Shown here: one piece after another, positions 1 to 64,000 of the stretch | Numbering within the stretch: position 1 is the first letter of the stretch | Layout: each line of letters starts with the position of its first letter | Assembly (NCBI RefSeq): GCF_900156535.1 | Contig: NZ_FTNV01000004.1 | Span: 1 to 64,000, forward strand | Length of the DNA stretch: 64,000 nt | Reading direction: 5' to 3' | Source: Roseovarius nanhaiticus | GTDB lineage: Bacteria; Pseudomonadota; Alphaproteobacteria; Rhodobacterales; Rhodobacteraceae | Notes under the pieces: generated by a model | Seen by the model: only the letters and a program-made list of their open reading frames with translations | What the model was told of the DNA's origin: nothing | The model's database searches: none | Made by a program: the position numbers and the translations under genes

Positions 1-497
1 GATATATGTGCAGTCATCGTTCATCGAATGAACCAAACCGCCCACATATCTCTTCAGATATCATCAATGTCAAAAAACGTCGGACCCAAAAGCCCAAGAA
101 CAAAATCGACAAACAGCGCCCTATACAAACGGCGCAGCCCGCGTCATCAATCCCGAATTCTTCCCGGGCAAGACCGCCAGAGCACCGCTCCAACTCCCCG
201 TCCCGTACCCCAGCACCGCATCAGCGCCGCCGGTGAAGGGGGATTTAAGGTGAGACGCGCCGGGCCGCAACCCCTTTTTCGCACGGTTCCCGGATTTTCC
301 CTAGATATTCTTTTACGTCGTTTGAAAACAACTACTTAGATCTGAGTTTTTCGTTCTCTAACGATCAAGCTTTGGCAAGAGTGAGAGAATCGCAGTGCCC
401 AAATCGGTGCAATTTCAGTCTCTGCACCCGATTCCGTCCCAAAACCGCCAGCAGAGTCGCGCGATCGGGCCGCCAGAGGCTCCGACGCGCCCCCTCC
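1..497. other. gene-free stretch at the left edge
   Basis: I see no convincing gene here. The short open frames on the plus strand (6-236, 28-339, 372-566) are rich in Arg, Pro and Ser, lack a recognisable domain, and have no clear ribosome binding site. The region lies 3' of the leftward TIGR02186 gene, so it probably contains that transcript's end and the regulatory region of a gene outside the window. No clear intrinsic terminator was found. Confidence 0.5.
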
Positions 498-1256
498 TCA
501 GACACGCCGCAGCAGTCTGAACGCGGCCGAGGCTCCCCACCCGGCGGCGATCGCGATGACCAATGACATTATACCATAAAGAAAAGCGTTCTCGCGCGAG
601 AGCTCAAAGAGCCATCGCTCCAGACCCACCTTGCGCACGTCGATGATGGTTTCATAGCGCGACACCACCGCACCGTCCCGCGTCAGGAAGATGCGGGTGA
701 CGTAGTCTCCCTCGGTCAGGTTGGCGGGCAGATCGATGGAGGTCTGGAACAACGTTTGCTCGCTTACCTCTACGGCGCCCTCGAGAATCTGGTAGGCGCC
801 GCTGCGCTCTCGGATGCGGATGACCGCATCGCTGAAGCTTTGGCTGTCCACCACGCCACCCGGAGCCCCGACCGAGCGGATCGCGCGCGGGATGGAGATC
901 TTGTGGCGCAGATCCTCGACCTGGCTCAGCGTTTCTGACCATGGCCCGGACGTGGCGACGGCGTAGAAACTTGGGGCGGCGTCCACCTCGACCGCGTCAA
1001 CATTCACCCAGATTCCAAATCGCCGCTCCTTGCGGCGCACATCCAAAGGCTGGCTCGGCCCGGCAATCGCCACCACGACGCCCAGATCACTTACCGGGAT
1101 CGCCTCTTCGCGCTTGATTGCGCCGAACAGCAGGATCTGCGAGCCGTCGAAGGTGGTATCGATCGAAATGCTGTTGCGGCTGAGACCCAGCACGACTTCC
1201 TCGGCTGCCGCCGAGACCGGCAAGAATAGAGCGAGGGCCAGCAGCACGGTCTTCAT
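498..1256 (-). CDS. TIGR02186 family (Alph_Pro_TM) membrane-anchored protein
   Basis: This 252-residue protein has a cleavable N-terminal signal (about residues 1-18, ending in SAAAEE), a beta-rich periplasmic region, and one C-terminal membrane helix at about residues 222-245 followed by a basic tail. This is the plan of the alphaproteobacterial Alph_Pro_TM/TIGR02186 family, which is typically encoded directly behind a TauE/SafE exporter. That is the case here, with a 4-bp ATGA overlap with the upstream exporter gene. The pairing suggests a periplasmic accessory to sulfite or organosulfur export. The function is inferred from this pairing; no catalytic residues are evident. Confidence 0.8.
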   Translation of the reverse strand: MKTVLLALALFLPVSAAAEEVVLGLSRNSISIDTTFDGSQILLFGAIKREEAIPVSDLGVVVAIAGPSQPLDVRRKERRFGIWVNVDAVEVDAAPSFYAVATSGPWSETLSQVEDLRHKISIPRAIRSVGAPGGVVDSQSFSDAVIRIRERSGAYQILEGAVEVSEQTLFQTSIDLPANLTEGDYVTRIFLTRDGAVVSRYETIIDVRKVGLERWLFELSRENAFLYGIMSLVIAIAAGWGASAAFRLLRRV

Positions 1257-2170
1257 GACGGCGCGATCTCACTGATCGAGAAGATGTCCGTCGGCGGAAG
1301 CAGAAGATCCAGCCCCAGCTTGAGACAGACGGCCAACACCAGCACTGCCAGAAGGATGCGCAATTGCTCGGCCTTCATGCGCGCGCCGATTTGCGTGCCG
1401 AATTGTGCACCCACCACGCCGCCGACCAGCAGGAAAAGCGCCAGCACCACATCGACGATATGGCTTGTCGTGGCATGCAGCATCGTGGTGAAGGCCGCAA
1501 CGAAGATGATCTGGAAGAGCGACGTGCCCACGACGACCTTGGTCGGCATGCCCAGCAGATAGATCATTGCGGGCACCATGATGAAGCCTCCGCCGACACC
1601 CATGATGGCTGCCAGCACGCCCACCGACATCCCGACGATGACCGGGGGAATGACACTGATATAGAGGCCCGAAGTGCGAAACCGCATCTTGAGCGGCAGC
1701 TTCTGGATCCAGGTATGCTTCTTGCGCGGGGCCATGGGGCCGCCTTTGCGCGTGCGGCGGATGGCGCGCAGACTCTCAAAAAACATGAGCCCGCCAATGA
1801 TCCCCAGGAAAACGACGTAAAACAGCGTAACCAGCAGATCGACCTGCCCCATCGCCTTGAGATAGTTGAACAGCATCACGCCAAAGCCGGCGCCCACAAG
1901 CCCGCCGATCAGCAGGACCGTGCCCATGCGCAGATCCACCGCCTTGCGCCTGAAATGCGCGAGCACAGCGGAGAAGGAAGAGGCGACGATCTGGTTCGCG
2001 CCGGTCGCAACGGCGACGGCGGGCGGGATGCCGATAAAGAAGAGCAGCGGCGTCATCAGAAATCCGCCGCCCACACCAAACATCCCGGACAAAACCCCGA
2101 CAAGGCCCCCAAGGCCCAGCAGGAGAAAGATGTTAACCGACACCTCGGCGATGGGGAGGTAGATCTGCAT
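1253..2170 (-). CDS. sulfite exporter TauE/SafE family protein (TSUP)
   Basis: This 305-residue polytopic membrane protein is built from two homologous halves. Each carries the family GVGGGF motif (about residues 32-37 and 191-196) near the start of a membrane helix. The family exports sulfite, sulfonates or other sulfur oxyanions across the inner membrane. I start at the ATG at 2170 because the longer frame to 2236 adds a basic, non-hydrophobic stretch atypical of the family. The gene overlaps the TIGR02186 gene by 4 bp and lies about 2.5 kb from the sox island. Disposal of sulfite or thiosulfate by-products is a reasonable but unproven role. Confidence 0.85.
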   Translation of the reverse strand: MQIYLPIAEVSVNIFLLLGLGGLVGVLSGMFGVGGGFLMTPLLFFIGIPPAVAVATGANQIVASSFSAVLAHFRRKAVDLRMGTVLLIGGLVGAGFGVMLFNYLKAMGQVDLLVTLFYVVFLGIIGGLMFFESLRAIRRTRKGGPMAPRKKHTWIQKLPLKMRFRTSGLYISVIPPVIVGMSVGVLAAIMGVGGGFIMVPAMIYLLGMPTKVVVGTSLFQIIFVAAFTTMLHATTSHIVDVVLALFLLVGGVVGAQFGTQIGARMKAEQLRILLAVLVLAVCLKLGLDLLLPPTDIFSISEIAPS

Positions 2171-2242
2171 GACCTCTGGTAGCGCCCGGCACCGCCATTT
2201 GGCAAGCGTCCGGGCCCCGCGGCCGCCTCTTTTCATGCGTCT

Positions 2243-2875
2243 CTATCGCGCGCTTGCCAGCTTCCAGGCCGCTATCACGAAAAACGCGCCCAACCCCGCC
2301 TCGATCCAGCGGCGCCCGGCGGCGTATCCGCGGCGAATTGGCGCCGAGGATAGCAGCAACGCCCAGGCAACATGCGCCAGCAGCGAAATCACGAAGACAC
2401 CGATGACGAAGGCAGACGCAACAGCCAAACCGCCCCCCTGCGCCGCACCCACGGACGCGATGGCCAGCCAGAAGATCACGGCCTTGGGATTGGTTACCTG
2501 CAACAGGTATCCAGACAGGAAACGGCGCGGCAGGCTGCGCCTGCGTACCTCGCGCGCGTTCACCCTTGGCGGATGCACTGCCTTGCGAAAAGCACCAAAG
2601 GCCAGCCACAAAAGGTAACCCGCCCCGATCAATCGCAACGCGCCCATCGCCCAGGCCGCCTGACTGAGGATAAGGCCGACGCCCAGCAACGTCGCCACAT
2701 TGATCGTCGCGCTGCCCGCCGCGATGCCAAGTGCCGCAACCAACGCATCGCGGCGGCCTTCGGTTTGCGCAACGCCCAGTAGCATCGCGACCGCAGGCCC
2801 GGGCGACGCCGCGGCGACCGCAAGTATGGAATAAGCGGCGATGAAGCCGGGCAGATAAGCAACATACTCGCTCAC
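2243..2875 (-). CDS. LysE family translocator
   Basis: This 210-residue inner-membrane protein has about six hydrophobic segments. Its N-terminus has the SPGP motif typical of the LysE/RhtB amino-acid exporter family (around residues 24-27). The substrate cannot be read from the sequence; members export basic amino acids, homoserine, threonine or related compounds. The start is a GTG at 2875 that overlaps the stop of the upstream rimI gene (GTGA), indicating translational coupling. It is the penultimate cistron of a leftward block beginning at nfuA. Confidence 0.85.
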   Translation of the reverse strand: MSEYVAYLPGFIAAYSILAVAAASPGPAVAMLLGVAQTEGRRDALVAALGIAAGSATINVATLLGVGLILSQAAWAMGALRLIGAGYLLWLAFGAFRKAVHPPRVNAREVRRRSLPRRFLSGYLLQVTNPKAVIFWLAIASVGAAQGGGLAVASAFVIGVFVISLLAHVAWALLLSSAPIRRGYAAGRRWIEAGLGAFFVIAAWKLASAR

Positions 2876-3294
2876 GCGATCAAATCTTTCGCCAGCACCA
2901 GCGCGTCAACGGGTGTGCCACCCGGCCGCGCGTAATAGCCCGCCCGTCGTCCGGTCTCGGCGTAGCCTGCCCGCGCATAAAGCGCGCGCGCCGCCGGGTT
3001 ATCCTGGGCCACCTCCAGGAATTGCCGATTGGCGCCAGCCTCCGCGACACGGCGCTCGACTTGGGTCAAAAGGCGCGTGGCAATTCCCTCCCGGCGATGC
3101 TCGGGGTCAGTTGCCAGCGTCAAGAGCTCGGCCTCGCCCGCAATCACGCGCGCCAAGGCAAAGCCATGCGTCTCATGGGCGAGATGGCAATGCGGCGCGT
3201 CGATCAGGTAGGAAAACTCAGCGATGCTCCAGCCCCGCCCAGTCGGCGCGAACGCGCGGGCATGCAGACGCGCCAGCGCCTCGGCGACACTCAC
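2872..3294 (-). CDS. rimI: ribosomal protein S18-alanine N-acetyltransferase (GNAT)
   Basis: This 140-residue GNAT-fold acetyltransferase has the acetyl-CoA loop RREGIATRLL and a C-terminal NPAARALYARAGY segment typical of RimI. RimI acetylates the N-terminal alanine of ribosomal protein S18. Adjacency to tsaB is a common bacterial arrangement and supports the call. The start chosen is the GTG at 3294, which overlaps the tsaB stop (GTGA). The longer upstream frame lies inside tsaB and is an Arg/Ala-rich shadow. Confidence 0.85.
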   Translation of the reverse strand: MSVAEALARLHARAFAPTGRGWSIAEFSYLIDAPHCHLAHETHGFALARVIAGEAELLTLATDPEHRREGIATRLLTQVERRVAEAGANRQFLEVAQDNPAARALYARAGYAETGRRAGYYARPGGTPVDALVLAKDLIA

Positions 3295-3956
3295 AAGGGC
3301 GCCTCCGGCAGCATCACCGGCGGCACGTCGCGCGCCGGCGCCGCGTCCGCCTGCTTGAGGTAAAACGGCGCAGCGGGTGCGTCGCCTAATTGCCACCGCG
3401 TGGTGGCGATCCGCGCGATTGCGGCGCCGGGCGCATGAGCCGCCGGAATATGCGGCACGCCCAGATGCGCCGCTATCTCGGCGCCCGCCGTTCCGACCGA
3501 AATCAGCCCAGGTTCGACCAGCGTCAACGGCAGCGCGTCAATCGAGATCAACTGCGGCGGCAGCGCGCGCGCCATACCGTAACCGGCCACATACGCCTGC
3601 CCGCGCGGCGCCGCGATCGCCGCAATCACCGGCCCCGCCGCGTCATGCGCCAAGCCATCGAGCAGCGTTACCCCGACGGCCCGGATGCCCAGAGACAATG
3701 CCAGACCCCGCATCGCAGAAACGGAAATGCGGATACCCGTAAAATTACCCGGCCCCGTACCAACACCAATGGCCGAAAGATCACTCCAATCGGCCCCGCC
3801 TCGCGCCATCAGATCTTCAAGCAGCGGGAACAGCGTCTCGACCTGACCCTTCGTCATATCTTGGTACAGGTCACAAAGCACATCGCCGCCCTGCAAGAGG
3901 ACGGCGCTGCAATAGGAACCCGACGTATCTACGCCAAGGATCAAAGGTTCAGACAC
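3291..3956 (-). CDS. tsaB: tRNA threonylcarbamoyladenosine biosynthesis protein TsaB
   Basis: This 221-residue protein of the ASKHA fold begins ILGVDTSG and carries the GVGTGPGNFTGIRI motif characteristic of TsaB (formerly YeaZ). TsaB is the scaffold that pairs with TsaD to transfer the threonylcarbamoyl group made by TsaC onto A37 of ANN-decoding tRNAs. The GTG start at 3956 overlaps the nfuA stop by 8 bp. The pathway partner tsaC is also in this window (23851), on the other side of the sox island. Confidence 0.92.
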   Translation of the reverse strand: MSEPLILGVDTSGSYCSAVLLQGGDVLCDLYQDMTKGQVETLFPLLEDLMARGGADWSDLSAIGVGTGPGNFTGIRISVSAMRGLALSLGIRAVGVTLLDGLAHDAAGPVIAAIAAPRGQAYVAGYGMARALPPQLISIDALPLTLVEPGLISVGTAGAEIAAHLGVPHIPAAHAPGAAIARIATTRWQLGDAPAAPFYLKQADAAPARDVPPVMLPEAPL

Positions 3957-4512
3957 CGACAGGGCGCACCTCGGTCACTTCGGGAATGTAGTGCCTCAGC
4001 AGATTCTCGATGCCCATCTTGAGCGTGATGGTCGAGGACGGGCAGCCGGCGCAGGCGCCTTGCATGTGCAGGTAGACGACACCGCGATCAAATCCGTGAA
4101 ACGTGATATCGCCGCCATCCTGCGCCACGGCAGGACGTACCCGCGTATCCAGCAATTCCTTGATCTGGCCGACGATTTCGCCATCCTCGCCCGTATGCTC
4201 GGAGTGGCCCGAGGCGGCGGTGCCGCCATCTTTCATGACAGGCAGACCTGACTGGAAATGCTCCATGATCGCGCCCAGAATACCGGGCTTGATGTGATCC
4301 CACTCGGTCATATCTGTCTTGGTCACCGTGATGAAATCATTGCCAAAGAAGACTGCCGTCACGCCATCCACAGCAAAGATGCGCCCAGCGAGCGGGGATG
4401 CATCCGCATTCTCGGCCGACGGAAAGTCCGCCGTGCCCGCGGGCAGGACGGTCTGCCCCGGCAGAAATTTCAGCGTCGCCGGATTGGGTGTGGATTCGGT
4501 CTGGATGAACAT
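3949..4512 (-). CDS. NifU/Nfu-type Fe-S cluster scaffold protein
   Basis: This 187-residue protein has two parts. The N-terminal Nfu_N domain begins MFIQTESTPNPATLKF. The C-terminal NifU domain carries the cluster-binding CAGCPSS motif (CxxC) in the last 30 residues. Such proteins deliver 4Fe-4S clusters to client enzymes. The ATG at 4512 is chosen because it matches the family N-terminus; the upstream extension to 4692 runs through an intergenic repeat. It is the first gene of the nfu-tsaB-rimI-lysE run. Confidence 0.92.
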   Translation of the reverse strand: MFIQTESTPNPATLKFLPGQTVLPAGTADFPSAENADASPLAGRIFAVDGVTAVFFGNDFITVTKTDMTEWDHIKPGILGAIMEHFQSGLPVMKDGGTAASGHSEHTGEDGEIVGQIKELLDTRVRPAVAQDGGDITFHGFDRGVVYLHMQGACAGCPSSTITLKMGIENLLRHYIPEVTEVRPVGV

Positions 4513-4600
4513 GGGAAGCCCCCTGAATTGTCTGACTTTGCATATGCGCCCCCGCGCGGCCCGAGTCAAGGTTTGGAACGATTCTAAACTGCTCGCCACA

Positions 4601-4633
4601 CTTTCATTGTTCGGAAAATACTCCTGCCGGAGG
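4601..4633 (-). repeat. recurrent 3' element, copy 1 (GAACAATGAAAG subtype)
   Basis: Read on the minus strand, a short GC stem (CCTCCGGCAGGAG) leads into GAGTATTTTCCGAACAAT and GAAAG. It lies about 30 nt after the soxT stop and before nfuA. Six other copies of this layout occur in the window (26698, 30376, 33981, 38951, 39125, 56905), always just 3' of a gene and in its sense orientation. Confidence 0.7.
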
Positions 4634-4663
4634 CTGCAACCCGCGCGAATGCCGGGCGCCCGC

Positions 4664-5722
4664 TCAATGCTCCGGCGCTGTAAACCCTTCAATCAATTGG
4701 CGCAGGCCCAGCGCGGCGCCTGCGAAGATACCCGCGAATACGATGGGCGCGTTGAACGTCAGCAACGAAAAGGCTGAAATGCCCTGACCGATGGTGCATC
4801 CCATGGCCAGCGCCGCCCCGAATCCCATTAGGACAGCGCCCAACACCTGGCGGCGCAGCTCACGCGGATCTTCGCAGGCCTCCCAACGGAAATGGCCCTT
4901 GATCAAGCTCCCGGCGAAGGCGCCGGCCAGAACCCCGGCGACCGAACCGACGCCAAAGGTGAGGCCGCCGCCGCTTGACGTCATGAGAAAGAGCAACGTT
5001 TCGCCCAGCGGCGAGGTGAATGTGTGACTGTTCACCGGCGCGGCGGCAAAGCCGGTGCGCGCGACCCATTGCGTGCCCGCCCAGCCGCTGACGATGGCCA
5101 GCCCCGCAAGCGTACCCCAGATCACCGCACCACGCGCCTGCCGGAAGGGGTGCGACCACAGCATCCAGCCCGTGATCGCGGCGCTGATCGCCAGCCCCCA
5201 AACCACCGACGGCATACCGAAGACCGCGCTCAGCGCGTCGGGATAACTGCGCGCGCCCGTCTCAACCGACGAAAGGCCGAGGCCGATAAGACGCAGCTGC
5301 GCAAGCGGCCCGGACAGGGCGACATATGTCGCAATCCCCATGACCAGAACAATCACGAAGGATCGCAGGTCGCCGCCCCCGAACCGGGCCAGCGCGCCAA
5401 AGCCGCAATTTCCGGCCAGCGCCATCCCGTAACCGAACAGCAGCCCGCCCATCACGCCGTACAGCGGCGACCACGGCGCGATATGGTAGATCGTCTGCGC
5501 CGGATCGAGCGCGCCAAGACCGATAAGCGCGAACGCACCCAGCCCCGCCACACCGATGGCGAGGCCCCACATGCGAAGCCGCACACTATTGCCCGAATAG
5601 AGAAAATCCTCGATCCCGCCCAAAGTGCAGAACCGTCCCAACCGCGCAGCAAGGCCCAGGATCACGCCACCACCAAACCCGATCAGGGCCAGCAGCACAG
5701 TCTCGGAGAGCGCGGATATCAT
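4664..5722 (-). CDS. soxT: YeeE/YedE family sulfur-compound permease (SoxT-like)
   Basis: This 352-residue polytopic inner-membrane protein has about nine or ten helices. It has the YeeE/YedE (DUF395) hallmarks: a Cys after the first helix (about C32), GNCGFGALARF with C106, and a second MGCTIGQG motif near residue 310. In the structurally known relative TsuA, conserved cysteines pass thiosulfate through the membrane. The gene lies directly downstream of soxS and soxR on the same strand, matching the soxSRT arrangement described in Pseudaminobacter. Thiosulfate import or regulatory sensing is the likely role. It is one of three such permeases in this locus. Confidence 0.85.
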   Translation of the reverse strand: MISALSETVLLALIGFGGGVILGLAARLGRFCTLGGIEDFLYSGNSVRLRMWGLAIGVAGLGAFALIGLGALDPAQTIYHIAPWSPLYGVMGGLLFGYGMALAGNCGFGALARFGGGDLRSFVIVLVMGIATYVALSGPLAQLRLIGLGLSSVETGARSYPDALSAVFGMPSVVWGLAISAAITGWMLWSHPFRQARGAVIWGTLAGLAIVSGWAGTQWVARTGFAAAPVNSHTFTSPLGETLLFLMTSSGGGLTFGVGSVAGVLAGAFAGSLIKGHFRWEACEDPRELRRQVLGAVLMGFGAALAMGCTIGQGISAFSLLTFNAPIVFAGIFAGAALGLRQLIEGFTAPEH

Positions 5723-5749
5723 GGTCCGCCCCTTGCCGCGCGTATGGCG

Positions 5750-6085
5750 CTAATTGTTCTTGCAGAAAAGATCATAGACGAGGTCCAGGATCTGAATCGC
5801 GCGCGGGTCAGTCAGGCTGTAATAGATGGCCTTGCCCTCGCGGCGCGGCGATACCAGCCCTTCGGCTCTCAGCCGCGACAGCTGTTGCGACACCGCTGCC
5901 TGCCGCGACGACAGTAGCTGTTCCAACTCGGTCACGGATTTCTCGCCATTGGCCAGATGACACAGGATCATCAGCCGCCCTTCGTGACAGATCGCCTTGA
6001 GAAACTGCGCCGCATTCTGCGCGTTTTGCATCATCCGATCCAAATCGGCTTCGGACATATCCTTGGTGATGACGGGCAAAGACAT
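5750..6085 (-). CDS. soxR: ArsR-family sulfur-responsive repressor SoxR
   Basis: This 111-residue winged-helix protein carries the recognition helix SRQAAVSQQLSRLRAEG at about residues 60-76. Cysteines fall at residues 33, 42 and 108. C42 and C108 match the spacing of the pair that forms a polysulfide bridge in SqrR/BigR (C41/C107 in R. capsulatus SqrR), so de-repression by reactive sulfur is expected. It lies between soxS and soxT. A GTTC-N8-GAAT site at 6102-6117, 16 bp upstream of its start, could mediate autoregulation. Confidence 0.92.
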   Translation of the reverse strand: MSLPVITKDMSEADLDRMMQNAQNAAQFLKAICHEGRLMILCHLANGEKSVTELEQLLSSRQAAVSQQLSRLRAEGLVSPRREGKAIYYSLTDPRAIQILDLVYDLFCKNN

Positions 6086-6101
6086 AAGCTAATGTATCCC
6101 A

Positions 6102-6117
6102 GTTCGCAGCTTGGAAT
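6102..6117. promoter_or_regulatory. candidate SoxR operator upstream of soxR
   Basis: The sequence GTTC-N8-GAAT differs by one base from the ATTC-N8-GAAT dyad reported for the related repressor SqrR. It sits just 5' of soxR. The match is by eye only, and a 7-of-8 match to a short motif is weak alone. It gains weight from the perfect 8-of-8 match upstream of the soxG-like gene at 21283. Confidence 0.4.
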
Positions 6118-6207
6118 AACCGCTGGAGCGCGTTCTGGCAAATTGCAACTGCGCAATGCCACCGAAAGGCGTGTCGCTAAAAGACCGCGTTACGGCGCCA
6201 CCCCTGC

Positions 6208-6567
6208 TCATTCGGCGCCCGGCGCGGTTACATCGTGCGTGTCCAGAAGATTTCCCAGAACGAACCAGAAGAATTCGTCCCCCGCATAGCCCTCGATCCG
6301 GCCCAGCTCCTGTCCGTCCTCGACCAGCACAAAAGTCGGCGTAAAGACCGGGGGCGAGGTGAAGGCGATGTCATCCGGCAGATCACGCAGATCGACGCGG
6401 CGCAGGGGCGCGCGCGCGGCCTCTTCTGTCTTGGGGTAGATCGGGCCGATCTCCGCGTTCCATTGGGCGCACCAATGGCATCCGGCCTGTTCGACCATGA
6501 CCAGATCCGCCGCTGCCCCGGGCAGCGCCATCCATATCGCTCCAAGAGTAAGGGCCGCGCGCCGCAT
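6208..6567 (-). CDS. soxS: periplasmic thioredoxin-like protein SoxS
   Basis: This 119-residue protein has a signal peptide (residues 1-20, ending GAAA) and a thioredoxin-like domain with the redox pair C30-H-W-C33 (AGCHWC). In Paracoccus, SoxS is a periplasmic thiol reductant needed to keep the Sox system, notably SoxYZ, active. The ATG at 6567 has a preceding GGGAAG and gives a good signal sequence. The ATG at 6591 lacks a ribosome binding site. The gene is divergent from soxV and is followed by soxR after 122 bp. Confidence 0.9.
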   Translation of the reverse strand: MRRAALTLGAIWMALPGAAADLVMVEQAGCHWCAQWNAEIGPIYPKTEEAARAPLRRVDLRDLPDDIAFTSPPVFTPTFVLVEDGQELGRIEGYAGDEFFWFVLGNLLDTHDVTAPGAE

Positions 6568-6646
6568 CAGGCTTCCCGATTGACTGATCATCCAAATATA
6601 AAATAGTTTGAATATGTAATCGGCACAAGTGGCAGGGAGGCGCCCC
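6568..6646. promoter_or_regulatory. divergent soxS-soxV promoter region
   Basis: This 79-bp gap between divergent soxS and soxV is much more AT-rich than its surroundings. It contains an imperfect dyad, CAAA-N10-TTTG (6593-6610), and GAAT at 6610-6613. In Paracoccus SoxR binds the equivalent soxS-soxV gap, so this is the expected operator region. The ATTC-N8-GAAT consensus itself is only partly matched here (ATAA-N8-GAAT). Confidence 0.5.
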
Positions 6647-7384
6647 ATGTTCGATGTATCGTTTTTGGGCGCCTTCGTTGGCGGGCTGATCGTTTTCTTT
6701 TCGCCCTGCATCCTGCCCATCGTGCCCTTCTATCTCAGCTACATGGCCGGCGCATCCATGTCCGAGATCAGCGCAGAGGGCCGCCTTGCGCCCGGCGTGC
6801 GGCAACGTGCATTCTTTGCATCCATCATGTTCTCGCTCGGGATCATCACCGTCTTTGTTCTGCTGGGCGCGGCGGCCTACGGCCTCAGCCAGACATTCCG
6901 CAGCATGCAGACGGAGTTCCGTCTCTTCGCCGCGCTCGTCGTGCTGGTCATGGCCCTGCATTTCCTTGGTGTCTTTCGCATCGGCTTTCTCAACCGCGCG
7001 TTTCAGATGGATGCGGGCGATACGCAGAACATGTCGGTGCTGGGCGCCTATGTGGTCGGCTTTGCCTTTGCCGCCGGGTGGACGCCCTGCGTCGGCGGCG
7101 TTCTGACCGCTGTCGTCTTTACCGCCAGCACCGAGGCGACGGCGGCGCGCGGCCTTGTTCTGCTGCTGGTCTTCGGTGTGGCGATGACGGCACCCTTCGT
7201 GGTTGCGTCGCTCTTTATCGGGCCGTTCCTGAAATTCGCCTCGAAATTCCGCCGCCACCTGCCCAAGGTCGAAAAGGCGATGGGTCTTCTGCTTCTGCTC
7301 TTTGCAGGTCTCATCGCCACCGACAGCGTCAATTACATTGCGCAGTGGATGCTGCAAACGTTCCCCGTCTTTCAGAACATATAG
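6647..7384 (+). CDS. soxV: CcdA/DsbD-like membrane thiol-disulfide transporter SoxV
   Basis: This 245-residue six-helix protein of the DsbD transmembrane/CcdA family has the two conserved redox cysteines, C21 in FFSPCILP and C148 in GWTPCVGG. It carries electrons from cytoplasmic thioredoxin to periplasmic SoxW and SoxS, keeping the SoxY cysteine reduced. The ATG at 6647 is preceded by GGGAGG at a good distance and is preferred over the GTG at 6629. It is followed by soxW after 12 bp. Confidence 0.93.
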   Translation: MFDVSFLGAFVGGLIVFFSPCILPIVPFYLSYMAGASMSEISAEGRLAPGVRQRAFFASIMFSLGIITVFVLLGAAAYGLSQTFRSMQTEFRLFAALVVLVMALHFLGVFRIGFLNRAFQMDAGDTQNMSVLGAYVVGFAFAAGWTPCVGGVLTAVVFTASTEATAARGLVLLLVFGVAMTAPFVVASLFIGPFLKFASKFRRHLPKVEKAMGLLLLLFAGLIATDSVNYIAQWMLQTFPVFQNI

Positions 7385-7396
7385 GGAGATCACCCC

Positions 7397-7969
7397 ATGA
7401 AACGCCTCATTGCCCTACTGCTTCTCGTTGCCTTCCCTGCGTTTTCAGCCACCCTGGGGGACGACGGCCTGCACAAGCAGGACTGGATGCGCGACACTTT
7501 CAAGGATCTTTCCGAGGATCTGGCCGAGGCGAATGCCGAAGGCAAGCGCCTCGTGGTCATGGTCGAGCAGCGCGGCTGCATCTATTGCGACAAGATGCAC
7601 AAGGAGGTCTTCTCGCGCGAGGATGTCTCCAGCTATATCCGCGACAACTTCTTCGTGGTGCAAATCAATCTGCATGGCGACACCGAGATCACGGATTTCG
7701 ATGGCGAGGTGCTCAGCGAAAAGGATGCCGCGCGCAAATGGGGCCTGCTTTTCACACCATCGATTCTCTTCCTCCCCGAAGACGTTGAGAGCGACGAAAC
7801 CGCCCAATCGGCTGCGGTCGCGTTGATGCCCGGCGCCTTCGGGGCCGGAACGACGCTGGATATGTTCACCTGGGTCAACGAAAAGCGCTACGAGCTTGAT
7901 TCCGGTGAGGATTTCCAACGCTATCACGCCCGCCGCATCCAAGAACGCGCCAATGGATCGACAGATTGA
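7397..7969 (+). CDS. soxW: periplasmic thioredoxin SoxW
   Basis: This 190-residue protein has an N-terminal signal (about residues 1-18) and a thioredoxin-like fold with the redox motif C61-I-Y-C64 (QRGCIYCDKM). SoxW accepts electrons from SoxV and reduces periplasmic Sox partners. It lies immediately downstream of soxV, and a 95-bp promoter-containing gap separates it from soxX. This matches the soxVW/soxXYZ layout of Paracoccus and Rhodovulum. Confidence 0.92.
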   Translation: MKRLIALLLLVAFPAFSATLGDDGLHKQDWMRDTFKDLSEDLAEANAEGKRLVVMVEQRGCIYCDKMHKEVFSREDVSSYIRDNFFVVQINLHGDTEITDFDGEVLSEKDAARKWGLLFTPSILFLPEDVESDETAQSAAVALMPGAFGAGTTLDMFTWVNEKRYELDSGEDFQRYHARRIQERANGSTD

Positions 7970-8032
7970 GCTATTTCCATTCCTGTCAAGCGCAACTTAC
8001 ACTTGCTACATCGTGTCGCGGTGCTCTAGAGT

Positions 8033-8048
8033 ATGCCAAAGATTGAAT
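8033..8048. promoter_or_regulatory. candidate SoxR site upstream of soxX
   Basis: The sequence ATGC-N8-GAAT is a 7-of-8 match to the ATTC-N8-GAAT dyad reported for SqrR. It lies 17 bp upstream of the soxX start and overlaps the expected promoter/leader. In Paracoccus the soxW-soxX gap is a second SoxR target, so the position fits. The match is partial and by eye. Confidence 0.35.
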
Positions 8049-8064
8049 GTGTTTGGGAGGACGC

Positions 8065-8538
8065 ATGGAACGCAAATTCCTCATACTATTGGCATTCGCC
8101 GCATCGACAGGTGCCGCTGCCGCTGAGATCGCTCCGTCCGACGTGTCCTACGTCGACGGCAGCATCGAAACGTCACTGACCGGCACGCCCGGCAATGCCG
8201 AGAATGGCCGCCAGATCGTCGGCAACAAAAGCCTTGGCAACTGTGTGGCCTGCCATCAGATCAGCGATCTGTCGGACGTGCCCTTCCAGGGCGAAATCGG
8301 CCCGGCGCTGGACGGCACCGGCGCACGCTGGAGCGAGGCAGAGCTGCGCGGCATCGTCGCCAACGCCAAGATCATGTTCCCCGAGAGCATGATGCCGTCC
8401 TTCTACAAGACGACCGGCTACATTCGGCCCGGTGACGCTTATACGGGCAAGGCGGCGGGCGAAGATCTGCCCCCCCTGCTGGCCGCACAACAGATCGAAG
8501 ACGTGGTCGCCTATCTGACCACGCTCACTGAATACTAA
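8065..8538 (+). CDS. soxX: sulfur oxidation c-type cytochrome SoxX
   Basis: This 157-residue periplasmic monoheme cytochrome has a signal peptide of about 20 residues and a heme site C60-V-A-C63-H64. A Met-rich segment (PESMMPS, about 107-113) likely provides the axial Met. SoxX forms the SoxXA complex, which oxidatively couples thiosulfate to the SoxY cysteine and accepts the electrons. The ATG at 8065 follows GGGAGG and excludes the upstream in-frame start at 8047. It is the first gene of the main structural operon. Confidence 0.95.
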   Translation: MERKFLILLAFAASTGAAAAEIAPSDVSYVDGSIETSLTGTPGNAENGRQIVGNKSLGNCVACHQISDLSDVPFQGEIGPALDGTGARWSEAELRGIVANAKIMFPESMMPSFYKTTGYIRPGDAYTGKAAGEDLPPLLAAQQIEDVVAYLTTLTEY

Positions 8539-8634
8539 ACTGGATCGAGACGCCTCCCGCAACGTCGCAGGGGGCACTCCGCCCGCAAGGGCAGGCTTGA
8601 CGGCCCCAGATATGGGCCAAACGGAGGTTATGAC

Positions 8635-9054
8635 ATGCAACTGACACGACGCGATGCAATTGTGATCGGGGCCGGCGCGATGCTGGTGGCCGGTCTGCCC
8701 CTGCGCGCTTCGGCGGCCACCGGGGACGAGGCAATCGCCGCCTTCACCGGCGGCGCCGAAGTGGGCGAGGGCGACATCACGCTGACCGCCCCCGAAATCG
8801 CTGAGAACGGCAACACCGTCCCGATCGAAGTGTCTTCGGAAAGCGCCTCGGAAATCATGGTGCTGGCGCTTGGCAACCCGACGCCCGCAGTGGCGACATT
8901 CAAATTCGGACCGCTGGCCGCCTCGCGCGCCGCATCGACGCGCATTCGCCTTGCAGGCACGCAGGATGTGGTCGCCATCGCGAAGCTGCAGGACGGCTCG
9001 TTCGTCAAGGCGTCTTCGACGGTCAAGGTAACAATCGGCGGCTGCGGCGGCTAA
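8635..9054 (+). CDS. soxY: thiosulfate-carrier protein SoxY
   Basis: This 139-residue protein has a twin-arginine signal (LTRRDAIVIGA) for Tat export. It ends in GGCGG, the flexible C-terminal arm whose cysteine (C137) covalently carries sulfur intermediates through the Sox cycle. It is exported as a complex with the signal-less SoxZ. A 96-bp gap after soxX holds a ribosome binding site (GGAGG) but no clear terminator. Confidence 0.96.
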   Translation: MQLTRRDAIVIGAGAMLVAGLPLRASAATGDEAIAAFTGGAEVGEGDITLTAPEIAENGNTVPIEVSSESASEIMVLALGNPTPAVATFKFGPLAASRAASTRIRLAGTQDVVAIAKLQDGSFVKASSTVKVTIGGCGG

Positions 9055-9070
9055 ATCAGGAGATCATGAC

Positions 9071-9400
9071 ATGGCAGAAGGTGTAAAACCCCGCGTCAAA
9101 GTGCCGAGCAAAGCTTCGGCCGGCGAAGAGATCGTCATCAAGACACTCATCAGCCACAAGATGGAGTCCGGTCAGCGCAAGGATGGTGACGGCAACGTCA
9201 TTCCGCGCTCGATCATCAACCGCTTCACCTGCGATTTCAACGGCGAGAACGTCATCGACGTTAAGATGGAGCCCGCGATTTCCACGAATCCCTACATGGA
9301 ATTCGAAGCGATCGTGCCCGAGTCCGGTGAATTTACCTTCACCTGGTACGATGATGACGGCTCGGTCTACACGGAAAGCAAAGAGATCACCGTCGGGTGA
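9071..9400 (+). CDS. soxZ: sulfur oxidation protein SoxZ
   Basis: This 109-residue protein has an immunoglobulin-like fold, no signal peptide, and family-typical KVPSKASAGEEIVIKTLI and SHKMESGQR segments. SoxZ partners SoxY and is carried to the periplasm by its Tat signal. The gene starts 16 bp after soxY with GGAG upstream, consistent with strict co-translation of the pair. Confidence 0.96.
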   Translation: MAEGVKPRVKVPSKASAGEEIVIKTLISHKMESGQRKDGDGNVIPRSIINRFTCDFNGENVIDVKMEPAISTNPYMEFEAIVPESGEFTFTWYDDDGSVYTESKEITVG

Positions 9401-9425
9401 TCCACGCGTCTTGGGAGGGACAAGG

Positions 9426-10271
9426 ATGAAACGACTGACAGCCACCATCACTGCCGGCCTCATGGCCGGCACCATGGCCACGGCAGAACCGGTGGATGAC
9501 ACGCTTGTCCTGAACGGTGAGACCGAGATGGTCACGCGCACCGCCGCGCCCGCCGCCGTGGAAGGCGCGCTGGACGAGGTGATCTCGGGTTGGCACTACC
9601 GCGGTGATGAAACGCGCGTGATGCAGGCCGATGATTTCGACAATCCCGGCATGATCTTCGTCGAGCAGGCCGAGGATACCTGGAATATGGCCGAAGGATC
9701 AGCAGGCAAGTCCTGCGCCGATTGCCATGGCGCCTCCGAGGAGATGGCAGGCGTGCGTCCGGTCTATCCCAAGTGGAATGAAGAGGCTGGCGAGGTCCGC
9801 ACCCTGGAGATGCAGATCAACGACTGCCGCGAGAACCAGATGGGCGCGGAGCCGTGGAAATACACCGGAAACGAGATGGTCAACATGACCGCGCTCATCG
9901 CATCCGTATCGCGCGGCATGCCGGTGAACGTGGCCACCGATGGCCCCGTGCAGTCCACGTGGGAGCAGGGCAAGGAGCTGTATTACACGCGCTTCGGCCA
10001 GCTCGAGCTGGCTTGCTCGAACTGCCATGAGGACAACAACGGCATGATGATCCGCGCTGATCACCTCAGCCAGGGCCAGATCAACGGCTTTCCGGTCTAT
10101 CGCCTGAAAAACACCAAGCTGAACGCGGTGCATTCGCGCTTCAAGGGCTGTGTCCGCGACACCCGCGCCGAGACATTTGCACCGGGCAGCCCCGAATTCG
10201 TGGCGCTTGAGCTTTATGTCGCCTCGCGCGGCAATGGCCTCTCGGTCGAGGGTCCGTCCGTCCGCAACTAA
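9426..10271 (+). CDS. soxA: diheme cytochrome SoxA, L-cysteine S-thiosulfotransferase subunit
   Basis: This 281-residue periplasmic protein has a signal peptide of about 20 residues. Two heme sites are present: C97-A-D-C100-H101 and C197-S-N-C200-H201. The conserved active-site cysteine is C242 in RFKGCVRDTR, which becomes a persulfide ligand of the catalytic heme. Having both hemes places it with the Paracoccus/Rhodovulum diheme SoxA type. With SoxX it attaches thiosulfate to SoxY. The ATG at 9426 follows GGGAGGGACAAGG. A strong terminator-like hairpin follows the stop. Confidence 0.95.
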   Translation: MKRLTATITAGLMAGTMATAEPVDDTLVLNGETEMVTRTAAPAAVEGALDEVISGWHYRGDETRVMQADDFDNPGMIFVEQAEDTWNMAEGSAGKSCADCHGASEEMAGVRPVYPKWNEEAGEVRTLEMQINDCRENQMGAEPWKYTGNEMVNMTALIASVSRGMPVNVATDGPVQSTWEQGKELYYTRFGQLELACSNCHEDNNGMMIRADHLSQGQINGFPVYRLKNTKLNAVHSRFKGCVRDTRAETFAPGSPEFVALELYVASRGNGLSVEGPSVRN

Positions 10272-10281
10272 CTCCGAAATG

Positions 10282-10311
10282 CCCCGCACGGCATCCCGTG
10301 CGGGGTTTTTT
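10282..10311 (+). terminator. intrinsic terminator between soxA and soxB
   Basis: A perfect 10-bp stem, CCCCGCACGG (10282-10291) pairing with CCGTGCGGGG (10296-10305), closes a 4-nt loop and is followed at once by six T residues (10306-10311). It lies 10 bp after the soxA stop and 27 bp before the soxB start. It is the best-formed intrinsic terminator in the window, inside what is normally one transcription unit. Confidence 0.9.
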
Positions 10312-10338
10312 CGAGCCAATACATTCAGGAACACGCAT

Positions 10339-12036
10339 ATGATATCCCGTCGCGACTTTCTCCAGACCAGCATGGCGGCCAGTGCCCTTCTCGGCGCGTC
10401 GGGCTTTGGCAAATGGGGCCGCCTCGCCGCGCAGCAGGCGCTGACTCAGGACCAGCTGACCCAGTTCGACACGTTCGGAAACGTCTCACTGATCCACGTC
10501 ACGGATATCCATGCGCAGCTGAAACCGATCTATTTCCGCGAGCCTTCGGTCAATCTGGGCGTCGGCCCCAACAAGGGCGAGGTGCCGCATATCACTGGCG
10601 CCGATTTCCGCCGGATGTACGGCATCGACGATGGCTCCTACGCGCATTACGCGCTGTCATCGGGTGATTTCACCGCGCTGGCACGCGAATACGGCCGCGT
10701 TGGCGGCCTCGACCGGGTGGCGACGGTCATCAATCAGATCCGCGCCGACCGCCCCGACGCCCTGCTGCTGGATGGCGGCGATACATGGCATGGCAGCTAT
10801 ACCTGCCACCAGACCCAAGGCCAGGACATGGTCACCGTGATGAACGCGCTGAAGCCGGACGCGATGACCTTCCATTGGGAATTCACATTGGGGTCCGATC
10901 GCGTACGCGAAATCGTCGAAGGCCTGCCCTTCGCCGCGCTGGGGCAGAACATTTTCGACGCCGAATGGGATGAGCCTGCCGAGCTGTTCCCGCCCTACCA
11001 ATTTTTTGAGCGTGGCGGCGTCAAGATCGCCGTGATCGGCCAGGCGTTTCCCTACATGCCCATCGCCAATCCGGGCTGGATGTTCCCCGAATACTCCTTC
11101 GGCATCCGGGACGAGCATATGCAGCAGATGGTCGACGAGGTGCGCAGCCAGGGCGCCGAGCTGGTCGTCTGCCTCAGCCATAACGGCTTTGACGTGGACA
11201 AGAAGATGGCCAGCATCGTCACAGGCATCGACGTGATCCTGTCGGGCCACACCCATGACGCCCTCCCCGAGCCTGTGCTGGTCGGCGAGACAATCATCGT
11301 CGCCTCCGGGTCGAATGGGAAATTCGTCAGCCGCGTCGATCTGGACGTGCGCGATGGCCGCATGATGGGCTTTCGCCACAAGCTGATCCCGATCCTGTCG
11401 GACGTGATCGAACCGGACAAGGAGGTTGCCGCCGTCATCGACGAGGTCCGCGCACCTTACGCGGACGCGCTGGCCGAGGTGATCGGCAAGACCGACAGCC
11501 TTCTTTACCGTCGCGGCAATTTCAACGGCACCTGGGATGACGTGATCTGCGACGCGCTCCTGTCACAGCGGGACGCGGAAATCGCGCTCAGCCCCGGTGT
11601 GCGCTGGGGGCCGTCGCTTCTGCCCGGTCAGGACATCACCCGCGACGATCTGTGGGGCGTTACCTCGATGTCCTATGGCGAGGCCTACCGCACCGAAATG
11701 ACGGGCGAATACCTCAAGGTCGTGCTCGAGGATGTGGCCGACAACCTCTTCAACCCCGACCCCTACTACCAGCAGGGTGGCGACATGGTGCGCACCGGTG
11801 GCCTTGGCTACCGCATCGACATCACCAAGCCACAGGGTGAGCGCATCAGCAACCTGACGCTTCTGCCCAGCGGCGAGGCCATCGACCCCGCGCGCAGCTA
11901 TAGCGTCGCCGGCTGGGCCTCGGTCAACGAAGGCACGGAAGGCCCGCAGATCTGGGACGTGGTCGAGGCGCATATTCGCGACAAGGGCACAGTCAGCGCG
12001 CCCGGACATGACAGCGTCGAGGTCGTGGGCCTGTGA
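10339..12036 (+). CDS. soxB: thiosulfohydrolase SoxB
   Basis: This 565-residue Tat-exported protein (signal RRDFLQTS) is of the calcineurin-like metallophosphatase/5'-nucleotidase superfamily. It shows metal-site motifs DIH (56-58), GGDTWHGS (146-153), a HWEFT segment, LSHNG and GHTHD. SoxB uses a di-manganese centre to hydrolyse sulfate from SoxY-bound S-thiosulfate. The ATG at 10339 gives the Tat signal; the longer frame overlaps soxA and the terminator. The length matches the family. Confidence 0.96.
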   Translation: MISRRDFLQTSMAASALLGASGFGKWGRLAAQQALTQDQLTQFDTFGNVSLIHVTDIHAQLKPIYFREPSVNLGVGPNKGEVPHITGADFRRMYGIDDGSYAHYALSSGDFTALAREYGRVGGLDRVATVINQIRADRPDALLLDGGDTWHGSYTCHQTQGQDMVTVMNALKPDAMTFHWEFTLGSDRVREIVEGLPFAALGQNIFDAEWDEPAELFPPYQFFERGGVKIAVIGQAFPYMPIANPGWMFPEYSFGIRDEHMQQMVDEVRSQGAELVVCLSHNGFDVDKKMASIVTGIDVILSGHTHDALPEPVLVGETIIVASGSNGKFVSRVDLDVRDGRMMGFRHKLIPILSDVIEPDKEVAAVIDEVRAPYADALAEVIGKTDSLLYRRGNFNGTWDDVICDALLSQRDAEIALSPGVRWGPSLLPGQDITRDDLWGVTSMSYGEAYRTEMTGEYLKVVLEDVADNLFNPDPYYQQGGDMVRTGGLGYRIDITKPQGERISNLTLLPSGEAIDPARSYSVAGWASVNEGTEGPQIWDVVEAHIRDKGTVSAPGHDSVEVVGL

Positions 12037-12077
12037 CCGAGCATGTGACAGACAAGACACCAAAAACGGAGGACACC

Positions 12078-13346
12078 ATGTCAAAAGGACCTTCGCGCCG
12101 CAATTTTCTGCGCGGCGCCGCCGCCGGAACGGCGCTGATCGCCGGGGGCGCGGCGCGGGCCGCAAACACCCCCGATCCTCTCATCACCGAGGTTCAGCCC
12201 TGGGCCAGCGGCTTTGGTGATCCGGTCGATGCCCACCCCTACGGCCTGCCGATCCGCTTTGAGGATGACGTCATTCGCCGCAATGTCGAATGGCTGACCG
12301 CCGACACGATCAGCTCGATCAACTTCACGCCGATCCACGCACTCGACGGCACGATCACGCCGCAGGGCTGCGCGTTCGAGCGGCACCATTCGGGTGCGAT
12401 CGAGCTGGCGAAATCCGACTATCGTCTGATGATCAACGGCCTCGTCGATCGTCCGCTGGTCTTCACCTACGAGGATCTGGAGCGCTTCCCGCGCGAGAAC
12501 CACGTCTATTTCTGCGAATGCGCCGCGAATAGCGGCATGGAATGGGCCGGTGCTCAGCTGAACGGCGCGCAATTCACCCACGGCATGATCCACAACATGG
12601 AATATACCGGCGTGCCCCTGCGCACGATCCTTGAGGAAGCGGGCTTGGATGCTGCTGGCGATCCCAAGGACAAGTGGGTGTTCGTCGAGGGGGCCGATGC
12701 GTCGTCGAACGGCCGCTCGATCCCGATGGATAAGGCGCTGGACGACGTTCTCGTCGCCTTCAAGGCCAATGGCGAGGCTCTGCGCAAGGAGCATGGCTAT
12801 CCCGTGCGCCTCGTCGTTCCGGGCTGGGAAGGCAATATGTGGGTCAAGTGGATCCGCCGGATCGAGGTCATGGATGGCCCCGTGGAAAGCCGCGAGGAAA
12901 CCTCGAAATATACCGACACGATGGCCGACGGCACGTCGCGCAAATGGACCTGGGCGATGGACGCGAAATCCGTCATCACGTCGCCCAGCCCGCAATCGCC
13001 GATCCCCCATGGCAAGGGCCCGCTGGTCATCAGCGGCCTTGCCTGGTCCGGCAACGGCGCGATCGCCCGCGTCGATGTGTCGAAGGACGGCGGCAAGACA
13101 TGGGAGACCGCGCGCCTTGCCAAGCCTGGCGAGAAGATGGCCCTCACTCGCTTTTACCTGGATACGGACTGGGATGGCGAGGAGATGCTGCTGCAAAGCC
13201 GCGCCATGGACGACACGGGCTACATTCAGCCAACCAAGACCCAGCTGCGCGAAGTGCGCGGGCTGAACTCCATCTACCACAATAACGCGATCCAGACCTG
13301 GCTGGTCCGCGCAAGCGGGGAGGCAGAAAATGTCGAAGTTTCTTAA
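12078..13346 (+). CDS. soxC: sulfane dehydrogenase molybdopterin subunit SoxC
   Basis: This 422-residue protein of the sulfite oxidase family has a Tat signal (SRRNFLRGA). The molybdenum-ligand region FCECAANSG (C146/C148) and a C-terminal Mo-co dimerisation domain are visible. With SoxD it removes six electrons from SoxY-bound sulfane sulfur, allowing complete oxidation to sulfate without sulfur deposition. The ATG at 12078 follows GGAGG. The in-frame GTG at 12033 sits on the soxB stop and would precede the Tat motif. The 3' end overlaps soxD by 17 bp. Confidence 0.95.
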   Translation: MSKGPSRRNFLRGAAAGTALIAGGAARAANTPDPLITEVQPWASGFGDPVDAHPYGLPIRFEDDVIRRNVEWLTADTISSINFTPIHALDGTITPQGCAFERHHSGAIELAKSDYRLMINGLVDRPLVFTYEDLERFPRENHVYFCECAANSGMEWAGAQLNGAQFTHGMIHNMEYTGVPLRTILEEAGLDAAGDPKDKWVFVEGADASSNGRSIPMDKALDDVLVAFKANGEALRKEHGYPVRLVVPGWEGNMWVKWIRRIEVMDGPVESREETSKYTDTMADGTSRKWTWAMDAKSVITSPSPQSPIPHGKGPLVISGLAWSGNGAIARVDVSKDGGKTWETARLAKPGEKMALTRFYLDTDWDGEEMLLQSRAMDDTGYIQPTKTQLREVRGLNSIYHNNAIQTWLVRASGEAENVEVS

Positions 13347-14391
13347 ACTCGGGGTCGCTCTGACCCTCATGACCGGCGCGGCCCATGCCGAAGGCTTCGG
13401 CCTCGGCCGCGAAGCCCTGCCCGAAGAGATCGCGGCGTGGAATCTGGACATCCGCCCCGGCGGCATCGGCCTGCCCGAAGGCTCGGGCGATGTGTGGACC
13501 GGCGAAGAGGTTTTCGTGGAGAAATGCGCGGCCTGCCACGGTGACTTTGCCGAAGGTCTCGGCAATTGGCCCAAGCTGGCGGGCGGCGAAGGTACGCTCG
13601 ATCACGAAGATCCGGTCAAGACAGTGGGCAGCTATTGGCCCTACCTCTCGACCACCTGGGACTATGTGAACCGTTCAATGCCCTATGGCAACGCGCAGTC
13701 GCTGACCCCGGACGAGGTCTATGCCATCGTCGCCTATATTCTATATTCCAACTATTTGGTCGAAGATGACTTTGTTTTGTCGGATGAGACCTTCGCTGAT
13801 TTCGAAATGCCGAACGCGGACGGGTTTTTCGTAGATGACCGACCCGAGACGGAGTACGCCCAGTGGTCGTCGGGCGAGCCATGCATGGAGAATTGCAAGG
13901 AAAACGTCGAGATCACCATGCGGGCCACGATTCTGGACGTGACCCCGGATACCGGCAGTGACGAAGAAGCAAGCGCCGATGCGGTCGAGGCCGAAGGCAC
14001 GGACATGGCTGAGGCCGAGCCAGCGACAGAAGACGTGGCAGAGGCCGAGCAAAGTGCCGCCGCGCCCGACCCCGAGCTTGTCGCCGCCGGTGAAAAGGTG
14101 TTTCGCCAGTGCAAAGCCTGCCACCAGATCGGCGATGGTGCGAAAAACCGCGTCGGCCCGATCCTGACCGGCATCGTCGGACAGCCAGCAGGCGCTGTCG
14201 ATGGCTTTCGCTACTCCAAGGCGCTGCAGGCAATGGCCGATGACGGTCTGGTCTGGGATGAGGCCAGCCTTGCGGCGTTCCTCGCCGATCCGCGCGGTTT
14301 CATGAAGGGCACCAAGATGAGTTTTGCAGGCCTGCGCAAAGAGGACGAGCTCAAGGCCATCACTGCTTATCTGGCAAGCTTTCCGGGATGA
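13330..14391 (+). CDS. soxD: diheme cytochrome SoxD, sulfane dehydrogenase subunit
   Basis: This 353-residue protein has a 20-residue signal and heme domains at C66-A-A-C69-H70 and C261-K-A-C264-H265. The domains are joined by a strongly acidic Ala/Glu/Asp linker (about 205-250). SoxD accepts electrons from the SoxC molybdenum centre and passes them to small cytochromes. It overlaps soxC by 17 bp and soxE by 4 bp, implying coupled translation. Its C-terminal domain closely resembles the first domain of SoxE. Confidence 0.94.
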   Translation: MSKFLKLGVALTLMTGAAHAEGFGLGREALPEEIAAWNLDIRPGGIGLPEGSGDVWTGEEVFVEKCAACHGDFAEGLGNWPKLAGGEGTLDHEDPVKTVGSYWPYLSTTWDYVNRSMPYGNAQSLTPDEVYAIVAYILYSNYLVEDDFVLSDETFADFEMPNADGFFVDDRPETEYAQWSSGEPCMENCKENVEITMRATILDVTPDTGSDEEASADAVEAEGTDMAEAEPATEDVAEAEQSAAAPDPELVAAGEKVFRQCKACHQIGDGAKNRVGPILTGIVGQPAGAVDGFRYSKALQAMADDGLVWDEASLAAFLADPRGFMKGTKMSFAGLRKEDELKAITAYLASFPG

Positions 14392-15107
14392 CCCGGCGCG
14401 CGCTGGCCCTTGCCGCGGCACTAGTCGCGGCGCTGGCCAGCGCATCCGCGCGCGCCGATACCGGCGCCGCCCCTCTCGGCGATGCCAATGCAGGCGAGGC
14501 CGTGTTCGACCAATGCAAGGCGTGCCACCAGGTCGGACCGGGCGCTACGGATCGCGTCGGCCCACACCTCAATCGCATCTTCGGACGGCAAGCCGCGTCG
14601 CATGACGGCTACCGCTATTCCGACTCGATGGCGCGTGCCGGGGCCGATGGCCTGATCTGGACCGCCAAGACGCTGGACGCCTATATCGAGAATCCTCGCG
14701 CGTTGGTCTCGAAGACACGGATGAGTTTTCGCGGCCTCAAAGACCCCGAAGACCGGGCCAACCTTCTGGCTTATCTGCGTATCTTCTCGGACAATCCCTC
14801 GGACCTCCCCGAGGCCGCGCCGACTGCGCGCGGCACTGATCACGATCTGGACCCCGCCATTCTGGCGCTTGTCGGCGACGCGGAATACGGCGAATATCTC
14901 TCTAGCGAGTGTCTGACCTGCCATCAGGCCGACGGCAGCGCCCAGGGCATTCCGGGCATCACCGGCTGGCCGACCGAGGATTTCGTCGTCGCCATGCACG
15001 CCTACAAGTCCAGGCTGCGCCCGCATCCTGTGATGCAGATGATGGCCGGGCGTCTCAGCGACGAAGAGATCGCCGCGCTCGCCGCCTATTTCAAGGAGCT
15101 CGATTAA
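14388..15107 (+). CDS. soxE: diheme c-type cytochrome SoxE
   Basis: This 239-residue periplasmic protein has a signal of about 23 residues and two heme sites, C43-K-A-C46-H47 and C175-L-T-C178-H179. The first domain is class-I cytochrome c-like; the second resembles the cytochrome subunit of flavocytochrome c. In Paracoccus SoxE pairs with the flavoprotein SoxF as a sulfide dehydrogenase-like complex, and soxF follows here after 30 bp. The start overlaps the soxD stop (ATGA). Confidence 0.88.
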   Translation: MTRRALALAAALVAALASASARADTGAAPLGDANAGEAVFDQCKACHQVGPGATDRVGPHLNRIFGRQAASHDGYRYSDSMARAGADGLIWTAKTLDAYIENPRALVSKTRMSFRGLKDPEDRANLLAYLRIFSDNPSDLPEAAPTARGTDHDLDPAILALVGDAEYGEYLSSECLTCHQADGSAQGIPGITGWPTEDFVVAMHAYKSRLRPHPVMQMMAGRLSDEEIAALAAYFKELD

Positions 15108-15137
15108 CGCGCTCCGCACTCTGGGAGGAAAAGACCG

Positions 15138-16406
15138 ATGACACTGAACAGACGCCTCTTTTTGGGCACCGGCGCCGCCGCTGCCGCATCCCTCACCGCG
15201 CCCGCCGTTCTGGCCCAAGGCAGCGGCAAACCCCGCGTTCTTGTCATCGGTGGCGGCGCCGGTGGGGCCACCGCGGCGCGCTATATCGCCAAGGATTCGG
15301 ACGGGGCGATCGACGTCACCCTCGTCGAGCCGTCGCGCAGCTACTACACCTGCTTTTTCTCGAACCTCTATCTCGGCGGCTTCAAGGAGATGGACGATCT
15401 GGGCCATACCTACGGCACGCTCGCAGCCGCGCATGGCATCAACGTCGTCCATGACTGGGCCGTGGGTGTGGACCGCGACGCCAAGACCGTCGCCCTCGCC
15501 AGCGGCGCGTCCCTACCCTACGACAAGCTGATCCTCAGCCCCGGCATCGACTTTGTCGACGGCGCTGTCGAGGGTTGGTCGCTGGCCGCACAAAACGCCA
15601 TGCCCCACGCCTACAAGGGCGGCACGCAGACCGCATTGCTCAAAGCGCAGGTTCAGGCCATGCCACAGGGGGGCACCTTCGCGATGGTCGCGCCGCCCAA
15701 TCCCTACCGCTGCCCGCCCGGCCCTTACGAGCGGATCTCGATGGTTGCCCACCTGCTGAAGGAAGCCAATCCGTCGGCCAAGATCATCGTCGCGGATCCC
15801 AAGGCGCAATTCTCCAAGATGGCGCTCTTTCAGGAGGGTTGGCTCAAGCATTACCCCGGCATGATCGACTGGATCGGCGCCGATTTCGGCGGTGGCAACG
15901 TGTCGGTCGACCCCGATGCCATGACCGTCACCATCGACAGCGAGGTGGTGCAGGTGGATGCATGCAATGTCATTCCCGCGCAAAAGGCCGGCCATATCGC
16001 CGAACTGGCGGGTGTGACGGATGGCGATTGGGTGCCCGTCAACGCCGCCGATCTCAGCAGCAAGGCCGACGCGGACATACATGTTCTGGGCGACGCTGCC
16101 GATCAGGGCGATATGCCGAAGTCTGGCTTTGCCGCCAACAGCCAGGCCAAGGTCTGTGCCAATGCGGTCCGCGGCGCACTGACCGGCAGCCGCGTCTTTC
16201 CGGCCAAGTTCTCGAACACCTGCTGGTCGCTGATCGAGACCAATGACGGGGTCAAGGTGGGCGCCACCTACGAGGCAACCGACGAGAAGATCGCCAAGGT
16301 TGATGGCTTTATCTCGCAGCCGGGCGAACCTGCGGACCTGCGCAAGGCCACCTACGAGGAATCAGAGGGCTGGTATGCCGGCATCATCGCCGACATGTTC
16401 ACCTGA
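15138..16406 (+). CDS. soxF: flavocytochrome c sulfide dehydrogenase flavoprotein SoxF
   Basis: This 422-residue FAD protein has a Tat-like signal (NRRLFLGTGAA) and the dinucleotide motif GGGAGG at 38-43. It has the redox-active cysteines typical of FccB, one in YYTCFFSN and one in SNTCWSLI, and a C-terminal FCSD-flavin-binding domain. SoxF with SoxE oxidises sulfide and has been shown in Paracoccus to reactivate the Sox system. The start at 15138 follows GGGAGG. It is the last canonical sox gene of the plus-strand run. Confidence 0.92.
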   Translation: MTLNRRLFLGTGAAAAASLTAPAVLAQGSGKPRVLVIGGGAGGATAARYIAKDSDGAIDVTLVEPSRSYYTCFFSNLYLGGFKEMDDLGHTYGTLAAAHGINVVHDWAVGVDRDAKTVALASGASLPYDKLILSPGIDFVDGAVEGWSLAAQNAMPHAYKGGTQTALLKAQVQAMPQGGTFAMVAPPNPYRCPPGPYERISMVAHLLKEANPSAKIIVADPKAQFSKMALFQEGWLKHYPGMIDWIGADFGGGNVSVDPDAMTVTIDSEVVQVDACNVIPAQKAGHIAELAGVTDGDWVPVNAADLSSKADADIHVLGDAADQGDMPKSGFAANSQAKVCANAVRGALTGSRVFPAKFSNTCWSLIETNDGVKVGATYEATDEKIAKVDGFISQPGEPADLRKATYEESEGWYAGIIADMFT

Positions 16407-16446
16407 AACAGGCGCAGGACGGCGCTGAGTACGCGCCGTTCCCCAA

Positions 16447-16460
16447 ATGACACAGATCAA
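16447..16460. promoter_or_regulatory. possible FNR/CRP-type site
   Basis: The sequence ATGAC-N4-ATCAA resembles the alphaproteobacterial FnrL dyad TTGAY-N4-RTCAA with one mismatch. It lies 55 bp upstream of the DUF302 gene. If real, the gene is under oxygen or nitric-oxide control. It is a single site found by eye. Confidence 0.3.
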
Positions 16461-16514
16461 GGCGAGGCGTCGCCGCTCGTGCTGTGATGCCTCCCGACAA
16501 CCAAAGGAGTTCAC

Positions 16515-16946
16515 ATGCGACACATTTTAACAGCGGGTCTGCTCGCCCTAACTGCCATTCCCGCAAGCGCGGCGGATGAGGCCGTCACATATCCGTTCAA
16601 TGGCAGTTTCGACGATGCCGCCTTCGCGGTCGAGAACGCGATCATCGGACGCGGCCTTGTCATCGACTACGTCAGCCACACGGGCGAGATGCTGGCCCGC
16701 ACCGCCGAAGATGTCGGCAGCGACACCGAACTCTTTACCGAGGCCGATATCTTTCTCTTCTGCTCGGCGCAGCTGTCGCGCAAGGTGATGGAAGCGGATC
16801 TCATGAACATCGCCCACTGTCCCTATGGCATCTTCGTGGCCGACCAGGGCGGCGAGGTGATGATCGGCTACCGCACCTATCCCGACGGGCCAATGCAGGA
16901 AGTGCAGGCCATGTTGGACGAGATCGTCAAGGACGCGATGAAGTAG
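16515..16946 (+). CDS. DUF302 domain-containing periplasmic protein
   Basis: This 143-residue protein has a signal peptide (about 1-19, ending ASAADE) and a DUF302 fold (FDDAAFAVENAIIGRGL and the NIAHCPYGIFV segment). DUF302 proteins are small domains frequently found with sulfur-oxidation genes; their biochemistry is unknown. It begins 108 bp after soxF, behind a small hairpin at 16419-16439 (7-bp stem, 7-nt loop), and may have its own promoter. GGAG precedes the start. Confidence 0.85.
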   Translation: MRHILTAGLLALTAIPASAADEAVTYPFNGSFDDAAFAVENAIIGRGLVIDYVSHTGEMLARTAEDVGSDTELFTEADIFLFCSAQLSRKVMEADLMNIAHCPYGIFVADQGGEVMIGYRTYPDGPMQEVQAMLDEIVKDAMK

Positions 16947-17075
16947 CCGCAGGGCGACGCAAAAGCGCGCGTCTTTGCGCCAGAACAATAAACTGTCCCC
17001 CGCCAGATGCGATGCTTGGCGCTGCGGGCGGATTGTGCCCGCGTACAGCGCTAAGTACCGAAAGGGGGCCACCCG

Positions 17076-18152
17076 ATGATAGGCGCATTGCTGGATCGCT
17101 TCGGTGACGGTGCCGTGCTGGCAATGGCCGGGGCGCTGGTGGGCTTCGTCTTTGGGATCGCGGCGCAACATTCACGGTTTTGCCTGCGCGCCGCTTCGGT
17201 CGAGGTGGCGGAGGGGCAGTTTGGTCCCCGGCTATATATCTGGTTGATCGCCTTCACTGCCGCTGTCGCCTCGGTTCAGGGGCTTATCGCGGCGGGCTGG
17301 GTGGACGTCGGCGCATCCCGGCAATTGGCAGCTGTGGGCAGTGTTTCGGGCGCCGTGATCGGAGGTCTGATGTTCGGGGCCGGGATGATCCTCGCGCGCG
17401 GCTGCGCCAGCCGCCTTCTGGTGCTTTCGGCTACGGGAAATCTGCGCGCCCTCCTGACGGGTTTGGTCCTGACGCTGGTCGCGCAGGCCGCGCTGAGCGG
17501 ATTTCTGGCGCCGGCGCGCGAGGCACTTGCGAGCCTTTGGCTGATCGAGGGGGGCGCCTCCCGCGATCTGCTTGCGCGGCTGGGGATCGACGCGGGGCTT
17601 GCGGCGACATTGGCCGCGATGGCGCTTGCGCTCTCGCTCTACCTCGCGCGGCGCACTATGATCCCCATCAGCCGCGCCTTGGCAGCGGCAGCGGTCGGCC
17701 TTGCCATCGCGCTTGGCTGGGCGCTGACCTACTGGATTTCCCAAGTGTCCTTCGAGGTCATCCCGATTTCCTCCGTCACCTTCACGGGCCCGTCCACCGA
17801 TACGCTCATGGGCCTCGTGGACAATACCCGATTGCCATGGAGCTTCGGCATCGGCCTTGTTCCAGGCGTCTTTGCGGGATCGGGCCTCATGGCCCTCGTG
17901 GCGCGCGAGGCCAGGATCGAGCGTTTTGGCCCTGCCACCCCCATGGAGCAGTACCTGCTCGGTGCAGTGCTGATGGGTTTCGGCAGCATGCTTGCCGGGG
18001 GCTGTGCCGTAGGTGCGGGCATGTCGGGCGGGTCAGTCTTTGCGCTGACGGCCTGGGTCGCGATTACCTGCATGTGGGTCGGCGCGATGGCGACGCACCG
18101 GCTCTTGGCCAGTGCGCGCCGCGCCGCGCCGATCACTCCGCCGGCTGGATAA
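17076..18152 (+). CDS. YeeE/YedE family permease, second copy
   Basis: This 358-residue polytopic membrane protein has the family cysteine motifs: an early HSRFCLRAA, a mid ARGCASRLLVLSATGNLR and a late GGCAVGAGMSG. The cysteines are likely stations for thiosulfate or another sulfur compound during import. The start at 17076 is preceded by AAAGGGG. The 3' end overlaps by 20 bp the end of a third, oppositely oriented YeeE/YedE gene to which it is clearly related. The substrate is inferred from the family and the sox context. Confidence 0.87.
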   Translation: MIGALLDRFGDGAVLAMAGALVGFVFGIAAQHSRFCLRAASVEVAEGQFGPRLYIWLIAFTAAVASVQGLIAAGWVDVGASRQLAAVGSVSGAVIGGLMFGAGMILARGCASRLLVLSATGNLRALLTGLVLTLVAQAALSGFLAPAREALASLWLIEGGASRDLLARLGIDAGLAATLAAMALALSLYLARRTMIPISRALAAAAVGLAIALGWALTYWISQVSFEVIPISSVTFTGPSTDTLMGLVDNTRLPWSFGIGLVPGVFAGSGLMALVAREARIERFGPATPMEQYLLGAVLMGFGSMLAGGCAVGAGMSGGSVFALTAWVAITCMWVGAMATHRLLASARRAAPITPPAG

Positions 18153-19176
18153 GCGGCGCGCGCGACAGCGCGCGATCCGCAACCAGTGCGCCCGCCACGA
18201 TCGAGGCCAGCGCGATCAGCGCCGCGACGCTCAGCATCGACACACCAGATAGGCCCGCGCCCACCGTGCACCCACCGGCCAGAACGCCGCCAAAGCCCAT
18301 CAGCGCCCCGCCTGCCACATAGCGCAGCGTCTCGTGCGCATCCGTGAAGCTGGCGAAGGCAAGCTCGCCCCGGACAAGCGCCGAGAGGAACGCGCCAGCA
18401 AAGACCCCGCCCACGAGGCCCACGCCGAAGCCAGCGGGGATCGAGCTGGACGCGACCGTCCAAAAGAGTGCATCGGCCCAGGTGGAGGTAAAGGCCATGG
18501 ACTCCGCCGCGATGGGATCGAATTCATCCATCAAGAGCCAGCCCGTTGCGATCCAACCGCCGACGACCGTCAGACCAATGACCGAGGCAAGCGCCACGTG
18601 CAGGGGGCGCGGCCGCAGCGCCGCAATGGCGGCGATGAGGCCAGCAACCAGCAGCGCAGCCCAAGTCAGCATGCCGCCCGGCAATTCAGCCAGCGAGGCA
18701 ATACCGATATCGGTCGTGACCGAGCCGAGCGCGACGCGCACCGGCGCAAAAACGCCCTTGAGCGTCGCATGCGCCACGAGAGCAAAGACCAGCAGCACCG
18801 TCAGCGCGCGCAGATTGCCTGTCCCGCCCAGCACGGTCAGGCGGCTGACGCAGCCGCGCGTCGCGACCATGCCGATACCGAAGGCCAGACCTCCGATAAT
18901 GATCGCCAAGATGGGCAGATCGCTGACCATGAGCCGATGATCCGACAGGTCGACCCAGCCGATCCAGATGGCGGCGCTGGTCGCGGCGATGGCTGTGGCC
19001 AGCGCGGCGGCCCATGTTCCAAGGGCGGGCGCGCGGTCCGGCCCGGCGACGAGGCCACGGCGCAGGCAGAAACGGCTGATTTGTGCGGCAATCCCGAAAG
19101 CGAGACCCAGCACGAGTCCGAGGATCAAGCGCGCGCCTTGCGCATCTACCGGCAGGTCATAAAGTTCGAACAGCAT
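18133..19176 (-). CDS. YeeE/YedE family permease, third copy
   Basis: This 347-residue polytopic membrane protein has the motifs ISRFCLRRG, TRGCVSRLTVLGGTGNLR and GGCTVGAGLSG. They are closer to the neighbouring copy at 17076 than to soxT, suggesting an inverted local duplication. The ATG at 19176 (after AAGGGG) is used rather than the TTG one codon upstream. It converges on, and overlaps, the plus-strand copy by 20 bp. Confidence 0.87.
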   Translation of the reverse strand: MLFELYDLPVDAQGARLILGLVLGLAFGIAAQISRFCLRRGLVAGPDRAPALGTWAAALATAIAATSAAIWIGWVDLSDHRLMVSDLPILAIIIGGLAFGIGMVATRGCVSRLTVLGGTGNLRALTVLLVFALVAHATLKGVFAPVRVALGSVTTDIGIASLAELPGGMLTWAALLVAGLIAAIAALRPRPLHVALASVIGLTVVGGWIATGWLLMDEFDPIAAESMAFTSTWADALFWTVASSSIPAGFGVGLVGGVFAGAFLSALVRGELAFASFTDAHETLRYVAGGALMGFGGVLAGGCTVGAGLSGVSMLSVAALIALASIVAGALVADRALSRAPLIQPAE

Positions 19177-19305
19177 CAAACGGCCCCTTTTGGGAATCGT
19201 GGCAAAGAACCCGCCTTATCTCGGTCTTTGTGCCCCAAGGTCAAGGTGCGGGGCATGAGACGACGTTCCAGAGAGGCGGGGCGCCCAGGAACGATGTTCC
19301 AAACC

Positions 19306-19336
19306 AAAAGGGCCGCGCGAACCATCCGCGCGACCC
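19306..19336 (-). terminator. terminator downstream of the soxH-like gene
   Basis: On the minus strand a stem GGGTCGCGCG pairs with CGCGCGGCCC (one mismatch) around a 7-nt loop and is followed by TTTT. It lies about 30 nt beyond the stop of the soxH-like gene and would end the two-gene MBL transcript before the upstream region of the YeeE/YedE gene at 19176. Confidence 0.6.
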
Positions 19337-19367
19337 CGTTCCGCCTGGCCGAAAATCGACCCTGATT

Positions 19368-20324
19368 TCAGAACCGCTCGAATTCCAGCTGCTCGAACAC
19401 GCGGCCCGCATTCTTGGTCGCCAGTTCCTCGAACGTATCTAGATGCGTATAGGGCGATTGGTCCACGTAATAGGCCTCGGCCAGACCGCCGCCCTCATCC
19501 ATCACCGCGCCAACCTGATCGCGCAGGTATTCAAGATAATCCTTCGTATAGCGCCGAACCTGATCCATATTCGTCGGATGGCCGTGGCCCGGGATGACGT
19601 ATGTGGCCTCCAGCGGCTCGAAGGCAGTGTCCCATGTCTCGAGCCAGTCGGCGGTCATCGTGTCGGCGAATATCGGCAGCATGCGCTCGTGAAACGCCAT
19701 GTCGCCCGAGATGACGAGGCTCTGCTTCGGCAGCCACAGCACGATGTCGCCGGGCGAATGGGCCGGGCCCAGATAGCGCGCCTCGATGCGGAAATCGCCC
19801 ATCTCGACGACGTATTCCTCCTCGAAGGTTTCGGTTGGCACCTGCACTTCGGTACCCTCGGCGCGGTCCTTGTTGTAGCCCTGCATCGCCTTCAGGATCG
19901 CGGGCCCATGCGCCTCGACCTCGGCGGCGGCATCGACATGCGCGACGATGGGCACGCCCTGCTCTGCCCAGTAATTATTACCAAGGACGGCATGGCCCTG
20001 CCCGTTCTCGTTGAAGACCAGCTTGACCGGCTGGTCCGTCACCGCCTCGATCTCGGCGTGGAGCGCCTTGGCAAGGCCGTAGGACGCGCCGCCATTCATC
20101 ACGACGACGCCGTCCCCGGTGACGATGAAGCTGAGATTGTTGTTGTGACCGGCATTCTCGTAGGTCGGCGGGGCGGTCGCGCCGATGGCGGAAAAGACGC
20201 CGGGGATCACCTCCCACGGTTTGTCATAAAGCAGCGAAGCGGGATATTTGTCCGCGATATCTTCGCTGGCGAGTACGGGCGCGGCGACCAGCGCAATACA
20301 TGCGATCGAAATCAGGCTACGCAT
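19368..20324 (-). CDS. SoxH-like MBL-fold protein with altered metal site
   Basis: This 318-residue secreted protein (signal about 1-20) has the metallo-beta-lactamase fold. Downstream ligand positions are kept: H189 in GPAHSPGD, D208 in SGDMA and H247 in IPGHGHP. At the first metal loop the usual HxHxDH is replaced by NENGQGH (105-111), and the strand-end Asp appears as Asn (MNGG). It is translationally linked to the upstream soxG-like gene (TGATG). Two MBL genes, soxG and soxH, end the sox operon of Paracoccus; here the equivalents are on the opposite strand. The catalytic role is doubtful. Confidence 0.78.
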   Translation of the reverse strand: MRSLISIACIALVAAPVLASEDIADKYPASLLYDKPWEVIPGVFSAIGATAPPTYENAGHNNNLSFIVTGDGVVVMNGGASYGLAKALHAEIEAVTDQPVKLVFNENGQGHAVLGNNYWAEQGVPIVAHVDAAAEVEAHGPAILKAMQGYNKDRAEGTEVQVPTETFEEEYVVEMGDFRIEARYLGPAHSPGDIVLWLPKQSLVISGDMAFHERMLPIFADTMTADWLETWDTAFEPLEATYVIPGHGHPTNMDQVRRYTKDYLEYLRDQVGAVMDEGGGLAEAYYVDQSPYTHLDTFEELATKNAGRVFEQLEFERF

Positions 20325-21250
20325 CACATACCCTCCGCAGTGAATTGGTAGTAATCGCCGGCCCGCTCGACACGGCCCAGACCGCCATCCGGCAAGTGAA
20401 AGCCCAAAAGCGCGATGTCATCCGCGACCAGCTGATCCAGAAGACGCATCCGCGTCTCGGCACCCAGATCGGGATCCTGATCGGCCCCGCTGGGCCAATC
20501 GGGGCGGGCCAGCGCGACATGGCCGTTGCTGATGGCGTCGCCTCCGACCATGACGGCATCGCCCCCATTGCGGATCTCAAAGGACATATGGCCCGGCGTA
20601 TGGCCGGGCGTCGCGTGCGCCATGATTCCCGGCAGGATTTCATCCCCACCTTTGAAAAACCCGACGCGACCCTCGATCGCGGCCAGCCGCCGTGCGGCAC
20701 CGACGGCAAAAGAGGCGCGCGCCTCGCCGATCGTGTCGACGGTCGCGGGGTCGGTCCAGTAATCCCACTCATCCTGCCCGATCATCATTTCGGCGTTGGC
20801 AAAGATCGGTTCGTCGAAATCATCGAGGATTCCCCACAGATGATCCGGATGCGCGTGCGTGAACACGACATGCGTGATGTCATCGGGCGTCAGGCCCTCG
20901 GCCTCGAGACTGCTCATCAGCTTGCCTGCGCTGGGCATGAAGGCGGGGCCAGAGCCCGCATCAAAGAGAACGATACGATCCTCTTGGCGCAGCAAAGTGA
21001 GGTTGCAAGGTGGCTCGAGCTGGTCGCCCGAAACGCCGTACCTGGCCAGGATAAGGTCCAGCTCATCCTCGGGCAAATCGCCAAACGCAAAATCGAACGG
21101 CAGCACGAGGTTGCCATCGCTCAGCGCCACGACCTCGCCGCTCCCCATCTGCACGGCCGTGCGCGCCAGCGCCGGTCGAGGCGCGCCGCACAGCGCCAAG
21201 CCACCGATGCCTCCCAGCCCCGCAAGGACCTGTCGTCTGTCGATCATCAT
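20324..21250 (-). CDS. MBL-fold metallo-hydrolase, SoxG/SoxH-like
   Basis: This 308-residue protein has a Tat-like signal (DRRQVLAGLGG), so it acts in the periplasm. The intact zinc motif THAHPDH (H132, H134, D136, H137) and ATPGHTPGH with H217 are visible. The substrate is unknown; hydrolysis of thioester or persulfide-type sulfur intermediates is a speculation from context. The start at 21250 follows GGGAGG. A perfect ATTC-N8-GAAT dyad lies 32 bp upstream. It is the first gene of a two-gene unit with the altered-site MBL gene. Confidence 0.83.
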   Translation of the reverse strand: MMIDRRQVLAGLGGIGGLALCGAPRPALARTAVQMGSGEVVALSDGNLVLPFDFAFGDLPEDELDLILARYGVSGDQLEPPCNLTLLRQEDRIVLFDAGSGPAFMPSAGKLMSSLEAEGLTPDDITHVVFTHAHPDHLWGILDDFDEPIFANAEMMIGQDEWDYWTDPATVDTIGEARASFAVGAARRLAAIEGRVGFFKGGDEILPGIMAHATPGHTPGHMSFEIRNGGDAVMVGGDAISNGHVALARPDWPSGADQDPDLGAETRMRLLDQLVADDIALLGFHLPDGGLGRVERAGDYYQFTAEGM

Positions 21251-21266
21251 GCTTAATCCTCCCATC

Positions 21267-21298
21267 GGAATTGCGAAAACAAATTCCATAAGATGAAT
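21267..21298. promoter_or_regulatory. candidate SoxR/SqrR operator upstream of the soxG-like gene
   Basis: Two overlapping or adjacent dyads occur in an AT-rich leader. One is GGAATT-N9-AATTCC (21267-21287), a perfect 6-bp inverted repeat. The other is ATTC-N8-GAAT (21283-21298), an exact match to the operator reported for SqrR, a close relative of SoxR. Both lie within 50 bp of the start of the MBL gene pair, suggesting membership of the soxR regulon. Confidence 0.55.
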
Positions 21299-21389
21299 AT
21301 CGCATCACGCCGCGACATAAGGCAACACCCGCGATGCGGGCGCTGACGGCAAATTTCTGGATCAACGAAGTTGCGGGGACAACGCGCAA

Positions 21390-21995
21390 TCAGACCTTGG
21401 ACGGATCCCAGGCGGCCAGCACCTTGGAGTTGTCGTCACTATCATACTCATAAAGCGTCTCTTCGGTGACGCCCGGTATCGTTGCGAACTCATCGGCCAG
21501 CGCACGGGGAAACCATGTCTGTCCAATCTGGCTCGGAAAGATCTGCGCGAGGATGCTGGAGGTGCTGCGCGCGCATTGCGCTTGTGGCACGGGGCCATAC
21601 GCGCGGGCCAGTTGCATCGCGCGCTCGGCCTGCTCTGCGGTCACGTCGAGGCGCTGAATGCGCACATGAAATGTCTTGCGCGCGTGGAAACGGGTGTAGA
21701 CGTCTTCGACCATGGGTGTGACGCCAAAGACCACATCGTTCCGCTCGGGGATGGTTTCATGCTTGAACGACCCTGCGGGGTCCCAGATCACGCGCTGCGA
21801 CCCGTTGATCATCAGCGACGTATGCGCGCCCGAACCGGTCGAGTTGTTCAGCATGGTGAAGAGTGTCAGGCGCGGGGGGCCGTCATGACGATAAGCGGCA
21901 CGCGCCACAGCTTCATCAGTGGCCCAAACGCCCGGCGGCGCTGCGCATCCGGCCAAAGCAAGAACAGCGCAAAAGGCCATGATGATCGCGCGCAT
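21390..21995 (-). CDS. hypothetical lipoprotein
   Basis: This 201-residue protein has a lipoprotein signal with lipobox LALAGC (Cys at about residue 17). I do not recognise the domain. The mature part has a THTSLMING-like central region (NNSTGSGAHTSLMI) and a C-terminal half with one Cys (AQCARSTSS). The pattern SGAHTS together with a later Cys is reminiscent of papain-like/NlpC-type folds, but this is a guess. The start at 21995 is preceded by GGAAGGA. Confidence 0.65.
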   Translation of the reverse strand: MRAIIMAFCAVLALAGCAAPPGVWATDEAVARAAYRHDGPPRLTLFTMLNNSTGSGAHTSLMINGSQRVIWDPAGSFKHETIPERNDVVFGVTPMVEDVYTRFHARKTFHVRIQRLDVTAEQAERAMQLARAYGPVPQAQCARSTSSILAQIFPSQIGQTWFPRALADEFATIPGVTEETLYEYDSDDNSKVLAAWDPSKV

Positions 21996-22023
21996 CGCAA
22001 AATTCCTTCCGGCCGGTCCGGGA

Positions 22024-22161
22024 TCAGCTGTTGACCAAAGCCATGAAGAGAAGAATGCAAACGGCAACGATCGCCACGCGCGTTGACCACGTCACGAAAG
22101 CGTCGAACGTCTTTTCGTGCTCTTTGGTATCCATCTTGCCGTGCTCGTGGTTGTCAGCCAT
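22024..22161 (-). CDS. aa3-type cytochrome c oxidase subunit IV
   Basis: This 45-residue protein has a charged, His/Glu/Lys-rich cytoplasmic start (ADNHEHGKMDTKEHEKTF) followed by one membrane helix (about residues 27-43) and a short end. It matches the alphaproteobacterial aa3 oxidase subunit IV family (PF07835), a single-helix subunit of uncertain function bound to the terminal oxidase. It stands alone, away from ctaCDE. An AGGACGGA segment precedes the ATG. Confidence 0.85.
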   Translation of the reverse strand: MADNHEHGKMDTKEHEKTFDAFVTWSTRVAIVAVCILLFMALVNS

Positions 22162-22253
22162 CCCAATGTCCGTCCTGTTCATGCCGAAATTTGTCGCTGG
22201 TTACTGGATTTATCGGGCCCTGTCACCCTCAAAGCGGCGGCGCGCGCGCGCCT

Positions 22254-22709
22254 TCAGTTCTTTTCCAGATCCGCCGCCAGGCGAAAGCCGATGCGCTCGG
22301 GCTCGGCCTGTGCGCGGGGTTTGGGCAGGGCACGCAAGATGACGCTTAGCTGGCTGACATGCTGCACCAGCTGCGTCTTGCTGCCCGCGGCGTCGCTGCC
22401 GTAAAAGGTGATCATGTCCGGATCGAAATAGCCCATTCCTTCGATTTTGAGCACACCCGCGTCGCTGCCGACAAATCCCATGGCAACCTCATGCTCGTTA
22501 TCCAGCGTCTTCTCGAAATTCTTGATGTAGAGGATGATCCGCTCATACGCCCATTCCGCCGCGCTCTTTTGCTCGACCGGCTTCGACGTGATGCTGGCCG
22601 GGGCACTGGCGGCGGGGCTGGTATGACCCTCGCGCGTGTGAACCTCGCGGCACCGCGGCAGGGCATCGGCCTCCGCAAGCTCGGCGGTGGTCATGATCTC
22701 GTCTGTCAC
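22254..22709 (-). CDS. DUF6173 family protein
   Basis: This 151-residue soluble protein has a variable, disordered N-terminus (about 1-60) and a conserved C-terminal part with WAYERIILYIKNFEKTLD, NEHEVAMGF and MITFYGSDAAGSKTQL. This is the DUF6173 family, common in Rhodobacteraceae and of unknown function. The start is a GTG at 22709 overlapping the stop of the upstream MBL gene (GTGA) and preceded by GGGAGAGA; an alternative is the ATG at 22694. Confidence 0.75.
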   Translation of the reverse strand: MTDEIMTTAELAEADALPRCREVHTREGHTSPAASAPASITSKPVEQKSAAEWAYERIILYIKNFEKTLDNEHEVAMGFVGSDAGVLKIEGMGYFDPDMITFYGSDAAGSKTQLVQHVSQLSVILRALPKPRAQAEPERIGFRLAADLEKN

Positions 22710-23767
22710 GTCGTCTCTCCCTGTCGCTGCCACAGCCAGGCGCCATCCTCTCGCCGGGTCCGCGTCACCCGGCTCAGCTTATGCAAGTGGTTGAGATGTG
22801 CAACCGCCTCGACCAGCGCCAAGCCATAGGTTCCGGCGTTGATCCGGCGCTTGAAGAGCGGGGCGAAACACTCGACCGCGCTGCGCGGCACGCTCAGATG
22901 CTGCTCAAGACGCCTAAGCGCGCCGTGGTGATTCTCGATCAGCTGGCGCATCCGTAGGGGCAGCCCCGTGAAGGGCAGCTTGTGACCGCCCAGCACCAGA
23001 TGATCCGCCCGCGCATGATCGGCCAGCCGCCCGCACGCCTCCAGCCACTCGGCCACCGGGTCGGCCTCGGGTTCGGTGGGATAGACGCCCAGATTTGGGC
23101 TGATCGATGGCAGGATTTGATCCCCGGCGATGACCAGATTGCAGTCGCGGCTCCACAGCGTCAGATGTTCGGGCGCATGGCCATGCCCGATGCGCACGTC
23201 CCAGACGCGGCTGCCCGCGTGTAGCGTGTCCCCCGCTTGCAGCCGGGTGTAGCCCACCGGCAGAGATGCGCAGCTATCGGCGAAATTGAAGGGGCGCGCC
23301 GACGCCCGCTCGGCATAGATCTCGGGCGCCATTCCGGCGCTACGCCAGAAGTCCAGCGCCTGTGGCGTCGGGCGATCCTCGACATCTAGGATCAGCATTC
23401 GGGCCATCAGCCAAGCGGTGCGCGTCATGATCAGCTCGGCCTCGCAACGCTCCATCAGCCAGCCCGCCATGCCGACATGATCGGGGTGGTGATGCGTCAC
23501 GATGATGCGCCGAACGGGCCTGCCCGCCAGCGGCCCAGCCAGCAACCGCTCCCATATGCGAATGCTGCGGCCCGACTTGATCCCGGTATCAACTAGGGTC
23601 CAGCCATCGCCATCGTCCAGCGCATATATATTGACGTGGTCCAGCGCCATGGGCAGCGGCAGGCGCATCCACAGAACGCCCGGCGCCACCTCGGTCGCGT
23701 CACCTTCGACGGGCGGCTCGGGCCAGGGATAGCGGATGCCGTCGCGCTCGATATCGGGTCGTGTCAT
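22706..23767 (-). CDS. MBL-fold metallo-hydrolase with C-terminal winged helix
   Basis: This 353-residue cytoplasmic protein (no signal) has the zinc motif THHHPDH (H92, H94, D96, H97), GHGHAPEH and an Asp in VIAGD. The last 90 residues form the small winged-helix tail seen in LACTB2-like hydrolases. The substrate is unknown. The start at 23767 follows AGGAG. It overlaps the DUF6173 gene, so the two are probably co-expressed. Confidence 0.83.
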   Translation of the reverse strand: MTRPDIERDGIRYPWPEPPVEGDATEVAPGVLWMRLPLPMALDHVNIYALDDGDGWTLVDTGIKSGRSIRIWERLLAGPLAGRPVRRIIVTHHHPDHVGMAGWLMERCEAELIMTRTAWLMARMLILDVEDRPTPQALDFWRSAGMAPEIYAERASARPFNFADSCASLPVGYTRLQAGDTLHAGSRVWDVRIGHGHAPEHLTLWSRDCNLVIAGDQILPSISPNLGVYPTEPEADPVAEWLEACGRLADHARADHLVLGGHKLPFTGLPLRMRQLIENHHGALRRLEQHLSVPRSAVECFAPLFKRRINAGTYGLALVEAVAHLNHLHKLSRVTRTRREDGAWLWQRQGETT

Positions 23768-23850
23768 CAGGGCTCCTTGGCAATCGGGTGGGCGCAGGCT
23801 AGTCAATTGCACGCTCTACCTAGCCCTTTCGCGCCAAGGATCCCAGCCGC

Positions 23851-24792
23851 ATGCAAACACGTAACCTCATGACAGACCGTGCAGGCATCGAGGCCGCCGC
23901 CGCCCTTATCACAGACGAACAGCTGGTCGCCCTGCCCACCGAAACGGTCTACGGCCTTGCCGGCGATGCCCGCAGCGGTATTGCGGTCGCGCGCATTTTC
24001 GAGGCCAAGGGCCGGCCCAGCTTCAATCCATTGATCGTCCATGTGCCGGATACCGATGTCGCGCGGCGCTACGCTGTCTGGAGCGATGCGGCCGACCGCC
24101 TCGCCGCCGCTTTTTGGCCCGGACCGCTGACGCTGGTCCTGCCCCTGAAAGAGGAGTGTGGCCTCTCGCCCCTTGTCACGGCCGGTCAGGACAGTGTCGC
24201 GCTGCGCGTGCCAGCGCATGCGGCCGCCCAAGCCCTGCTGCGCGCCAGCGGCGCGCCCCTTGCTGCGCCCTCCGCCAATCCGTCAGGGCGCATCAGTCCG
24301 ACACATGCCGATCATGTCCGCTTGGGCCTGGACGGGCGCATCGCGGCCATTCTCGACGGCGGGTCCTGCGGGGTGGGTGTCGAATCAACTATCATAGGTC
24401 TCACGGGCGCACCGACGCTGTTGCGCCCCGGCGGCCTGCCGGCCGAAATCATCGAGGCCGCGCTTGGCGGCTCGCTTGCGATCCCCGAGCCGGGCGGTGC
24501 GATCACGGCACCGGGCCAATTGTCATCGCATTATGCGCCCGCAGTTCCGGTAAGGTTGGAGGCTGAAACCATAGAGGAAGGCGAACTGCTGCTCGGGTTC
24601 GCCGGCACACCGGGTGCCGCGCTGGATCTGTCGGCCTCAGGGGATCTGGTCGAAGCAGCGGCAAACCTTTTTGCGCACCTGCATGCGCTCGACGCGCGCG
24701 GCGCCAAGGCCATCGCCGTTGCCCCGGTGCCCGACACGGGCTTGGGGCGCGCCATCAATGACCGTCTGCGCCGCGCCGCCGCACCGCGCTAA
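23851..24792 (+). CDS. tsaC: L-threonylcarbamoyladenylate synthase (TsaC/Sua5)
   Basis: This 313-residue protein has the YrdC domain ([13 protein letters not shown] at about 28-40, [22 protein letters not shown]) and a C-terminal Sua5 domain ([10 protein letters not shown], about 220 onward). It condenses threonine, bicarbonate and ATP to threonylcarbamoyl-AMP, the donor for t6A37 of tRNA. The length indicates the two-domain Sua5 form rather than short TsaC. The start at 23851 is plausible; an ATG at 23869 is the alternative. Confidence 0.92.
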
Positions 24793-24980
24793 TCGAGGCT
24801 GCGCGCCTCACTGATCAGCAAGATGGGAATGCCCGCGCGGATCGGAAAGGCGAGGTTGGCGCTGCGGCTGATCAGCTCGCCCGCTTCCGCGTCGTATTCC
24901 AGCCGCTGGTGTGTGTGCGGGCAGATCAACGCCTCCAACATACGCCGATCATGGGCCGGAGTTGCGGCATCGTCGCTCAC
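24789..24980 (-). CDS. Trm112 family protein
   Basis: This 63-residue protein has the bacterial Trm112/YcaR pattern: [17 protein letters not shown], then [21 protein letters not shown]. Bacterial homologues act as small activating partners of methyltransferases or as stability factors. It overlaps the upstream Lon-N gene by 4 bp (ATGA) and converges on tsaC with a 4-bp overlap. Confidence 0.88.
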
Positions 24981-25621
24981 TGCATTACCCCTTCGTCGTC
25001 GCCCCCGCGCATGGCAAACTCGATCAGCGTCATCAACGTCTCACGCCGAGTGCTCAGCGATGGCGCTTCCAACAGCGCCTGCTTGTCCTCCGGCTCAAAT
25101 CCCAAAAGCATCGATAGCGAATTGATCAGCAATTCGTCGTCCGCTTCTTTGAGACTATCCCAGTCGGTTTGCAGGTCTTGGGCGTCAAAATACTGTGCCA
25201 GCGTTGCAAGGAAAGCCTCGCGATTGAACGCGCTGTCACTCTCCTCATCTCCCTGATCCCGCTCGAACCCGGTCCATGAGACGCGCGCGCGCCGATAGGG
25301 CGCAAAGCCCTCGACTTCTTCAAGCAGACGAAAGCGCGAAACCCCCGCCAAGGTGATCATGTAGCGACCATCCTCGGTTTCGGAGAACTGAGTGACACGT
25401 CCGGCGCAACCGATGGTCTGCAGGCCATGCCCGGCCCGGCCCGGCACCTTGTTGGGCTGGATCATCCCGATCAGACGCTCGGGCGTTTTCAGCGCGTCCT
25501 CCAGCATGGCCAGGTACCGCGGCTCGAACAGATGCAGCGGCAGCCGCGCGCGAGGAAGCAACAGCGCCCCCGGCAGCGGAAATATCGGAACGATGTCCGG
25601 AAGATCGATCTTGCGTGTCAT
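24977..25621 (-). CDS. LON peptidase substrate-binding domain protein
   Basis: This 214-residue protein consists of the Lon N-terminal (LON_substr_bdg, PF02190) domain alone: [20 protein letters not shown], then [13 protein letters not shown]. No AAA or protease domain is present. Such stand-alone domains are widespread in alphaproteobacteria, usually beside Trm112 as here. The role is unknown, perhaps adaptor or substrate binding. Confidence 0.88.
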
Positions 25622-25684
25622 GAGACTGCACTTAGCCCGCGCCCAAGGCCCGGCAAGCGTCGCCGGGGCGCTGCACAGGGCGCC

Positions 25685-26605
25685 TTACGCAAAAATCAGC
25701 GAGCTCAGTTTGCGGCGCCCGTTCAAAACAACCGGATCATTCGGCTTGAGCGCATCGAACACCGTGAAGAGCTGCGTTTTTGCCGCACCATCGTTCCAAT
25801 CCGCATCACGGCGGAAAAGTTCCAGCAGATGATCGACGGCCTCTTCGCTCCGTCCCGCAGCGGCCAGCGCCAACGCCAGATCGTAGCGCGCCTGATGATT
25901 GCCCGGGTCAGCCTCGACCGCTGCTTCCAGATCGGCCACCGGGCCGGCATCCGCCGCCTGCCGGGCGAGGGCCAGCTGGGCATGCGCGGCCTCGATTTCG
26001 GGCTTGTCATGCAGATCCGCGGGCGCACCGTTGAGCACAGCCTCCGCCTGTTCCAGATCACCCGAAGCGATGTGCGCGCGCGCCATGCCGCCGAACGCGG
26101 CGGCATTGGCCGGGTCCTCGGCGGCGATGGCGGCAAAGACCTGAAGCGCACCCGCAGCGTCGCCCGCCTCCAGCATTTCATCCGCAGCAGTAATCGCCTC
26201 AGCAAGGCCGTCAGCTTCCGCGCCACCGGCCGCGCCACCCGAAGCCTCGACCACGCGGCCTATGAAGGCATCAAGCTCGGATGCCGGCACATTGCCCTGA
26301 AATCCATCGATCGGCTGCCCCTGCCAAAAGGCATAGACCGTCGGCAGAGACTGGATCTGCAACTGGCCCGCGATGGCCTGATTCTCGTCGACATTGACCT
26401 TGGCCATGCGCACAGCGCCCTTGGCCTTGTTCACTGCCGTCTCCAGTGCCGGTCCAAGCGTCTTGCACGGGCCGCACCACGGCGCCCAGAAATCAACGAT
26501 CACCGGCACGGTGCGCGACATCTCGACCACCTCGGTCATGAAATCTGCCTCGGATACGTCCTTGATCAGATCTGTTGCGGGGGACTGGCCACCAAGTTCT
26601 ATCAT
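25685..26605 (-). CDS. cnoX: thioredoxin-TPR chaperedoxin (CnoX-like)
   Basis: This 306-residue protein has an N-terminal thioredoxin domain with C44-G-P-C47 (APWCGPCKTL), followed from about residue 120 by TPR-like helical repeats rich in Ala. CnoX proteins combine holdase activity with redox protection of proteins during oxidative stress. The start at 26605 gives the family N-terminus; the longer frame runs through an intergenic repeat copy and is rejected. The gene symbol is by architecture. Confidence 0.87.
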   Translation of the reverse strand: MIELGGQSPATDLIKDVSEADFMTEVVEMSRTVPVIVDFWAPWCGPCKTLGPALETAVNKAKGAVRMAKVNVDENQAIAGQLQIQSLPTVYAFWQGQPIDGFQGNVPASELDAFIGRVVEASGGAAGGAEADGLAEAITAADEMLEAGDAAGALQVFAAIAAEDPANAAAFGGMARAHIASGDLEQAEAVLNGAPADLHDKPEIEAAHAQLALARQAADAGPVADLEAAVEADPGNHQARYDLALALAAAGRSEEAVDHLLELFRRDADWNDGAAKTQLFTVFDALKPNDPVVLNGRRKLSSLIFA

Positions 26606-26697
26606 CTCGTCATGCCTCGCTCGCTGAATTGCGCGTTGCGCCATAAATGGCCCGGCATCACCGATGTTGCAAGGGCAGGCACCAAGCCCGCGCCCCG

Positions 26698-26752
26698 CTT
26701 TCATTGTTCTGAAAATACTCCAGGCCGCCGGGGGCGGCGCCCCCGGCGGCCC
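26698..26752 (-). repeat. recurrent 3' element, copy 2, with a long GC hairpin
   Basis: On the minus strand a near-perfect GC hairpin (GCCGCCGGGGGC pairing with GCCCCCGGCGGC) runs into CTGGAGTATTTTCAGAAC and AATGAAAG. It begins about 10 nt after the xthA stop and precedes cnoX. It is the copy with the strongest stem and could terminate xthA transcription, though its T-run is short (TATTTT). Confidence 0.7.
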
Positions 26753-26762
26753 GCCAAAGCGC

Positions 26763-27551
26763 CTAAAGATCGAAGGTTGCGAAGACCGGCGCATGATCGC
26801 TGGGTTGCTGCCACCCCCGCGCGGCGCGCAGTACCCGGCTGGAATGCGCCGAGGCGGCTATATCACCCGTCGCCCAGACATGATCGAGCCGCCGGCCCTT
26901 GTCGGCGGCGTCCCAATCCTTGGCGCGGTAGGACCACCAGCTATAAAGCTGTCCCTCGGGAATATCGGCGCGGGTCACGTCGTGCCAATCGCCGGCCTCC
27001 ATCGCATCCGACAGATGCGCCACCTCGATGGGCGTGTGGCTTACCACCTTCAACAGCTGCTTGTGGCTCCAGACATCATCCTCGCGCGGGGCGATGTTCA
27101 GATCGCCCACCAGGATCGATTTGGACAGGCCGCCATCCTTCGCCCAGTCGCGCATATCCGTCAGGTAGTCCAGCTTCTGGCCGAATTTGTCGTTCACCGC
27201 GCGATCGGCGACATCACCCCCGGCGGGCACGTAGAAATTGTGGATCGTCACGCCATTCTCCAGCCGCCCGGCGATATGGCGGGCGTGGCCCAGACCCGCG
27301 AAATCATGCGCGCCGATATCTTCAATGGGCAGTTTCGACAGGATCGCGACACCGTTATAGCCCTTTTGTCCACGGGCGATCATGTGGGTATAGCCCAGCG
27401 CGGCAAACTCTTCGGTCGGAATTTTATCGACCGGGCTCTTGCACTCTTGCAGGCACAGAACGTCCGGGCCTTCCTCGGACAAAAGCTTGCAGACCAGCGG
27501 CGCACGCAAGCGCACCGAATTGATGTTCCAGGTGGCAAGGGTGAAGGTCAT
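26763..27551 (-). CDS. xthA: exodeoxyribonuclease III
   Basis: This 262-residue protein of the endonuclease/exonuclease/phosphatase family has the motifs ATWNINSVR, LCLQECK (catalytic Glu), a central AP-site region, LVGDLNIAP and the terminal SDHAPV His. It repairs abasic and 3'-blocked DNA ends. The length and N-terminus are as expected. A recurrent 3' element with a long hairpin follows it. Confidence 0.93.
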   Translation of the reverse strand: MTFTLATWNINSVRLRAPLVCKLLSEEGPDVLCLQECKSPVDKIPTEEFAALGYTHMIARGQKGYNGVAILSKLPIEDIGAHDFAGLGHARHIAGRLENGVTIHNFYVPAGGDVADRAVNDKFGQKLDYLTDMRDWAKDGGLSKSILVGDLNIAPREDDVWSHKQLLKVVSHTPIEVAHLSDAMEAGDWHDVTRADIPEGQLYSWWSYRAKDWDAADKGRRLDHVWATGDIAASAHSSRVLRAARGWQQPSDHAPVFATFDL

Positions 27552-27696
27552 CTGCGTCCGCTCCGCTCATTAAGTTGCGCGGACCCTATGCGCCGCGCCC
27601 CGCCGCGTCCAGACGCCGCCCCGGCCCGATTTTCAGGAACTGCCCGGACGGAGCGCCCGTTTGCCACTCACATTCCCAATCTTCGGAGACGAAACG

Positions 27697-28224
27697 ATGA
27701 AACCATCAGTCCTTCCCTTCGCCGCCCTCGCCCTCACCAGTGCGCCTGCGCTGGCACAAGAGGCCAGCGGCACCATTACCGGAACGCTCGACTTGGCGGA
27801 GCGCAGCTGGAGCGTATCGGGCGCGGATGCGGCGCAGCCGAGCAGTTGGAGCGAGGCAGGCGATACGTTGAGCGTCACGATCTCCGCCACACCAAGCGCG
27901 GGCTCCACCGCCAGCGCCTCGCAGACCCTGATACTGGAATTCGATGCCGACGCCTCGGGCACCGCGCCTGCGGCGCAGGATCTGAGCGTGACCCTGAAAG
28001 AGCAGGGTGCGCCAGCCCCGCTGACAGCCGCGCCTGCCAATACCGATATCACCCTGACCGCGCTGAGCGTCGAAGGCACCGACATGGTGGTGACCGGCAG
28101 CTTCGTCGCCGTTTTGACAGACGGCAACGAGACCGAATTGGTGCCTGCGGATGCCGACGGCGCGGTCACAATGGACGGAAACTTTCAGGCGACCATTCAG
28201 CGACGGAACGGCGACGCCTCCTGA
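27697..28224 (+). CDS. hypothetical secreted protein
   Basis: This 175-residue protein has a signal peptide (about 1-20, cleavage after ALAQ). The mature part is rich in Ala, Thr, Ser and Asp with predicted beta structure and no cysteines. No family is recognised. The composition suggests a periplasmic or exported beta-sandwich protein. The start at 27697 is preceded by GGAG. It stands alone between xthA and a response regulator on the opposite strand. Confidence 0.6.
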   Translation: MKPSVLPFAALALTSAPALAQEASGTITGTLDLAERSWSVSGADAAQPSSWSEAGDTLSVTISATPSAGSTASASQTLILEFDADASGTAPAAQDLSVTLKEQGAPAPLTAAPANTDITLTALSVEGTDMVVTGSFVAVLTDGNETELVPADADGAVTMDGNFQATIQRRNGDAS

Positions 28225-28264
28225 CATATTTATGGCCAGCCGCCCCATTGATGCTGCGCCGCAC

Positions 28265-28294
28265 AAAAAAAGACCCCGGCACATAGCCGGGGTC
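28265..28294 (-). terminator. intrinsic terminator downstream of the response regulator gene
   Basis: A perfect 9-bp stem, GACCCCGGC (28272-28280) with GCCGGGGTC (28286-28294), has a 5-nt loop. It is flanked on the left by seven A residues, which read as a U-run on the minus strand. It therefore terminates leftward transcription, probably from the response regulator gene ending at 28416. Confidence 0.8.
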
Positions 28295-28415
28295 AGTCCA
28301 ACAGGGAATGCATATTTCAATCACCGTATATGCGGACGGAAGCGACGCAGCCTAGGGGAGGCTGGTCCTGCCGAAACCCACCCGGCGCAAAAAGGTTCCG
28401 CATAAAAATGCACCC

Positions 28416-29102
28416 TCATGGCATCAGCCGATATCCACCGCTTTCCGTGACCAGAAGCCGCGCATTGGACGGATCCGGCTCGATCTTCTGGCGCAAGCGA
28501 TAGATATGCGTCTCGAGCGTGTGAGTGGTCACGCCGGCGTTATATCCCCAGACCTCATGGAGCAGCACATCACGCGCCACCACACCATCGGTCGAGCGAT
28601 AGAGGAATTTCAGTATATTGGTCTCTTTCTCGGTCAGGCGCACCTTGCGGCCGCCCTCGTCGATCAAAACCTTCAGCGCTGGCCGGAAGCTGTACGGCCC
28701 CAACTGGAACACCGCATCCTCAGACTGCTCATGCTGTCGCAGCTGTGCGCGGATCCGGGCCAGAAGGACGGGAAACTTGAACGGCTTGGTTACGTAATCA
28801 TTTGCGCCCGCATCGAGGCCCAAGATCGTGTCGGCATCGCCGTCATGCCCGGTCAGCATGAGGATCGGGCTTTTGACACCTTGTTTGCGCATCAGGCGGC
28901 ACAGCTCGCGCCCGTCGGTGTCGGGCAGGCCGACATCGAGGATGATCAGATCGTAATTTGCGTCCCGCGCATGTGTCATCGCCTCGGCGCCGGTGCCCGC
29001 CTCGAAGACGTCGAAATCCTCGGTCATGACCAGTTGCTCGCCCAGCGCCTCGCGCAGGTCCTCGTCATCGTCGACCAGCAGAATCTTCTTGAGTTGTGCC
29101 AT
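28416..29102 (-). CDS. OmpR/PhoB-family response regulator
   Basis: This 228-residue two-domain regulator has a receiver domain with the acidic pair DDDED (about 11-15), the phospho-acceptor Asp in LIILDVGLPD, and Lys in YVTKPFKFP. It is followed by a winged-helix effector (about 130-228, ending TESGGYRLMP). No sensor kinase is adjacent, so its signal cannot be named. Orphan regulators of this type in Rhodobacteraceae are often envelope or cell-cycle related. Confidence 0.9.
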   Translation of the reverse strand: MAQLKKILLVDDDEDLREALGEQLVMTEDFDVFEAGTGAEAMTHARDANYDLIILDVGLPDTDGRELCRLMRKQGVKSPILMLTGHDGDADTILGLDAGANDYVTKPFKFPVLLARIRAQLRQHEQSEDAVFQLGPYSFRPALKVLIDEGGRKVRLTEKETNILKFLYRSTDGVVARDVLLHEVWGYNAGVTTHTLETHIYRLRQKIEPDPSNARLLVTESGGYRLMP

Positions 29103-29270
29103 TTCGCGGTCTCCTCACGTTTGCTTGATCTCTAGATGCGGGCCGGGCGCCGTAACGGCAAGGAATGCGACAGGCCGATCACGCCCTAGTGTAGCATAAA
29201 GGGCTTTTGTTTCATTTCTCTGTGAACGACACTGCGCGGGATCCGTTCCTAAAAGACTTTTCCCACCGAT

Positions 29271-30374
29271 ATGAGCCTGAAGCCTGACATCATCCACCTG
29301 CTGGCACGCGCACGCGCGGACCTTGCCATGGGCCTGCCCGTTGCGCTGTCCGGCGCTGAGGGTGCAGCCCTTGTCGCGGCGGCGGAAACCATCGAGGCGC
29401 CGCGCCTAGCAAGCCTGCGCGCGCTGGCGAATGAGACCGGGGGCGCCTTGTCGCTCGCCGTCACCGCGCGGCGGGCGGAGACGCTGAAGGCGCGGGCCTA
29501 TGACAACGATCTTGCACGCCTCGTCCTGCCGAAGGATGCGGACCTGAAATGGATACGCGCCACCGCCAGCCCCGAGGATGATCTGGTTCAGCCGATGAAA
29601 GGCCCATTCCGCAGCCTGCGCGGCGGCGATGTGCGTCTGCACCGCCTGGCGCTGTCCCTGGTCAAGGCCGCGCGCCTTTTGCCCGCGATGCTGGTTCTGG
29701 ACTGGCCGGGCGCCCCTGCCGCAGCGCGCGAGGCGGGTCTGACAATCCTGCCCGCAGAAGCCGCCGAGGCCGCAATGCGCCTTGCCAGCCCGCCCCACGG
29801 CGTCGTCAGCGCGCGTGTGCCAATTGTGGCCAGTCAAGCCGGGCGCGTGCATGTCTTTCGCCCCGAAGACGGCAGCGAAGAGCATTACGCCATAGAGATA
29901 GGCGCGCCGCCACGCGATAAACCTGTTCTCGCACGGCTGCATTCGGCCTGTTTTACCGGCGATGTTCTGGGCAGCCTGAAATGCGATTGCGGCCCGCAGC
30001 TGAATGCCGCGCTGATGCAGATGGGCGCCGCGGGTGCGGCCGTGCTTTTATACCTCAACCAGGAGGGGCGCGGCATCGGCCTTGCCAACAAGATGCGGGC
30101 CTATAGCCTTCAGGATCAGGGCTTTGACACTGTCGAGGCCAATCACCGGCTGGGCTTTGAGGATGACGAGCGCGACTTTCGCATCGGCGCCGGCATCCTG
30201 CGCAAAATGGGGTTCGGCGCGGTGCGCCTGATGACCAACAATCCCGCCAAGATCGAGATGATGCGTCGTTGCGGCGTGGAAGTGACCGAGCGCGTTCCCT
30301 TGATGGTCGGTGAGACTGCGCAGAACAGGGCCTATTTGGCCACCAAAGCGCGCAAATCGGGCCATATGCTTTAG
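29271..30374 (+). CDS. ribA: GTP cyclohydrolase II with N-terminal extension
   Basis: This 367-residue protein has a C-terminal GTP cyclohydrolase II domain with the zinc cysteines in CFTGDVLGSLKCDCGPQL, QEGRGIGLANKMRAY, and the arginine/tyrosine active-site region. It makes the first committed riboflavin precursor. The first ~165 residues are an extra domain resembling DHBP-synthase in position, but I see none of that family's acidic metal motif. It is probably non-catalytic or structural. It is transcribed divergently from the response regulator. Confidence 0.9.
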   Translation: MSLKPDIIHLLARARADLAMGLPVALSGAEGAALVAAAETIEAPRLASLRALANETGGALSLAVTARRAETLKARAYDNDLARLVLPKDADLKWIRATASPEDDLVQPMKGPFRSLRGGDVRLHRLALSLVKAARLLPAMLVLDWPGAPAAAREAGLTILPAEAAEAAMRLASPPHGVVSARVPIVASQAGRVHVFRPEDGSEEHYAIEIGAPPRDKPVLARLHSACFTGDVLGSLKCDCGPQLNAALMQMGAAGAAVLLYLNQEGRGIGLANKMRAYSLQDQGFDTVEANHRLGFEDDERDFRIGAGILRKMGFGAVRLMTNNPAKIEMMRRCGVEVTERVPLMVGETAQNRAYLATKARKSGHML

Positions 30375-30375
30375 T

Positions 30376-30419
30376 GGGAGGCGGCCCGCCACTGAGTATT
30401 TTTGCCAAGATGAACGAGG
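30376..30419 (+). repeat. recurrent 3' element, copy 3 (CCAAGATGAA subtype)
   Basis: A GC stem (GGCGGCCCGCC) is followed by TGAGTATTTTTGCCAAGATG and AAC. It begins 2 nt after the ribA stop in the ribA sense direction. The core GAGTATTTTTGCCAAGATGA is shared almost exactly with the copy at 39125. Confidence 0.7.
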
Positions 30420-30425
30420 GGCGCG

Positions 30426-31160
30426 TTAACCATAACGGCGCACGAAATTCGCAATGATCCGGCGCGGGGCCGTGACGTTCGATGCGCGGCACATGGCGAT
30501 CAGCGCATCCGCTTGATCGGGCGGGAAATAGCCGTGATGGCGGTAAATGCCGATGCGCTGCTCGAAGGCGGACGCGTCCGCCTCGGGGTGGAATTGCGTC
30601 GCGTAGATATTCTGCCGGTAGCGGACCATCTGATAGGGGCAATTCGGGCCCGAGACGAGATGTGCGGACCCCTTGGGAAGCGCCTCGAGCGCCTCCTTGT
30701 GGCCAACGAAAGCGTCGAAGCGGTCCGGCATGCCATCCAACAGCGGATCGGCGCGGCCTGCCTCGGTCAAGGTGCAATCGGCAGTGCCCACGGCCTCACC
30801 ATAGCGCCCTTTACCCACGGGCGCGCCGAGGTGGGCGCCCAAGATGCCGATGCCGTAGCAGCAGCCGAGAAAGGGAACATCGCCCGCATCCACACGCGGT
30901 ATGAGCGACAGGACCGCCGCCTCGATCCTTGCATGATCGGATGACTTTTCACCGGGCGCGTCGCTGACACACCCCGGACCGCCGCCGACGATAACACCCG
31001 CATATTCCGCCGGATCGAGCGCCTCCGGCAAAGGCTCGGCATCCAGGCGGATGCGGTGGGTGCGATCAGCCTCCAAACCGCCCGCCTGCAGAAAGGACGC
31101 GTATTCAGCGTCAGACGCGTCACGCTCGGGGCGCAGTTGCAGGATCAGGAACCGCTTCAA
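30426..31160 (-). CDS. class I glutamine amidotransferase family protein
   Basis: This 244-residue protein has a glutamine amidotransferase fold with the nucleophile elbow LGCCYGIGILG and the catalytic His-Glu pair in QFHPEAD. It resembles stand-alone GMP-synthase-like amidotransferases (YfeJ type). The acceptor is unknown. The start appears to be a TTG at 31160 that overlaps the polA stop (TTGA). That is an unusual start codon, but the downstream sequence KRFLILQLRPE fits the family N-terminus. Confidence 0.82.
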   Translation of the reverse strand: MKRFLILQLRPERDASDAEYASFLQAGGLEADRTHRIRLDAEPLPEALDPAEYAGVIVGGGPGCVSDAPGEKSSDHARIEAAVLSLIPRVDAGDVPFLGCCYGIGILGAHLGAPVGKGRYGEAVGTADCTLTEAGRADPLLDGMPDRFDAFVGHKEALEALPKGSAHLVSGPNCPYQMVRYRQNIYATQFHPEADASAFEQRIGIYRHHGYFPPDQADALIAMCRASNVTAPRRIIANFVRRYG

Positions 31161-33952
31161 TGCGCCTTGGCCCAGTTGGCGCCCTGCCCCGCATCCACAG
31201 TCAGCGGCACGCTGAGCTTGACCACCGGTTCCGCGGCGCTCTCCATCGCGTCGCGGGCCGCCTTGATCACGTCATCCACGGCGCCCTCATCGACCTCGAA
31301 GAGAAGCTCGTCATGCACCTGCAACAGCATCTTGCATGGCAAACCCGCGATCGCGTCCGGCATCCGGATCATCGCGCGGCGGATGACATCGGCGGCGGTG
31401 CCCTGAATGGGCGCGTTGATCGCCGCACGCTTGGCAAATCCGGCGCGCGGGCCGCTGGCGCCAATCTCGGGCGTGTGGATCTTGCGGCCAAAGAGCGTCT
31501 CGACGAAGCCATGCTTTTTCCCGAAGGCCACCGTGTCATCCATATAGGTGCGGATGCCGGGAAACCTCTCAAAATATCGGTCGATGAAGCCTTGCGCCTC
31601 GCCGCGCGGGATACGCAGATTGCGGGCCAGACCAAAGCCAGAAATCCCGTAGATCACGCCGAAATTGATCGCCTTGGCCTGGCGGCGGATCTCGGGGGTC
31701 ATCTCGTCGATCGGGACGTTGAACATCTCGCTTGCGGTCATGGCGTGGATGTCCTGGCCGTCTTTGAAGGCCTGTTTCAGCGCGTTGATACCCGCCACAT
31801 GCGCAAGGATGCGCAACTCGATCTGGCTGTAGTCAAGGCTGACCAGAACGCGGCCCTCGGGCGCGACAAAAGCCTCGCGGATGCGGCGGCCTTCCTCGCT
31901 GCGCACGGGAATGTTTTGCAGGTTCGGATCGGACGAGGCGAGCCGTCCGGTATTGGCGCCCGCCTGCTGGTAGGATGTGTGGACGCGGCCCGTATCCGGA
32001 TCGATATGGTCCTGCAGCGCATCGGTATAGGTCGATTTCAGTTTCGAGATTTGGCGCCAGTCCAGCACGCGGGCCGGCAGCTCATACTCGGTCGCCAGAT
32101 CCTCGAGCACGTCGGCGCCGGTGGCATAGGCGCCCGTCTTGCCACGCTTGCCGCCTTCGAGGCTCATCTCATCAAAGAGGATCTCACCCAGCTGCTTGGG
32201 CGAGCCGACATTGAACTTGCGGCCTGCGAGCTCGTGGATCTCCTCCTCCAGCTGCGCCATCTTCTGCGCGAAGGCGCCCGACATGCGGCTGAGCACATCG
32301 CGATCGACCTTGATCCCGTTCCGCTCCATATGCGCAAGCACGGGCACCAACGGCCGCTCCAACGTTTCATAGACGCGTGTCACCTGCGCGCGATGCAACT
32401 GCGGCTTCAGCACGGTCCAGAGGCGCAAAGTGATGTCCGCATCTTCGGCGGCGTATTTCACGGCATCGGCCACTGGCACGCGGTCAAAGGTGACGGCGGA
32501 CTTGCCAGTGCCCAAGAGGGATTTGATCGGGATCGGCGTATGATTTAGATACCGCTCGCTGAGCGCATCCATGCCGTGTCCGTGCAGGCCCGCATGGAGC
32601 GCATAGGAAATCAGCATCGTGTCGTCGAAAGGCGACACCTCGATCCCGTAGCGCGCAAGGACCTTGGCGTCGTATTTCATGTTCTGGCCGATCTTGAGAA
32701 TGCTCGCGTCCTCCAGCACCGGCTTGAGCGCGGCCAGCGCATCCTCCAGCGGCATCTGCCCCTCGGCCAGCGCGGCACTGCCGAAGAGATCGCCTTCCCC
32801 CTCGCCCTTGTGACCGAGCGGAATGTAGCAGGCCTGCCCCGGCTGCGTGGCCAGAGACACGCCTACCAGCTCGGCCTGCATTTCATTCAGCGATGTCGTC
32901 TCGGTATCGACGGCGACATAGCCCTGTGCGCGAATGCGCTTCAGCCAGATCTCCAGCGCATCCATGTCCTGCACATGCTCGTATGTCGACGCGTCGATCT
33001 CGGGCATTTCAGGCGCGTCCGCCTCGGGGGCGTCCTGTGGCGTGTCGTCGATCTCGGGTGGCTCGGCATCCATCGCTTCGGCAATGCGTTTGGTCAGGGT
33101 GCGGAATTCCATTTCGGCCAGAAAGCCCAGCAACACATCGGGGTCCGGATCGCGCACCTCCAGATCGTCGAGGCCGAAATCGAGCGGCGTGTCGCAATCA
33201 AGCTGCACGAGCTGGCGCGAGAGGCGGATCTGGTCGGCATGGTCGATCAAGGTCTGGCGGCGCTTGGGCTGCTTGATCTCCTCGGCGCGGGCCAGAAGCG
33301 TATCAAGATCTCCGTATTCGTTGATCAAGAGCGCCGCCGTCTTGATCCCGATCCCCGGCGCGCCCGGCACATTGTCCACCGAATCCCCGGCCAGAGCCTG
33401 CACGTCGACAACGCGGTCAGGCCCGACGCCGAACTTCTCCTCGACGCCCTCGACGTCGATCAGCCGGTTCTTCATCGCGTCCAGCATCTCGACCCCGCCG
33501 CCGACCAGCTGCATCAAATCCTTGTCGGAGGAAATGATTGTCACGCGCCCGCCCGCCTTACGGGCCTGCACCGACAGCGTGCCGATGATATCGTCGGCCT
33601 CGTACCCCTCGACCTCCTTGCAGGCGATGTTGAATGCCTCGGTTGCGCGCCGCGTCAACGGGATCTGCGGGCGCAAATCCTCGGGCATCGCTTCGCGGTT
33701 GGCCTTGTACTCGGGATACAGATCGTTGCGGAACGTATGGCTACCCTTGTCGAAGATCACGGCGACATGCGTCGGCGCATCCGATCCGTTGTTTCCCTCG
33801 ACATAACGCTGCAGCATGTTGCAAAAGCCCGACACCGCCCCAATAGGAAGGCCGTCGGATTTCCGCGTCAGTGGCGGCAGCGCGTGATAGGCGCGAAAGA
33901 TGAAGGCCGAGCCGTCGATCAGATGCAGATGGCACCCTTTTCCGAATGACAT
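31157..33952 (-). CDS. polA: DNA polymerase I
   Basis: This 931-residue protein has all three domains. The N-terminal 5'-3' exonuclease (HLIDGSAFIFRAYHAL, SSDKDLMQLV) is followed by the 3'-5' exonuclease with AVDTETTSLNEM. The polymerase domain carries LVSLDYSQIELR, AKAINFGVIYGIS and a terminal QVHDELLFE. An acidic Pro/Glu/Asp spacer lies near residue 300. Retention of the exonuclease carboxylates suggests proofreading. It is upstream of, and overlaps, the amidotransferase gene. Confidence 0.96.
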   Translation of the reverse strand: MSFGKGCHLHLIDGSAFIFRAYHALPPLTRKSDGLPIGAVSGFCNMLQRYVEGNNGSDAPTHVAVIFDKGSHTFRNDLYPEYKANREAMPEDLRPQIPLTRRATEAFNIACKEVEGYEADDIIGTLSVQARKAGGRVTIISSDKDLMQLVGGGVEMLDAMKNRLIDVEGVEEKFGVGPDRVVDVQALAGDSVDNVPGAPGIGIKTAALLINEYGDLDTLLARAEEIKQPKRRQTLIDHADQIRLSRQLVQLDCDTPLDFGLDDLEVRDPDPDVLLGFLAEMEFRTLTKRIAEAMDAEPPEIDDTPQDAPEADAPEMPEIDASTYEHVQDMDALEIWLKRIRAQGYVAVDTETTSLNEMQAELVGVSLATQPGQACYIPLGHKGEGEGDLFGSAALAEGQMPLEDALAALKPVLEDASILKIGQNMKYDAKVLARYGIEVSPFDDTMLISYALHAGLHGHGMDALSERYLNHTPIPIKSLLGTGKSAVTFDRVPVADAVKYAAEDADITLRLWTVLKPQLHRAQVTRVYETLERPLVPVLAHMERNGIKVDRDVLSRMSGAFAQKMAQLEEEIHELAGRKFNVGSPKQLGEILFDEMSLEGGKRGKTGAYATGADVLEDLATEYELPARVLDWRQISKLKSTYTDALQDHIDPDTGRVHTSYQQAGANTGRLASSDPNLQNIPVRSEEGRRIREAFVAPEGRVLVSLDYSQIELRILAHVAGINALKQAFKDGQDIHAMTASEMFNVPIDEMTPEIRRQAKAINFGVIYGISGFGLARNLRIPRGEAQGFIDRYFERFPGIRTYMDDTVAFGKKHGFVETLFGRKIHTPEIGASGPRAGFAKRAAINAPIQGTAADVIRRAMIRMPDAIAGLPCKMLLQVHDELLFEVDEGAVDDVIKAARDAMESAAEPVVKLSVPLTVDAGQGANWAKAH

Positions 33953-33980
33953 GGCGATGCCTCCTGCGTTACGCGCTATC

Positions 33981-34016
33981 AGTGTTTTTTCTTGGTCTAA
34001 ATACCCAATTCCTGGT
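33981..34016 (-). repeat. recurrent 3' element, copy 4 (ACCAAGAAAA subtype)
   Basis: On the minus strand: CCAGGAATTGGGTATTTAGA, then CCAAGAAAAAACACTG. It lies about 27 nt after the stop of the zinc-ribbon gene at 34043 and before polA. It shares the GGGTATTT...ACCAAGAAAA layout with the copy at 38951. Confidence 0.6.
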
Positions 34017-34042
34017 CTCTCAACCAGCGGGCGGGCAAAGGA

Positions 34043-34222
34043 TCAGACCTTGCCCTCAAAATCGCGGTGGATCATCCGGGCGTCGCAATAGGGGCATTCG
34101 ACCCAGCCACGATCCTGCGGGATCTGCAACCAGACGCGCGGATGACCAAGGCCCGGCCCGCTGCCGTCACAGGCGATGCGATATTCATCCACGATGCGCG
34201 TCTCTGGCGGTTTGGTCACCAT
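34043..34222 (-). CDS. zinc-finger CHCC domain protein
   Basis: This 59-residue protein has one Cys in RIACDG, a His in LGHPRVWL, and C-P-Y-C in WVECPYCDAR, matching the CHCC zinc finger (PF10276) related to the NDUFS6 subunit of complex I. Zinc binding is likely; the bacterial role is unclear. The ATG at 34222 follows AAGGAAA. The GTG at 34252 is an alternative. It is divergent from the ABC ATPase gene. Confidence 0.85.
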   Translation of the reverse strand: MVTKPPETRIVDEYRIACDGSGPGLGHPRVWLQIPQDRGWVECPYCDARMIHRDFEGKV

Positions 34223-34298
34223 CTGGGCGTTTCCTTTTGCCGGCACTTCCACTACGCCCCTCTATATGATGGAACGGCACGGCAGGGGCAAGGGCACC

Positions 34299-35228
34299 AT
34301 GGCAGCGAATGCGATCGAAATCCGGAACCTCCGCAAGACTTATGGCGGCGCAAAAGGCGCTCACGAGAAGGAGGCGCTGAAGGGCATCGATCTCGATATT
34401 CCGGCCGGCTCCGTCTTTGGCCTGCTGGGCCCCAACGGGGCAGGCAAATCGACGCTGATCAACATCCTGGCTGGCCTCGTGATCAAAACGGCGGGCACCG
34501 CCAAGATCTGGGGCTTCGATCAGGACGTGAACCCGCGCCAGAGCCGCGCGGCCATCGGCGTCATGCCGCAGGAGCTGAACCTCGATCCGTTCTTCACGCC
34601 GCGCGCGGCGCTTGAGGTACAGGCCGGGCTCTATGGCGTGCCCAAATCCCAGCGCCGCAGCGACGAAATCCTGGAACTGGTCGGCCTCGAGGACAAGGCG
34701 CATGCGTATGCGCGAACGCTCTCGGGCGGGATGCGCCGCCGGCTCCTCTTGGCCAAGGCACTGGTCCATAACCCCCGTATCCTCGTGCTGGACGAGCCGA
34801 CGGCAGGCGTCGATATCGAGCTGCGCCAGATGCTGTGGGAAAACGTGCGCAAGCTGAATGACGAGGGAATGACCATCATTCTCACGACGCACTATCTCGA
34901 GGAAGCCGAGGAGATGTGCGACGAGATCGCCATCATCAACCACGGCGATCTGGTGGCGCGCGACACCACATCGAACCTTCTGGCGCAGCTCGACACGCGC
35001 AGCATGGTCATCATCCCCGACGGCGAGGTCAGAACCCTCCCCGAGACGCCCGGAATCGAGGTCACGCGCCGTGATGGCGGGGCGCTCTCGTTCAGCTACA
35101 GCGCCGGGCAGGTCAGCGCCGAGGCGGTTCTGGCCGCCGTGCGGGATGCGGGCATCCGCATCCGCGACGTGCGCACTGAGCAGGCCGACCTTCAGGACGT
35201 TTTCCTGGAACTGACACGCAGTCGTTAG
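34299..35228 (+). CDS. ABC transporter ATP-binding protein (orphan)
   Basis: This 309-residue ATPase has Walker A GPNGAGKST, the signature LSGGMRRR, Walker B ILVLDEP and the H-loop TTHYLEEAEEM. The C-terminal extension of about 80 residues resembles drug/polysaccharide (DrrA/NodI-type) exporters. No permease gene is adjacent; a cupin gene follows. It may pair with a permease encoded elsewhere. The start at 34299 is nearest the family N-terminus; ATGs at 34266/34269 are possible. Confidence 0.88.
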   Translation: MAANAIEIRNLRKTYGGAKGAHEKEALKGIDLDIPAGSVFGLLGPNGAGKSTLINILAGLVIKTAGTAKIWGFDQDVNPRQSRAAIGVMPQELNLDPFFTPRAALEVQAGLYGVPKSQRRSDEILELVGLEDKAHAYARTLSGGMRRRLLLAKALVHNPRILVLDEPTAGVDIELRQMLWENVRKLNDEGMTIILTTHYLEEAEEMCDEIAIINHGDLVARDTTSNLLAQLDTRSMVIIPDGEVRTLPETPGIEVTRRDGGALSFSYSAGQVSAEAVLAAVRDAGIRIRDVRTEQADLQDVFLELTRSR

Positions 35229-35273
35229 GGTTCTGGCGGCAGTATCCCATCGCCCGCCAGGAGGACCGCCGCC

Positions 35274-35642
35274 ATGCCCAGATCCGCGCAGAAAATGACC
35301 GCCGCCGAGTGGGGAGACGCCTCGCATCTCTGGAAGGGCCGCTTCGAGGGCCGCGATCTGAATACCGGGGTGACGGTCCTCTTCTTCTCGACCGAGGATG
35401 TCGGCGCCGGCCCATCGTGGCACGTCCATCCCTATGACGAGGTCTTCATCGTGCGAAAGGGCCGCGCCCGCTTTACCATCGGAGACGAAAAAATCGACGC
35501 CGAGGCGGGCGATATCCTGATGGGCCCCGCCAAGGTGCCGCACAAGTATGAGAACCTTGGCCCCGGCCCGCTTGAGACCACCGACATTCATCTTAGCGAG
35601 CGATGGATCCAGACGGATCTGGACGATCCGGAGCTAGCCTAA
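35274..35642 (+). CDS. cupin domain-containing protein
   Basis: This 122-residue single-domain cupin has motif 1 WHVHPYDEVFIVRKGRARF and motif 2 PAKVPHKYENLG. The His/Glu residues form a metal site typical of small cupins. The substrate is unknown. A good GGAGG precedes the start. Its 3' end overlaps the convergent ABM gene by 9 bp. Confidence 0.85.
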   Translation: MPRSAQKMTAAEWGDASHLWKGRFEGRDLNTGVTVLFFSTEDVGAGPSWHVHPYDEVFIVRKGRARFTIGDEKIDAEAGDILMGPAKVPHKYENLGPGPLETTDIHLSERWIQTDLDDPELA

Positions 35643-35987
35643 ATCGCGCCCCTCGGGGCCGGAATAGGCCCGCTCGACACGGGCAACGCGCAGCTCGTAA
35701 TGGTCATACCACCGGGCGATCCCGTGCTTTTGCGCCGCCACATGCTGCGCCTCGGCCTTCCAGGCCAGGATGCTCGCCTCGTCTGCCCAATAAGATACGG
35801 TGATGCCCAGCCGGTCATCGCCCCGCGCGGTTTCGGCGCCAAGGCAGCAGGGCTGCGCCAGTGCCAGTGCGAACATCGTCTCGCCCATCGCGGCGTATCC
35901 GGCGTCGGCTTCGCTCAGATGGCTGGTAAAGATCACCGCGTAATAGGGTGGCTTCGGGGTGCGGGCAAAGCCGCCCGCGCCGCTCAT
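35634..35987 (-). CDS. antibiotic biosynthesis monooxygenase (ABM) domain protein
   Basis: This 117-residue protein has the ABM ferredoxin-like fold (YYAVIFTSHLSE, then ITVSYWADEASILAWKAEAQH). Such proteins act as cofactor-free monooxygenases, heme-degrading enzymes or simply small-molecule binders. The start at 35987 overlaps the HIT gene stop (ATGA), so the two are coupled. Confidence 0.8.
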   Translation of the reverse strand: MSGAGGFARTPKPPYYAVIFTSHLSEADAGYAAMGETMFALALAQPCCLGAETARGDDRLGITVSYWADEASILAWKAEAQHVAAQKHGIARWYDHYELRVARVERAYSGPEGRDLG

Positions 35988-36364
35988 CCCTTGGCCAAAA
36001 GCCCGCCCAGCGGACGGCCGCCCAGAACATGCATATGCAGATGCGGCACCTCCTGCGCGCCATGCGGCCCGGCATTCGAGATGACGCGAAAGCCGCCCTC
36101 GCCGCCCGCACCGTTCAGCCCGCAGATGCGGCACACCTCACCGATGGCGCGGCTGAAATCCGCGATCTCGGCATCGCTCGCCTCGGCGGCGAAATGGTCA
36201 TAGCTGACGTAAGCGCCCTTGGGGATCACCAGCACATGCACCGGCGCCTGCGGCGAGATGTCCTTGAACGCAAGGCAATGCGCGCTCTCGTAGACCGTGT
36301 CATTGGGGATCTCGCCCCGCAGGATCTTGGCAAAAATGTTCTGGTCGTCATAGGCGTAGGCCAT
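35984..36364 (-). CDS. HIT family protein
   Basis: This 126-residue histidine-triad protein has the catalytic motif HLHMHVLGG near residue 113 and the N-terminal NIFAKILRGEIPND typical of HINT-type nucleoside phosphoramidases. It probably cleaves aminoacyl- or lysyl-AMP type substrates. It is followed by the ABM gene with a 4-bp overlap and preceded by the DUF5928 gene on the same strand. Confidence 0.9.
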   Translation of the reverse strand: MAYAYDDQNIFAKILRGEIPNDTVYESAHCLAFKDISPQAPVHVLVIPKGAYVSYDHFAAEASDAEIADFSRAIGEVCRICGLNGAGGEGGFRVISNAGPHGAQEVPHLHMHVLGGRPLGGLLAKG

Positions 36365-36374
36365 AGGGATGTCC

Positions 36375-37952
36375 TCAGTCAGCGAAAAGATGGTCGGTGC
36401 GCGCGATGCTCAGCGCCTGCTCATGCCCGATGCTCAGGAATTTCGAGATCGGCACGGCGTTCTCTTCGTCGCTGTCGGTCTCGCGCATGATATAGTGGTG
36501 TTCAAACTCGGCATCGCGGATCTTGTCGCTCTCGAAGGTCGTCTCCCCCCGGATCGTGGGCAAGAGCCGCTCGAGCGTCTCGTTCGATGTCTGCTCGCCC
36601 GCCAGCCCGACGCGCATTGCGTGGCCGATGAGATATTCGTCGGTGAAAACGCACTGGATTTCCAGAAGTCGCGTGGTCGAGCGATCGCCGCAGAAATCCT
36701 CGAGCAGGTCCAGATTGCCAGGGTCCATGCAGACGATCATCCGGTCGGTATCGTGGTAGTCGAACAGCATGCGCATCAATGCCCGGCGGTGGCGCGTCCG
36801 CTTGCCCAAAGTCGCCTGAATGCCGCCCAGATCAGGCAGATCCGTACCTTCCTCGTTGAAAAGATACTCGGTCGCCGGCACGTTGGTAACTTGACGAACG
36901 CGCTGCAGCAGGCGTTTGGCGACATGCCACTTCTTGCAGACCACGATCATCAATTCGCGATGCCGGCCCAGCGTGCTCTCTGCCTCCCAGAACCGGCTGG
37001 CGAAACGCCGCCCGATCCGGCCGCGGCCGGTGAGGAACTTGAAGAGGCTGCGCCCCTCGTTCGAGATCTTGAATTCGGCGCTATCATCCGCATAAAGCGC
37101 GGCGAGGCGCGCCTTCAGCTCGGTCGCCTCGGGGCTGATCTTGCGCGCGAAAAGAAAATCCTGCCCCAAAAGCAGATCGTAATGATCGTTATAGAACGTC
37201 TGAGGCATCCCGTAATCGGTGAACATCAGAAAGGTCAGCGTGCGGGCGCGGATCTCGGAGGCGGGCACGATATGGCGCACCAGCGTCTGAAAAAACGTCT
37301 CATCCGGGATCCATGTGGTCCTAAAAAACCGCATGACATCGCGCCGCTGGCGGGTAAAGTCGAGGATCCACTCGATCGTGCGCCGCCTCAGGCACCACCA
37401 TTGGCTACCGATCTGAATCTGAATATCGCGTGGAATCTGCCGTTTCAGGCCAAGCCGCCGCTGTAGGTGAAAGGACGTCTCGAACAGCCACTTGTGTTTG
37501 CGCTCGTTAAAGAAGTGGCGATAGATCAGCCGCTCTTCCTTCATGCCGGTCTTGATCCAGTCGCTCTCGAAATAATCGAAGCTCTCGATGTAATCTACGT
37601 CCTCGGCATCAAGAAACTCATGCGCGTAACGCGCCGATTTGATCGCGGCGCAATCACCCGACAGCATGTAGAAATGCGTGGCCCGCGGAAAGGCGCGCAC
37701 CGCTGCCTCGACCGCAAGCAGCGTCGCCTCGACAAGGCTCCACTCGCCCCACCCGCATTTGATGCGCTTCTTTGCAAAGCAGACGTTGGGATTGGCGCGC
37801 AGGGCCTCTTTGATCTGGCGAAAATGCGCCGGATTGGCGCGCCCGTCGAAATGGATCGAAATGCAATCACCCGCCGCCGTCAGCATCTCGGCCTGCGCGA
37901 TAACGGCCGCCGGATCCTTGTGGCACAAAAGTATGTAGGCAATTTTCGCCAT
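36375..37952 (-). CDS. GT14-type beta-1,6-GlcNAc transferase with DUF5928 domain
   Basis: This 525-residue protein has an N-terminal glycosyltransferase family 14-like domain: IAYILLCHKD at the start, CGWGEWSLVEATL, YMLSGDCAAIKS and a SQWWCLRRRTI segment. From about residue 290 comes a DUF5928 domain. It has no signal or membrane helix, so it is cytoplasmic or peripherally bound. The eukaryotic relatives add branching GlcNAc. The neighbouring divergent sulfotransferase suggests both modify a surface glycan; that is inference. Confidence 0.8.
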   Translation of the reverse strand: MAKIAYILLCHKDPAAVIAQAEMLTAAGDCISIHFDGRANPAHFRQIKEALRANPNVCFAKKRIKCGWGEWSLVEATLLAVEAAVRAFPRATHFYMLSGDCAAIKSARYAHEFLDAEDVDYIESFDYFESDWIKTGMKEERLIYRHFFNERKHKWLFETSFHLQRRLGLKRQIPRDIQIQIGSQWWCLRRRTIEWILDFTRQRRDVMRFFRTTWIPDETFFQTLVRHIVPASEIRARTLTFLMFTDYGMPQTFYNDHYDLLLGQDFLFARKISPEATELKARLAALYADDSAEFKISNEGRSLFKFLTGRGRIGRRFASRFWEAESTLGRHRELMIVVCKKWHVAKRLLQRVRQVTNVPATEYLFNEEGTDLPDLGGIQATLGKRTRHRRALMRMLFDYHDTDRMIVCMDPGNLDLLEDFCGDRSTTRLLEIQCVFTDEYLIGHAMRVGLAGEQTSNETLERLLPTIRGETTFESDKIRDAEFEHHYIMRETDSDEENAVPISKFLSIGHEQALSIARTDHLFAD

Positions 37953-38101
37953 TTGGGAAACAGACTACCCCTTGTTCCGCCGATTGTTTACAGTGATAAT
38001 CTTGATCGCGCGTTGATGAAACAGCAATAATTCTGTTTTATCACCCGAAAGAACAATAAGTCCTGAACGGGACACCAGAGGTTTGGCAAAGGGCGGCGAT
38101 C

Positions 38102-38920
38102 ATGGGGTTTCCCGGCACATGGATGACGACCAGCGAAAGCGTGGTCTATCGCGTGGTTCCCAAATGCGCCTGTTCGACCATCGGCCAGATCATGTATTAC
38201 TCCGATCATGGCGAATTCTTCGACGGCGATATCCATGATGCCAAGGGCGGCATGCACAAATGGGCGCTCGACGAAAGCCAGGCGCGCATCGCGGCCAACG
38301 TGAAATCGCACCAGTCCTATGCCTTTACCTGCGTGCGCAACCCATACACCCGGATCCTCTCCAGCTTCTTCGACAAGATCTGCGGCATTCAGCGCAACGG
38401 CAAGCGGTATCGCGGCAAGCTGGTCCCGCTCTTGGTGCAGAAATACGGAATCGAAGTGGGCGGGGACGACGGCAAACAGGAGTTCGATCAGATCGCCAGC
38501 TTCCGGCGCTTCCTCCTTTTCGCGCGCGACACCATCCGCTGGCGCCGCCCGATGGAGCCTGACATCCACTGGTCCGCCATGTCGGGCCATGTCAGCACCT
38601 TCATCGTAAACGGCGGCACTTACGATCGCATCTTCTGGACCGAGAAGTTCAACGACGGCATGCAGGATGTACTCAGCGCGATCGAGACACCGCACGAAGT
38701 CGATCTGAAGGCCATCCCCCGCTTCAACGAGAGCGAGGGCCATGGCCCCAAACGCGCCCACCCGGTCGAGGACTATTTCGACGATCTGTCGATGCATCTG
38801 GTCTTTGAGATCTACAAACAGGATTTCGAGCTGTTCAAATACGATTTCGCCAATCCAGCGAGCAAGATGCCGACCGGCGAGATCGATCTGGAAGAGGTCC
38901 ACGCCAAGCTGGGCGAGTAG
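38102..38920 (+). CDS. sulfotransferase family protein (PAPS-dependent)
   Basis: This 272-residue protein has the 5'-phosphosulfate-binding loop VVPKCACSTIGQIMY (about 17-31) and the 3'-phosphate motif CVRNPYTRILSSFF (about 78-91) of the Sulfotransfer_2 family. It transfers sulfate from PAPS, likely to a carbohydrate. It is divergent from the DUF5928 glycosyltransferase, with a 149-bp shared promoter gap. A recurrent 3' element follows its stop. Confidence 0.85.
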   Translation: MGFPGTWMTTSESVVYRVVPKCACSTIGQIMYYSDHGEFFDGDIHDAKGGMHKWALDESQARIAANVKSHQSYAFTCVRNPYTRILSSFFDKICGIQRNGKRYRGKLVPLLVQKYGIEVGGDDGKQEFDQIASFRRFLLFARDTIRWRRPMEPDIHWSAMSGHVSTFIVNGGTYDRIFWTEKFNDGMQDVLSAIETPHEVDLKAIPRFNESEGHGPKRAHPVEDYFDDLSMHLVFEIYKQDFELFKYDFANPASKMPTGEIDLEEVHAKLGE

Positions 38921-38950
38921 CGCGAACCGGCCCGCTTTGGGCAAAGGACG

Positions 38951-38977
38951 TATTGGGTATTTTCACCAAGAAAAGCC
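38951..38977 (+). repeat. recurrent 3' element, copy 5 (ACCAAGAAAA subtype)
   Basis: TATTGGGTATTTTCACCAAG, then AAAAG, lies 30 nt after the sulfotransferase stop in the sense direction. It matches the copy at 33981 over TTGGGTATTT and ACCAAGAAAA. Confidence 0.6.
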
Positions 38978-39124
38978 GCTAAGCGTTTCTTAACCATCCT
39001 TTGCGAGATTGACAGATGCGGTACAGGCTGGGGAGCCGATGACCGCCCAAGGAAAAGCCGCGCCCCGCTTTGGTTTGCACCCGCGACAGTCGGGCCGACG
39101 CCAGATCGGGTCGCGCACTTCCAA

Positions 39125-39160
39125 CTTCATCTTGGCAAAAATACTCAAATTCCGGCGCAG
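39125..39160 (-). repeat. recurrent 3' element, copy 6 (CCAAGATGAA subtype)
   Basis: On the minus strand, GCCGGAATTTGAGTATTTTT then GCCAAGATGAAG. It begins about 17 nt after the stop of the PfkB kinase gene, in that gene's sense direction, preceded by a GC-rich imperfect stem (GGCGCGCCTCTGGCTGCGCC). Confidence 0.65.
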
Positions 39161-39176
39161 CCAGAGGCGCGCCGGA

Positions 39177-40163
39177 TCATACCAGCCCCTCGGCAGCAAA
39201 GAGCGCCTTCACATCGGTTTCGGGCCGGGCGCCGTAATGGCCGATCACCTCGCCTGCCGCGATGCAGCCCATGCGCCCTGCCACATCCAGCGGCGCGCCC
39301 GTCGCAAGGCCGTAGAGAAAGCCGGCGGCGAATTGATCCCCGGCGCCGGTCGTATCGACGGGATCGGCGCGCGTCACATCGACATCTATGCGCTTGCCCT
39401 TCTCGATGATGATGACCCCGGCACCCGAGCGGGTGCAAATGACGAGATCGCAATCCTCGCAGGCCCGGGCCAGCGCATCCTCAAGCTGGCGCTCCTCGTA
39501 GAGCGAAGCCCATTCGTGTTCGTTGCCGATCACGTAATCGAGACCGCCGATCAGCGCACGGAAATCCGCACGGTGCCGGTCGACACAGAACGGGTCGCTG
39601 AGCGAAATGCCTGCCTTGCCCCCCGCCTTGCGACAGGCGGCGGCGGCGTCCGCAAGGGCTGTCTTTGCGTCGGGCTTGTCAAAGAGGTAGCCTTCAAGCA
39701 GCAAGAGACCCGCCGCTTCGGCCACGCCCGCCGGCACGTCATCGGGGCCAAGCTCGGTTGAGATGCCCAGATACGTGTTCATCGAGCGCTCGCCATCGGG
39801 CGACACGAAAATCATGCAGCGCGAGGTGGGTAAGGCGCCATTCGGTGCCGGCGGATTTACGAATTCGGCACCGAGCCGCGTTAGGTCATGTGCGTAGCTG
39901 CGCCCCAGCTCGTCGTCTCGGACGCGCCCGACAAAACCGGTCTCAAGGCCCAGCGCGGCAAGGCCCGCTATGGTATTGGCCACCGAGCCGCCCGCGCTTT
40001 GCGCACGGTTCGCCATTGCGGTCAGCAGCTCTTCGGCGCGGGCGGCGTCGATCAACTGCATGACGCCTTTCTCTATGTCCATGCGGTCCAAAAAGGCATC
40101 GTCGCTGCGGCAAATCACGTCGACAACGGCGTTTCCGATACCGACGGCTTGGTACTTGGTCAT
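39177..40163 (-). CDS. PfkB family carbohydrate/adenosine kinase
   Basis: This 328-residue ribokinase-fold protein has GIGNAVVDVI at the start, AGGSVANTIAGLA at about 58 and the PfkB signature 2 DTTGAGDQFAAGFLYG with the catalytic Asp. Rhodobacteraceae members of this type are usually annotated as adenosine kinase. The start at 40163 overlaps the nth stop (ATGA); the longer frame is an Arg/Pro-rich shadow of nth. Confidence 0.88.
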   Translation of the reverse strand: MTKYQAVGIGNAVVDVICRSDDAFLDRMDIEKGVMQLIDAARAEELLTAMANRAQSAGGSVANTIAGLAALGLETGFVGRVRDDELGRSYAHDLTRLGAEFVNPPAPNGALPTSRCMIFVSPDGERSMNTYLGISTELGPDDVPAGVAEAAGLLLLEGYLFDKPDAKTALADAAAACRKAGGKAGISLSDPFCVDRHRADFRALIGGLDYVIGNEHEWASLYEERQLEDALARACEDCDLVICTRSGAGVIIIEKGKRIDVDVTRADPVDTTGAGDQFAAGFLYGLATGAPLDVAGRMGCIAAGEVIGHYGARPETDVKALFAAEGLV

Positions 40164-40804
40164 TGGGTCTTGTCCTCGTAGGGGCAGAGATCGCGGATCA
40201 GGCAGGTCGGGCACATGGGCTTGCGCGCCTTGCAATGGTAGCGCCCGTGCAGGATCAGCCAGTGATGCGCGTGGTTCTGGAAATCGGCGGGCACATGATC
40301 CTCGAGCGCGCGCTCGACCGCGACCACGTCCTTGCCGGGGCAGATGCCGGTACGGTTGCCGACGCGAAAGATATGCGTGTCGACCGCCTGCGCGGGCATG
40401 CCCCACCACATGTTCAGCACGACATTCGCCGTCTTGCGCCCCACCCCCGGCAATGATTGAAGCGCGGCGCGGCTATTGGGCACCTCGCCGCCGTATTCAT
40501 CGACCAGTATCTGGCTCAGCTTCATCACATTCTTGGCCTTCTGGCGGTAGAGGCCGATGGTCTTGATATGCTCGGTCACGCCTTCGAGGCCCAGATCCAG
40601 CATCTTCTGCGGCGTATCGGCCACGGCAAACAGACCGCGCGTCGCGCGGTTGACGCCCGCGTCGGTCGCCTGTGCGCTCAGCGCGACGGCCACGACCAGC
40701 GTATAGGCGTTCACATGCTCCAGCTCGCCCTCGGGCTCGGGCTGGGCCTCCTGGAACCGCTCGAAGATCTCGCGGATCGTGTGGTAGTCAAGTTGCTTGC
40801 TCAT
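40160..40804 (-). CDS. nth: endonuclease III
   Basis: This 214-residue DNA glycosylase/AP lyase has the helix-hairpin-helix LPGVGRKTANVVL with catalytic Lys, the catalytic Asp in VDTHIFRV, and the C-terminal 4Fe-4S loop C-x6-C-x2-C-x5-C (from C191). It removes oxidised pyrimidines. The ATG at 40804 matches the family N-terminus. It is divergent from the Ada-like gene, forming a small DNA-repair pair. Confidence 0.95.
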   Translation of the reverse strand: MSKQLDYHTIREIFERFQEAQPEPEGELEHVNAYTLVVAVALSAQATDAGVNRATRGLFAVADTPQKMLDLGLEGVTEHIKTIGLYRQKAKNVMKLSQILVDEYGGEVPNSRAALQSLPGVGRKTANVVLNMWWGMPAQAVDTHIFRVGNRTGICPGKDVVAVERALEDHVPADFQNHAHHWLILHGRYHCKARKPMCPTCLIRDLCPYEDKTQ

Positions 40805-40903
40805 CGCGGCAGGGTATGGCGGGATTTCGGGCTTTGCGCAACATTCGGGTCGCGGGGGCGCAGCGCGGAGCATAGGATCATCTGCAACGAAAGGATGGCC
40901 GCG

Positions 40904-41746
40904 ATGAACATGCATACCGAACAGAGCTATCATTTCAACGTCATGCGCCGCGCGATCGAGGTGATCGACGCGGGCGGGCCGGGCATGACGCTGGATGTGC
41001 TGGCGGCCGAAATGGGCATGAGCGCCGCGCATTTCCAGCGCCTTTTTTCGGCCTGGGCGGGCGTGTCGCCCAAGCGCTATCAGCAGTATCTCACGCTGAA
41101 CCATGCCAAGGCGCTTCTGGCCGCGCGGCACACCACGCTCGCGGCGGCGGATGAGGCGGGCCTGTCGGGCACCGGGCGGCTGCATGACCTCTTCGTCCGG
41201 TGGGAGGCGATGAGCCCCGGCGATTTCGCGCGCAAGGGCGAAGGCCTCACCATCCATTGGGGCTGGTTCGACAGTCCCTTCGGCCCTGCGCTGGTCATGG
41301 GCACCGATAAGGGCATCTGCGGCATCGGCTTTGCCGCCGAGGCGGGGACCGAGGCCACGATGGAGGATCTGACCGGACGCTGGCCCGGCGCCACCTTTGT
41401 CGAGGATCAGGTGCGGCTGCGGCCTTGGGCGCTCGCGGCTTTCGGCGCCGAGCGGAACGAGGCTGCGCCACTCTACCTCATAGGGGCGCCCTTTCAGATC
41501 AAGGTCTGGGAAGCGTTGCTCGCCATCCCCTCGGGGCATGTCACCACCTATTCCGACATTGCCGAGGCCATCGGCCATCCACGCGCCGTGCGCGCCGTCG
41601 GCACCGCCGTGGGGCGCAACCCGATCAGCCTGCTGATTCCGTGCCACCGCGCCCTGCGCAAATCGGGGGGCCTTGGCGGCTATCACTGGGGCCTGCCGGT
41701 CAAGCGCGGCATCCTCGCCTGGGAGGCGGCGCGCGCCGAGGCGTGA
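40904..41746 (+). CDS. AraC-HTH / methylated-DNA-protein-cysteine methyltransferase (Ada-like)
   Basis: This 280-residue protein has an AraC-type helix-turn-helix region (MTLDVLAAEMGMSAAHFQRLF, about 28-48) fused to an O6-alkylguanine methyltransferase. The methyltransferase active-site cysteine C247 is in LIPCHRA. The N-terminal phosphotriester-sensing zinc domain of Ada is absent, as in many alphaproteobacterial versions. It both repairs and possibly regulates the alkylation response. The start at 40904 follows AAGGA; the ATG at 40895 is in frame. Confidence 0.9.
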   Translation: MNMHTEQSYHFNVMRRAIEVIDAGGPGMTLDVLAAEMGMSAAHFQRLFSAWAGVSPKRYQQYLTLNHAKALLAARHTTLAAADEAGLSGTGRLHDLFVRWEAMSPGDFARKGEGLTIHWGWFDSPFGPALVMGTDKGICGIGFAAEAGTEATMEDLTGRWPGATFVEDQVRLRPWALAAFGAERNEAAPLYLIGAPFQIKVWEALLAIPSGHVTTYSDIAEAIGHPRAVRAVGTAVGRNPISLLIPCHRALRKSGGLGGYHWGLPVKRGILAWEAARAEA

Positions 41747-41869
41747 TGCGGCGTTTTGCGCGGATTACTGCCGATTCTCACGGAAAACTGTATTGGGCAT
41801 CGCGGCGCGCCTGCCTATAGTCGCGCCCAAGTCCCGTTTCATCGGGCATCAACCAAGAGGCGATACTTC

Positions 41870-42535
41870 ATGATCCGAGCAAACAAACCCCTCCTTTGCG
41901 TCGCAGGCGCGGCCCTGATGCTGACTGCGGCCTGCGAAGGTCCTGGCAACCTGCAAGGCACGGGCGCTGCGCCCAACCGCACGCAGCAGGGCGCGCTGAT
42001 CGGTGGCCTCGCGGGCGCCGTGACTGGCGCCGTTGCCAGCGACAAGAAAGGCAAAGGCGCGCTGATCGGCGGAGCCATCGGCGCACTGGGCGGCGCAGCC
42101 ATCGGCAACGCGCTGGACAAACAAGAGGCCGAATTGCGCCGCGATCTGGAGAATGACCGCGTTCGCATCAACAACACCGGCGACCGCCTGATCGTGACCC
42201 TGCCCGAGGACATCACCTTCGCCGTTGACAGCGCGCAGGTGAATGGTGCTCTGCGCGGCGATCTCTTTACGGTCGCCGAGAGCCTGCGCAATTACCCCGG
42301 CAGCAATGTTCAGGTCATCGGCCATACCGACAATTCCGGCTCCGCCGCCTATAACCAGGAGCTGTCCGAGCGCCGCGCCAACGCGGTCGCATCCGTACTG
42401 CGCGAAGGCGGCGTCGGCGGCGCACGCATCAACACCTTCGGCCGGGGCGAGGACCAGCCCATCGCGTCCAACCTGACGCCCCAAGGCAAGGCCCAGAACC
42501 GCCGGGTCGAGATTGTCATCCTGCCGACGCAGTAA
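41870..42535 (+). CDS. OmpA-family lipoprotein with glycine-zipper region
   Basis: This 221-residue protein has a lipoprotein signal (lipobox MLTAAC, Cys about 23). A glycine-zipper segment follows (ALIGGLAGAVTGAV and ALIGGAIGALGGAAIG, about 43-85). The C-terminal OmpA/peptidoglycan-binding domain has HTDNSGSAAYNQELSERRA and the basic QNRRVEI. It tethers outer membrane to peptidoglycan. It is followed by a clear intrinsic terminator. Confidence 0.92.
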   Translation: MIRANKPLLCVAGAALMLTAACEGPGNLQGTGAAPNRTQQGALIGGLAGAVTGAVASDKKGKGALIGGAIGALGGAAIGNALDKQEAELRRDLENDRVRINNTGDRLIVTLPEDITFAVDSAQVNGALRGDLFTVAESLRNYPGSNVQVIGHTDNSGSAAYNQELSERRANAVASVLREGGVGGARINTFGRGEDQPIASNLTPQGKAQNRRVEIVILPTQ

Positions 42536-42542
42536 GACATCG

Positions 42543-42575
42543 CGCGAGGCGGGTCTGTCCTGCCTCGCGGTTTTT
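42543..42575 (+). terminator. intrinsic terminator after the OmpA-like gene
   Basis: An 8-bp stem, CGCGAGGC (42543-42550) with GCCTCGCG (42562-42569), and an 11-nt loop are followed after one G by TTTTT. It ends only 5 nt before the start codon of the next gene (42581), so that gene's promoter, if any, must lie upstream of or within the hairpin, or it relies on read-through. Confidence 0.8.
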
Positions 42576-42580
42576 GCCCC

Positions 42581-43072
42581 ATGATCACCATTCTGCGCAT
42601 GCGCCCCAATGATGCCGCCAGCCTCGCGCGGCTCATGCACCGCGCGGTGCATGACGGGGCCAGCCCGGATTACACGCCCGAGCAGCTTACCGCGTGGTCG
42701 CCCGAGCCGATGGATCCCGGAGCCTTCCTGATGCGGCTGGCGGATGGCCGCGCCGTCTGGGTGGCCTTCGACGCCGATGCGCGCGCCTGCGGCTTCATCG
42801 AGTTGACGCCGCGCGGTCATATAGACCTTTTTTATTGCCACCCCCGTGGAAGAGGTATCGGCGGCGCGCTCTATGCCGCCCTCGAGGCCGAAGCACGCGG
42901 GCGCGGCCTCGGTCGCCTCACCGTCGATGCCAGCGAGGGCGCGCGTGCGTTTTTCCTGCGGGAGGGTTTCGAGTGCCATGGCAGCCGCGCGGTCCTGCGC
43001 AACGGAACGCAGCTGCACAACTATGCAATGTCGCGCATTCTGGACCTCGACGCCGAAGCCACGCTTTCTTGA
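42581..43072 (+). CDS. GNAT family N-acetyltransferase
   Basis: This 163-residue single-domain GNAT has the acetyl-CoA loop CHPRGRGIGGALYAAL (about 87-102) and a C-terminal ASEGARAFFLREGFE segment. The substrate is unknown. The ATG follows directly after the OmpA terminator and has only a weak purine-rich site upstream, suggesting low expression. Confidence 0.85.
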   Translation: MITILRMRPNDAASLARLMHRAVHDGASPDYTPEQLTAWSPEPMDPGAFLMRLADGRAVWVAFDADARACGFIELTPRGHIDLFYCHPRGRGIGGALYAALEAEARGRGLGRLTVDASEGARAFFLREGFECHGSRAVLRNGTQLHNYAMSRILDLDAEATLS

Positions 43073-43132
43073 CGCTAGGACGCCTTCGATATACCCGATT
43101 GGCCGACCCGATCATGCAAAGGACGCCCCCAC

Positions 43133-44239
43133 ATGAGCACCCCTTCCCTTCTCATCCTCGCCGGTGACGGCATCGGCCCCGAAGTCATGGCCGAAGTGAC
43201 CAAGATCATCGGCTGGTATGGCGACAAGCGGGACATGCCCTTCGATATTTCAGAGGATCTGGTGGGCGGATGCGCCTATGACAAGCACGGCACACCCCTG
43301 CATGATGACACGATGGCCAAGGCGCAGGAGGTGGACGCGGTTCTGCTGGGTGCCGTGGGCGGACCGAAATACGACGATCTGGATTTCTCGGTGAAGCCCG
43401 AGCGCGGCCTGCTGCGCCTGCGCAAGGAGATGGACCTTTTCGCCAACCTGCGCCCGGCGCAATGCTTTGATGCGCTGGCGGATTTCTCGTCGCTGAAGCG
43501 CGATATTGTCGCGGGCCTCGACATCATGATCGTGCGCGAGCTGACCTCCGGCATCTATTTCGGCGAGCCGCGCGGGATCTTCACCGAGGGCAACGAGCGC
43601 GTCGGCATCAACACCCAGCGCTATACCGAGTCCGAGATCGACCGCGTCGCGCGCGCCGCCTTCGAGCTGGCCCGCCGCCGTGGCAACAAGGTCTGCTCGA
43701 TGGAGAAGGCCAATGTGATGGAGAGCGGCATCCTCTGGCGCGAGGTCGTGACCAAGGTGCATGCCGAGAGCTATCCCGACGTGCAGCTGTCGCATATGTA
43801 TGCCGATGCGGGCGCGATGCAGCTGTGCCGCAATCCCAAGCAGTTCGACGTCATCGTGACCGATAACCTCTTTGGCGATCTTCTGTCGGATGCCGCCGCG
43901 ATGCTGACCGGCTCGCTTGGCATGCTGCCTTCGGCCAGCCTCGGCGCGCCGATGGCCAATGGCCGCCCCAAGGCGCTCTACGAGCCGGTCCATGGCTCGG
44001 CGCCGGATATTGCGGGCCAAGGCAAGGCCAACCCCATCGCCTGCATCCTCAGTTTCGCCATGGCGCTGCGCTACTCCTTTGATCAGGGCGCCGAGGCCGA
44101 CCGGCTGGAGCGCGCGGTGGAAAAGGTGCTGGCCGATGGCGCGCGCACGCCCGATCTGATGGGCCCCGAGGGCGGCACGCCGCTGACCACGGCGCAGATG
44201 GGCGATGCGATCATCGAGGCGCTGAACGCCAGCCTCTAA
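43133..44239 (+). CDS. leuB: 3-isopropylmalate dehydrogenase
   Basis: This 368-residue beta-decarboxylating dehydrogenase has [12 protein letters not shown] at the N-terminus, the substrate loop [19 protein letters not shown], the metal Asp in [12 protein letters not shown], and [19 protein letters not shown]. It catalyses the third step of leucine synthesis. No leuCD is adjacent in the window. A GC hairpin follows the stop (44249-44271). Confidence 0.95.
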
Positions 44240-44248
44240 GCGCTTGGC

Positions 44249-44271
44249 GGCGCCGGATCGTCTCCGGCGCC
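44249..44271 (+). terminator. hairpin after leuB
   Basis: A perfect 9-bp stem, GGCGCCGGA with TCCGGCGCC, closes a 5-nt loop 9 nt after the leuB stop. The following GGTCATTTG lacks a proper T-run, so it may act as a transcript 3'-end stabiliser or a weak terminator. Confidence 0.5.
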
Positions 44272-44326
44272 GGTCATTTGAGGGATTGCAAAGCGCGCGC
44301 CCCTCGTCTATCGCTCGCGCCACGGT

Positions 44327-44403
44327 CGGGCTGTAGCGCAGCCTGGTAGCGCACCTGCTTCGGGAGCAGGGGGTCGGAGGTTCGAATCCTCTCAGCCCGA
44401 CCA
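44327..44403 (+). tRNA. tRNA-Pro (CGG)
   Basis: A 77-nt cloverleaf has a 7-bp acceptor stem CGGGCTG/CAGCCCG, discriminator A and encoded CCA (44401-44403). The D-arm contains GTAGCGCAGCCTGGTAGCGC. The anticodon arm CCTGC-TTCGGGA-GCAGG gives anticodon CGG. The T-arm contains GGTTCGAATCC. It lies between leuB and the deaminase gene. Confidence 0.97.
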
Positions 44404-44483
44404 ATTTCTCCAAATTCTGCATCGGAACCTCTTGCGCCATATATTGGTTGGCAGGCACGTTTACCGCTGCGAGGAGAGATCTA

Positions 44484-44960
44484 ATGGCCAGCCGCACCGA
44501 CCACCTGAACCGCTGTATCGAACTGGCCGAAGAGGCGCTGAACGCCGGTGACGCGCCATTCGGGTCGGTCTTGGTGGATGCGGATGGCAAGGTCTTGCGC
44601 GAGGCCCGCAATCGCGTGAACACCCATGATGCCACGGACCACCCCGAGATCGAGCTGGCCCGCTGGGCCGCGCAGAACATGGCGCCCGAGGCCCGCCGCG
44701 CCGCCACTGTCTATACGTCTGGCGAGCATTGCCCGATGTGCTCTGCCGCGCATGGCTGGGCCGGGCTGGGGCGCATCGTGTTTATCCATTCGACCGGCCA
44801 GCTGACCGAGTGGATGGCCGAATTCGGCGCCGAAAAAGGCCCCGTCACGCAGCTGGGCATCGACAAGATCGTACCGGGAATTGAGACGGAAGGGCCGATC
44901 CCGGAACTGGCTGCCAAGATGCGCGCGCTTCACGCCCGCGCCCAAGGCGTTACGCCCTAA
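44484..44960 (+). CDS. nucleoside deaminase (cytidine/guanine deaminase family)
   Basis: This 158-residue zinc deaminase has the zinc/catalytic motif DHPEIELARW and PCxxC as HCPMCSAAHGW. The proton-shuttle Glu is kept, but the usual HAE reads HPE. This resembles GuaD-type guanine/nucleoside deaminases; the substrate cannot be fixed from sequence. The start at 44484 follows GAGGAGAG. The 3' end overlaps the convergent norF-like gene by 4 bp. Confidence 0.85.
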   Translation: MASRTDHLNRCIELAEEALNAGDAPFGSVLVDADGKVLREARNRVNTHDATDHPEIELARWAAQNMAPEARRAATVYTSGEHCPMCSAAHGWAGLGRIVFIHSTGQLTEWMAEFGAEKGPVTQLGIDKIVPGIETEGPIPELAAKMRALHARAQGVTP

Positions 44961-45232
44961 AACGACGGAATCAGGTAGAGGCCAAGCGCCCCTAGCATGA
45001 AAAGCGTTAGCGACAGGTTGAACCCGCGCCGCCAAGACGGCGCATCCGCAAGCCCGAGATAGCGAGACAGGATCAGCCGCGCCTTCATCAGCGCAAGAAA
45101 CAGGACGATGGCGCCAGCGATGCGCGCGTCATAGCCCGCGGTGATTGCGGCGGCAGCCAGCGTGCTGACTCCGCTCAAGACGATGAGCGTCAGCCATGCG
45201 CGGGTGAGGATATCGGGGCGCGTCATGCTCAT
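44957..45232 (-). CDS. prokaryotic cytochrome c oxidase subunit IV-like protein (NorF-like)
   Basis: This 91-residue protein has three hydrophobic segments (about 12-30, 35-52 and 68-88) typical of the COX4_pro family and of NorF in nor clusters. The start at 45232 overlaps the upstream norE-like stop (ATGA). It likely assists assembly or stability of a heme-copper oxidase or nitric oxide reductase, but neither norC nor norB is nearby. Confidence 0.75.
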   Translation of the reverse strand: MSMTRPDILTRAWLTLIVLSGVSTLAAAAITAGYDARIAGAIVLFLALMKARLILSRYLGLADAPSWRRGFNLSLTLFMLGALGLYLIPSF

Positions 45233-45786
45233 GCCAGAAGATAGACGATCGGAAAGAGCAGGACCCACACGAGGTCGACCATGTGCCAAAACGCGGCGCC
45301 CATCTCGATATTGTCGGGCGCGTCGCGCCATGCCACCAGCAACAAGAGGATCACCCCCGCCACGACATGCGCGGCGTGAAAGCCGGTTAGCAAGTAGTAG
45401 AACATGAAAAATGGGTGCGTGTCGTAATTGATGCCCTTGGCGGCCTTGTCAGCGTATTCAGCGCCCTTGATCACAAGGAAGACCACGCCCAGCGCCGCCG
45501 CCGCCGCCAGCGCAAGACGCGCAGCGCCCCGCCGCGCGGCCTGCCTGAATTGCAGGGCGCGCGCCGCCAGATAGCCGCTGGTGATCAAGACCACCGTGTT
45601 CAGACCGGCGCCGGTACGGTCAAGATGCTGCTGCGCCTCGGCAAAACCCGCCGGATCTGTCAGGCGCACCGATAGAAACGCGCCAAGGCCCGCACCAAAC
45701 ACCAACAGTTCGCTGATGATCAGCACCCACATCAGAAAGTCACCCGGCAGCTCTTCCAGGATGCTGGGTTCAGCTTGTTCGCTCAT
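45229..45786 (-). CDS. cytochrome c oxidase subunit III family protein (NorE-like)
   Basis: This 185-residue protein has five membrane helices and subunit-III motifs (the Glu in LPGDFLMWVLIISELLVFG and the segment FYYLLTGFHAAHVVAG). The short, five-helix form is characteristic of NorE. With the NorF-like gene it forms a two-gene unit. Its partner enzyme is not in the window. A NorE role is inferred from length and pairing. Confidence 0.8.
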   Translation of the reverse strand: MSEQAEPSILEELPGDFLMWVLIISELLVFGAGLGAFLSVRLTDPAGFAEAQQHLDRTGAGLNTVVLITSGYLAARALQFRQAARRGAARLALAAAAALGVVFLVIKGAEYADKAAKGINYDTHPFFMFYYLLTGFHAAHVVAGVILLLLVAWRDAPDNIEMGAAFWHMVDLVWVLLFPIVYLLA

Positions 45787-45837
45787 GGTGACACTTTCTC
45801 GATTTTCGGATCATGCATAGTTCGGCCAGAGTCTAGC

Positions 45838-46905
45838 TCATAGCGCGACAAGATGGTTGTCCCACATCAACCCCGAATGATTCCGCGCCCCCGCATGGCG
45901 GCCCATGCGGCGCAATGCCCCCGTGCCTGACGCAATCAAAAGCCCACCGGTGCAAGGCGCCACGCCGCAGGCGTCTTGCACCTGCTCACTCTGCTGCAGT
46001 CGTGCGGTTTCCACAGAATAGACCTGTACCAGCCTACCTCTGGGCGATGTGATTGCCACGTCGCGCTGACCGGCGCCAAAGGCGACACTGCCGACATATC
46101 CGCGCATGGCCAGCAATGCGTCCTCGGGCGTATCACACAGCCGCATGACATCCCCGCGCCGATGCAATCCAACCAGCGCTGGCCCGTCCTCGTCACCTTG
46201 CCATTGCAGGCCGAAGGCAACCGTGCCGTCATGCGACACGGCAAGATGCCGTATCGAACCCTTATGCATCTCGGGCGGCAGGGCGGCACTGTCGGTCACG
46301 CGGCCCTCGTCGATATAGCTGAGGTTGGGCTGCATCCACGGGATGTTCAGCTCGGTCCGGCCCGTATCGGGATGGGTCTCGATCCCGCCATTTGCCACGA
46401 CCAGAGTATCGCGCCCCGGCATCCGCCGCACCTCATGCGGGCCGGTGCCGCCGCTATCGAATTCACCGGCGCGAGCGTAGCCGCGCTCCGCGTCCCAGAC
46501 ACCGATCACACCCCGCGCGGAGGCATAGTCATTCTCGGTGGTGTAAAGCCAGCGGCCATCCAGCGAGAAGGCGCCGTGCCCGTAGAAATGCCGTCCCTCC
46601 GGCGCCGAGAGCTCAGCCGTCTGCCGCCCGGCGGCGCAGTCGATCACAACGGCGAATGTACCGGGGCGACGCGCGAAGGCCACCGCTTCGGGGCGCGCGG
46701 GATGGGCGGCAGCAGCATGACCGCGCCCCGGCAGCGGCAGACGGAACCTCAGTTCCAGATCATCCCCGATGCCGCAAAGGACGAAACCACCATCCGGCAT
46801 GCCCGCCGCGGACAGCCAGCGCGGCGCGCCCGCATCCGCCCATGTGGCGCGCGGCACCAATCCAGTGCCAACAAGCCCGGCCAGAAATCCGCGGCGGCTG
46901 GTCAT
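45838..46905 (-). CDS. DUF1513 domain-containing protein
   Basis: This 355-residue Tat-exported protein (TSRRGFLAGL) has a beta-propeller-like body with repeated blades such as FYGHGAFSLDGRWLYTTEND, PHEVRRMPGRDTLVVAN and RHLAVSHDGTVAFG. DUF1513 proteins are regularly the last gene of imelysin/DUF1111 iron clusters, as here. The start at 46905 gives the Tat motif and has GGAG upstream; the ATG at 46920 is possible. The function is unknown. Confidence 0.85.
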   Translation of the reverse strand: MTSRRGFLAGLVGTGLVPRATWADAGAPRWLSAAGMPDGGFVLCGIGDDLELRFRLPLPGRGHAAAAHPARPEAVAFARRPGTFAVVIDCAAGRQTAELSAPEGRHFYGHGAFSLDGRWLYTTENDYASARGVIGVWDAERGYARAGEFDSGGTGPHEVRRMPGRDTLVVANGGIETHPDTGRTELNIPWMQPNLSYIDEGRVTDSAALPPEMHKGSIRHLAVSHDGTVAFGLQWQGDEDGPALVGLHRRGDVMRLCDTPEDALLAMRGYVGSVAFGAGQRDVAITSPRGRLVQVYSVETARLQQSEQVQDACGVAPCTGGLLIASGTGALRRMGRHAGARNHSGLMWDNHLVAL

Positions 46906-46909
46906 CGCG

Positions 46910-47944
46910 TCAGTCTCCATCCAATGCGTTGAAACCCGCCGCCACACCCAATTCAGGCCCCAGTTCGCTCTGTACCGTTTCGCGTACCCGGTCGATCTTT
47001 TGCCGCAATACCTCGACGCGCAGGCGGGCCGCAGGCTCGGACACGCCCGCGAACACCGGATCCTGCAGCGCCCCGGCATCCTCCCGCGCAGCCTCGAAGC
47101 CGGAGGTGAGCCGCGCCTGAAGATCCTCATCATCCCCCGCCAAGCGCCGCGCAAGATCCTCGAGCGATGCAAGCGAAAGGCGCACATGGCGCAAGGAGCG
47201 TCCCGCGCGCCATGCCTCGGCCCGCTTGGGATGCGGCGCATCGAACGTGCCAAGAGGCCGGCCCAGCCGCGTGTCCGAGGTGAATTCCAGCCCGTAGGTC
47301 AGCGCCTTGAAAAGCTCCTGCAGCGCCTCGGCATCGCTGCGGTAGGGGCTGCCTTCGGCGCCGGAATTGCGCAGCGCGTCCGCATACCCACCTTGCCAAT
47401 CGGCCAGAATGTCGGCGGCAAGTTTCGCGGTATCGGCCGCGATGACCTGCATCAGTGCGCAGCGATACTGCGCATCTCCCAGCGCGGCGATCTCGGGATC
47501 GAACAGCATCATTTCCAGCGCATAGAAACCGCGTGCCGCAATCGACACTTCCGCATATCCTTCTGCCGCCTCAACAACGGGATCTGCATCCGCGATCAGC
47601 CCGCGCAGGGTGCGCGGCGTGATCCCGCGCGTATCGGGCCAAAAGGCCAGCGCGAAGGCGCGGTCCTCCATCTCAGTCGGGCCAAAGCGCAGATGGCTGG
47701 CCGCAACCCAGGCATCGAAGGCGGCCGCGTAGGCGGCGCGCAGGGCCGCATCCTCGCGGTCACAGGTCTTGGACGCGGCGGCGCGCAACTCTGCGCTCGT
47801 CTCCGCCAATGCCGCGAACCGAGGCAGAATATGCGCATCCACGACCTCCTCGGCAATACTGCGCGCCTGAGCGGATGCGGCAGCTGGAGCACAGAGGGCA
47901 AGCGCCAAGGCGATGTGGCGCGCGGCGGACGAAAGGCTGAACAT
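46910..47944 (-). CDS. imelysin family protein (second copy)
   Basis: This 344-residue secreted protein (signal about 1-25) has an imelysin-like helical body with YALEMMLFDPE and FKALTYGLEFTSD. The GxHxxE signature of classical imelysins appears altered (RGFYALEMM), as in the shorter partner copies of such clusters. It is thought to take part in periplasmic iron handling. It overlaps the DUF1111 gene by 3 bp at its start. Confidence 0.82.
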   Translation of the reverse strand: MFSLSSAARHIALALALCAPAAASAQARSIAEEVVDAHILPRFAALAETSAELRAAASKTCDREDAALRAAYAAAFDAWVAASHLRFGPTEMEDRAFALAFWPDTRGITPRTLRGLIADADPVVEAAEGYAEVSIAARGFYALEMMLFDPEIAALGDAQYRCALMQVIAADTAKLAADILADWQGGYADALRNSGAEGSPYRSDAEALQELFKALTYGLEFTSDTRLGRPLGTFDAPHPKRAEAWRAGRSLRHVRLSLASLEDLARRLAGDDEDLQARLTSGFEAAREDAGALQDPVFAGVSEPAARLRVEVLRQKIDRVRETVQSELGPELGVAAGFNALDGD

Positions 47945-49482
47945 CAAAGGCTCTCCAGATATCGGATCAGTGCGGCGCGGTCCTCGGGCGGCATTTGGGC
48001 GACGGTATCGCGTGCCGCCTCAGCCTCGCCGCCATGCCACAGGACCGCCTCCAGCAAAGAGCGCGCGCGCCCGTCATGCAGAAAATAGGTATGCCCGCTG
48101 ACACGCTCGGTCAGGCCGATACCCCAAAGCGGCGGCGTGCGCCACTCGCGCCCCGTGGCGCGGGCCTCGGGGCGGTTATCGGCCAGCCCCTCGCCCATGT
48201 CATGCAGCAGCATGTCCGTATGCGGCCAGATCAGCTGAAAGCTCTGGGCGGGCTGATCGTCAAGCCGGTGGGTCACGAATTTGGGCGTGTGGCAGGCGGC
48301 GCAGCCGGTGCTGTGAAACACCTCTTTGCCGCGCAAAACCTCGGGGTCGTCCACATCCCGCCGCGCGGGCACCCCGAGATTCTGGCTGTAAAAGGTGACC
48401 AGATCCAACCCTTCGGCATCAACTTCGAAGTCACGCGCATCCCCGTCGCCATGCGGCGCGTTCTGGCAGGCATCCTGAATGGTTGTGCATTCGCCGAAGG
48501 GATCGGCAAAGAGAGGATTCGATATGCCGATATCCCCGGCAAAGGCCCCGGCGCTTTGCTCGCGCACAGTTGGCGATCCGGCCTTGAGGCCGAACCGGCC
48601 CAGCATCGGCATGTCGTATTCGGCGGACCAGACGATGTTCGCGCGCCCCGATATGCCATCGCCATCCGCATCGTCAGGGTCGGCCAGCGCCAGGATATCC
48701 ACCGCCGGAATTGCCTCGAGCAGACCCAGCCCGATCATCTGCGGCGCGACGCGCGGGCTCAGCATCGCTTGCGGGTGCAGCGGGCCATATCCCAGATCGG
48801 CGGCGGTATAGGTAGGCGCGCGCAGGCTGGCCGTCTCGCCGCCCGAAAGAGCCACGGGTATCTCGGTATACCGGATCGCCAGTCGGTATTCGGCGGGGAT
48901 GCCGGGTAGCGCGAAATCCTGCAGCTGGGTGCCGTAGGTCGGGTCCGGCGCGGTGCCCAGATACTCCTCGATCTCGGTCATCCTTGCAGCATCATCGGGG
49001 ATCGAGATGCGCAGGAACATCGACACGGCGCTCTGCTCGCCCAGCTCGGGTGGGTGGCCGCGCCCATCTTTGATATGGCAGCTCTGGCAAGAGCGCGCAT
49101 TGTAAAGTGGCCCCAACCCATCGGAGGCCAGCGTGGACGACGGTGAGGACACCCAGAGTTTGCGAAAAAGGCCATTGCCGACCTTGAACCGCAACTCGCC
49201 ATCGAAGCCGATATTGTTGGACGGGTCCGAAAACGCATCCGCGGTCTCGCGCACGCGGACGGTGGCCGCGCCGGCGGGCAAGTCTTCGAACCGCTCGGGC
49301 ATGGTGAAGTCTTGCGGATCGCGCAAGATATCCGCGATGCGCGCCGCCTCCGCCTCGGTCCGGGGTATGATGGTCAGATGCGGCTCGCTCAGCGCGTCAG
49401 CATGCGCGCCCGTGACGGTCAGGCACGCGGCCAGAGCGCGCAGCGCACAGCTTATCCGGGCATATCGTCTTGCACCGGCCAT
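47944..49482 (-). CDS. di-heme oxidoreductase-like protein (DUF1111)
   Basis: This 512-residue secreted protein (signal about 1-28) has two heme c sites, CQSCHIKDGRGHPPE in the N-terminal third and CAACHTPKF near residue 395. It belongs to the DUF1111 'thiol oxidoreductase' family, related to MauG/cytochrome c peroxidases. It is encoded between imelysin genes in iron-limited gene clusters and may carry out redox chemistry on iron or heme. It is coupled to the downstream imelysin gene. Confidence 0.87.
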   Translation of the reverse strand: MAGARRYARISCALRALAACLTVTGAHADALSEPHLTIIPRTEAEAARIADILRDPQDFTMPERFEDLPAGAATVRVRETADAFSDPSNNIGFDGELRFKVGNGLFRKLWVSSPSSTLASDGLGPLYNARSCQSCHIKDGRGHPPELGEQSAVSMFLRISIPDDAARMTEIEEYLGTAPDPTYGTQLQDFALPGIPAEYRLAIRYTEIPVALSGGETASLRAPTYTAADLGYGPLHPQAMLSPRVAPQMIGLGLLEAIPAVDILALADPDDADGDGISGRANIVWSAEYDMPMLGRFGLKAGSPTVREQSAGAFAGDIGISNPLFADPFGECTTIQDACQNAPHGDGDARDFEVDAEGLDLVTFYSQNLGVPARRDVDDPEVLRGKEVFHSTGCAACHTPKFVTHRLDDQPAQSFQLIWPHTDMLLHDMGEGLADNRPEARATGREWRTPPLWGIGLTERVSGHTYFLHDGRARSLLEAVLWHGGEAEAARDTVAQMPPEDRAALIRYLESL

Positions 49483-49611
49483 GACCCTATCCCTTTCCTT
49501 CCGCAGCGGATGACACCCTGCCTATCACATTTCGATAGAACGCCGCGCGCCGGCATTCAACTTTTGCGTGCAGATACCGTCCGATACCCACCCCAATTCC
49601 GACGTCGCCCT

Positions 49612-50631
49612 TCAGAACTCATACGTGATGAGCGTGCCGATGGTCTGGTTCTTGTCGGTACCCTCGCGCGCCCACCGATATCCCAAGGATCCGAACAGCC
49701 CCGGCGCCAGCTCCATCTCGCCCGAGATGCTGGCCAGATGATCCGTGCGAGCGCCGCTGACGTCGCGATTGGAATAGGTCCCCGATACAGTCACCGGCCC
49801 GAAGGGCGCCGCAACACTGACGGTGCCATATCGCGCCGATGCGCTGGTGCCGCCGAAATCGGTGAAATATGCAATCTCACTCAGGAGGGCGACGGGCCGG
49901 CCCAGATCATAGGTATGCGTCAGCCCCAGAACGGCCCCGGTCTGGTCATGCGTGTCGCCCGCGCCGCGCGCGAGGCGCTGGATGCCAACATTGTAGGTGG
50001 TCTCACCAATCGCGCCGTTAATCGCGGCGGCGATACTCTCAGGGCCGTCGGTATTCGCGACACCGCCGGCGCTGATGTTGTTCTGACCGCGCACGCGGCC
50101 CAGCGAGTCGGACAGGATGGTGCGGTCCGCATGGAACACAGCCACCGACAGGACATTGACCGAAGCGCCCAAATCAAAAGGTACCAGAACGGCGCCCCCC
50201 AGTTGCTCGGTCAGCTCGTAATCTTCGGCAAAGTCGGCACCGAAGATGCCCGGCGCCTCATCCCATGCAACGCCGAAGGCGGGGTTGAACTTGCCCAGCT
50301 GAAGAGCGGCGCCACCGAAATCATGGCTGAAATAAAGCTCTTCCGCATAAAGCCCGTGATCCTCGAACGCGCGGTCGCGCGTGGCGTCTGTGATCGGCTC
50401 CAACACCAAAGACGCGTTCAGCGACGACGAGGCGCCGATGGCCAGCGTAATCGCCGATTCAATGGTGGTGTAGGTATCGCTGATCTCGTTCGCCGGATCG
50501 GTGGACTCGAAGAGCGAGCCATTTTCGATTTCCACGGTGAATTCCGCGGTCAGCGGGCCGTATTCCAGCGCAAGCGTCGGAGATGTCGAGAACAGCGCCA
50601 GAGCGCCTGTCAGTGGGGCCAGGATCTTCAT
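49612..50631 (-). CDS. putative outer-membrane beta-barrel protein
   Basis: This 339-residue protein has a signal peptide (about 1-21) and alternating hydrophobic strands with Gly/Asn-rich turns. It ends in Phe (GTLITYEF), the usual barrel-assembly signal. I do not recognise a named porin family; its place between two imelysin genes suggests an iron- or chelate-related channel. The functional assignment is weak, the topology assignment moderate. Confidence 0.72.
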   Translation of the reverse strand: MKILAPLTGALALFSTSPTLALEYGPLTAEFTVEIENGSLFESTDPANEISDTYTTIESAITLAIGASSSLNASLVLEPITDATRDRAFEDHGLYAEELYFSHDFGGAALQLGKFNPAFGVAWDEAPGIFGADFAEDYELTEQLGGAVLVPFDLGASVNVLSVAVFHADRTILSDSLGRVRGQNNISAGGVANTDGPESIAAAINGAIGETTYNVGIQRLARGAGDTHDQTGAVLGLTHTYDLGRPVALLSEIAYFTDFGGTSASARYGTVSVAAPFGPVTVSGTYSNRDVSGARTDHLASISGEMELAPGLFGSLGYRWAREGTDKNQTIGTLITYEF

Positions 50632-50736
50632 GGGAGTTATGTCTTTCCGGAATGATTATGAGGTCTGGCTGGCGGAATGCGTGCTGACATAGGGGGCCCG
50701 CCGTCCGGACGATGCCGGGCGGCGCGCGGGATGGTA

Positions 50737-51999
50737 TTACTCGAAAACGGCGCTGGGCTGATCCAGGCTGTCCGAGCCCTCGATGGACACATCGCCTAGG
50801 TCCAGCGCTGCGGTGATCCGCTCGATCGTACGGGTCTGGGCGATCAAGCCGTCAACGCCGCCCATGATCAATGCCTCGCCCGCCTCGTTGCCGCGCGCCA
50901 GCATCTGATCGTAGGAGGTGCCAGCCTCGGCGGCCAGCTTGATCCGGCCCAGTGCGCGCATCGTCGTCGCCAGCTTGGCCTGCATCTCGGTGTCCAGCGC
51001 GGGGTCCGCCTGAGCGGTCAGATCGGCCAGCGACGGGCCCTCGACCATGCTGCCGTCAATGCGCACATACTGGCCGTGATAGACATTCTGCACGCCCAGA
51101 CCGTCGTAGTAGTGACTGTTGTGCGTGTTGTCGGAAAAGCAGTCATGCTCTTCCTCGGGATCGTTCAGCATGAGGCCAAGGCGCATCCGCTCGCCCGCCT
51201 GCTCACCGTAGCTGAGGCTGCCCATGCCGGTCAGGATCGCCGAAATTCCCGCCGCCTCATCCTCGGTGACAGCCTCGCGCGCCGCGCCGCCCGGCGCCCA
51301 TTGCGCGGCCATCCAATCAAGGTCCGACACCAGCAATTCCGACGCTGCCTCCAGATACTCGGCGCGGCGGTCGCAATTGCCATTGGTGCACGCATCTCCG
51401 GCGGCGTAATCCGTCCAGGGACGATCGCCCGCGCCATGATCCGTGCCATTCAGGTCCTGGCCCCACAGAAGAAACTCGATCGCGTGGTACCCGGTGGCAA
51501 CATTCGCCTCGTTTCCGCCTGCCTCATGCAGTGTGCCAGACAGCAGATCAGGCGTGATCGCGCCCGCATCGATCGTTTGGCCGGACAGGTCAAACGATGT
51601 ATTCGCAACGACGTTCAGCGCCTTCAGACCGTTCTCGTCCGACGCGCCACCATAGGCCGCGTCGACATAATCGATCAGCCCCTCATCCAGCGGCCAGGCA
51701 TTCACCTGCCCCTCCCAGTCATCGACGATGGCGTTGCCAAAGCGAAAGACTTCGGTCTGCTGGTAGGGCACCCGCGCCGCCAGCCAAGCCGCGCGCGCAG
51801 CCGTCAAAGCCTGGGGCGACGGCGTCTCGATCAGCGCCTCGATGGCCTCATGCAAGCCTCGCGCAGCGATGGCGCTGTCCTCGTATCCTGCAGCGGCGAT
51901 ATCGGCGTAGGTGCTTAGAACTTCGGATTGGGTGGCGGCCAGCGCCGGCAGGCTCAGCGCCACGCCAAGGGCTGTCGTGCCCATAAATAGACGGCTCAT
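50737..51999 (-). CDS. imelysin family protein (peptidase M75-like, iron-regulated)
   Basis: This 420-residue secreted protein (signal about 1-21) has the GxHxxE signature GYHAIEFLLWGQD, repeated helical bundle halves and the HNSHYYDGLGVQNVYHGQY segment typical of IrpA/ICMP proteins. Imelysins bind iron or hemin in the periplasm; protease activity is doubtful in most. The start at 51999 follows AAAGGA. It lies 47 bp downstream of hemP, consistent with one iron-controlled operon. Confidence 0.9.
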   Translation of the reverse strand: MSRLFMGTTALGVALSLPALAATQSEVLSTYADIAAAGYEDSAIAARGLHEAIEALIETPSPQALTAARAAWLAARVPYQQTEVFRFGNAIVDDWEGQVNAWPLDEGLIDYVDAAYGGASDENGLKALNVVANTSFDLSGQTIDAGAITPDLLSGTLHEAGGNEANVATGYHAIEFLLWGQDLNGTDHGAGDRPWTDYAAGDACTNGNCDRRAEYLEAASELLVSDLDWMAAQWAPGGAAREAVTEDEAAGISAILTGMGSLSYGEQAGERMRLGLMLNDPEEEHDCFSDNTHNSHYYDGLGVQNVYHGQYVRIDGSMVEGPSLADLTAQADPALDTEMQAKLATTMRALGRIKLAAEAGTSYDQMLARGNEAGEALIMGGVDGLIAQTRTIERITAALDLGDVSIEGSDSLDQPSAVFE

Positions 52000-52046
52000 A
52001 TAAAGATATCCTTTGGTCAGTACTTCTATTCGGCGCGGACGCCCGA

Positions 52047-52214
52047 TCACTTGGTCAGGATCAGCTTGCCCGCCCGCGTGATCCTCAGCGTGTAGAGCTT
52101 GTCCTCGAGCGCGATGCGCGCGACGTCGCCGCCCGAAACCAGCTGGCGCGCGTCATAGGTTGGAAGCGTTTCCGCCCCAGGATCAGATTGGATGTTCGAA
52201 GGGATGTGGGTCAT
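52047..52214 (-). CDS. hemP: hemin uptake protein HemP/HmuP
   Basis: This 55-residue cytoplasmic protein has a variable N-terminus and the family core YDARQLVSGG, ARIALEDKLYTLRITR and the ending AGKLILTK. HemP/HmuP proteins are small iron-controlled factors; in several bacteria they activate heme-receptor expression. It is the first gene of the leftward imelysin cluster. No heme receptor gene is adjacent. A 13-bp perfect dyad lies 138 bp upstream. Confidence 0.88.
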   Translation of the reverse strand: MTHIPSNIQSDPGAETLPTYDARQLVSGGDVARIALEDKLYTLRITRAGKLILTK

Positions 52215-52351
52215 GCACGGGCCTTTCGCAGAGCGCGCGCATGGTCACGCCCAGGCATGAATTGCGCCATCGCGTGCGTCCTCGTTCAAATGTCGGTGTC
52301 GGCTTCCCCATCTGCCAAATCGCGTGGGGTGGCTGGCTCGACGGCATACTT

Positions 52352-52364
52352 GAGTGAATCACTC
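52352..52364. promoter_or_regulatory. 13-bp perfect dyad, candidate iron-regulator operator
   Basis: GAGTGA-A-TCACTC is a perfect inverted repeat with one central base, set in an AT-richer stretch between hemP (minus) and the FAD oxidase gene (plus). Its position fits an operator for the hemP/imelysin operon. Which regulator (Fur/Irr/RirA/IscR type) would bind is not decidable by eye. Confidence 0.4.
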
Positions 52365-52485
52365 GGAAAAGTCAATGCGGGTTTTTGAGGCCGGTGGCAT
52401 AGCCTAATTCGCACAGAGCTTGCCTTTTGACTGCCGCGTGATGAAAGTCGGGGCAATGCCTGCCGACATGCCAAGGACCACGCCG

Positions 52486-53703
52486 ATGCCGCCCAACAGC
52501 TACATCTCGACCCCCTCTCATGACAGCTACGATGTCGTCATCATCGGGGGCGCCATGATGGGGTCGGCGGCTGCATGGTTTACCGCGCAGGATCCGGATT
52601 TCGATGGCCGCATTCTGGTGATCGACCGCGATCCCAGCTACGAGAAATGCTCGACGGGGCATACCAACAGTTGCATTCGGCAGCAGTTCAGCAGCGCGCT
52701 GAACGTGCGCATCTCGCAATTCGGCGCGGACTTCATCCAGAACCTGCCGCGGCATATGGGCAACGACCCACGCGTGCCACAGCTGAAGATCCAGAATTAC
52801 GGCTACATGTATCTGGCCGATACCGACGCTGGCGCCGACGCCCTGCGCGCCGCCCATGCCGTCCAGCGCGCCGAGGGGGCCGGGACGCGCCTGATGACTC
52901 CGGACGAGCTGGCGGCGGAATATCCCTTCTACGCAACGGACGATCTGGTGCTGGGCAGCATCAACACCAAGGACGAGGGCTATTGGGACTACATGGCCGT
53001 CTTCGACTGGTGGCGCCGCCAGGCCCGCGAAAAGGGTGTCGAATTTCTGGCAGATGAGGTCACCGGGATCACGCGGGACGGCGCGCGCGTCACCGGCGTT
53101 GCCCTTGCCTCGGGGCAGCGCATCGCCTGCGGCCAGCTGATCAACGCCAGCGGCCCGCGCGCCGCGCGCACCGCCGCAATGGCCGGGATCGACATCCCCG
53201 TGGAGCCGCGCAAACGGTACACTTGGACCTTCTCGGCGGCGCAGCCGCTGAGCCGCGAATTGCCGCTGACCGTCGATCCTTCGGGCGTGCATATCCGGCA
53301 GGACGGCGCGGACACCTACATGGCCGGCGCGCACAGCCATATCGACCCGGCGGTCGATCCTGATGATTTCGACATGGATCATGGCATCTGGATGGATCAT
53401 GTCTGGCCCGCCATCGCCACGCGCATCCCCCAGTTCGAGGCGATCAAGGTGCTGCGCGAATGGGCCGGGCATTATGCGATGAACACGTTCGACCATAATG
53501 CCATCTGCGGCCCCCACCCGGAGCTGACCAATTTCCTCTTCATGAATGGCTTTTCCGGCCATGGCCTGCAACAGGCCCCCGCCATGGGGCGCGGCATCGC
53601 CGAATGGTTGGTGCATGGCCGCTACCGCACGCTCGACCTCAGCCCGTTTCATTTCGAGCGGATCGCGGCGGGCAAGCCCTATGTCGAATCCGCCATTATT
53701 TAG
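52486..53703 (+). CDS. FAD-dependent oxidoreductase (DAO family)
   Basis: This 405-residue protein has the N-terminal dinucleotide motif DVVIIGGAMMGSAAAW and a DAO body with STGHTNSCIRQQFSS, VEPRKRYTW and the C-terminal NGFSGHGLQQAPAMGRG flavin motif. It oxidises an amine or amino acid. Together with the next gene and the nearby aminoethylphosphonate genes, an N-methylated or hydroxylated aminophosphonate is one possible substrate; that is speculative. The start at 52486 follows AAGGA. Confidence 0.82.
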   Translation: MPPNSYISTPSHDSYDVVIIGGAMMGSAAAWFTAQDPDFDGRILVIDRDPSYEKCSTGHTNSCIRQQFSSALNVRISQFGADFIQNLPRHMGNDPRVPQLKIQNYGYMYLADTDAGADALRAAHAVQRAEGAGTRLMTPDELAAEYPFYATDDLVLGSINTKDEGYWDYMAVFDWWRRQAREKGVEFLADEVTGITRDGARVTGVALASGQRIACGQLINASGPRAARTAAMAGIDIPVEPRKRYTWTFSAAQPLSRELPLTVDPSGVHIRQDGADTYMAGAHSHIDPAVDPDDFDMDHGIWMDHVWPAIATRIPQFEAIKVLREWAGHYAMNTFDHNAICGPHPELTNFLFMNGFSGHGLQQAPAMGRGIAEWLVHGRYRTLDLSPFHFERIAAGKPYVESAII

Positions 53704-53715
53704 GGGATCACGCCC

Positions 53716-54723
53716 ATGAAGATCGTGCGCACCGATGCCGAGCTGCAGACCCCCATCACCGACGCCGCGCTGCGCGGCGCCGGGCATGATCTGGTGACGC
53801 TGCCGGACGGGATAGATGAGGACAGCCTGATCGCGGCGCTTGCGGACGCGGATCTTTTGCTGATGTGCTACACACCCGTCACCGCGCGCGTCATCTCGGC
53901 GGCGCCCAAGCTGCGCGGCATCGTCAAATACGGGGTCGGCATCGACGCCATCGACATCCCCGCCGCCAAGGCGCGCGGCATCACGGTGGTCAACATCCCC
54001 GAATATGCCGAGGAAACGGTGGCCGAGGGCGCGTTCACGCTGATGATCGCGCTGGCCAAGCGGCTGATCCCGCTGGATCGCCAGATGCGCGCGCATGGCT
54101 GGGCCTGGCCCGAGCCGCGCTGGATGGGCAACGATATCGCGGGTAAGACGATCGGCCTTATCGGGTTTGGCAAGATCGGCCGCAGCATGGCGCGGATGTG
54201 CGCGCAGGGTTTTCGCGCGGATGTCGTCGCCTACAGCCCCCACACACCCGCCAGCGACATGGCCGCGCTCGGCGTGCGCCACGCCAAGACGCTTCACGAA
54301 CTGCTGGACCAGAGCGACGTTGTCTCGATCCACTGCGTTCTGAATGACAGCACGCATCACCTCATCGGCGAGGCCGAACTGCGCGCGATGCAGCCGCACG
54401 CGCACCTCATCAACGTGTCGCGCGGGGCCATCGTGGATGAAGCGGCGCTGGTGCGGGCGCTGCAAGACAGCTGGATCGCGGGCGCCGGCCTCGATGTCTT
54501 CAGCGACGAGCCGCTCCGCCGCGAGGACCACATGATCAGCCCGCTTTACGAGATGGAGAACGTCATCCTGTCCCCGCATCTGACCTTCTACACTGCGGAG
54601 GCGATGGAGCGGCTGGAGCGCGAGACGCTGGAGCGCTGCGCCGAGTTGATCGAGGGGCGCCCGGTGCTGATCAAATCCACCGACCCGCGCCTGCAGGACC
54701 AACCCGGCGCACGCTATCCCTGA
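53716..54723 (+). CDS. D-2-hydroxyacid dehydrogenase (NAD-dependent)
   Basis: This 335-residue protein has the Rossmann motif GLIGFGKIGRSMA (about 144-156), the catalytic Arg region SIHCVLND, INVSRGAIVDE, a Glu, and a His in LSPHLTFYT. It belongs to the phosphoglycerate/hydroxyacid dehydrogenase family. It starts 12 bp after the FAD oxidase, so the two are co-transcribed. The substrate is unknown. Its end overlaps the convergent EamA gene by 10 bp. Confidence 0.87.
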   Translation: MKIVRTDAELQTPITDAALRGAGHDLVTLPDGIDEDSLIAALADADLLLMCYTPVTARVISAAPKLRGIVKYGVGIDAIDIPAAKARGITVVNIPEYAEETVAEGAFTLMIALAKRLIPLDRQMRAHGWAWPEPRWMGNDIAGKTIGLIGFGKIGRSMARMCAQGFRADVVAYSPHTPASDMAALGVRHAKTLHELLDQSDVVSIHCVLNDSTHHLIGEAELRAMQPHAHLINVSRGAIVDEAALVRALQDSWIAGAGLDVFSDEPLRREDHMISPLYEMENVILSPHLTFYTAEAMERLERETLERCAELIEGRPVLIKSTDPRLQDQPGARYP

Positions 54724-55532
54724 CCGGCGATCAGGACAATGCCCAGCGCCACGATAACCGCCGCGATCACGCGCCGTGCGCGCGGCCTCTCGCCGAACCA
54801 CAGAACACCGATCATCGCTGCGAAGATCACCGAGGTTTCGCGCAACGCCGAGACGAGGCCCAAAGGCGCCAGCGTCTTGGCATAAAGCACCAGCCCGTAG
54901 GCCGCGCCCGAAATGATCCCGCCCAGAAGGCCGATCCATATCGCGCGGGCGGGCAGCGCGCGCAGCCGGCCCCACCGCGATGGCAGGACATAGAGCGCAA
55001 CCGTCACATTTCCGACGAACACCCATCCGATATAGGCCAGCGGCGCCCCGGAGGCACGCACGCCCAGCCCGTCGACCAGCGAATAGCTGGCCACGATCAC
55101 GCCCACGCAGACGGCCGCCATGACGCCCGCGACAGGCAGCGCACCGCGCAGCGCGGGCGCCGCCAGAACAGAGATACCGACGCTGATCGCACCGACGCCC
55201 AGCCAGCCGTATAGCGGCAACGTCTCGCCGATCCAGACCTGCGCCCCGAGCGCGACCAGAAGGGGCGCGAGGCCCCGCGAAATCGGGTAGATCAGGCTCA
55301 GATCGCCCAGCCGATAAGCGACGTTGAGCATGTAGAAATAGCCCCAGTGAATGATGATGGAGGCAATCGCCCAAGGCACCGCTTCGGGCGCCATGACCGG
55401 CGCCAGTATTAGTAGCCCTGCGCCAAAGACCGCGTTCCCGATGCACAGCAGACCCGACATCACCGCGCGGTCCGGCGCGCCCTTCATCAACGCGTTCCAC
55501 GTGGCATGCATCAGCGCCGCGCAAAGCACCAT
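54714..55532 (-). CDS. EamA/DMT superfamily transporter
   Basis: This 272-residue protein has about nine or ten helices in two EamA repeats (HATWNALMKG at the start, YPISRGLAPLLVALGA, LVSALRETSVIFAAMIG). It probably exports or imports a small metabolite. The annotated ATG at 55532 leaves a slightly short N-terminus; a non-ATG start upstream within the end of pbfA is possible. It is the last gene of the minus-strand phosphonate operon. Confidence 0.82.
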   Translation of the reverse strand: MVLCAALMHATWNALMKGAPDRAVMSGLLCIGNAVFGAGLLILAPVMAPEAVPWAIASIIIHWGYFYMLNVAYRLGDLSLIYPISRGLAPLLVALGAQVWIGETLPLYGWLGVGAISVGISVLAAPALRGALPVAGVMAAVCVGVIVASYSLVDGLGVRASGAPLAYIGWVFVGNVTVALYVLPSRWGRLRALPARAIWIGLLGGIISGAAYGLVLYAKTLAPLGLVSALRETSVIFAAMIGVLWFGERPRARRVIAAVIVALGIVLIAGQG

Positions 55533-55549
55533 CAGCGAGACGGCGAGCG

Positions 55550-56896
55550 TCAGCGCGCGGCCTCCAGCACAGCGGCCACGACGATATCGAGCGCGCGGGT
55601 CAGATCCTCTTTCGGGATCGTCAGGGGCGGCGACAGCGTCAGCACGCAGCCCTGGCTGATCTTGAAGCTCAGCCCACCTTCCAGACAGGCGTAATAGATC
55701 CCCTCAGCCAACGCGTGACCCATCTCTCGGGTCTGGCGGTCCCGCACGATCTCGACGCCGAACATCAGGCCGCGCCCGCGAATGTCGCCCACGATGGCGC
55801 AGCCGTCCAGCCGCTCACGCAGATAGGCCATCGCGTAATCGCCTAGCTCGGCCGCGCGCTCGACCAAGTTTTCGTCCTCGATGATCTCGAGCGTGGTCAG
55901 CGCGGCGCGGGCGGTCACCGGGTTCTTCTCGTGCGTGTAATGCCCGATGGCAAAATCGCCGCAGACATCCAGATCGCGCCGCGCAACGCAAGCCGCAATC
56001 GGCAGGATGCCCCCGCCCAGCGCCTTGCCCAGCGTCACGATATCCGGGATCACGTCATCATGCTCGAAGGCGAACATGCGCCCCGTCTTGCCGAGGCCCG
56101 TGGGGATCTCGTCGAGGATCAGAAGCGCGCCATGCTTGTTGCAGGCCTCGCGCACCGACTTCCAGAAACCGGGCGGCGGTACGTAGGGCACCGCGCGCAT
56201 CGGCTCGGCGATGACGGCAGCCACATCGCCCTCGCGCTCCAACACGTATTCGACCATCTTGGCGCAGGCCAGCCCGCACACATCCGGACCCGCGTGATTA
56301 TAGGGACAGCGATAGCAGGCAAAGGGCGCGACATGCTCGGCCCCCGGCACGAGCGGCCCGGCGATATGGCTGCGAAAGGTCGCCTCCCCGCCCACGCTGG
56401 CCGAGCCCATTCCGGCGCCATGAAACGCGTCCCAAAAGCTGACCGTCTTGAACCGCCCCGTCGCGGCGCGGGCGATCTTGAGCGCCACCTCGTTGGCGTC
56501 TGACCCGCCCGTGGTAAAGAGCGTCTTGCCCAGATCCCCCGGCGCGATCTCGGCCAGCTTCTCGGCCAGCCGCACGGCAGGGTCATTGGTAAAACGGCGC
56601 GGCGCGAAGGGCAGATCGTCCATCTGATTTGCAATCGCCGCCTTAAGGCGCGGATGGCCATAGCCGATGTGATGCAGCGAATTGCCGTGGAAATCCATGA
56701 ACCGGCGCCCATCCAGATCCTCGATCCAGATGCCCTCGGCCTTGGCAATGGTGCTGACGCAGGGGCTGCTGAGGCTCTGATGCAGAAATGCATCGGAATC
56801 CCGCCGCAGAAGCGGCGCCGAGCGCGGTCCGATCGACTTCTTGAGCCACGCCTGCCGCGCATCCGACGTATTGGACTCGCCCTCAGTGTGATACAT
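55550..56896 (-). CDS. pbfA: class III PLP enzyme, (R)-1-hydroxy-2-aminoethylphosphonate ammonia-lyase (PbfA-like)
   Basis: This 448-residue class-III aminotransferase-fold protein has TTGGSDANEVALKIARA, LLILDEIPTGLGKTGR and the PLP lysine in VTLGKALGGGILP. In clusters with phnW, phnY and phnA this protein is PbfA, which converts (R)-1-hydroxy-2-aminoethylphosphonate to phosphonoacetaldehyde. The start at 56896 is used because the in-frame ATG at 56911 belongs to a recurrent 3' element. The function is assigned from family and context. Confidence 0.85.
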   Translation of the reverse strand: MYHTEGESNTSDARQAWLKKSIGPRSAPLLRRDSDAFLHQSLSSPCVSTIAKAEGIWIEDLDGRRFMDFHGNSLHHIGYGHPRLKAAIANQMDDLPFAPRRFTNDPAVRLAEKLAEIAPGDLGKTLFTTGGSDANEVALKIARAATGRFKTVSFWDAFHGAGMGSASVGGEATFRSHIAGPLVPGAEHVAPFACYRCPYNHAGPDVCGLACAKMVEYVLEREGDVAAVIAEPMRAVPYVPPPGFWKSVREACNKHGALLILDEIPTGLGKTGRMFAFEHDDVIPDIVTLGKALGGGILPIAACVARRDLDVCGDFAIGHYTHEKNPVTARAALTTLEIIEDENLVERAAELGDYAMAYLRERLDGCAIVGDIRGRGLMFGVEIVRDRQTREMGHALAEGIYYACLEGGLSFKISQGCVLTLSPPLTIPKEDLTRALDIVVAAVLEAAR

Positions 56897-56904
56897 CCCC
56901 GCGC

Positions 56905-56939
56905 CTTTCATTGTTCCCGAATTACTCCCGCCGGAGGCG
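56905..56939 (-). repeat. recurrent 3' element, copy 7 (GAACAATGAAAG subtype)
   Basis: On the minus strand a GC stem (CGCCTCCGGCGGGAG) leads into GGAGTAATTCGGGAACAATG and AAAG. It lies about 25 nt after the phnY stop and just before pbfA. Its final ATGAAAG creates a spurious in-frame start 15 nt upstream of the likely pbfA start. Confidence 0.7.
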
Positions 56940-56964
56940 CGGATTTTTTTTCTTCAAAAATCCG

Positions 56965-58413
56965 TCACCCCGGCCAAGGCAGCGAATAGGTCTTCACGTT
57001 GGTAAAGAATTTCATCGCCTCGATGACACCTTCCTTCACGCCATTGCCACTATCCTTGATCCCGCCAAAGGGCGACATCTCGATGCGATAGCCCGGCTGC
57101 TCCCAGATGTTGCAGGTGCCCACGTTCAGCCCGTTGATATAGGCAATCGCGCGGTTTAGATCGTTCGTGCAAACACCCGAGCTGAGGCCGAAGGGCGTGC
57201 CATTCGAGATCTTCATCACCTCGCCATCATCATCCGGCACGCGCACGATGGGAATGACCGGCCCGAAGGTTTCGTCCATCACCAGCTCGCTGTCATGCGG
57301 CACATGATCGACCACGATGGGCGGCAGAAGCGCGCCGCGCCGCTCGGGGTGGTAGAGGATCGTGGCCCCCGCCTCGCCCGCTGCCATCACGCGGTTTTCG
57401 AATATCTCGGCGGCCCTGGCGTGGATCACGCAACCCAGCTCGGTTTCGGGGTCCATCGGGTCGCCGAACTTGATCTTCTTGGCCTTTTCCAGAACCAGAG
57501 GCACGAAACGGTCGGCAATGCTATCCTGCACCAGAATGCGCTTGATCGCGGTGCAGCGTTGCCCCGAATTGCCGGTCGCGCCGGCGACGGCGATGGTCGC
57601 CGCTTTCTCCAGATCCGCATCAGACAGATCATTCAGCACGATCAGCGGATCGTTCCCGCCCAGCTCCAGCGCCTGCCGTTTGTAGCCTGCCTTGGACGCG
57701 ATCATCTTGCCCACCGGCACGCCGCCGGTGAAGGTTATGATGTCGATATGCTCGTTCGTGATCATCTCGTCGCCGATGGCGTCCGGAAGGCCGGTGACGA
57801 TCTGAAACATCTCGGGCGGCAGGCCCGCCTCGTAGAGGATATCAGCGAGCGCGATTGCGGTGAGCGGGGTCAGCTCGGTCGGCTTGCACACCATGCAGTT
57901 ATTGGTGGCAATCGACGGCGCGATCTTGTGGCTGACCATGTTCAGCGGATGGTTGAAGGGCGTGATTGCACTGATGCAGCGCACCGGCTCGCGCATCGTG
58001 TAGATCTTGCGCGCCTTGCCGTTATGCGTGAGATCGCAGGAGAACACCTCGCCATCGTCCATCAGCGCCTGCGCAGCGGCGAATTGATAGACATCCTGCG
58101 CGCGCTTCGTCTCGTAGATCGCGTGCTGGTGGCAGATGCCCAGTTCCAGCACCAGCCATTTCGCCAGGTACTCGCGCCGCTCGCCGATCAATTCGCCCGC
58201 GCGTTTCAGGATCTCGCTGCGCTCGTAGCGGGTCAGGGTCGGCTTATAATCCGCCGCGATCTGAAAGGCGCGGCGCGCGTGTTCGTCCGTGCCGGCGGGC
58301 ACGCTGCCCACGACCTCGTCCGTGTAGGGATAACGCACCTCGATGACATCATCCGCAAAGACGACGTCACCGCCGATGCGCATCCCTTCGTGGCGCTGTT
58401 CGGCCTTGTCCAT
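56965..58413 (-). CDS. phnY: phosphonoacetaldehyde dehydrogenase
   Basis: This 482-residue aldehyde dehydrogenase has the Glu region [11 protein letters not shown], the catalytic Cys in [12 protein letters not shown] and a C-terminal [12 protein letters not shown]. It oxidises phosphonoacetaldehyde to phosphonoacetate, the substrate of the adjacent PhnA. The ATG at 58413 overlaps the phnA stop (TGATG); a GTG one codon upstream is possible. A recurrent 3' element follows the gene. Confidence 0.93.
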
Positions 58414-59657
58414 CACTGTGCCGCTGCCGTGGTGGCCACGAAGAACGCGTCGAAATTGCGCAGTTCGGGCGCATTGCTCAGATCGACCTGGCGATTGACG
58501 ATGAACGGCACCTCCTGCTCGGTCAGGCCGCCATGGCTGCGCAGCGGCTCGTTCAGGGCGGCCAGATCGTGGCGATGCTCGGACGTGCCGATGGTCATGT
58601 TCTCGGTCGAGATCATGACGATATCGCCGATGCGGTCGGCGGGCAGATCATAGCGCGCGACGGCATCCTCGCGGCTGATCACCTCCAGCAGTTCGTCATG
58701 CTTTTGCAGGCGCGCGATGATATCGGCGCGGTTCGCACCCTCGGGCAGATAGGCGGTGGCGAAACCGCCCAGCGCGCCGTGATGAACAACGTAAGGGTCG
58801 GTGATGGGCAGGATCACGCGGGCCTCTGCCTCGCCCAGCCATTCGTCCAAGAGATCCTGCACATAAATCACCTGCGGATCGCCATTCGCATCATGCTTGG
58901 GCTTCATCCCGTGGTCGGCGGTAACGACGATGGCGGCGCCCATCTCGTCCAGCTGGCCCAGATAGCCGTCGAACATCTCGTAGAAGGCCTTGGCTTCGGC
59001 CTGATCCGGTGAATACTTATGCTGCACCCAGTCGGTGGTGGTCAAATACATCACGTCCGGCTTCCACTCGCGCAGCAGCTTGACCCCAGCGGCAAAGACG
59101 AATTCCGACAGCTCGGCGGAATAGACCTCGGGGCGCTTCATGCCCAGCCACGCGGCGGCGTTGTCCTGTCCATGCTCGGCCTTGGTGGAGGTGTCGGATT
59201 TCTCGGCCGAGAAACACAGCGCGCGGTCCTCGTCGAACTTGAGGCCCGCGCCCAAGAGCGCGCGCAGCTTGTCCTTGGCGGTCACGATGGCGACGCGGGC
59301 GCCGGCATCGAAGAACTTGGAAAACACCGTGGGCGCGCGCAAGAAGCGCACATCGTTCATCATCACTTCCTCGCCCGTCTCGGGCTCGTATAGGAAGTTG
59401 CCGCAGATCCCATGCACCGAAGGCGGACGGCCCGTCGCGATGCTGAGGTTGTTGGGGTTGGTGAAGGACGGGATCACCGAATGGGCCAGCCGGTCGGTGC
59501 CGGTTTCCTTCATCTTTTTGAGGTTCGGCATCAGGCCATCGGCGATGGCCTTTTCCAGGTACTCCGGCTCGCACCCGTCCAGACAGATGGCGATGGCGCA
59601 GACCTTGGGCGCGGGATAGGTGCGGTCATTTGCAGTGACGGATTTCGTAATGGGCAT
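58413..59657 (-). CDS. phnA: phosphonoacetate hydrolase
   Basis: This 414-residue alkaline-phosphatase superfamily metalloenzyme has the metal/nucleophile region [15 protein letters not shown] and [15 protein letters not shown]. Downstream are [11 protein letters not shown] and a late [11 protein letters not shown]. It cleaves phosphonoacetate to acetate and phosphate using zinc. It lies between phnW and phnY with a 1-bp TGATG junction, giving the complete PhnWYA route for 2-aminoethylphosphonate. Confidence 0.93.
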
Positions 59658-59672
59658 GTGTCTTCCTTGACT

Positions 59673-60851
59673 TCAGGCGGCTAGCTTGGCGCGCTCTTCC
59701 AGCGCGATGGCCGGCGGTCGGGCATCGTCGACGCCCATTTCTTTCAGCGATGCGGCGGCGGCCTCGACGACCTTGCGCATCACGTGTTCGTCCATTTGCC
59801 CGATACAGCCGACGCGGAAACTGTCCACGACCGTCAGCTTGCCGGGGTAGGTGATAAAACCCTTGTCCTTCATCAGCGCATAGAAGCGGTCGAATACAAA
59901 GCTTTCATGCGCGGGGCAAAAGAAGGTGACAATGATCGGCGACAGCCAGCGGTCGTTGAGCAGGGTCTCGAACCCCAGCTCTCGCATTCCGGCCACCATC
60001 ACGTCGCGGTTGCGGGCATAGCGCGCGCCCCGCGCCGCGACGCCGCCCTCGGCCTCATGCGCCTTGAGCGCAACTAGGAAGGCGGCAACCACATGGGTCG
60101 GCGGGGTAAACCGCCACTGGCCGGTCTTTGCCATGTTCGCCCATTGCGCATGCACATCGAGGCTGAGCGAGTGCGAGCGGCCCTTGGCCGCTTCAAGCTC
60201 GGCCTTGCGGGCGATGACAAAGCCGAAGCCGGGCACGCCCTCGATGCATTTATTGGCCGAAGAGACCAACGCCTCATAGCGGATCTCGGACGGCTTCAAC
60301 TCGATCGCGCCGAAGGCAGACATGCTGTCGATCAGCAGTTTGCGGCCCGCCGCGTAGGTCGCCTGCGAAATTTCCTCGATCGGGTTCAGGATACCGCTCG
60401 ACGTCTCGCAATGGATGGCGACGACATGGGTAATGGCCGGATCTTCCGCCAGGATCTTCGCCACCTCGTCACCGCGCGGGGGCAGGTAATCACCCTTGTC
60501 CACCAGCACGAAGTCGCGGCCCAGATACTCCATCGTCTGCGCCGAACGCTTGCCATAGGCGCCATTGGCCAGCACCAGCGCCTTGCCATCGCGGGGGATG
60601 AACGACGCAAGCATCGCCTCGACCGCGAAAGTGCCACTGCCTTGCATGGGCACGCAGTCGAAATCACCGGCACCCTCGCCCAGCATCGCCAGAAGGCGCG
60701 TGCGCAACTCGCGCGTCATGGCGCGGAAGTCGTCATCCCAGCTTCCCCAGTCGCGCAGCATCGCCTCCTTGACCGCATACGAGGTGGTGAGGGGGCCAGG
60801 TGTCAGCAGATAGGGCTCGCCCAGTTTTGGCGGATCAAGTGGCGCGGTCAT
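59673..60851 (-). CDS. phnW: 2-aminoethylphosphonate-pyruvate transaminase
   Basis: This 392-residue class-V aminotransferase has LLTPGPLTTS at the N-terminus, VPMQGSGTFAVEAML, the Asp in LIDSMSAFGAIE and the PLP lysine in SSANKCIEGVPGFGF. It converts 2-aminoethylphosphonate plus pyruvate to phosphonoacetaldehyde and alanine. The start at 60851 gives the family N-terminus; the longer frame runs antisense through the LysR gene. It is the first gene of the minus-strand operon, divergent from LysR. Confidence 0.95.
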   Translation of the reverse strand: MTAPLDPPKLGEPYLLTPGPLTTSYAVKEAMLRDWGSWDDDFRAMTRELRTRLLAMLGEGAGDFDCVPMQGSGTFAVEAMLASFIPRDGKALVLANGAYGKRSAQTMEYLGRDFVLVDKGDYLPPRGDEVAKILAEDPAITHVVAIHCETSSGILNPIEEISQATYAAGRKLLIDSMSAFGAIELKPSEIRYEALVSSANKCIEGVPGFGFVIARKAELEAAKGRSHSLSLDVHAQWANMAKTGQWRFTPPTHVVAAFLVALKAHEAEGGVAARGARYARNRDVMVAGMRELGFETLLNDRWLSPIIVTFFCPAHESFVFDRFYALMKDKGFITYPGKLTVVDSFRVGCIGQMDEHVMRKVVEAAAASLKEMGVDDARPPAIALEERAKLAA

Positions 60852-60971
60852 GTCAAAACGCTCCGATTTTGCGATTGTATCATCACGATTGCCGGATGGG
60901 TCTCCATATGTAAAATTGCAATAATCAATTAATGCATAGGCTTGACTTATGCCGTTTGAAAGGTTGCCCAA
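60852..60971. promoter_or_regulatory. divergent phnW-lysR promoter region
   Basis: This 120-bp gap is distinctly AT-rich, with a perfect ATTGCAAT palindrome (60915-60922) and a TGCA-N12-TGCA arrangement (60918-60937). LysR regulators bind such dyads between their own gene and the target operon, so this is the expected inducer-responsive site for the phosphonate genes. Confidence 0.5.
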
Positions 60972-61844
60972 ATGCGCCACAGCCAGTTGCGCGCTTTCCA
61001 CTACGTCGCCGCGCATGGCGGCTTTTCGCGCGCGGCCGAGGCGCTGTTCCTGACCCAGCCCGCCGTTTCCGAGCAGGTGCGAAAACTGGAACAGGAGCAT
61101 GACGTCCTGCTCTTTCATCGCGAGCGAAAGCGTGTGCGCCTCACTGAGACGGGCGAGCATCTGTTCCTGCTGACGCGCCAGCTTTTTGAGGTGGAACAGC
61201 GCATCGCGGATTATATGAGCGAGACGCGCGCCGCCATTGAGGGCGAATTGCGCATCGTCGCCGACAGTGCCCATCACGTGATCGACCTGCTCAGCCAGTT
61301 TCGTCAACGATATCCCGGCGTCACTGTATCGCTGCGCAGCGGCAATACCGAAGAGATCCTGGCCGAACTGCGCGGCTACAATGCCGATATCGGCGTCATC
61401 GGCGATGCGCCAACCGGCCCCGATCTGGAGCTGCTGGACCTCGGGCAAACGCCCATTATCGCCTTTGCCGCACGTGGCCTGCTGCAGGCGCCCGAGGCCG
61501 GACTGACTCTGACCGAGGCGCTGACATATCCCCTGGTCCTGCGCGAGCATGGATCCAAAACGCGCGCCAGCATCGAGGAGGAAGTCGCGCGCCAAAAGCT
61601 GACCATGGCGCCCGGCATCGTCGCCGAGGGACGCGAGGCGGTGCGCGAGATCGTCGCCTCGGGGGCAGGCATCGGCTTTGTTTCGCTGGCCGAGTTCGGG
61701 CATGATACGCGGCTGGTGCAGATTCCGCTGAACGGCGTCGATATCCGCATGCGCGAGACCATCGTGCATCTGGGACAGCGCCGCGACGTGCGGGTCATCC
61801 GCACCTTCATGGAGTTCGCACGGCCAAGTGGTGGCGCCGCCTAG
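60972..61844 (+). CDS. LysR-family regulator of the phosphonate operon
   Basis: This 290-residue protein has an N-terminal helix-turn-helix (QLRAFHYVAAHGGFSRAAEA, then LTQPAVSEQVRKLE) and a periplasmic-binding-like effector domain from about residue 90. It is divergent from phnW and convergent with the ABC permease (4-bp overlap). LysR regulators in this position control 2-aminoethylphosphonate catabolism independently of phosphate; the effector here is inferred. Confidence 0.88.
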   Translation: MRHSQLRAFHYVAAHGGFSRAAEALFLTQPAVSEQVRKLEQEHDVLLFHRERKRVRLTETGEHLFLLTRQLFEVEQRIADYMSETRAAIEGELRIVADSAHHVIDLLSQFRQRYPGVTVSLRSGNTEEILAELRGYNADIGVIGDAPTGPDLELLDLGQTPIIAFAARGLLQAPEAGLTLTEALTYPLVLREHGSKTRASIEEEVARQKLTMAPGIVAEGREAVREIVASGAGIGFVSLAEFGHDTRLVQIPLNGVDIRMRETIVHLGQRRDVRVIRTFMEFARPSGGAA

Positions 61845-63868
61845 CGCGTCCGCCAAGCTTGCGTGCGGCCCAGTATGCCGCGTGACGCAATGAGGTGCAC
61901 GATCCGCGCGAAGGCGTTGGTGTAGAAGATCATCATCCCCATCGCCGCCGCCGGGGCGATATCGCCCGCGTCGTCCATGTTCAACACCGCGATCGAGGCC
62001 AGCGCGGTATCGGTCGAATAGAGAAACACCACGGCCGAGACCGTCGTCATCGCGTTCACGAACAGGTAGATCGAAATGTCGAGGATCGCGGGTAGGCAGA
62101 CGGGGACCGTGACGCGCGCAAACAGCTTCATGGTGGGCTGTTTCAGAGAGGCCGACACGGCCTCGAATTCTCCGTCCATCTGTTTGAGGGCTGTCACGGC
62201 AGTCAAATGCGAGACAGTGTAGAAATGCGTGACGGTCGACACGACCAGGATGATCATCGTGCCGTAGATCACGTTCAGCGGGTTCTCGGGATTGTTGAAG
62301 AAAAAGATATAGGCAAGGCCCAGAACCATGCCGGGGATCGCCATGGGCAGCATCGCAAAGCCCTGAAAGATCGCGCGCCCGGTGCGGAAGCCCTTGGACT
62401 TTTCGACCAGATAGGCGCCGAAAAAGATGACCGCCGTGCCGATCACCGCCGTCAACAGGCCCAGCTTGATCGAGTTGTAATATGCCTCCCAGCCGCCGCC
62501 ATCCATGCGGTCGAACTGGTAATTGCGCAAGCTGAGGCTGAGATCGTAGGGCCAGAATTTGACCAGCGCCGCGAATTGGCAGACCGCCAGGATGCCAATA
62601 ATGAAAATGCCGACAAGGCAGCAGTAGATGAAAAACAGGCGGTCCATTTTCGCATCCAGCTTGGGCTGAAACGGCACCGACCGCGCCGAGAGGGATGAGA
62701 CTTGCCGCGCCTGCACCATGCGGTCCACGGCGAAGGCGAGGATTGCGGGGATCACAAGGACGACCGACACGACGGCCCCCATCTCGAAATTCTGCTGCCC
62801 GATGACCTGTTTGTAGATATCGACGGCCAGTACGTTGAATTGCCCGCCGATCACCTTTGGCAGGCCGAAATCGGTGATGACCAGATTGAAGACCACGAAG
62901 GCCGCCGAGATCAGGCCATAGCGCGCGCCGGGAATCGTGACGGTCCAGAAGGTGCGCCAGGGCGACGCCCTGAGCGACGTCGCCGCCTCGTAAAGGCGCG
63001 CATCCGAGATGGCGAGGGCCGTGGAAATGATGATGAACGCGTGCGGAAATGTGAAAAAGACCGATCCGATGATGATCCCGATCGGGCCATAGATGGTCGC
63101 GCCGAACAACAGCTCCTTGAGCATGCCTTGATTGCCGAAAAGATAGACCAGCGCGATCCCCGGCAAGAGGGACGGCACGAGGATGGGCATCATCGCGATC
63201 AGGCGAAAGACACCCTTGAACCGCATGCAGGATCGGTTGAGCGCGTAGGCGAACCAGAAGGCGAGGCCGACGGTGATGAGGGTGCTGATCGTCGCGATCC
63301 AGAAGGAATTCTTGATCGAGTTAGACAGCGCCGGGGTCGAAAAGTACTCGACGAAATTGCTGATCCCGCGCGACTGCACGGGCCGCAAGGACACGCGCCG
63401 GAACGTGTTGCTGTCCAGCTGTTGCCACTCACTGCCGGTATAAAGCGTCGAGCCGACAAGATAGCGACCGCTCTCGCCAATGCTGCGGATGCGGTATTCC
63501 ACCGGGCTGCGAAAGCTGAAATCAGGGAAAAAGGCGGTGACGCTTAGGCGGCCATCGGAGTTCGTGTTCAGATCATCCGGGCTATAGGCCCCCGTCTGCG
63601 CGTTCAGCTCGGCGCCGGTCAGGACAGGGCCGTCGAATTGCCCGGCCTCGTCGCTGACCTGAAATTCGAACGCGGCCAAATCGAACCGGTAGGTCGAGAG
63701 AGATTTGGAAAACATGACGAAGAGCGGCATGACCAACGTGATCAGCAAATAGGCTGCGATCACGATCATCCCGCCACGCATGAGCAGGTCATCGCGGCTC
63801 AGCTTGCCACGGATGGCGGGCCCGTCCGGCATTGTCGCGGATGCGTTGGTAAGCGGTTCGCTCTGCAT
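61841..63868 (-). CDS. 2-aminoethylphosphonate ABC transporter permease, two-domain
   Basis: This 675-residue protein has two permease units of about six helices each, with the EAA-type loops AATSLRASPWRTFWTVTIPG and EAVSASLKQPTMKLFARVTV. A periplasmic insert lies near residues 60-150. The fused form matches the putative 2-aminoethylphosphonate permease (TIGR03262, PhnUV combined). The start at 63868 follows GAGGG and lies 1 nt after the ATPase stop. Substrate from context. Confidence 0.88.
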   Translation of the reverse strand: MQSEPLTNASATMPDGPAIRGKLSRDDLLMRGGMIVIAAYLLITLVMPLFVMFSKSLSTYRFDLAAFEFQVSDEAGQFDGPVLTGAELNAQTGAYSPDDLNTNSDGRLSVTAFFPDFSFRSPVEYRIRSIGESGRYLVGSTLYTGSEWQQLDSNTFRRVSLRPVQSRGISNFVEYFSTPALSNSIKNSFWIATISTLITVGLAFWFAYALNRSCMRFKGVFRLIAMMPILVPSLLPGIALVYLFGNQGMLKELLFGATIYGPIGIIIGSVFFTFPHAFIIISTALAISDARLYEAATSLRASPWRTFWTVTIPGARYGLISAAFVVFNLVITDFGLPKVIGGQFNVLAVDIYKQVIGQQNFEMGAVVSVVLVIPAILAFAVDRMVQARQVSSLSARSVPFQPKLDAKMDRLFFIYCCLVGIFIIGILAVCQFAALVKFWPYDLSLSLRNYQFDRMDGGGWEAYYNSIKLGLLTAVIGTAVIFFGAYLVEKSKGFRTGRAIFQGFAMLPMAIPGMVLGLAYIFFFNNPENPLNVIYGTMIILVVSTVTHFYTVSHLTAVTALKQMDGEFEAVSASLKQPTMKLFARVTVPVCLPAILDISIYLFVNAMTTVSAVVFLYSTDTALASIAVLNMDDAGDIAPAAAMGMMIFYTNAFARIVHLIASRGILGRTQAWRTR

Positions 63869-63869
63869 C

Positions 63870-64000
63870 TCAGCCCTCGTCCGCCGCAAAGACCATGACG
63901 CGGCTCTTTGGCAGCTCGATCATCATGCGGCGTCCCTCGCTCAGTTCCAGCCGGCGCACCGCGTTCATCGAAAAGTTCGCATAAAGCTCGCCTTTGCCGA
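63870..64000 (-). CDS. ABC transporter ATP-binding protein, C-terminal end (partial)
   Basis: Only the last 42 codons are inside the window: a beta-rich tail with GELYANFSMNAVRRLELSEG and ending SRVMVFAADEG. This fits the TOBE-like C-terminus of the PhnT-type ATPase that partners the neighbouring permease. The catalytic motifs lie beyond position 64000. The stop is 1 nt before the permease start, indicating one operon. Confidence 0.75.
   Translation of the reverse strand, partial: GKGELYANFSMNAVRRLELSEGRRMMIELPKSRVMVFAADEG

Follow-up and report, generated by a model that had tools for sequence, protein, structure and literature searches.

The analysis of the sox cluster of Roseovarius nanhaiticus revealed that soxA and soxB are separated by a GC-rich hairpin, a T-tract directly behind it and a motif of the SoxR/SqrR operator type that also occurs in the control regions of soxV and soxX, and that the distance from the T-tract to this motif is near-fixed among the relatives. 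These observations suggest that a leaky intrinsic terminator and a SoxR operator might be coupled and together make up a control point at which soxXYZA is split from soxBCDEF, a reading that we place just short of an even chance. The sox genes are commonly regarded as a single unit. The window, meaning the whole stretch of 64,000 nucleotides that was analysed, contains the genes in the order soxR(-), soxS(-), soxV, soxW, soxX, soxY, soxZ, soxA, soxB, soxC, soxD, soxE and soxF, and the coordinates of the main features are given in Table 1.

Table 1. Features of the sox region in the window, with strand and basis of assignment.
Feature	Position	Strand	Details and basis
soxR, ArsR-family repressor, Cys42 and Cys108	5750..6085	-	phmmer against PDB 6o8k-6o8o; ArsR HTH
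Operator-like site, soxS-soxV	6598..6613	+	11.9 bits, matrix from soxA-soxB sites only
Putative soxX promoter, TTGCTA-18-TAGAGT	8003..8032	+	Promoter scan; conserved promoter in the same gap of relatives
Operator-like site, soxW-soxX	8033..8048	-	12.3 bits; reads ATGC-N8-GAAT on the + strand
soxA, last gene of the upstream segment	9426..10271	+	TIGR04484, 250 bits, above cut-off; ATG 9426 from the sequence
Hairpin	10282-10305	+	Stem 10282-10291 = CCCCGCACGG / 10296-10305 = CCGTGCGGGG; loop CATC 10292-10295
T-tract T6 (TTTTTT)	10306-10311	+	Sequence reading; TTT kept in operator-bearing relatives
Candidate SoxR/SqrR-type operator	10323-10338	+	ATTC-AGGAACAC-GCAT, one mismatch to ATTC-N8-GAAT; last base abuts the soxB ATG
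Likely soxB Shine-Dalgarno AGGAA, within the operator, 7 nt 5' of the ATG	10327..10331	+	Sequence reading, probable assignment
soxB, first gene of the downstream segment	10339..12036	+	TIGR04486, 834 bits, above cut-off

The genes soxX, soxA, soxB and soxC were named by curated models scoring above cut-off and soxR by its ArsR domain together with a SqrR-type match, while the remaining sox names were presumed from gene order. SoxR of the window matched PDB 6o8k-6o8o, which we take to be R. capsulatus SqrR, with an E value of 6e-37 and both cysteines (42 and 108) aligned, and it scored 97 bits on the BigR equivalog model, under the cut-off of 155 bits. The cysteines Cys50 and Cys116 of Hyphomicrobium SoxR, as excerpted from PMC10451225, have a spacing of 66 residues, equal to that of Cys42 and Cys108 here. 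Transporters of the Sulf_transp family (PF04143, SoxT/YeeE-type) were also observed on both sides of the sox cluster, at 4664-5722 and 17076-18152; SoxT proteins of such type have been discussed for sulfur import and signalling (PMC11582611, partial text).

The stem begins 10 nt after the end of the soxA stop codon, and 27 nt lie between the T-run and the soxB ATG. Both spacings, the 4-nt loop and the six Ts had been placed exactly by the first-pass annotation, which slightly overstated the stem as a perfect 10-bp GC stem, since its 10 pairs consist of nine G-C and one A-T, with a possible extra G-T at the base. The region 10262-10345 folds at -28.7 kcal/mol; 200 dinucleotide shuffles gave -18.0 +/- 2.9 (z -3.7), and all of them were less stable. 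A pattern scan of 2000-20000 found 18 terminator-like sites where 13.3 +/- 3.4 were expected, so a bare pattern match carries little weight; among these 18 the soxA-soxB hairpin ranks second by stem and is the sole one with at least five Ts immediately 3', and the first-ranked site (19337, minus strand) has a longer stem and the tail TTTGGTTTGG. The element thus combines what is expected of an intrinsic terminator, a stem of at least five pairs with a short loop and a T-tract right behind it. An Rfam search over 7800-16500 for known RNA families gave two matches, RF00627 and RF01395, both far below the gathering scores.

A covariance model of the terminator and operator module (R2), to which some species contributed that may also be in the family sample described below, matched this genome once with E<0.01, at 64.8 bits; the runner-up of full length scored 15.6. 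A repeated palindrome was considered as an explanation and rejected, the core pattern occurring at two places in this genome and the R2 model giving its single match at E<0.01.

Two sets of relatives were compared. In the same-genus set of 60 genomes, 42 carry a true SoxB (at least 68-70% identity), of which 41 were read and one, at a contig end (G018), was left out. The species-genome set comprised the best 80 of 589 relatives, of which 72 gave an unseen gap sequence and a readable soxA, mostly from Rhodobacterales (Roseovarius, Salipiger, Sulfitobacter, Phaeobacter and Loktanella) with Roseibium and Labrenzia in addition. The 113 soxA-soxB gaps obtained (41 + 72) all differ in sequence but do not represent independent lineages. 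A hairpin of -15.8 kcal/mol or lower was found in the first 75 nt of all 113, and folds of that stability also occur after the stops of soxX (26/83), soxY (45/107), soxZ (83/110) and soxB (65/99); as raw fold energy is weak proof in GC-rich DNA, a shuffle control was run at the sox stops. The 75 nt from the soxA stop reached z <= -2 in 99 of the 113 (median z -3.8), with 82 below all 50 shuffles, against 3/83 at soxX, 1/107 at soxY, 24/110 at soxZ and 14/99 at soxB for the same fold length.

Strict terminators, with an uninterrupted stem and a T-run, were detected in 67 of the 113 soxA-soxB gaps. The upstream gaps contributed 1/74 (S-V), 2/71 (V-W), 5/81 (W-X), 0/83 (X-Y), 1/106 (Y-Z) and 5/108 (Z-A), and the downstream gaps 4/96 (B-C), 1/93 (C-D), 5/53 (D-E) and 5/56 (E-F). 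When one stem interruption was allowed, 104 of the 113 reached -15 kcal/mol or lower, the weakest being L079 (-6.6), L016 (-6.8) and L019 (-7.1), and at least four Ts within 8 nt 3' of the stem were counted in 89; part of the 24 failures is a fault of this detector, which misjudges some twice-interrupted stems. The first-pass annotation had called the element a strong terminator and proposed comparing the soxA-soxB gaps of relatives for conservation; the hairpin was found in all 41 same-genus gaps, its absence not being encountered, and the T-tract in 29. Seven loci (L015, L036, L037, L039, L042, L112 and L114) have very stable GC hairpins right after soxA with hardly any T; these are unlike classical terminators and are perhaps mRNA 3'-end barriers.

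When 71 operator-bearing gaps were aligned, the helix proved to be paired in 84.6% of cells, and its covariation is 0.312 against 0.139 in shuffled alignments (0/500 as high) and 0.06-0.13 in slid pairings, whose highest value is 0.129. Pairs changed on both sides number 8 of 10, not above the slid controls (7-9). The helix was set by hand from the pair table, RNAalifold having found no pairs on the MAFFT alignment (model R1 is pairless), and the pair counts therefore depend on a choice made from the very alignment in which they were counted. A chance inverted repeat is ruled out by the fold z relative to the other sox junctions together with this covariation. In line with what the first reading had held, the soxA-soxB hairpin is, judged by its sequence, an intrinsic terminator-like element, and it is conserved.

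Behind the T-tract, the 27 bp before soxB had been described as having no obvious second promoter. None is recognisable there, within the limited sensitivity of the scans, and the interval is not empty, for the candidate operator at 10323-10338 had been overlooked. It scores 27.0 bits and is the top site of the window with a matrix made from soxA-soxB sites. The motif ATTC-N8-GAAT is the deduced recognition site of R. capsulatus SqrR (PMC9774250, as far as excerpted), and 83 of the 113 soxA-soxB gaps contain it with no more than a single mismatch, 22 of them exactly and 61, the window included, with one mismatch. T-tract and operator occur together in 75 gaps, the T-tract only in 14, the operator only in eight and neither in 16.

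The operator matrix was derived from soxA-soxB sites only (28 non-redundant of the 83), and with a threshold of at least 8 bits it was applied to the S-V, V-W, W-X, X-Y, Y-Z, Z-A, B-C and E-F gaps, C-D and D-E being left out. Sites were obtained in 81/81 soxW-soxX gaps (6.9 expected from shuffles), 54/74 soxS-soxV gaps (5.5 expected) and 13/97 soxB-soxC gaps (1.7 expected), and none at this threshold in V-W (71), X-Y (82), Y-Z (105), Z-A (110) or E-F (55). With the ATTC-N8-GAAT core, the recurrence of the motif in control regions of the same regulon and a two-cysteine regulator nearby, the site at soxB looks like a SoxR landing site.

Some further sites of this type were observed in the window. 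At soxX, the operator lies downstream of the putative -10 box, and in the aligned relatives it lies mostly upstream of the -35 box, so that the SoxR site seems to have swapped promoter side; the soxX start with the best Shine-Dalgarno sequence is 8065, not 8047. Outside the sox operon, an extra SoxR-type site at 21279-21300 (15.3 bits, with an exact ATTC-N8-GAAT at 21283) overlaps the beginning of a gene for a protein of metallo-beta-lactamase fold (20324-21289, minus), and a second such gene lies at 19368-20327. We presume that these genes are possibly SoxH-like members of the regulon.

The spacing of the module was measured from both ends. The first T of the TTT stands 17-18 nt from the operator in 64 of the 83 operator-bearing gaps, with 15 at other distances and four without a TTT there, and the stem end stands 16-19 nt from it in 68, while the distance from the operator to the soxB ATG ranges from 0 to 69 nt (sd 11). 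The spacing to the T-tract being near-fixed and that to the ATG variable, it is the terminator, and not soxB, to which the operator is tied. An ungapped, operator-centred alignment of 69 sequences less than 75% alike revealed GGGG at -22 to -19 (66-97%), TTT at -17 to -15 (84-97%) and a further T at -13 (81%), then an A-rich flank over -5 to -2, rTGT after the operator core and a weaker C-run of the 5' arm at -43 to -38. Over -48 to +65 of these 69 sequences, only terminator and operator columns are conserved; the sites had been chosen by their core (positions 0-3 and 12-15), so the core columns are conserved by selection and the T-tract, GGGG and flanks are not. The T-tracts are often interrupted, with C in 50% at the fourth position.

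Such interruptions might suit the leakiness of an unconditional partial terminator, which would hold soxBCDEF at a fixed ratio and leave the SoxR-like site as a relic or as an additional binding site that does not influence termination. We regard this as very improbable, given that the operator flanks, unlike the remainder of the gap, are conserved and that the spacing is kept. The first-pass annotation had left the role of the hairpin between setting a ratio and acting as a conditional attenuator; because a SoxR/SqrR-type operator stands at a near-fixed distance from the T-tract, the attenuator half is now the better guess, and SoxR can be named as the candidate trans-acting factor. The near-fixed spacing could instead reflect a promoter of an unfamiliar type.

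A promoter is the subject of the main rival, in which the operator serves an internal, SoxR-repressed promoter of soxBCDEF and the terminator insulates it from soxXYZA read-through. It is nothing unusual for a terminator to precede a new promoter, and the same motif stands in the soxV and soxX control regions. When 76 soxW-soxX sequences were aligned on their operator, a clear promoter appeared (TTG at +22 to +24, TA at +46/+47 and T at +51), and between -48 and +65 the 69 soxA-soxB sequences showed no -35 or -10 element at a constant position, which argues against this rival. In a consensus promoter scan, 6 of the 113 soxA-soxB gaps exceeded the shuffled 95th percentile where 5.7 were expected, and the model trained at soxW-soxX gave 3/113 against the same expectation, so neither scan shows an excess of high scores. 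The median of the consensus scan is slightly higher than in shuffles (7.3 vs 7.0, p 1e-3), a shift outside the tail that leans the other way. The scans are insensitive, since the consensus scan was positive in 37/73 soxS-soxV gaps and in only 10/79 soxW-soxX gaps, and the trained model misses soxS-soxV (5/73); the positional test is less so. Within this sensitivity, there appears to be no recognisable promoter behind the soxA-soxB terminator. In the window, the likely Shine-Dalgarno sequence lies within the operator and only 15 nt (10312-10326) are left between it and the T-tract, too short to fit a promoter unless it makes use of the terminator stem.

The placement of the operator among relatives bears on the same rival. 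In 97 loci with both the soxA-soxB and the soxB-soxC gap readable, the matrix score placed the operator in soxA-soxB only in 80, in soxB-soxC only in nine, in both in three and in neither in five. A soxB-soxC operator is thus present in 9 of the 14 loci without a soxA-soxB operator (<8 bits) and in 3 of the 83 others (Fisher p 3e-7, not corrected for relatedness). The nine loci are L015, L031, L054, L068, L084, L108, L110, L112 and L114, and two of the three loci with both operators, L063 and L073, fail the T-tract count at soxA-soxB. A TTGAC box stands ahead of the soxB-soxC operator in L015, L031 and L070, and in at least two of the nine loci this box looks like a real promoter. It seems that an internal SoxR site is kept at one place or the other and that it has moved in the soxB-soxC loci. 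This mutual avoidance speaks for internal SoxR control as such, and the internal promoter gains from it by analogy; weighed against the results at soxA-soxB itself, we consider such a promoter there unlikely, if the most serious alternative.

The spread of the module was assessed in a family sample of 198 genomes, one per genus, of which 129 have SoxB. The R2 model gave 98 rows in 91 genomes, and 81 of these, in 81 genomes, lie on the same strand and at most 120 nt before soxB, so that the module precedes soxB in 81 of the 129 SoxB-bearing genera. Three of the 17 other rows are strong, namely those of G222, G196 and G249, the last at a contig end just after soxA. In G222 (L214) and G196 (L216), the module stands at a soxA-soxC junction and the detected soxB is on another contig; on that contig of G222, an operator-like TTGAATATG was noticed by eye upstream of soxB. 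The 14 weaker rows score 25.5-34.7, one of them (G112) lying just behind soxB by coordinates. In a class-wide sample of 289 genomes, the module was matched only in the own genome, and at least three other family members in it were without a match.

In the family sample, 48 SoxB genomes have no R2 match before soxB, and 46 of them were fetched (G128 and G196 left out). soxA adjoins soxB in 36 of the 46, and these 36 module-free gaps contain a hairpin of -10 kcal/mol or lower in 35 (a count made with no shuffle control), a T-tract in nine and the operator in two, so that a hairpin is near-general at this junction and the T-tract with the operator is its common variant.

Since hairpins without a T-run exist, hairpin and termination are separable and a terminator is not the only possible role of the hairpin. 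It might mainly shape mRNA decay by guarding the 3' end of a processed soxXYZA mRNA that outlives the soxBCDEF mRNA, as would fit the hairpin in 35 and the T-tract in just nine of the 36 module-free gaps. Precedents are the segmental decay of puf, with RNase E sites at pufA-pufL (PMC6238624, excerpted text), and protective 3' structures in E. coli operons (PMC5927463, likewise in excerpt). A decay barrier has no need for the TTT, which is kept at 84-97% in the operator-bearing gaps, and it leaves the near-fixed distance from T-tract to operator unexplained, so we hold this role to be improbable as the main one. The puf hairpin, from a related bacterium, resembles the present one in being a GC hairpin that separates two operon halves and is linked to their ratio, and differs from it in being a decay barrier with RNase E sites (PMC6238624, same excerpt), the soxA-soxB hairpin having a T-tract and an operator behind it.

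The coupling of terminator and operator remains our preferred reading. In it, the operon would be divided into soxXYZA, the carrier and cytochrome part, and soxBCDEF, the enzyme part, and polymerases from the upstream sox promoter would reach the hairpin after soxA. Without sulfur, SoxR would be on the operator, 17-18 bp past the start of the U-tract. The footprint of RNA polymerase extends about 15-18 bp ahead of its active site. A polymerase pushed against SoxR would then have its active site approximately over the U-tract, where the hairpin could release it, and leak transcription would stop at soxA. Once its cysteines are bridged by sulfane sulfur, SoxR would come off both the upstream promoters and the soxA-soxB site; polysulfide abolishes the DNA binding of Hyphomicrobium SoxR, according to the excerpted part of PMC10451225. 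We infer that the terminator alone is imperfect, a fraction of polymerases reading through into soxB-F. The off state would accordingly be a double lock, and in the on state SoxYZ and XA would be in excess over SoxB and CD, with read-through setting the ratio of soxBCDEF to soxXYZA. Published observations on mixed communities are compatible with a step after soxA, though they are no proof for this gap.

The more specific proposal is that SoxR, near-fixed behind the U-tract, stalls the polymerase for release by the hairpin, the same regulator acting at promoters and on elongation and the terminator and operator being a co-evolved module with locked spacing; this we put forward tentatively, as a possibility somewhat short of probable. 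The module found between soxA and soxC in the two genera with the detected soxB elsewhere speaks for the preferred reading. The T-tract absent by count in 24/113 gaps, including the group with a hairpin and no T-run, and in 27/36 module-free gaps speaks against it.

The terminator, the SoxR site and the roadblock are each known separately. In Paracoccus, the SoxR-bound regions are reportedly soxS-V and soxW-X, the original papers on Paracoccus and Pseudaminobacter being Rother 2005 and Mandal 2007. The present sites are like the SoxR operators of these bacteria in that the motif is common to the soxA-soxB, soxS-V and soxW-X sites and a SoxR gene is present, and unlike them in that an extra site stands inside the operon, behind a terminator and with no visible promoter. 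For P. denitrificans and P. salicylatoxidans, promoter-operator segments of the sox clusters have been described to contain SoxR-binding regions (PMC10451225, excerpt). The likeness to the SqrR/BigR/YgaV site lies in the exact or one-mismatch ATTC-N8-GAAT counted above, the window included; as far as the excerpt of PMC9774250 describes, the published ATTC-N8-GAAT-like site is on the ygaVP promoter, unlike here, where none is visible.

Besides LacI, CodY is another repressor that acts as a roadblock. The comparison with LacI is that a DNA-bound repressor would halt the elongating polymerase, and the stalling of polymerase at repressor roadblocks has been described to result in termination, in that case with Mfd (PMC10310618, in the part excerpted). 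Unlike these roadblock repressors, the soxA-soxB case would pair the repressor with an intrinsic terminator at near-fixed spacing. Among the literature titles searched, none was found on the soxA-soxB site or on a natural repressor-gated intrinsic terminator, which is no claim of absence.

The module is about 60 bp long and has natural variants, being T-less in some loci, with the operator at soxB-soxC in others or with soxB elsewhere, so that a repressor-gated terminator would be testable with few templates. If the control point after soxA is true, the sox cluster would set the levels of carrier (SoxYZ, XA) and enzyme (SoxB, CD) apart, and if the gate is true, one sulfur signal would be read twice within the sox operon.
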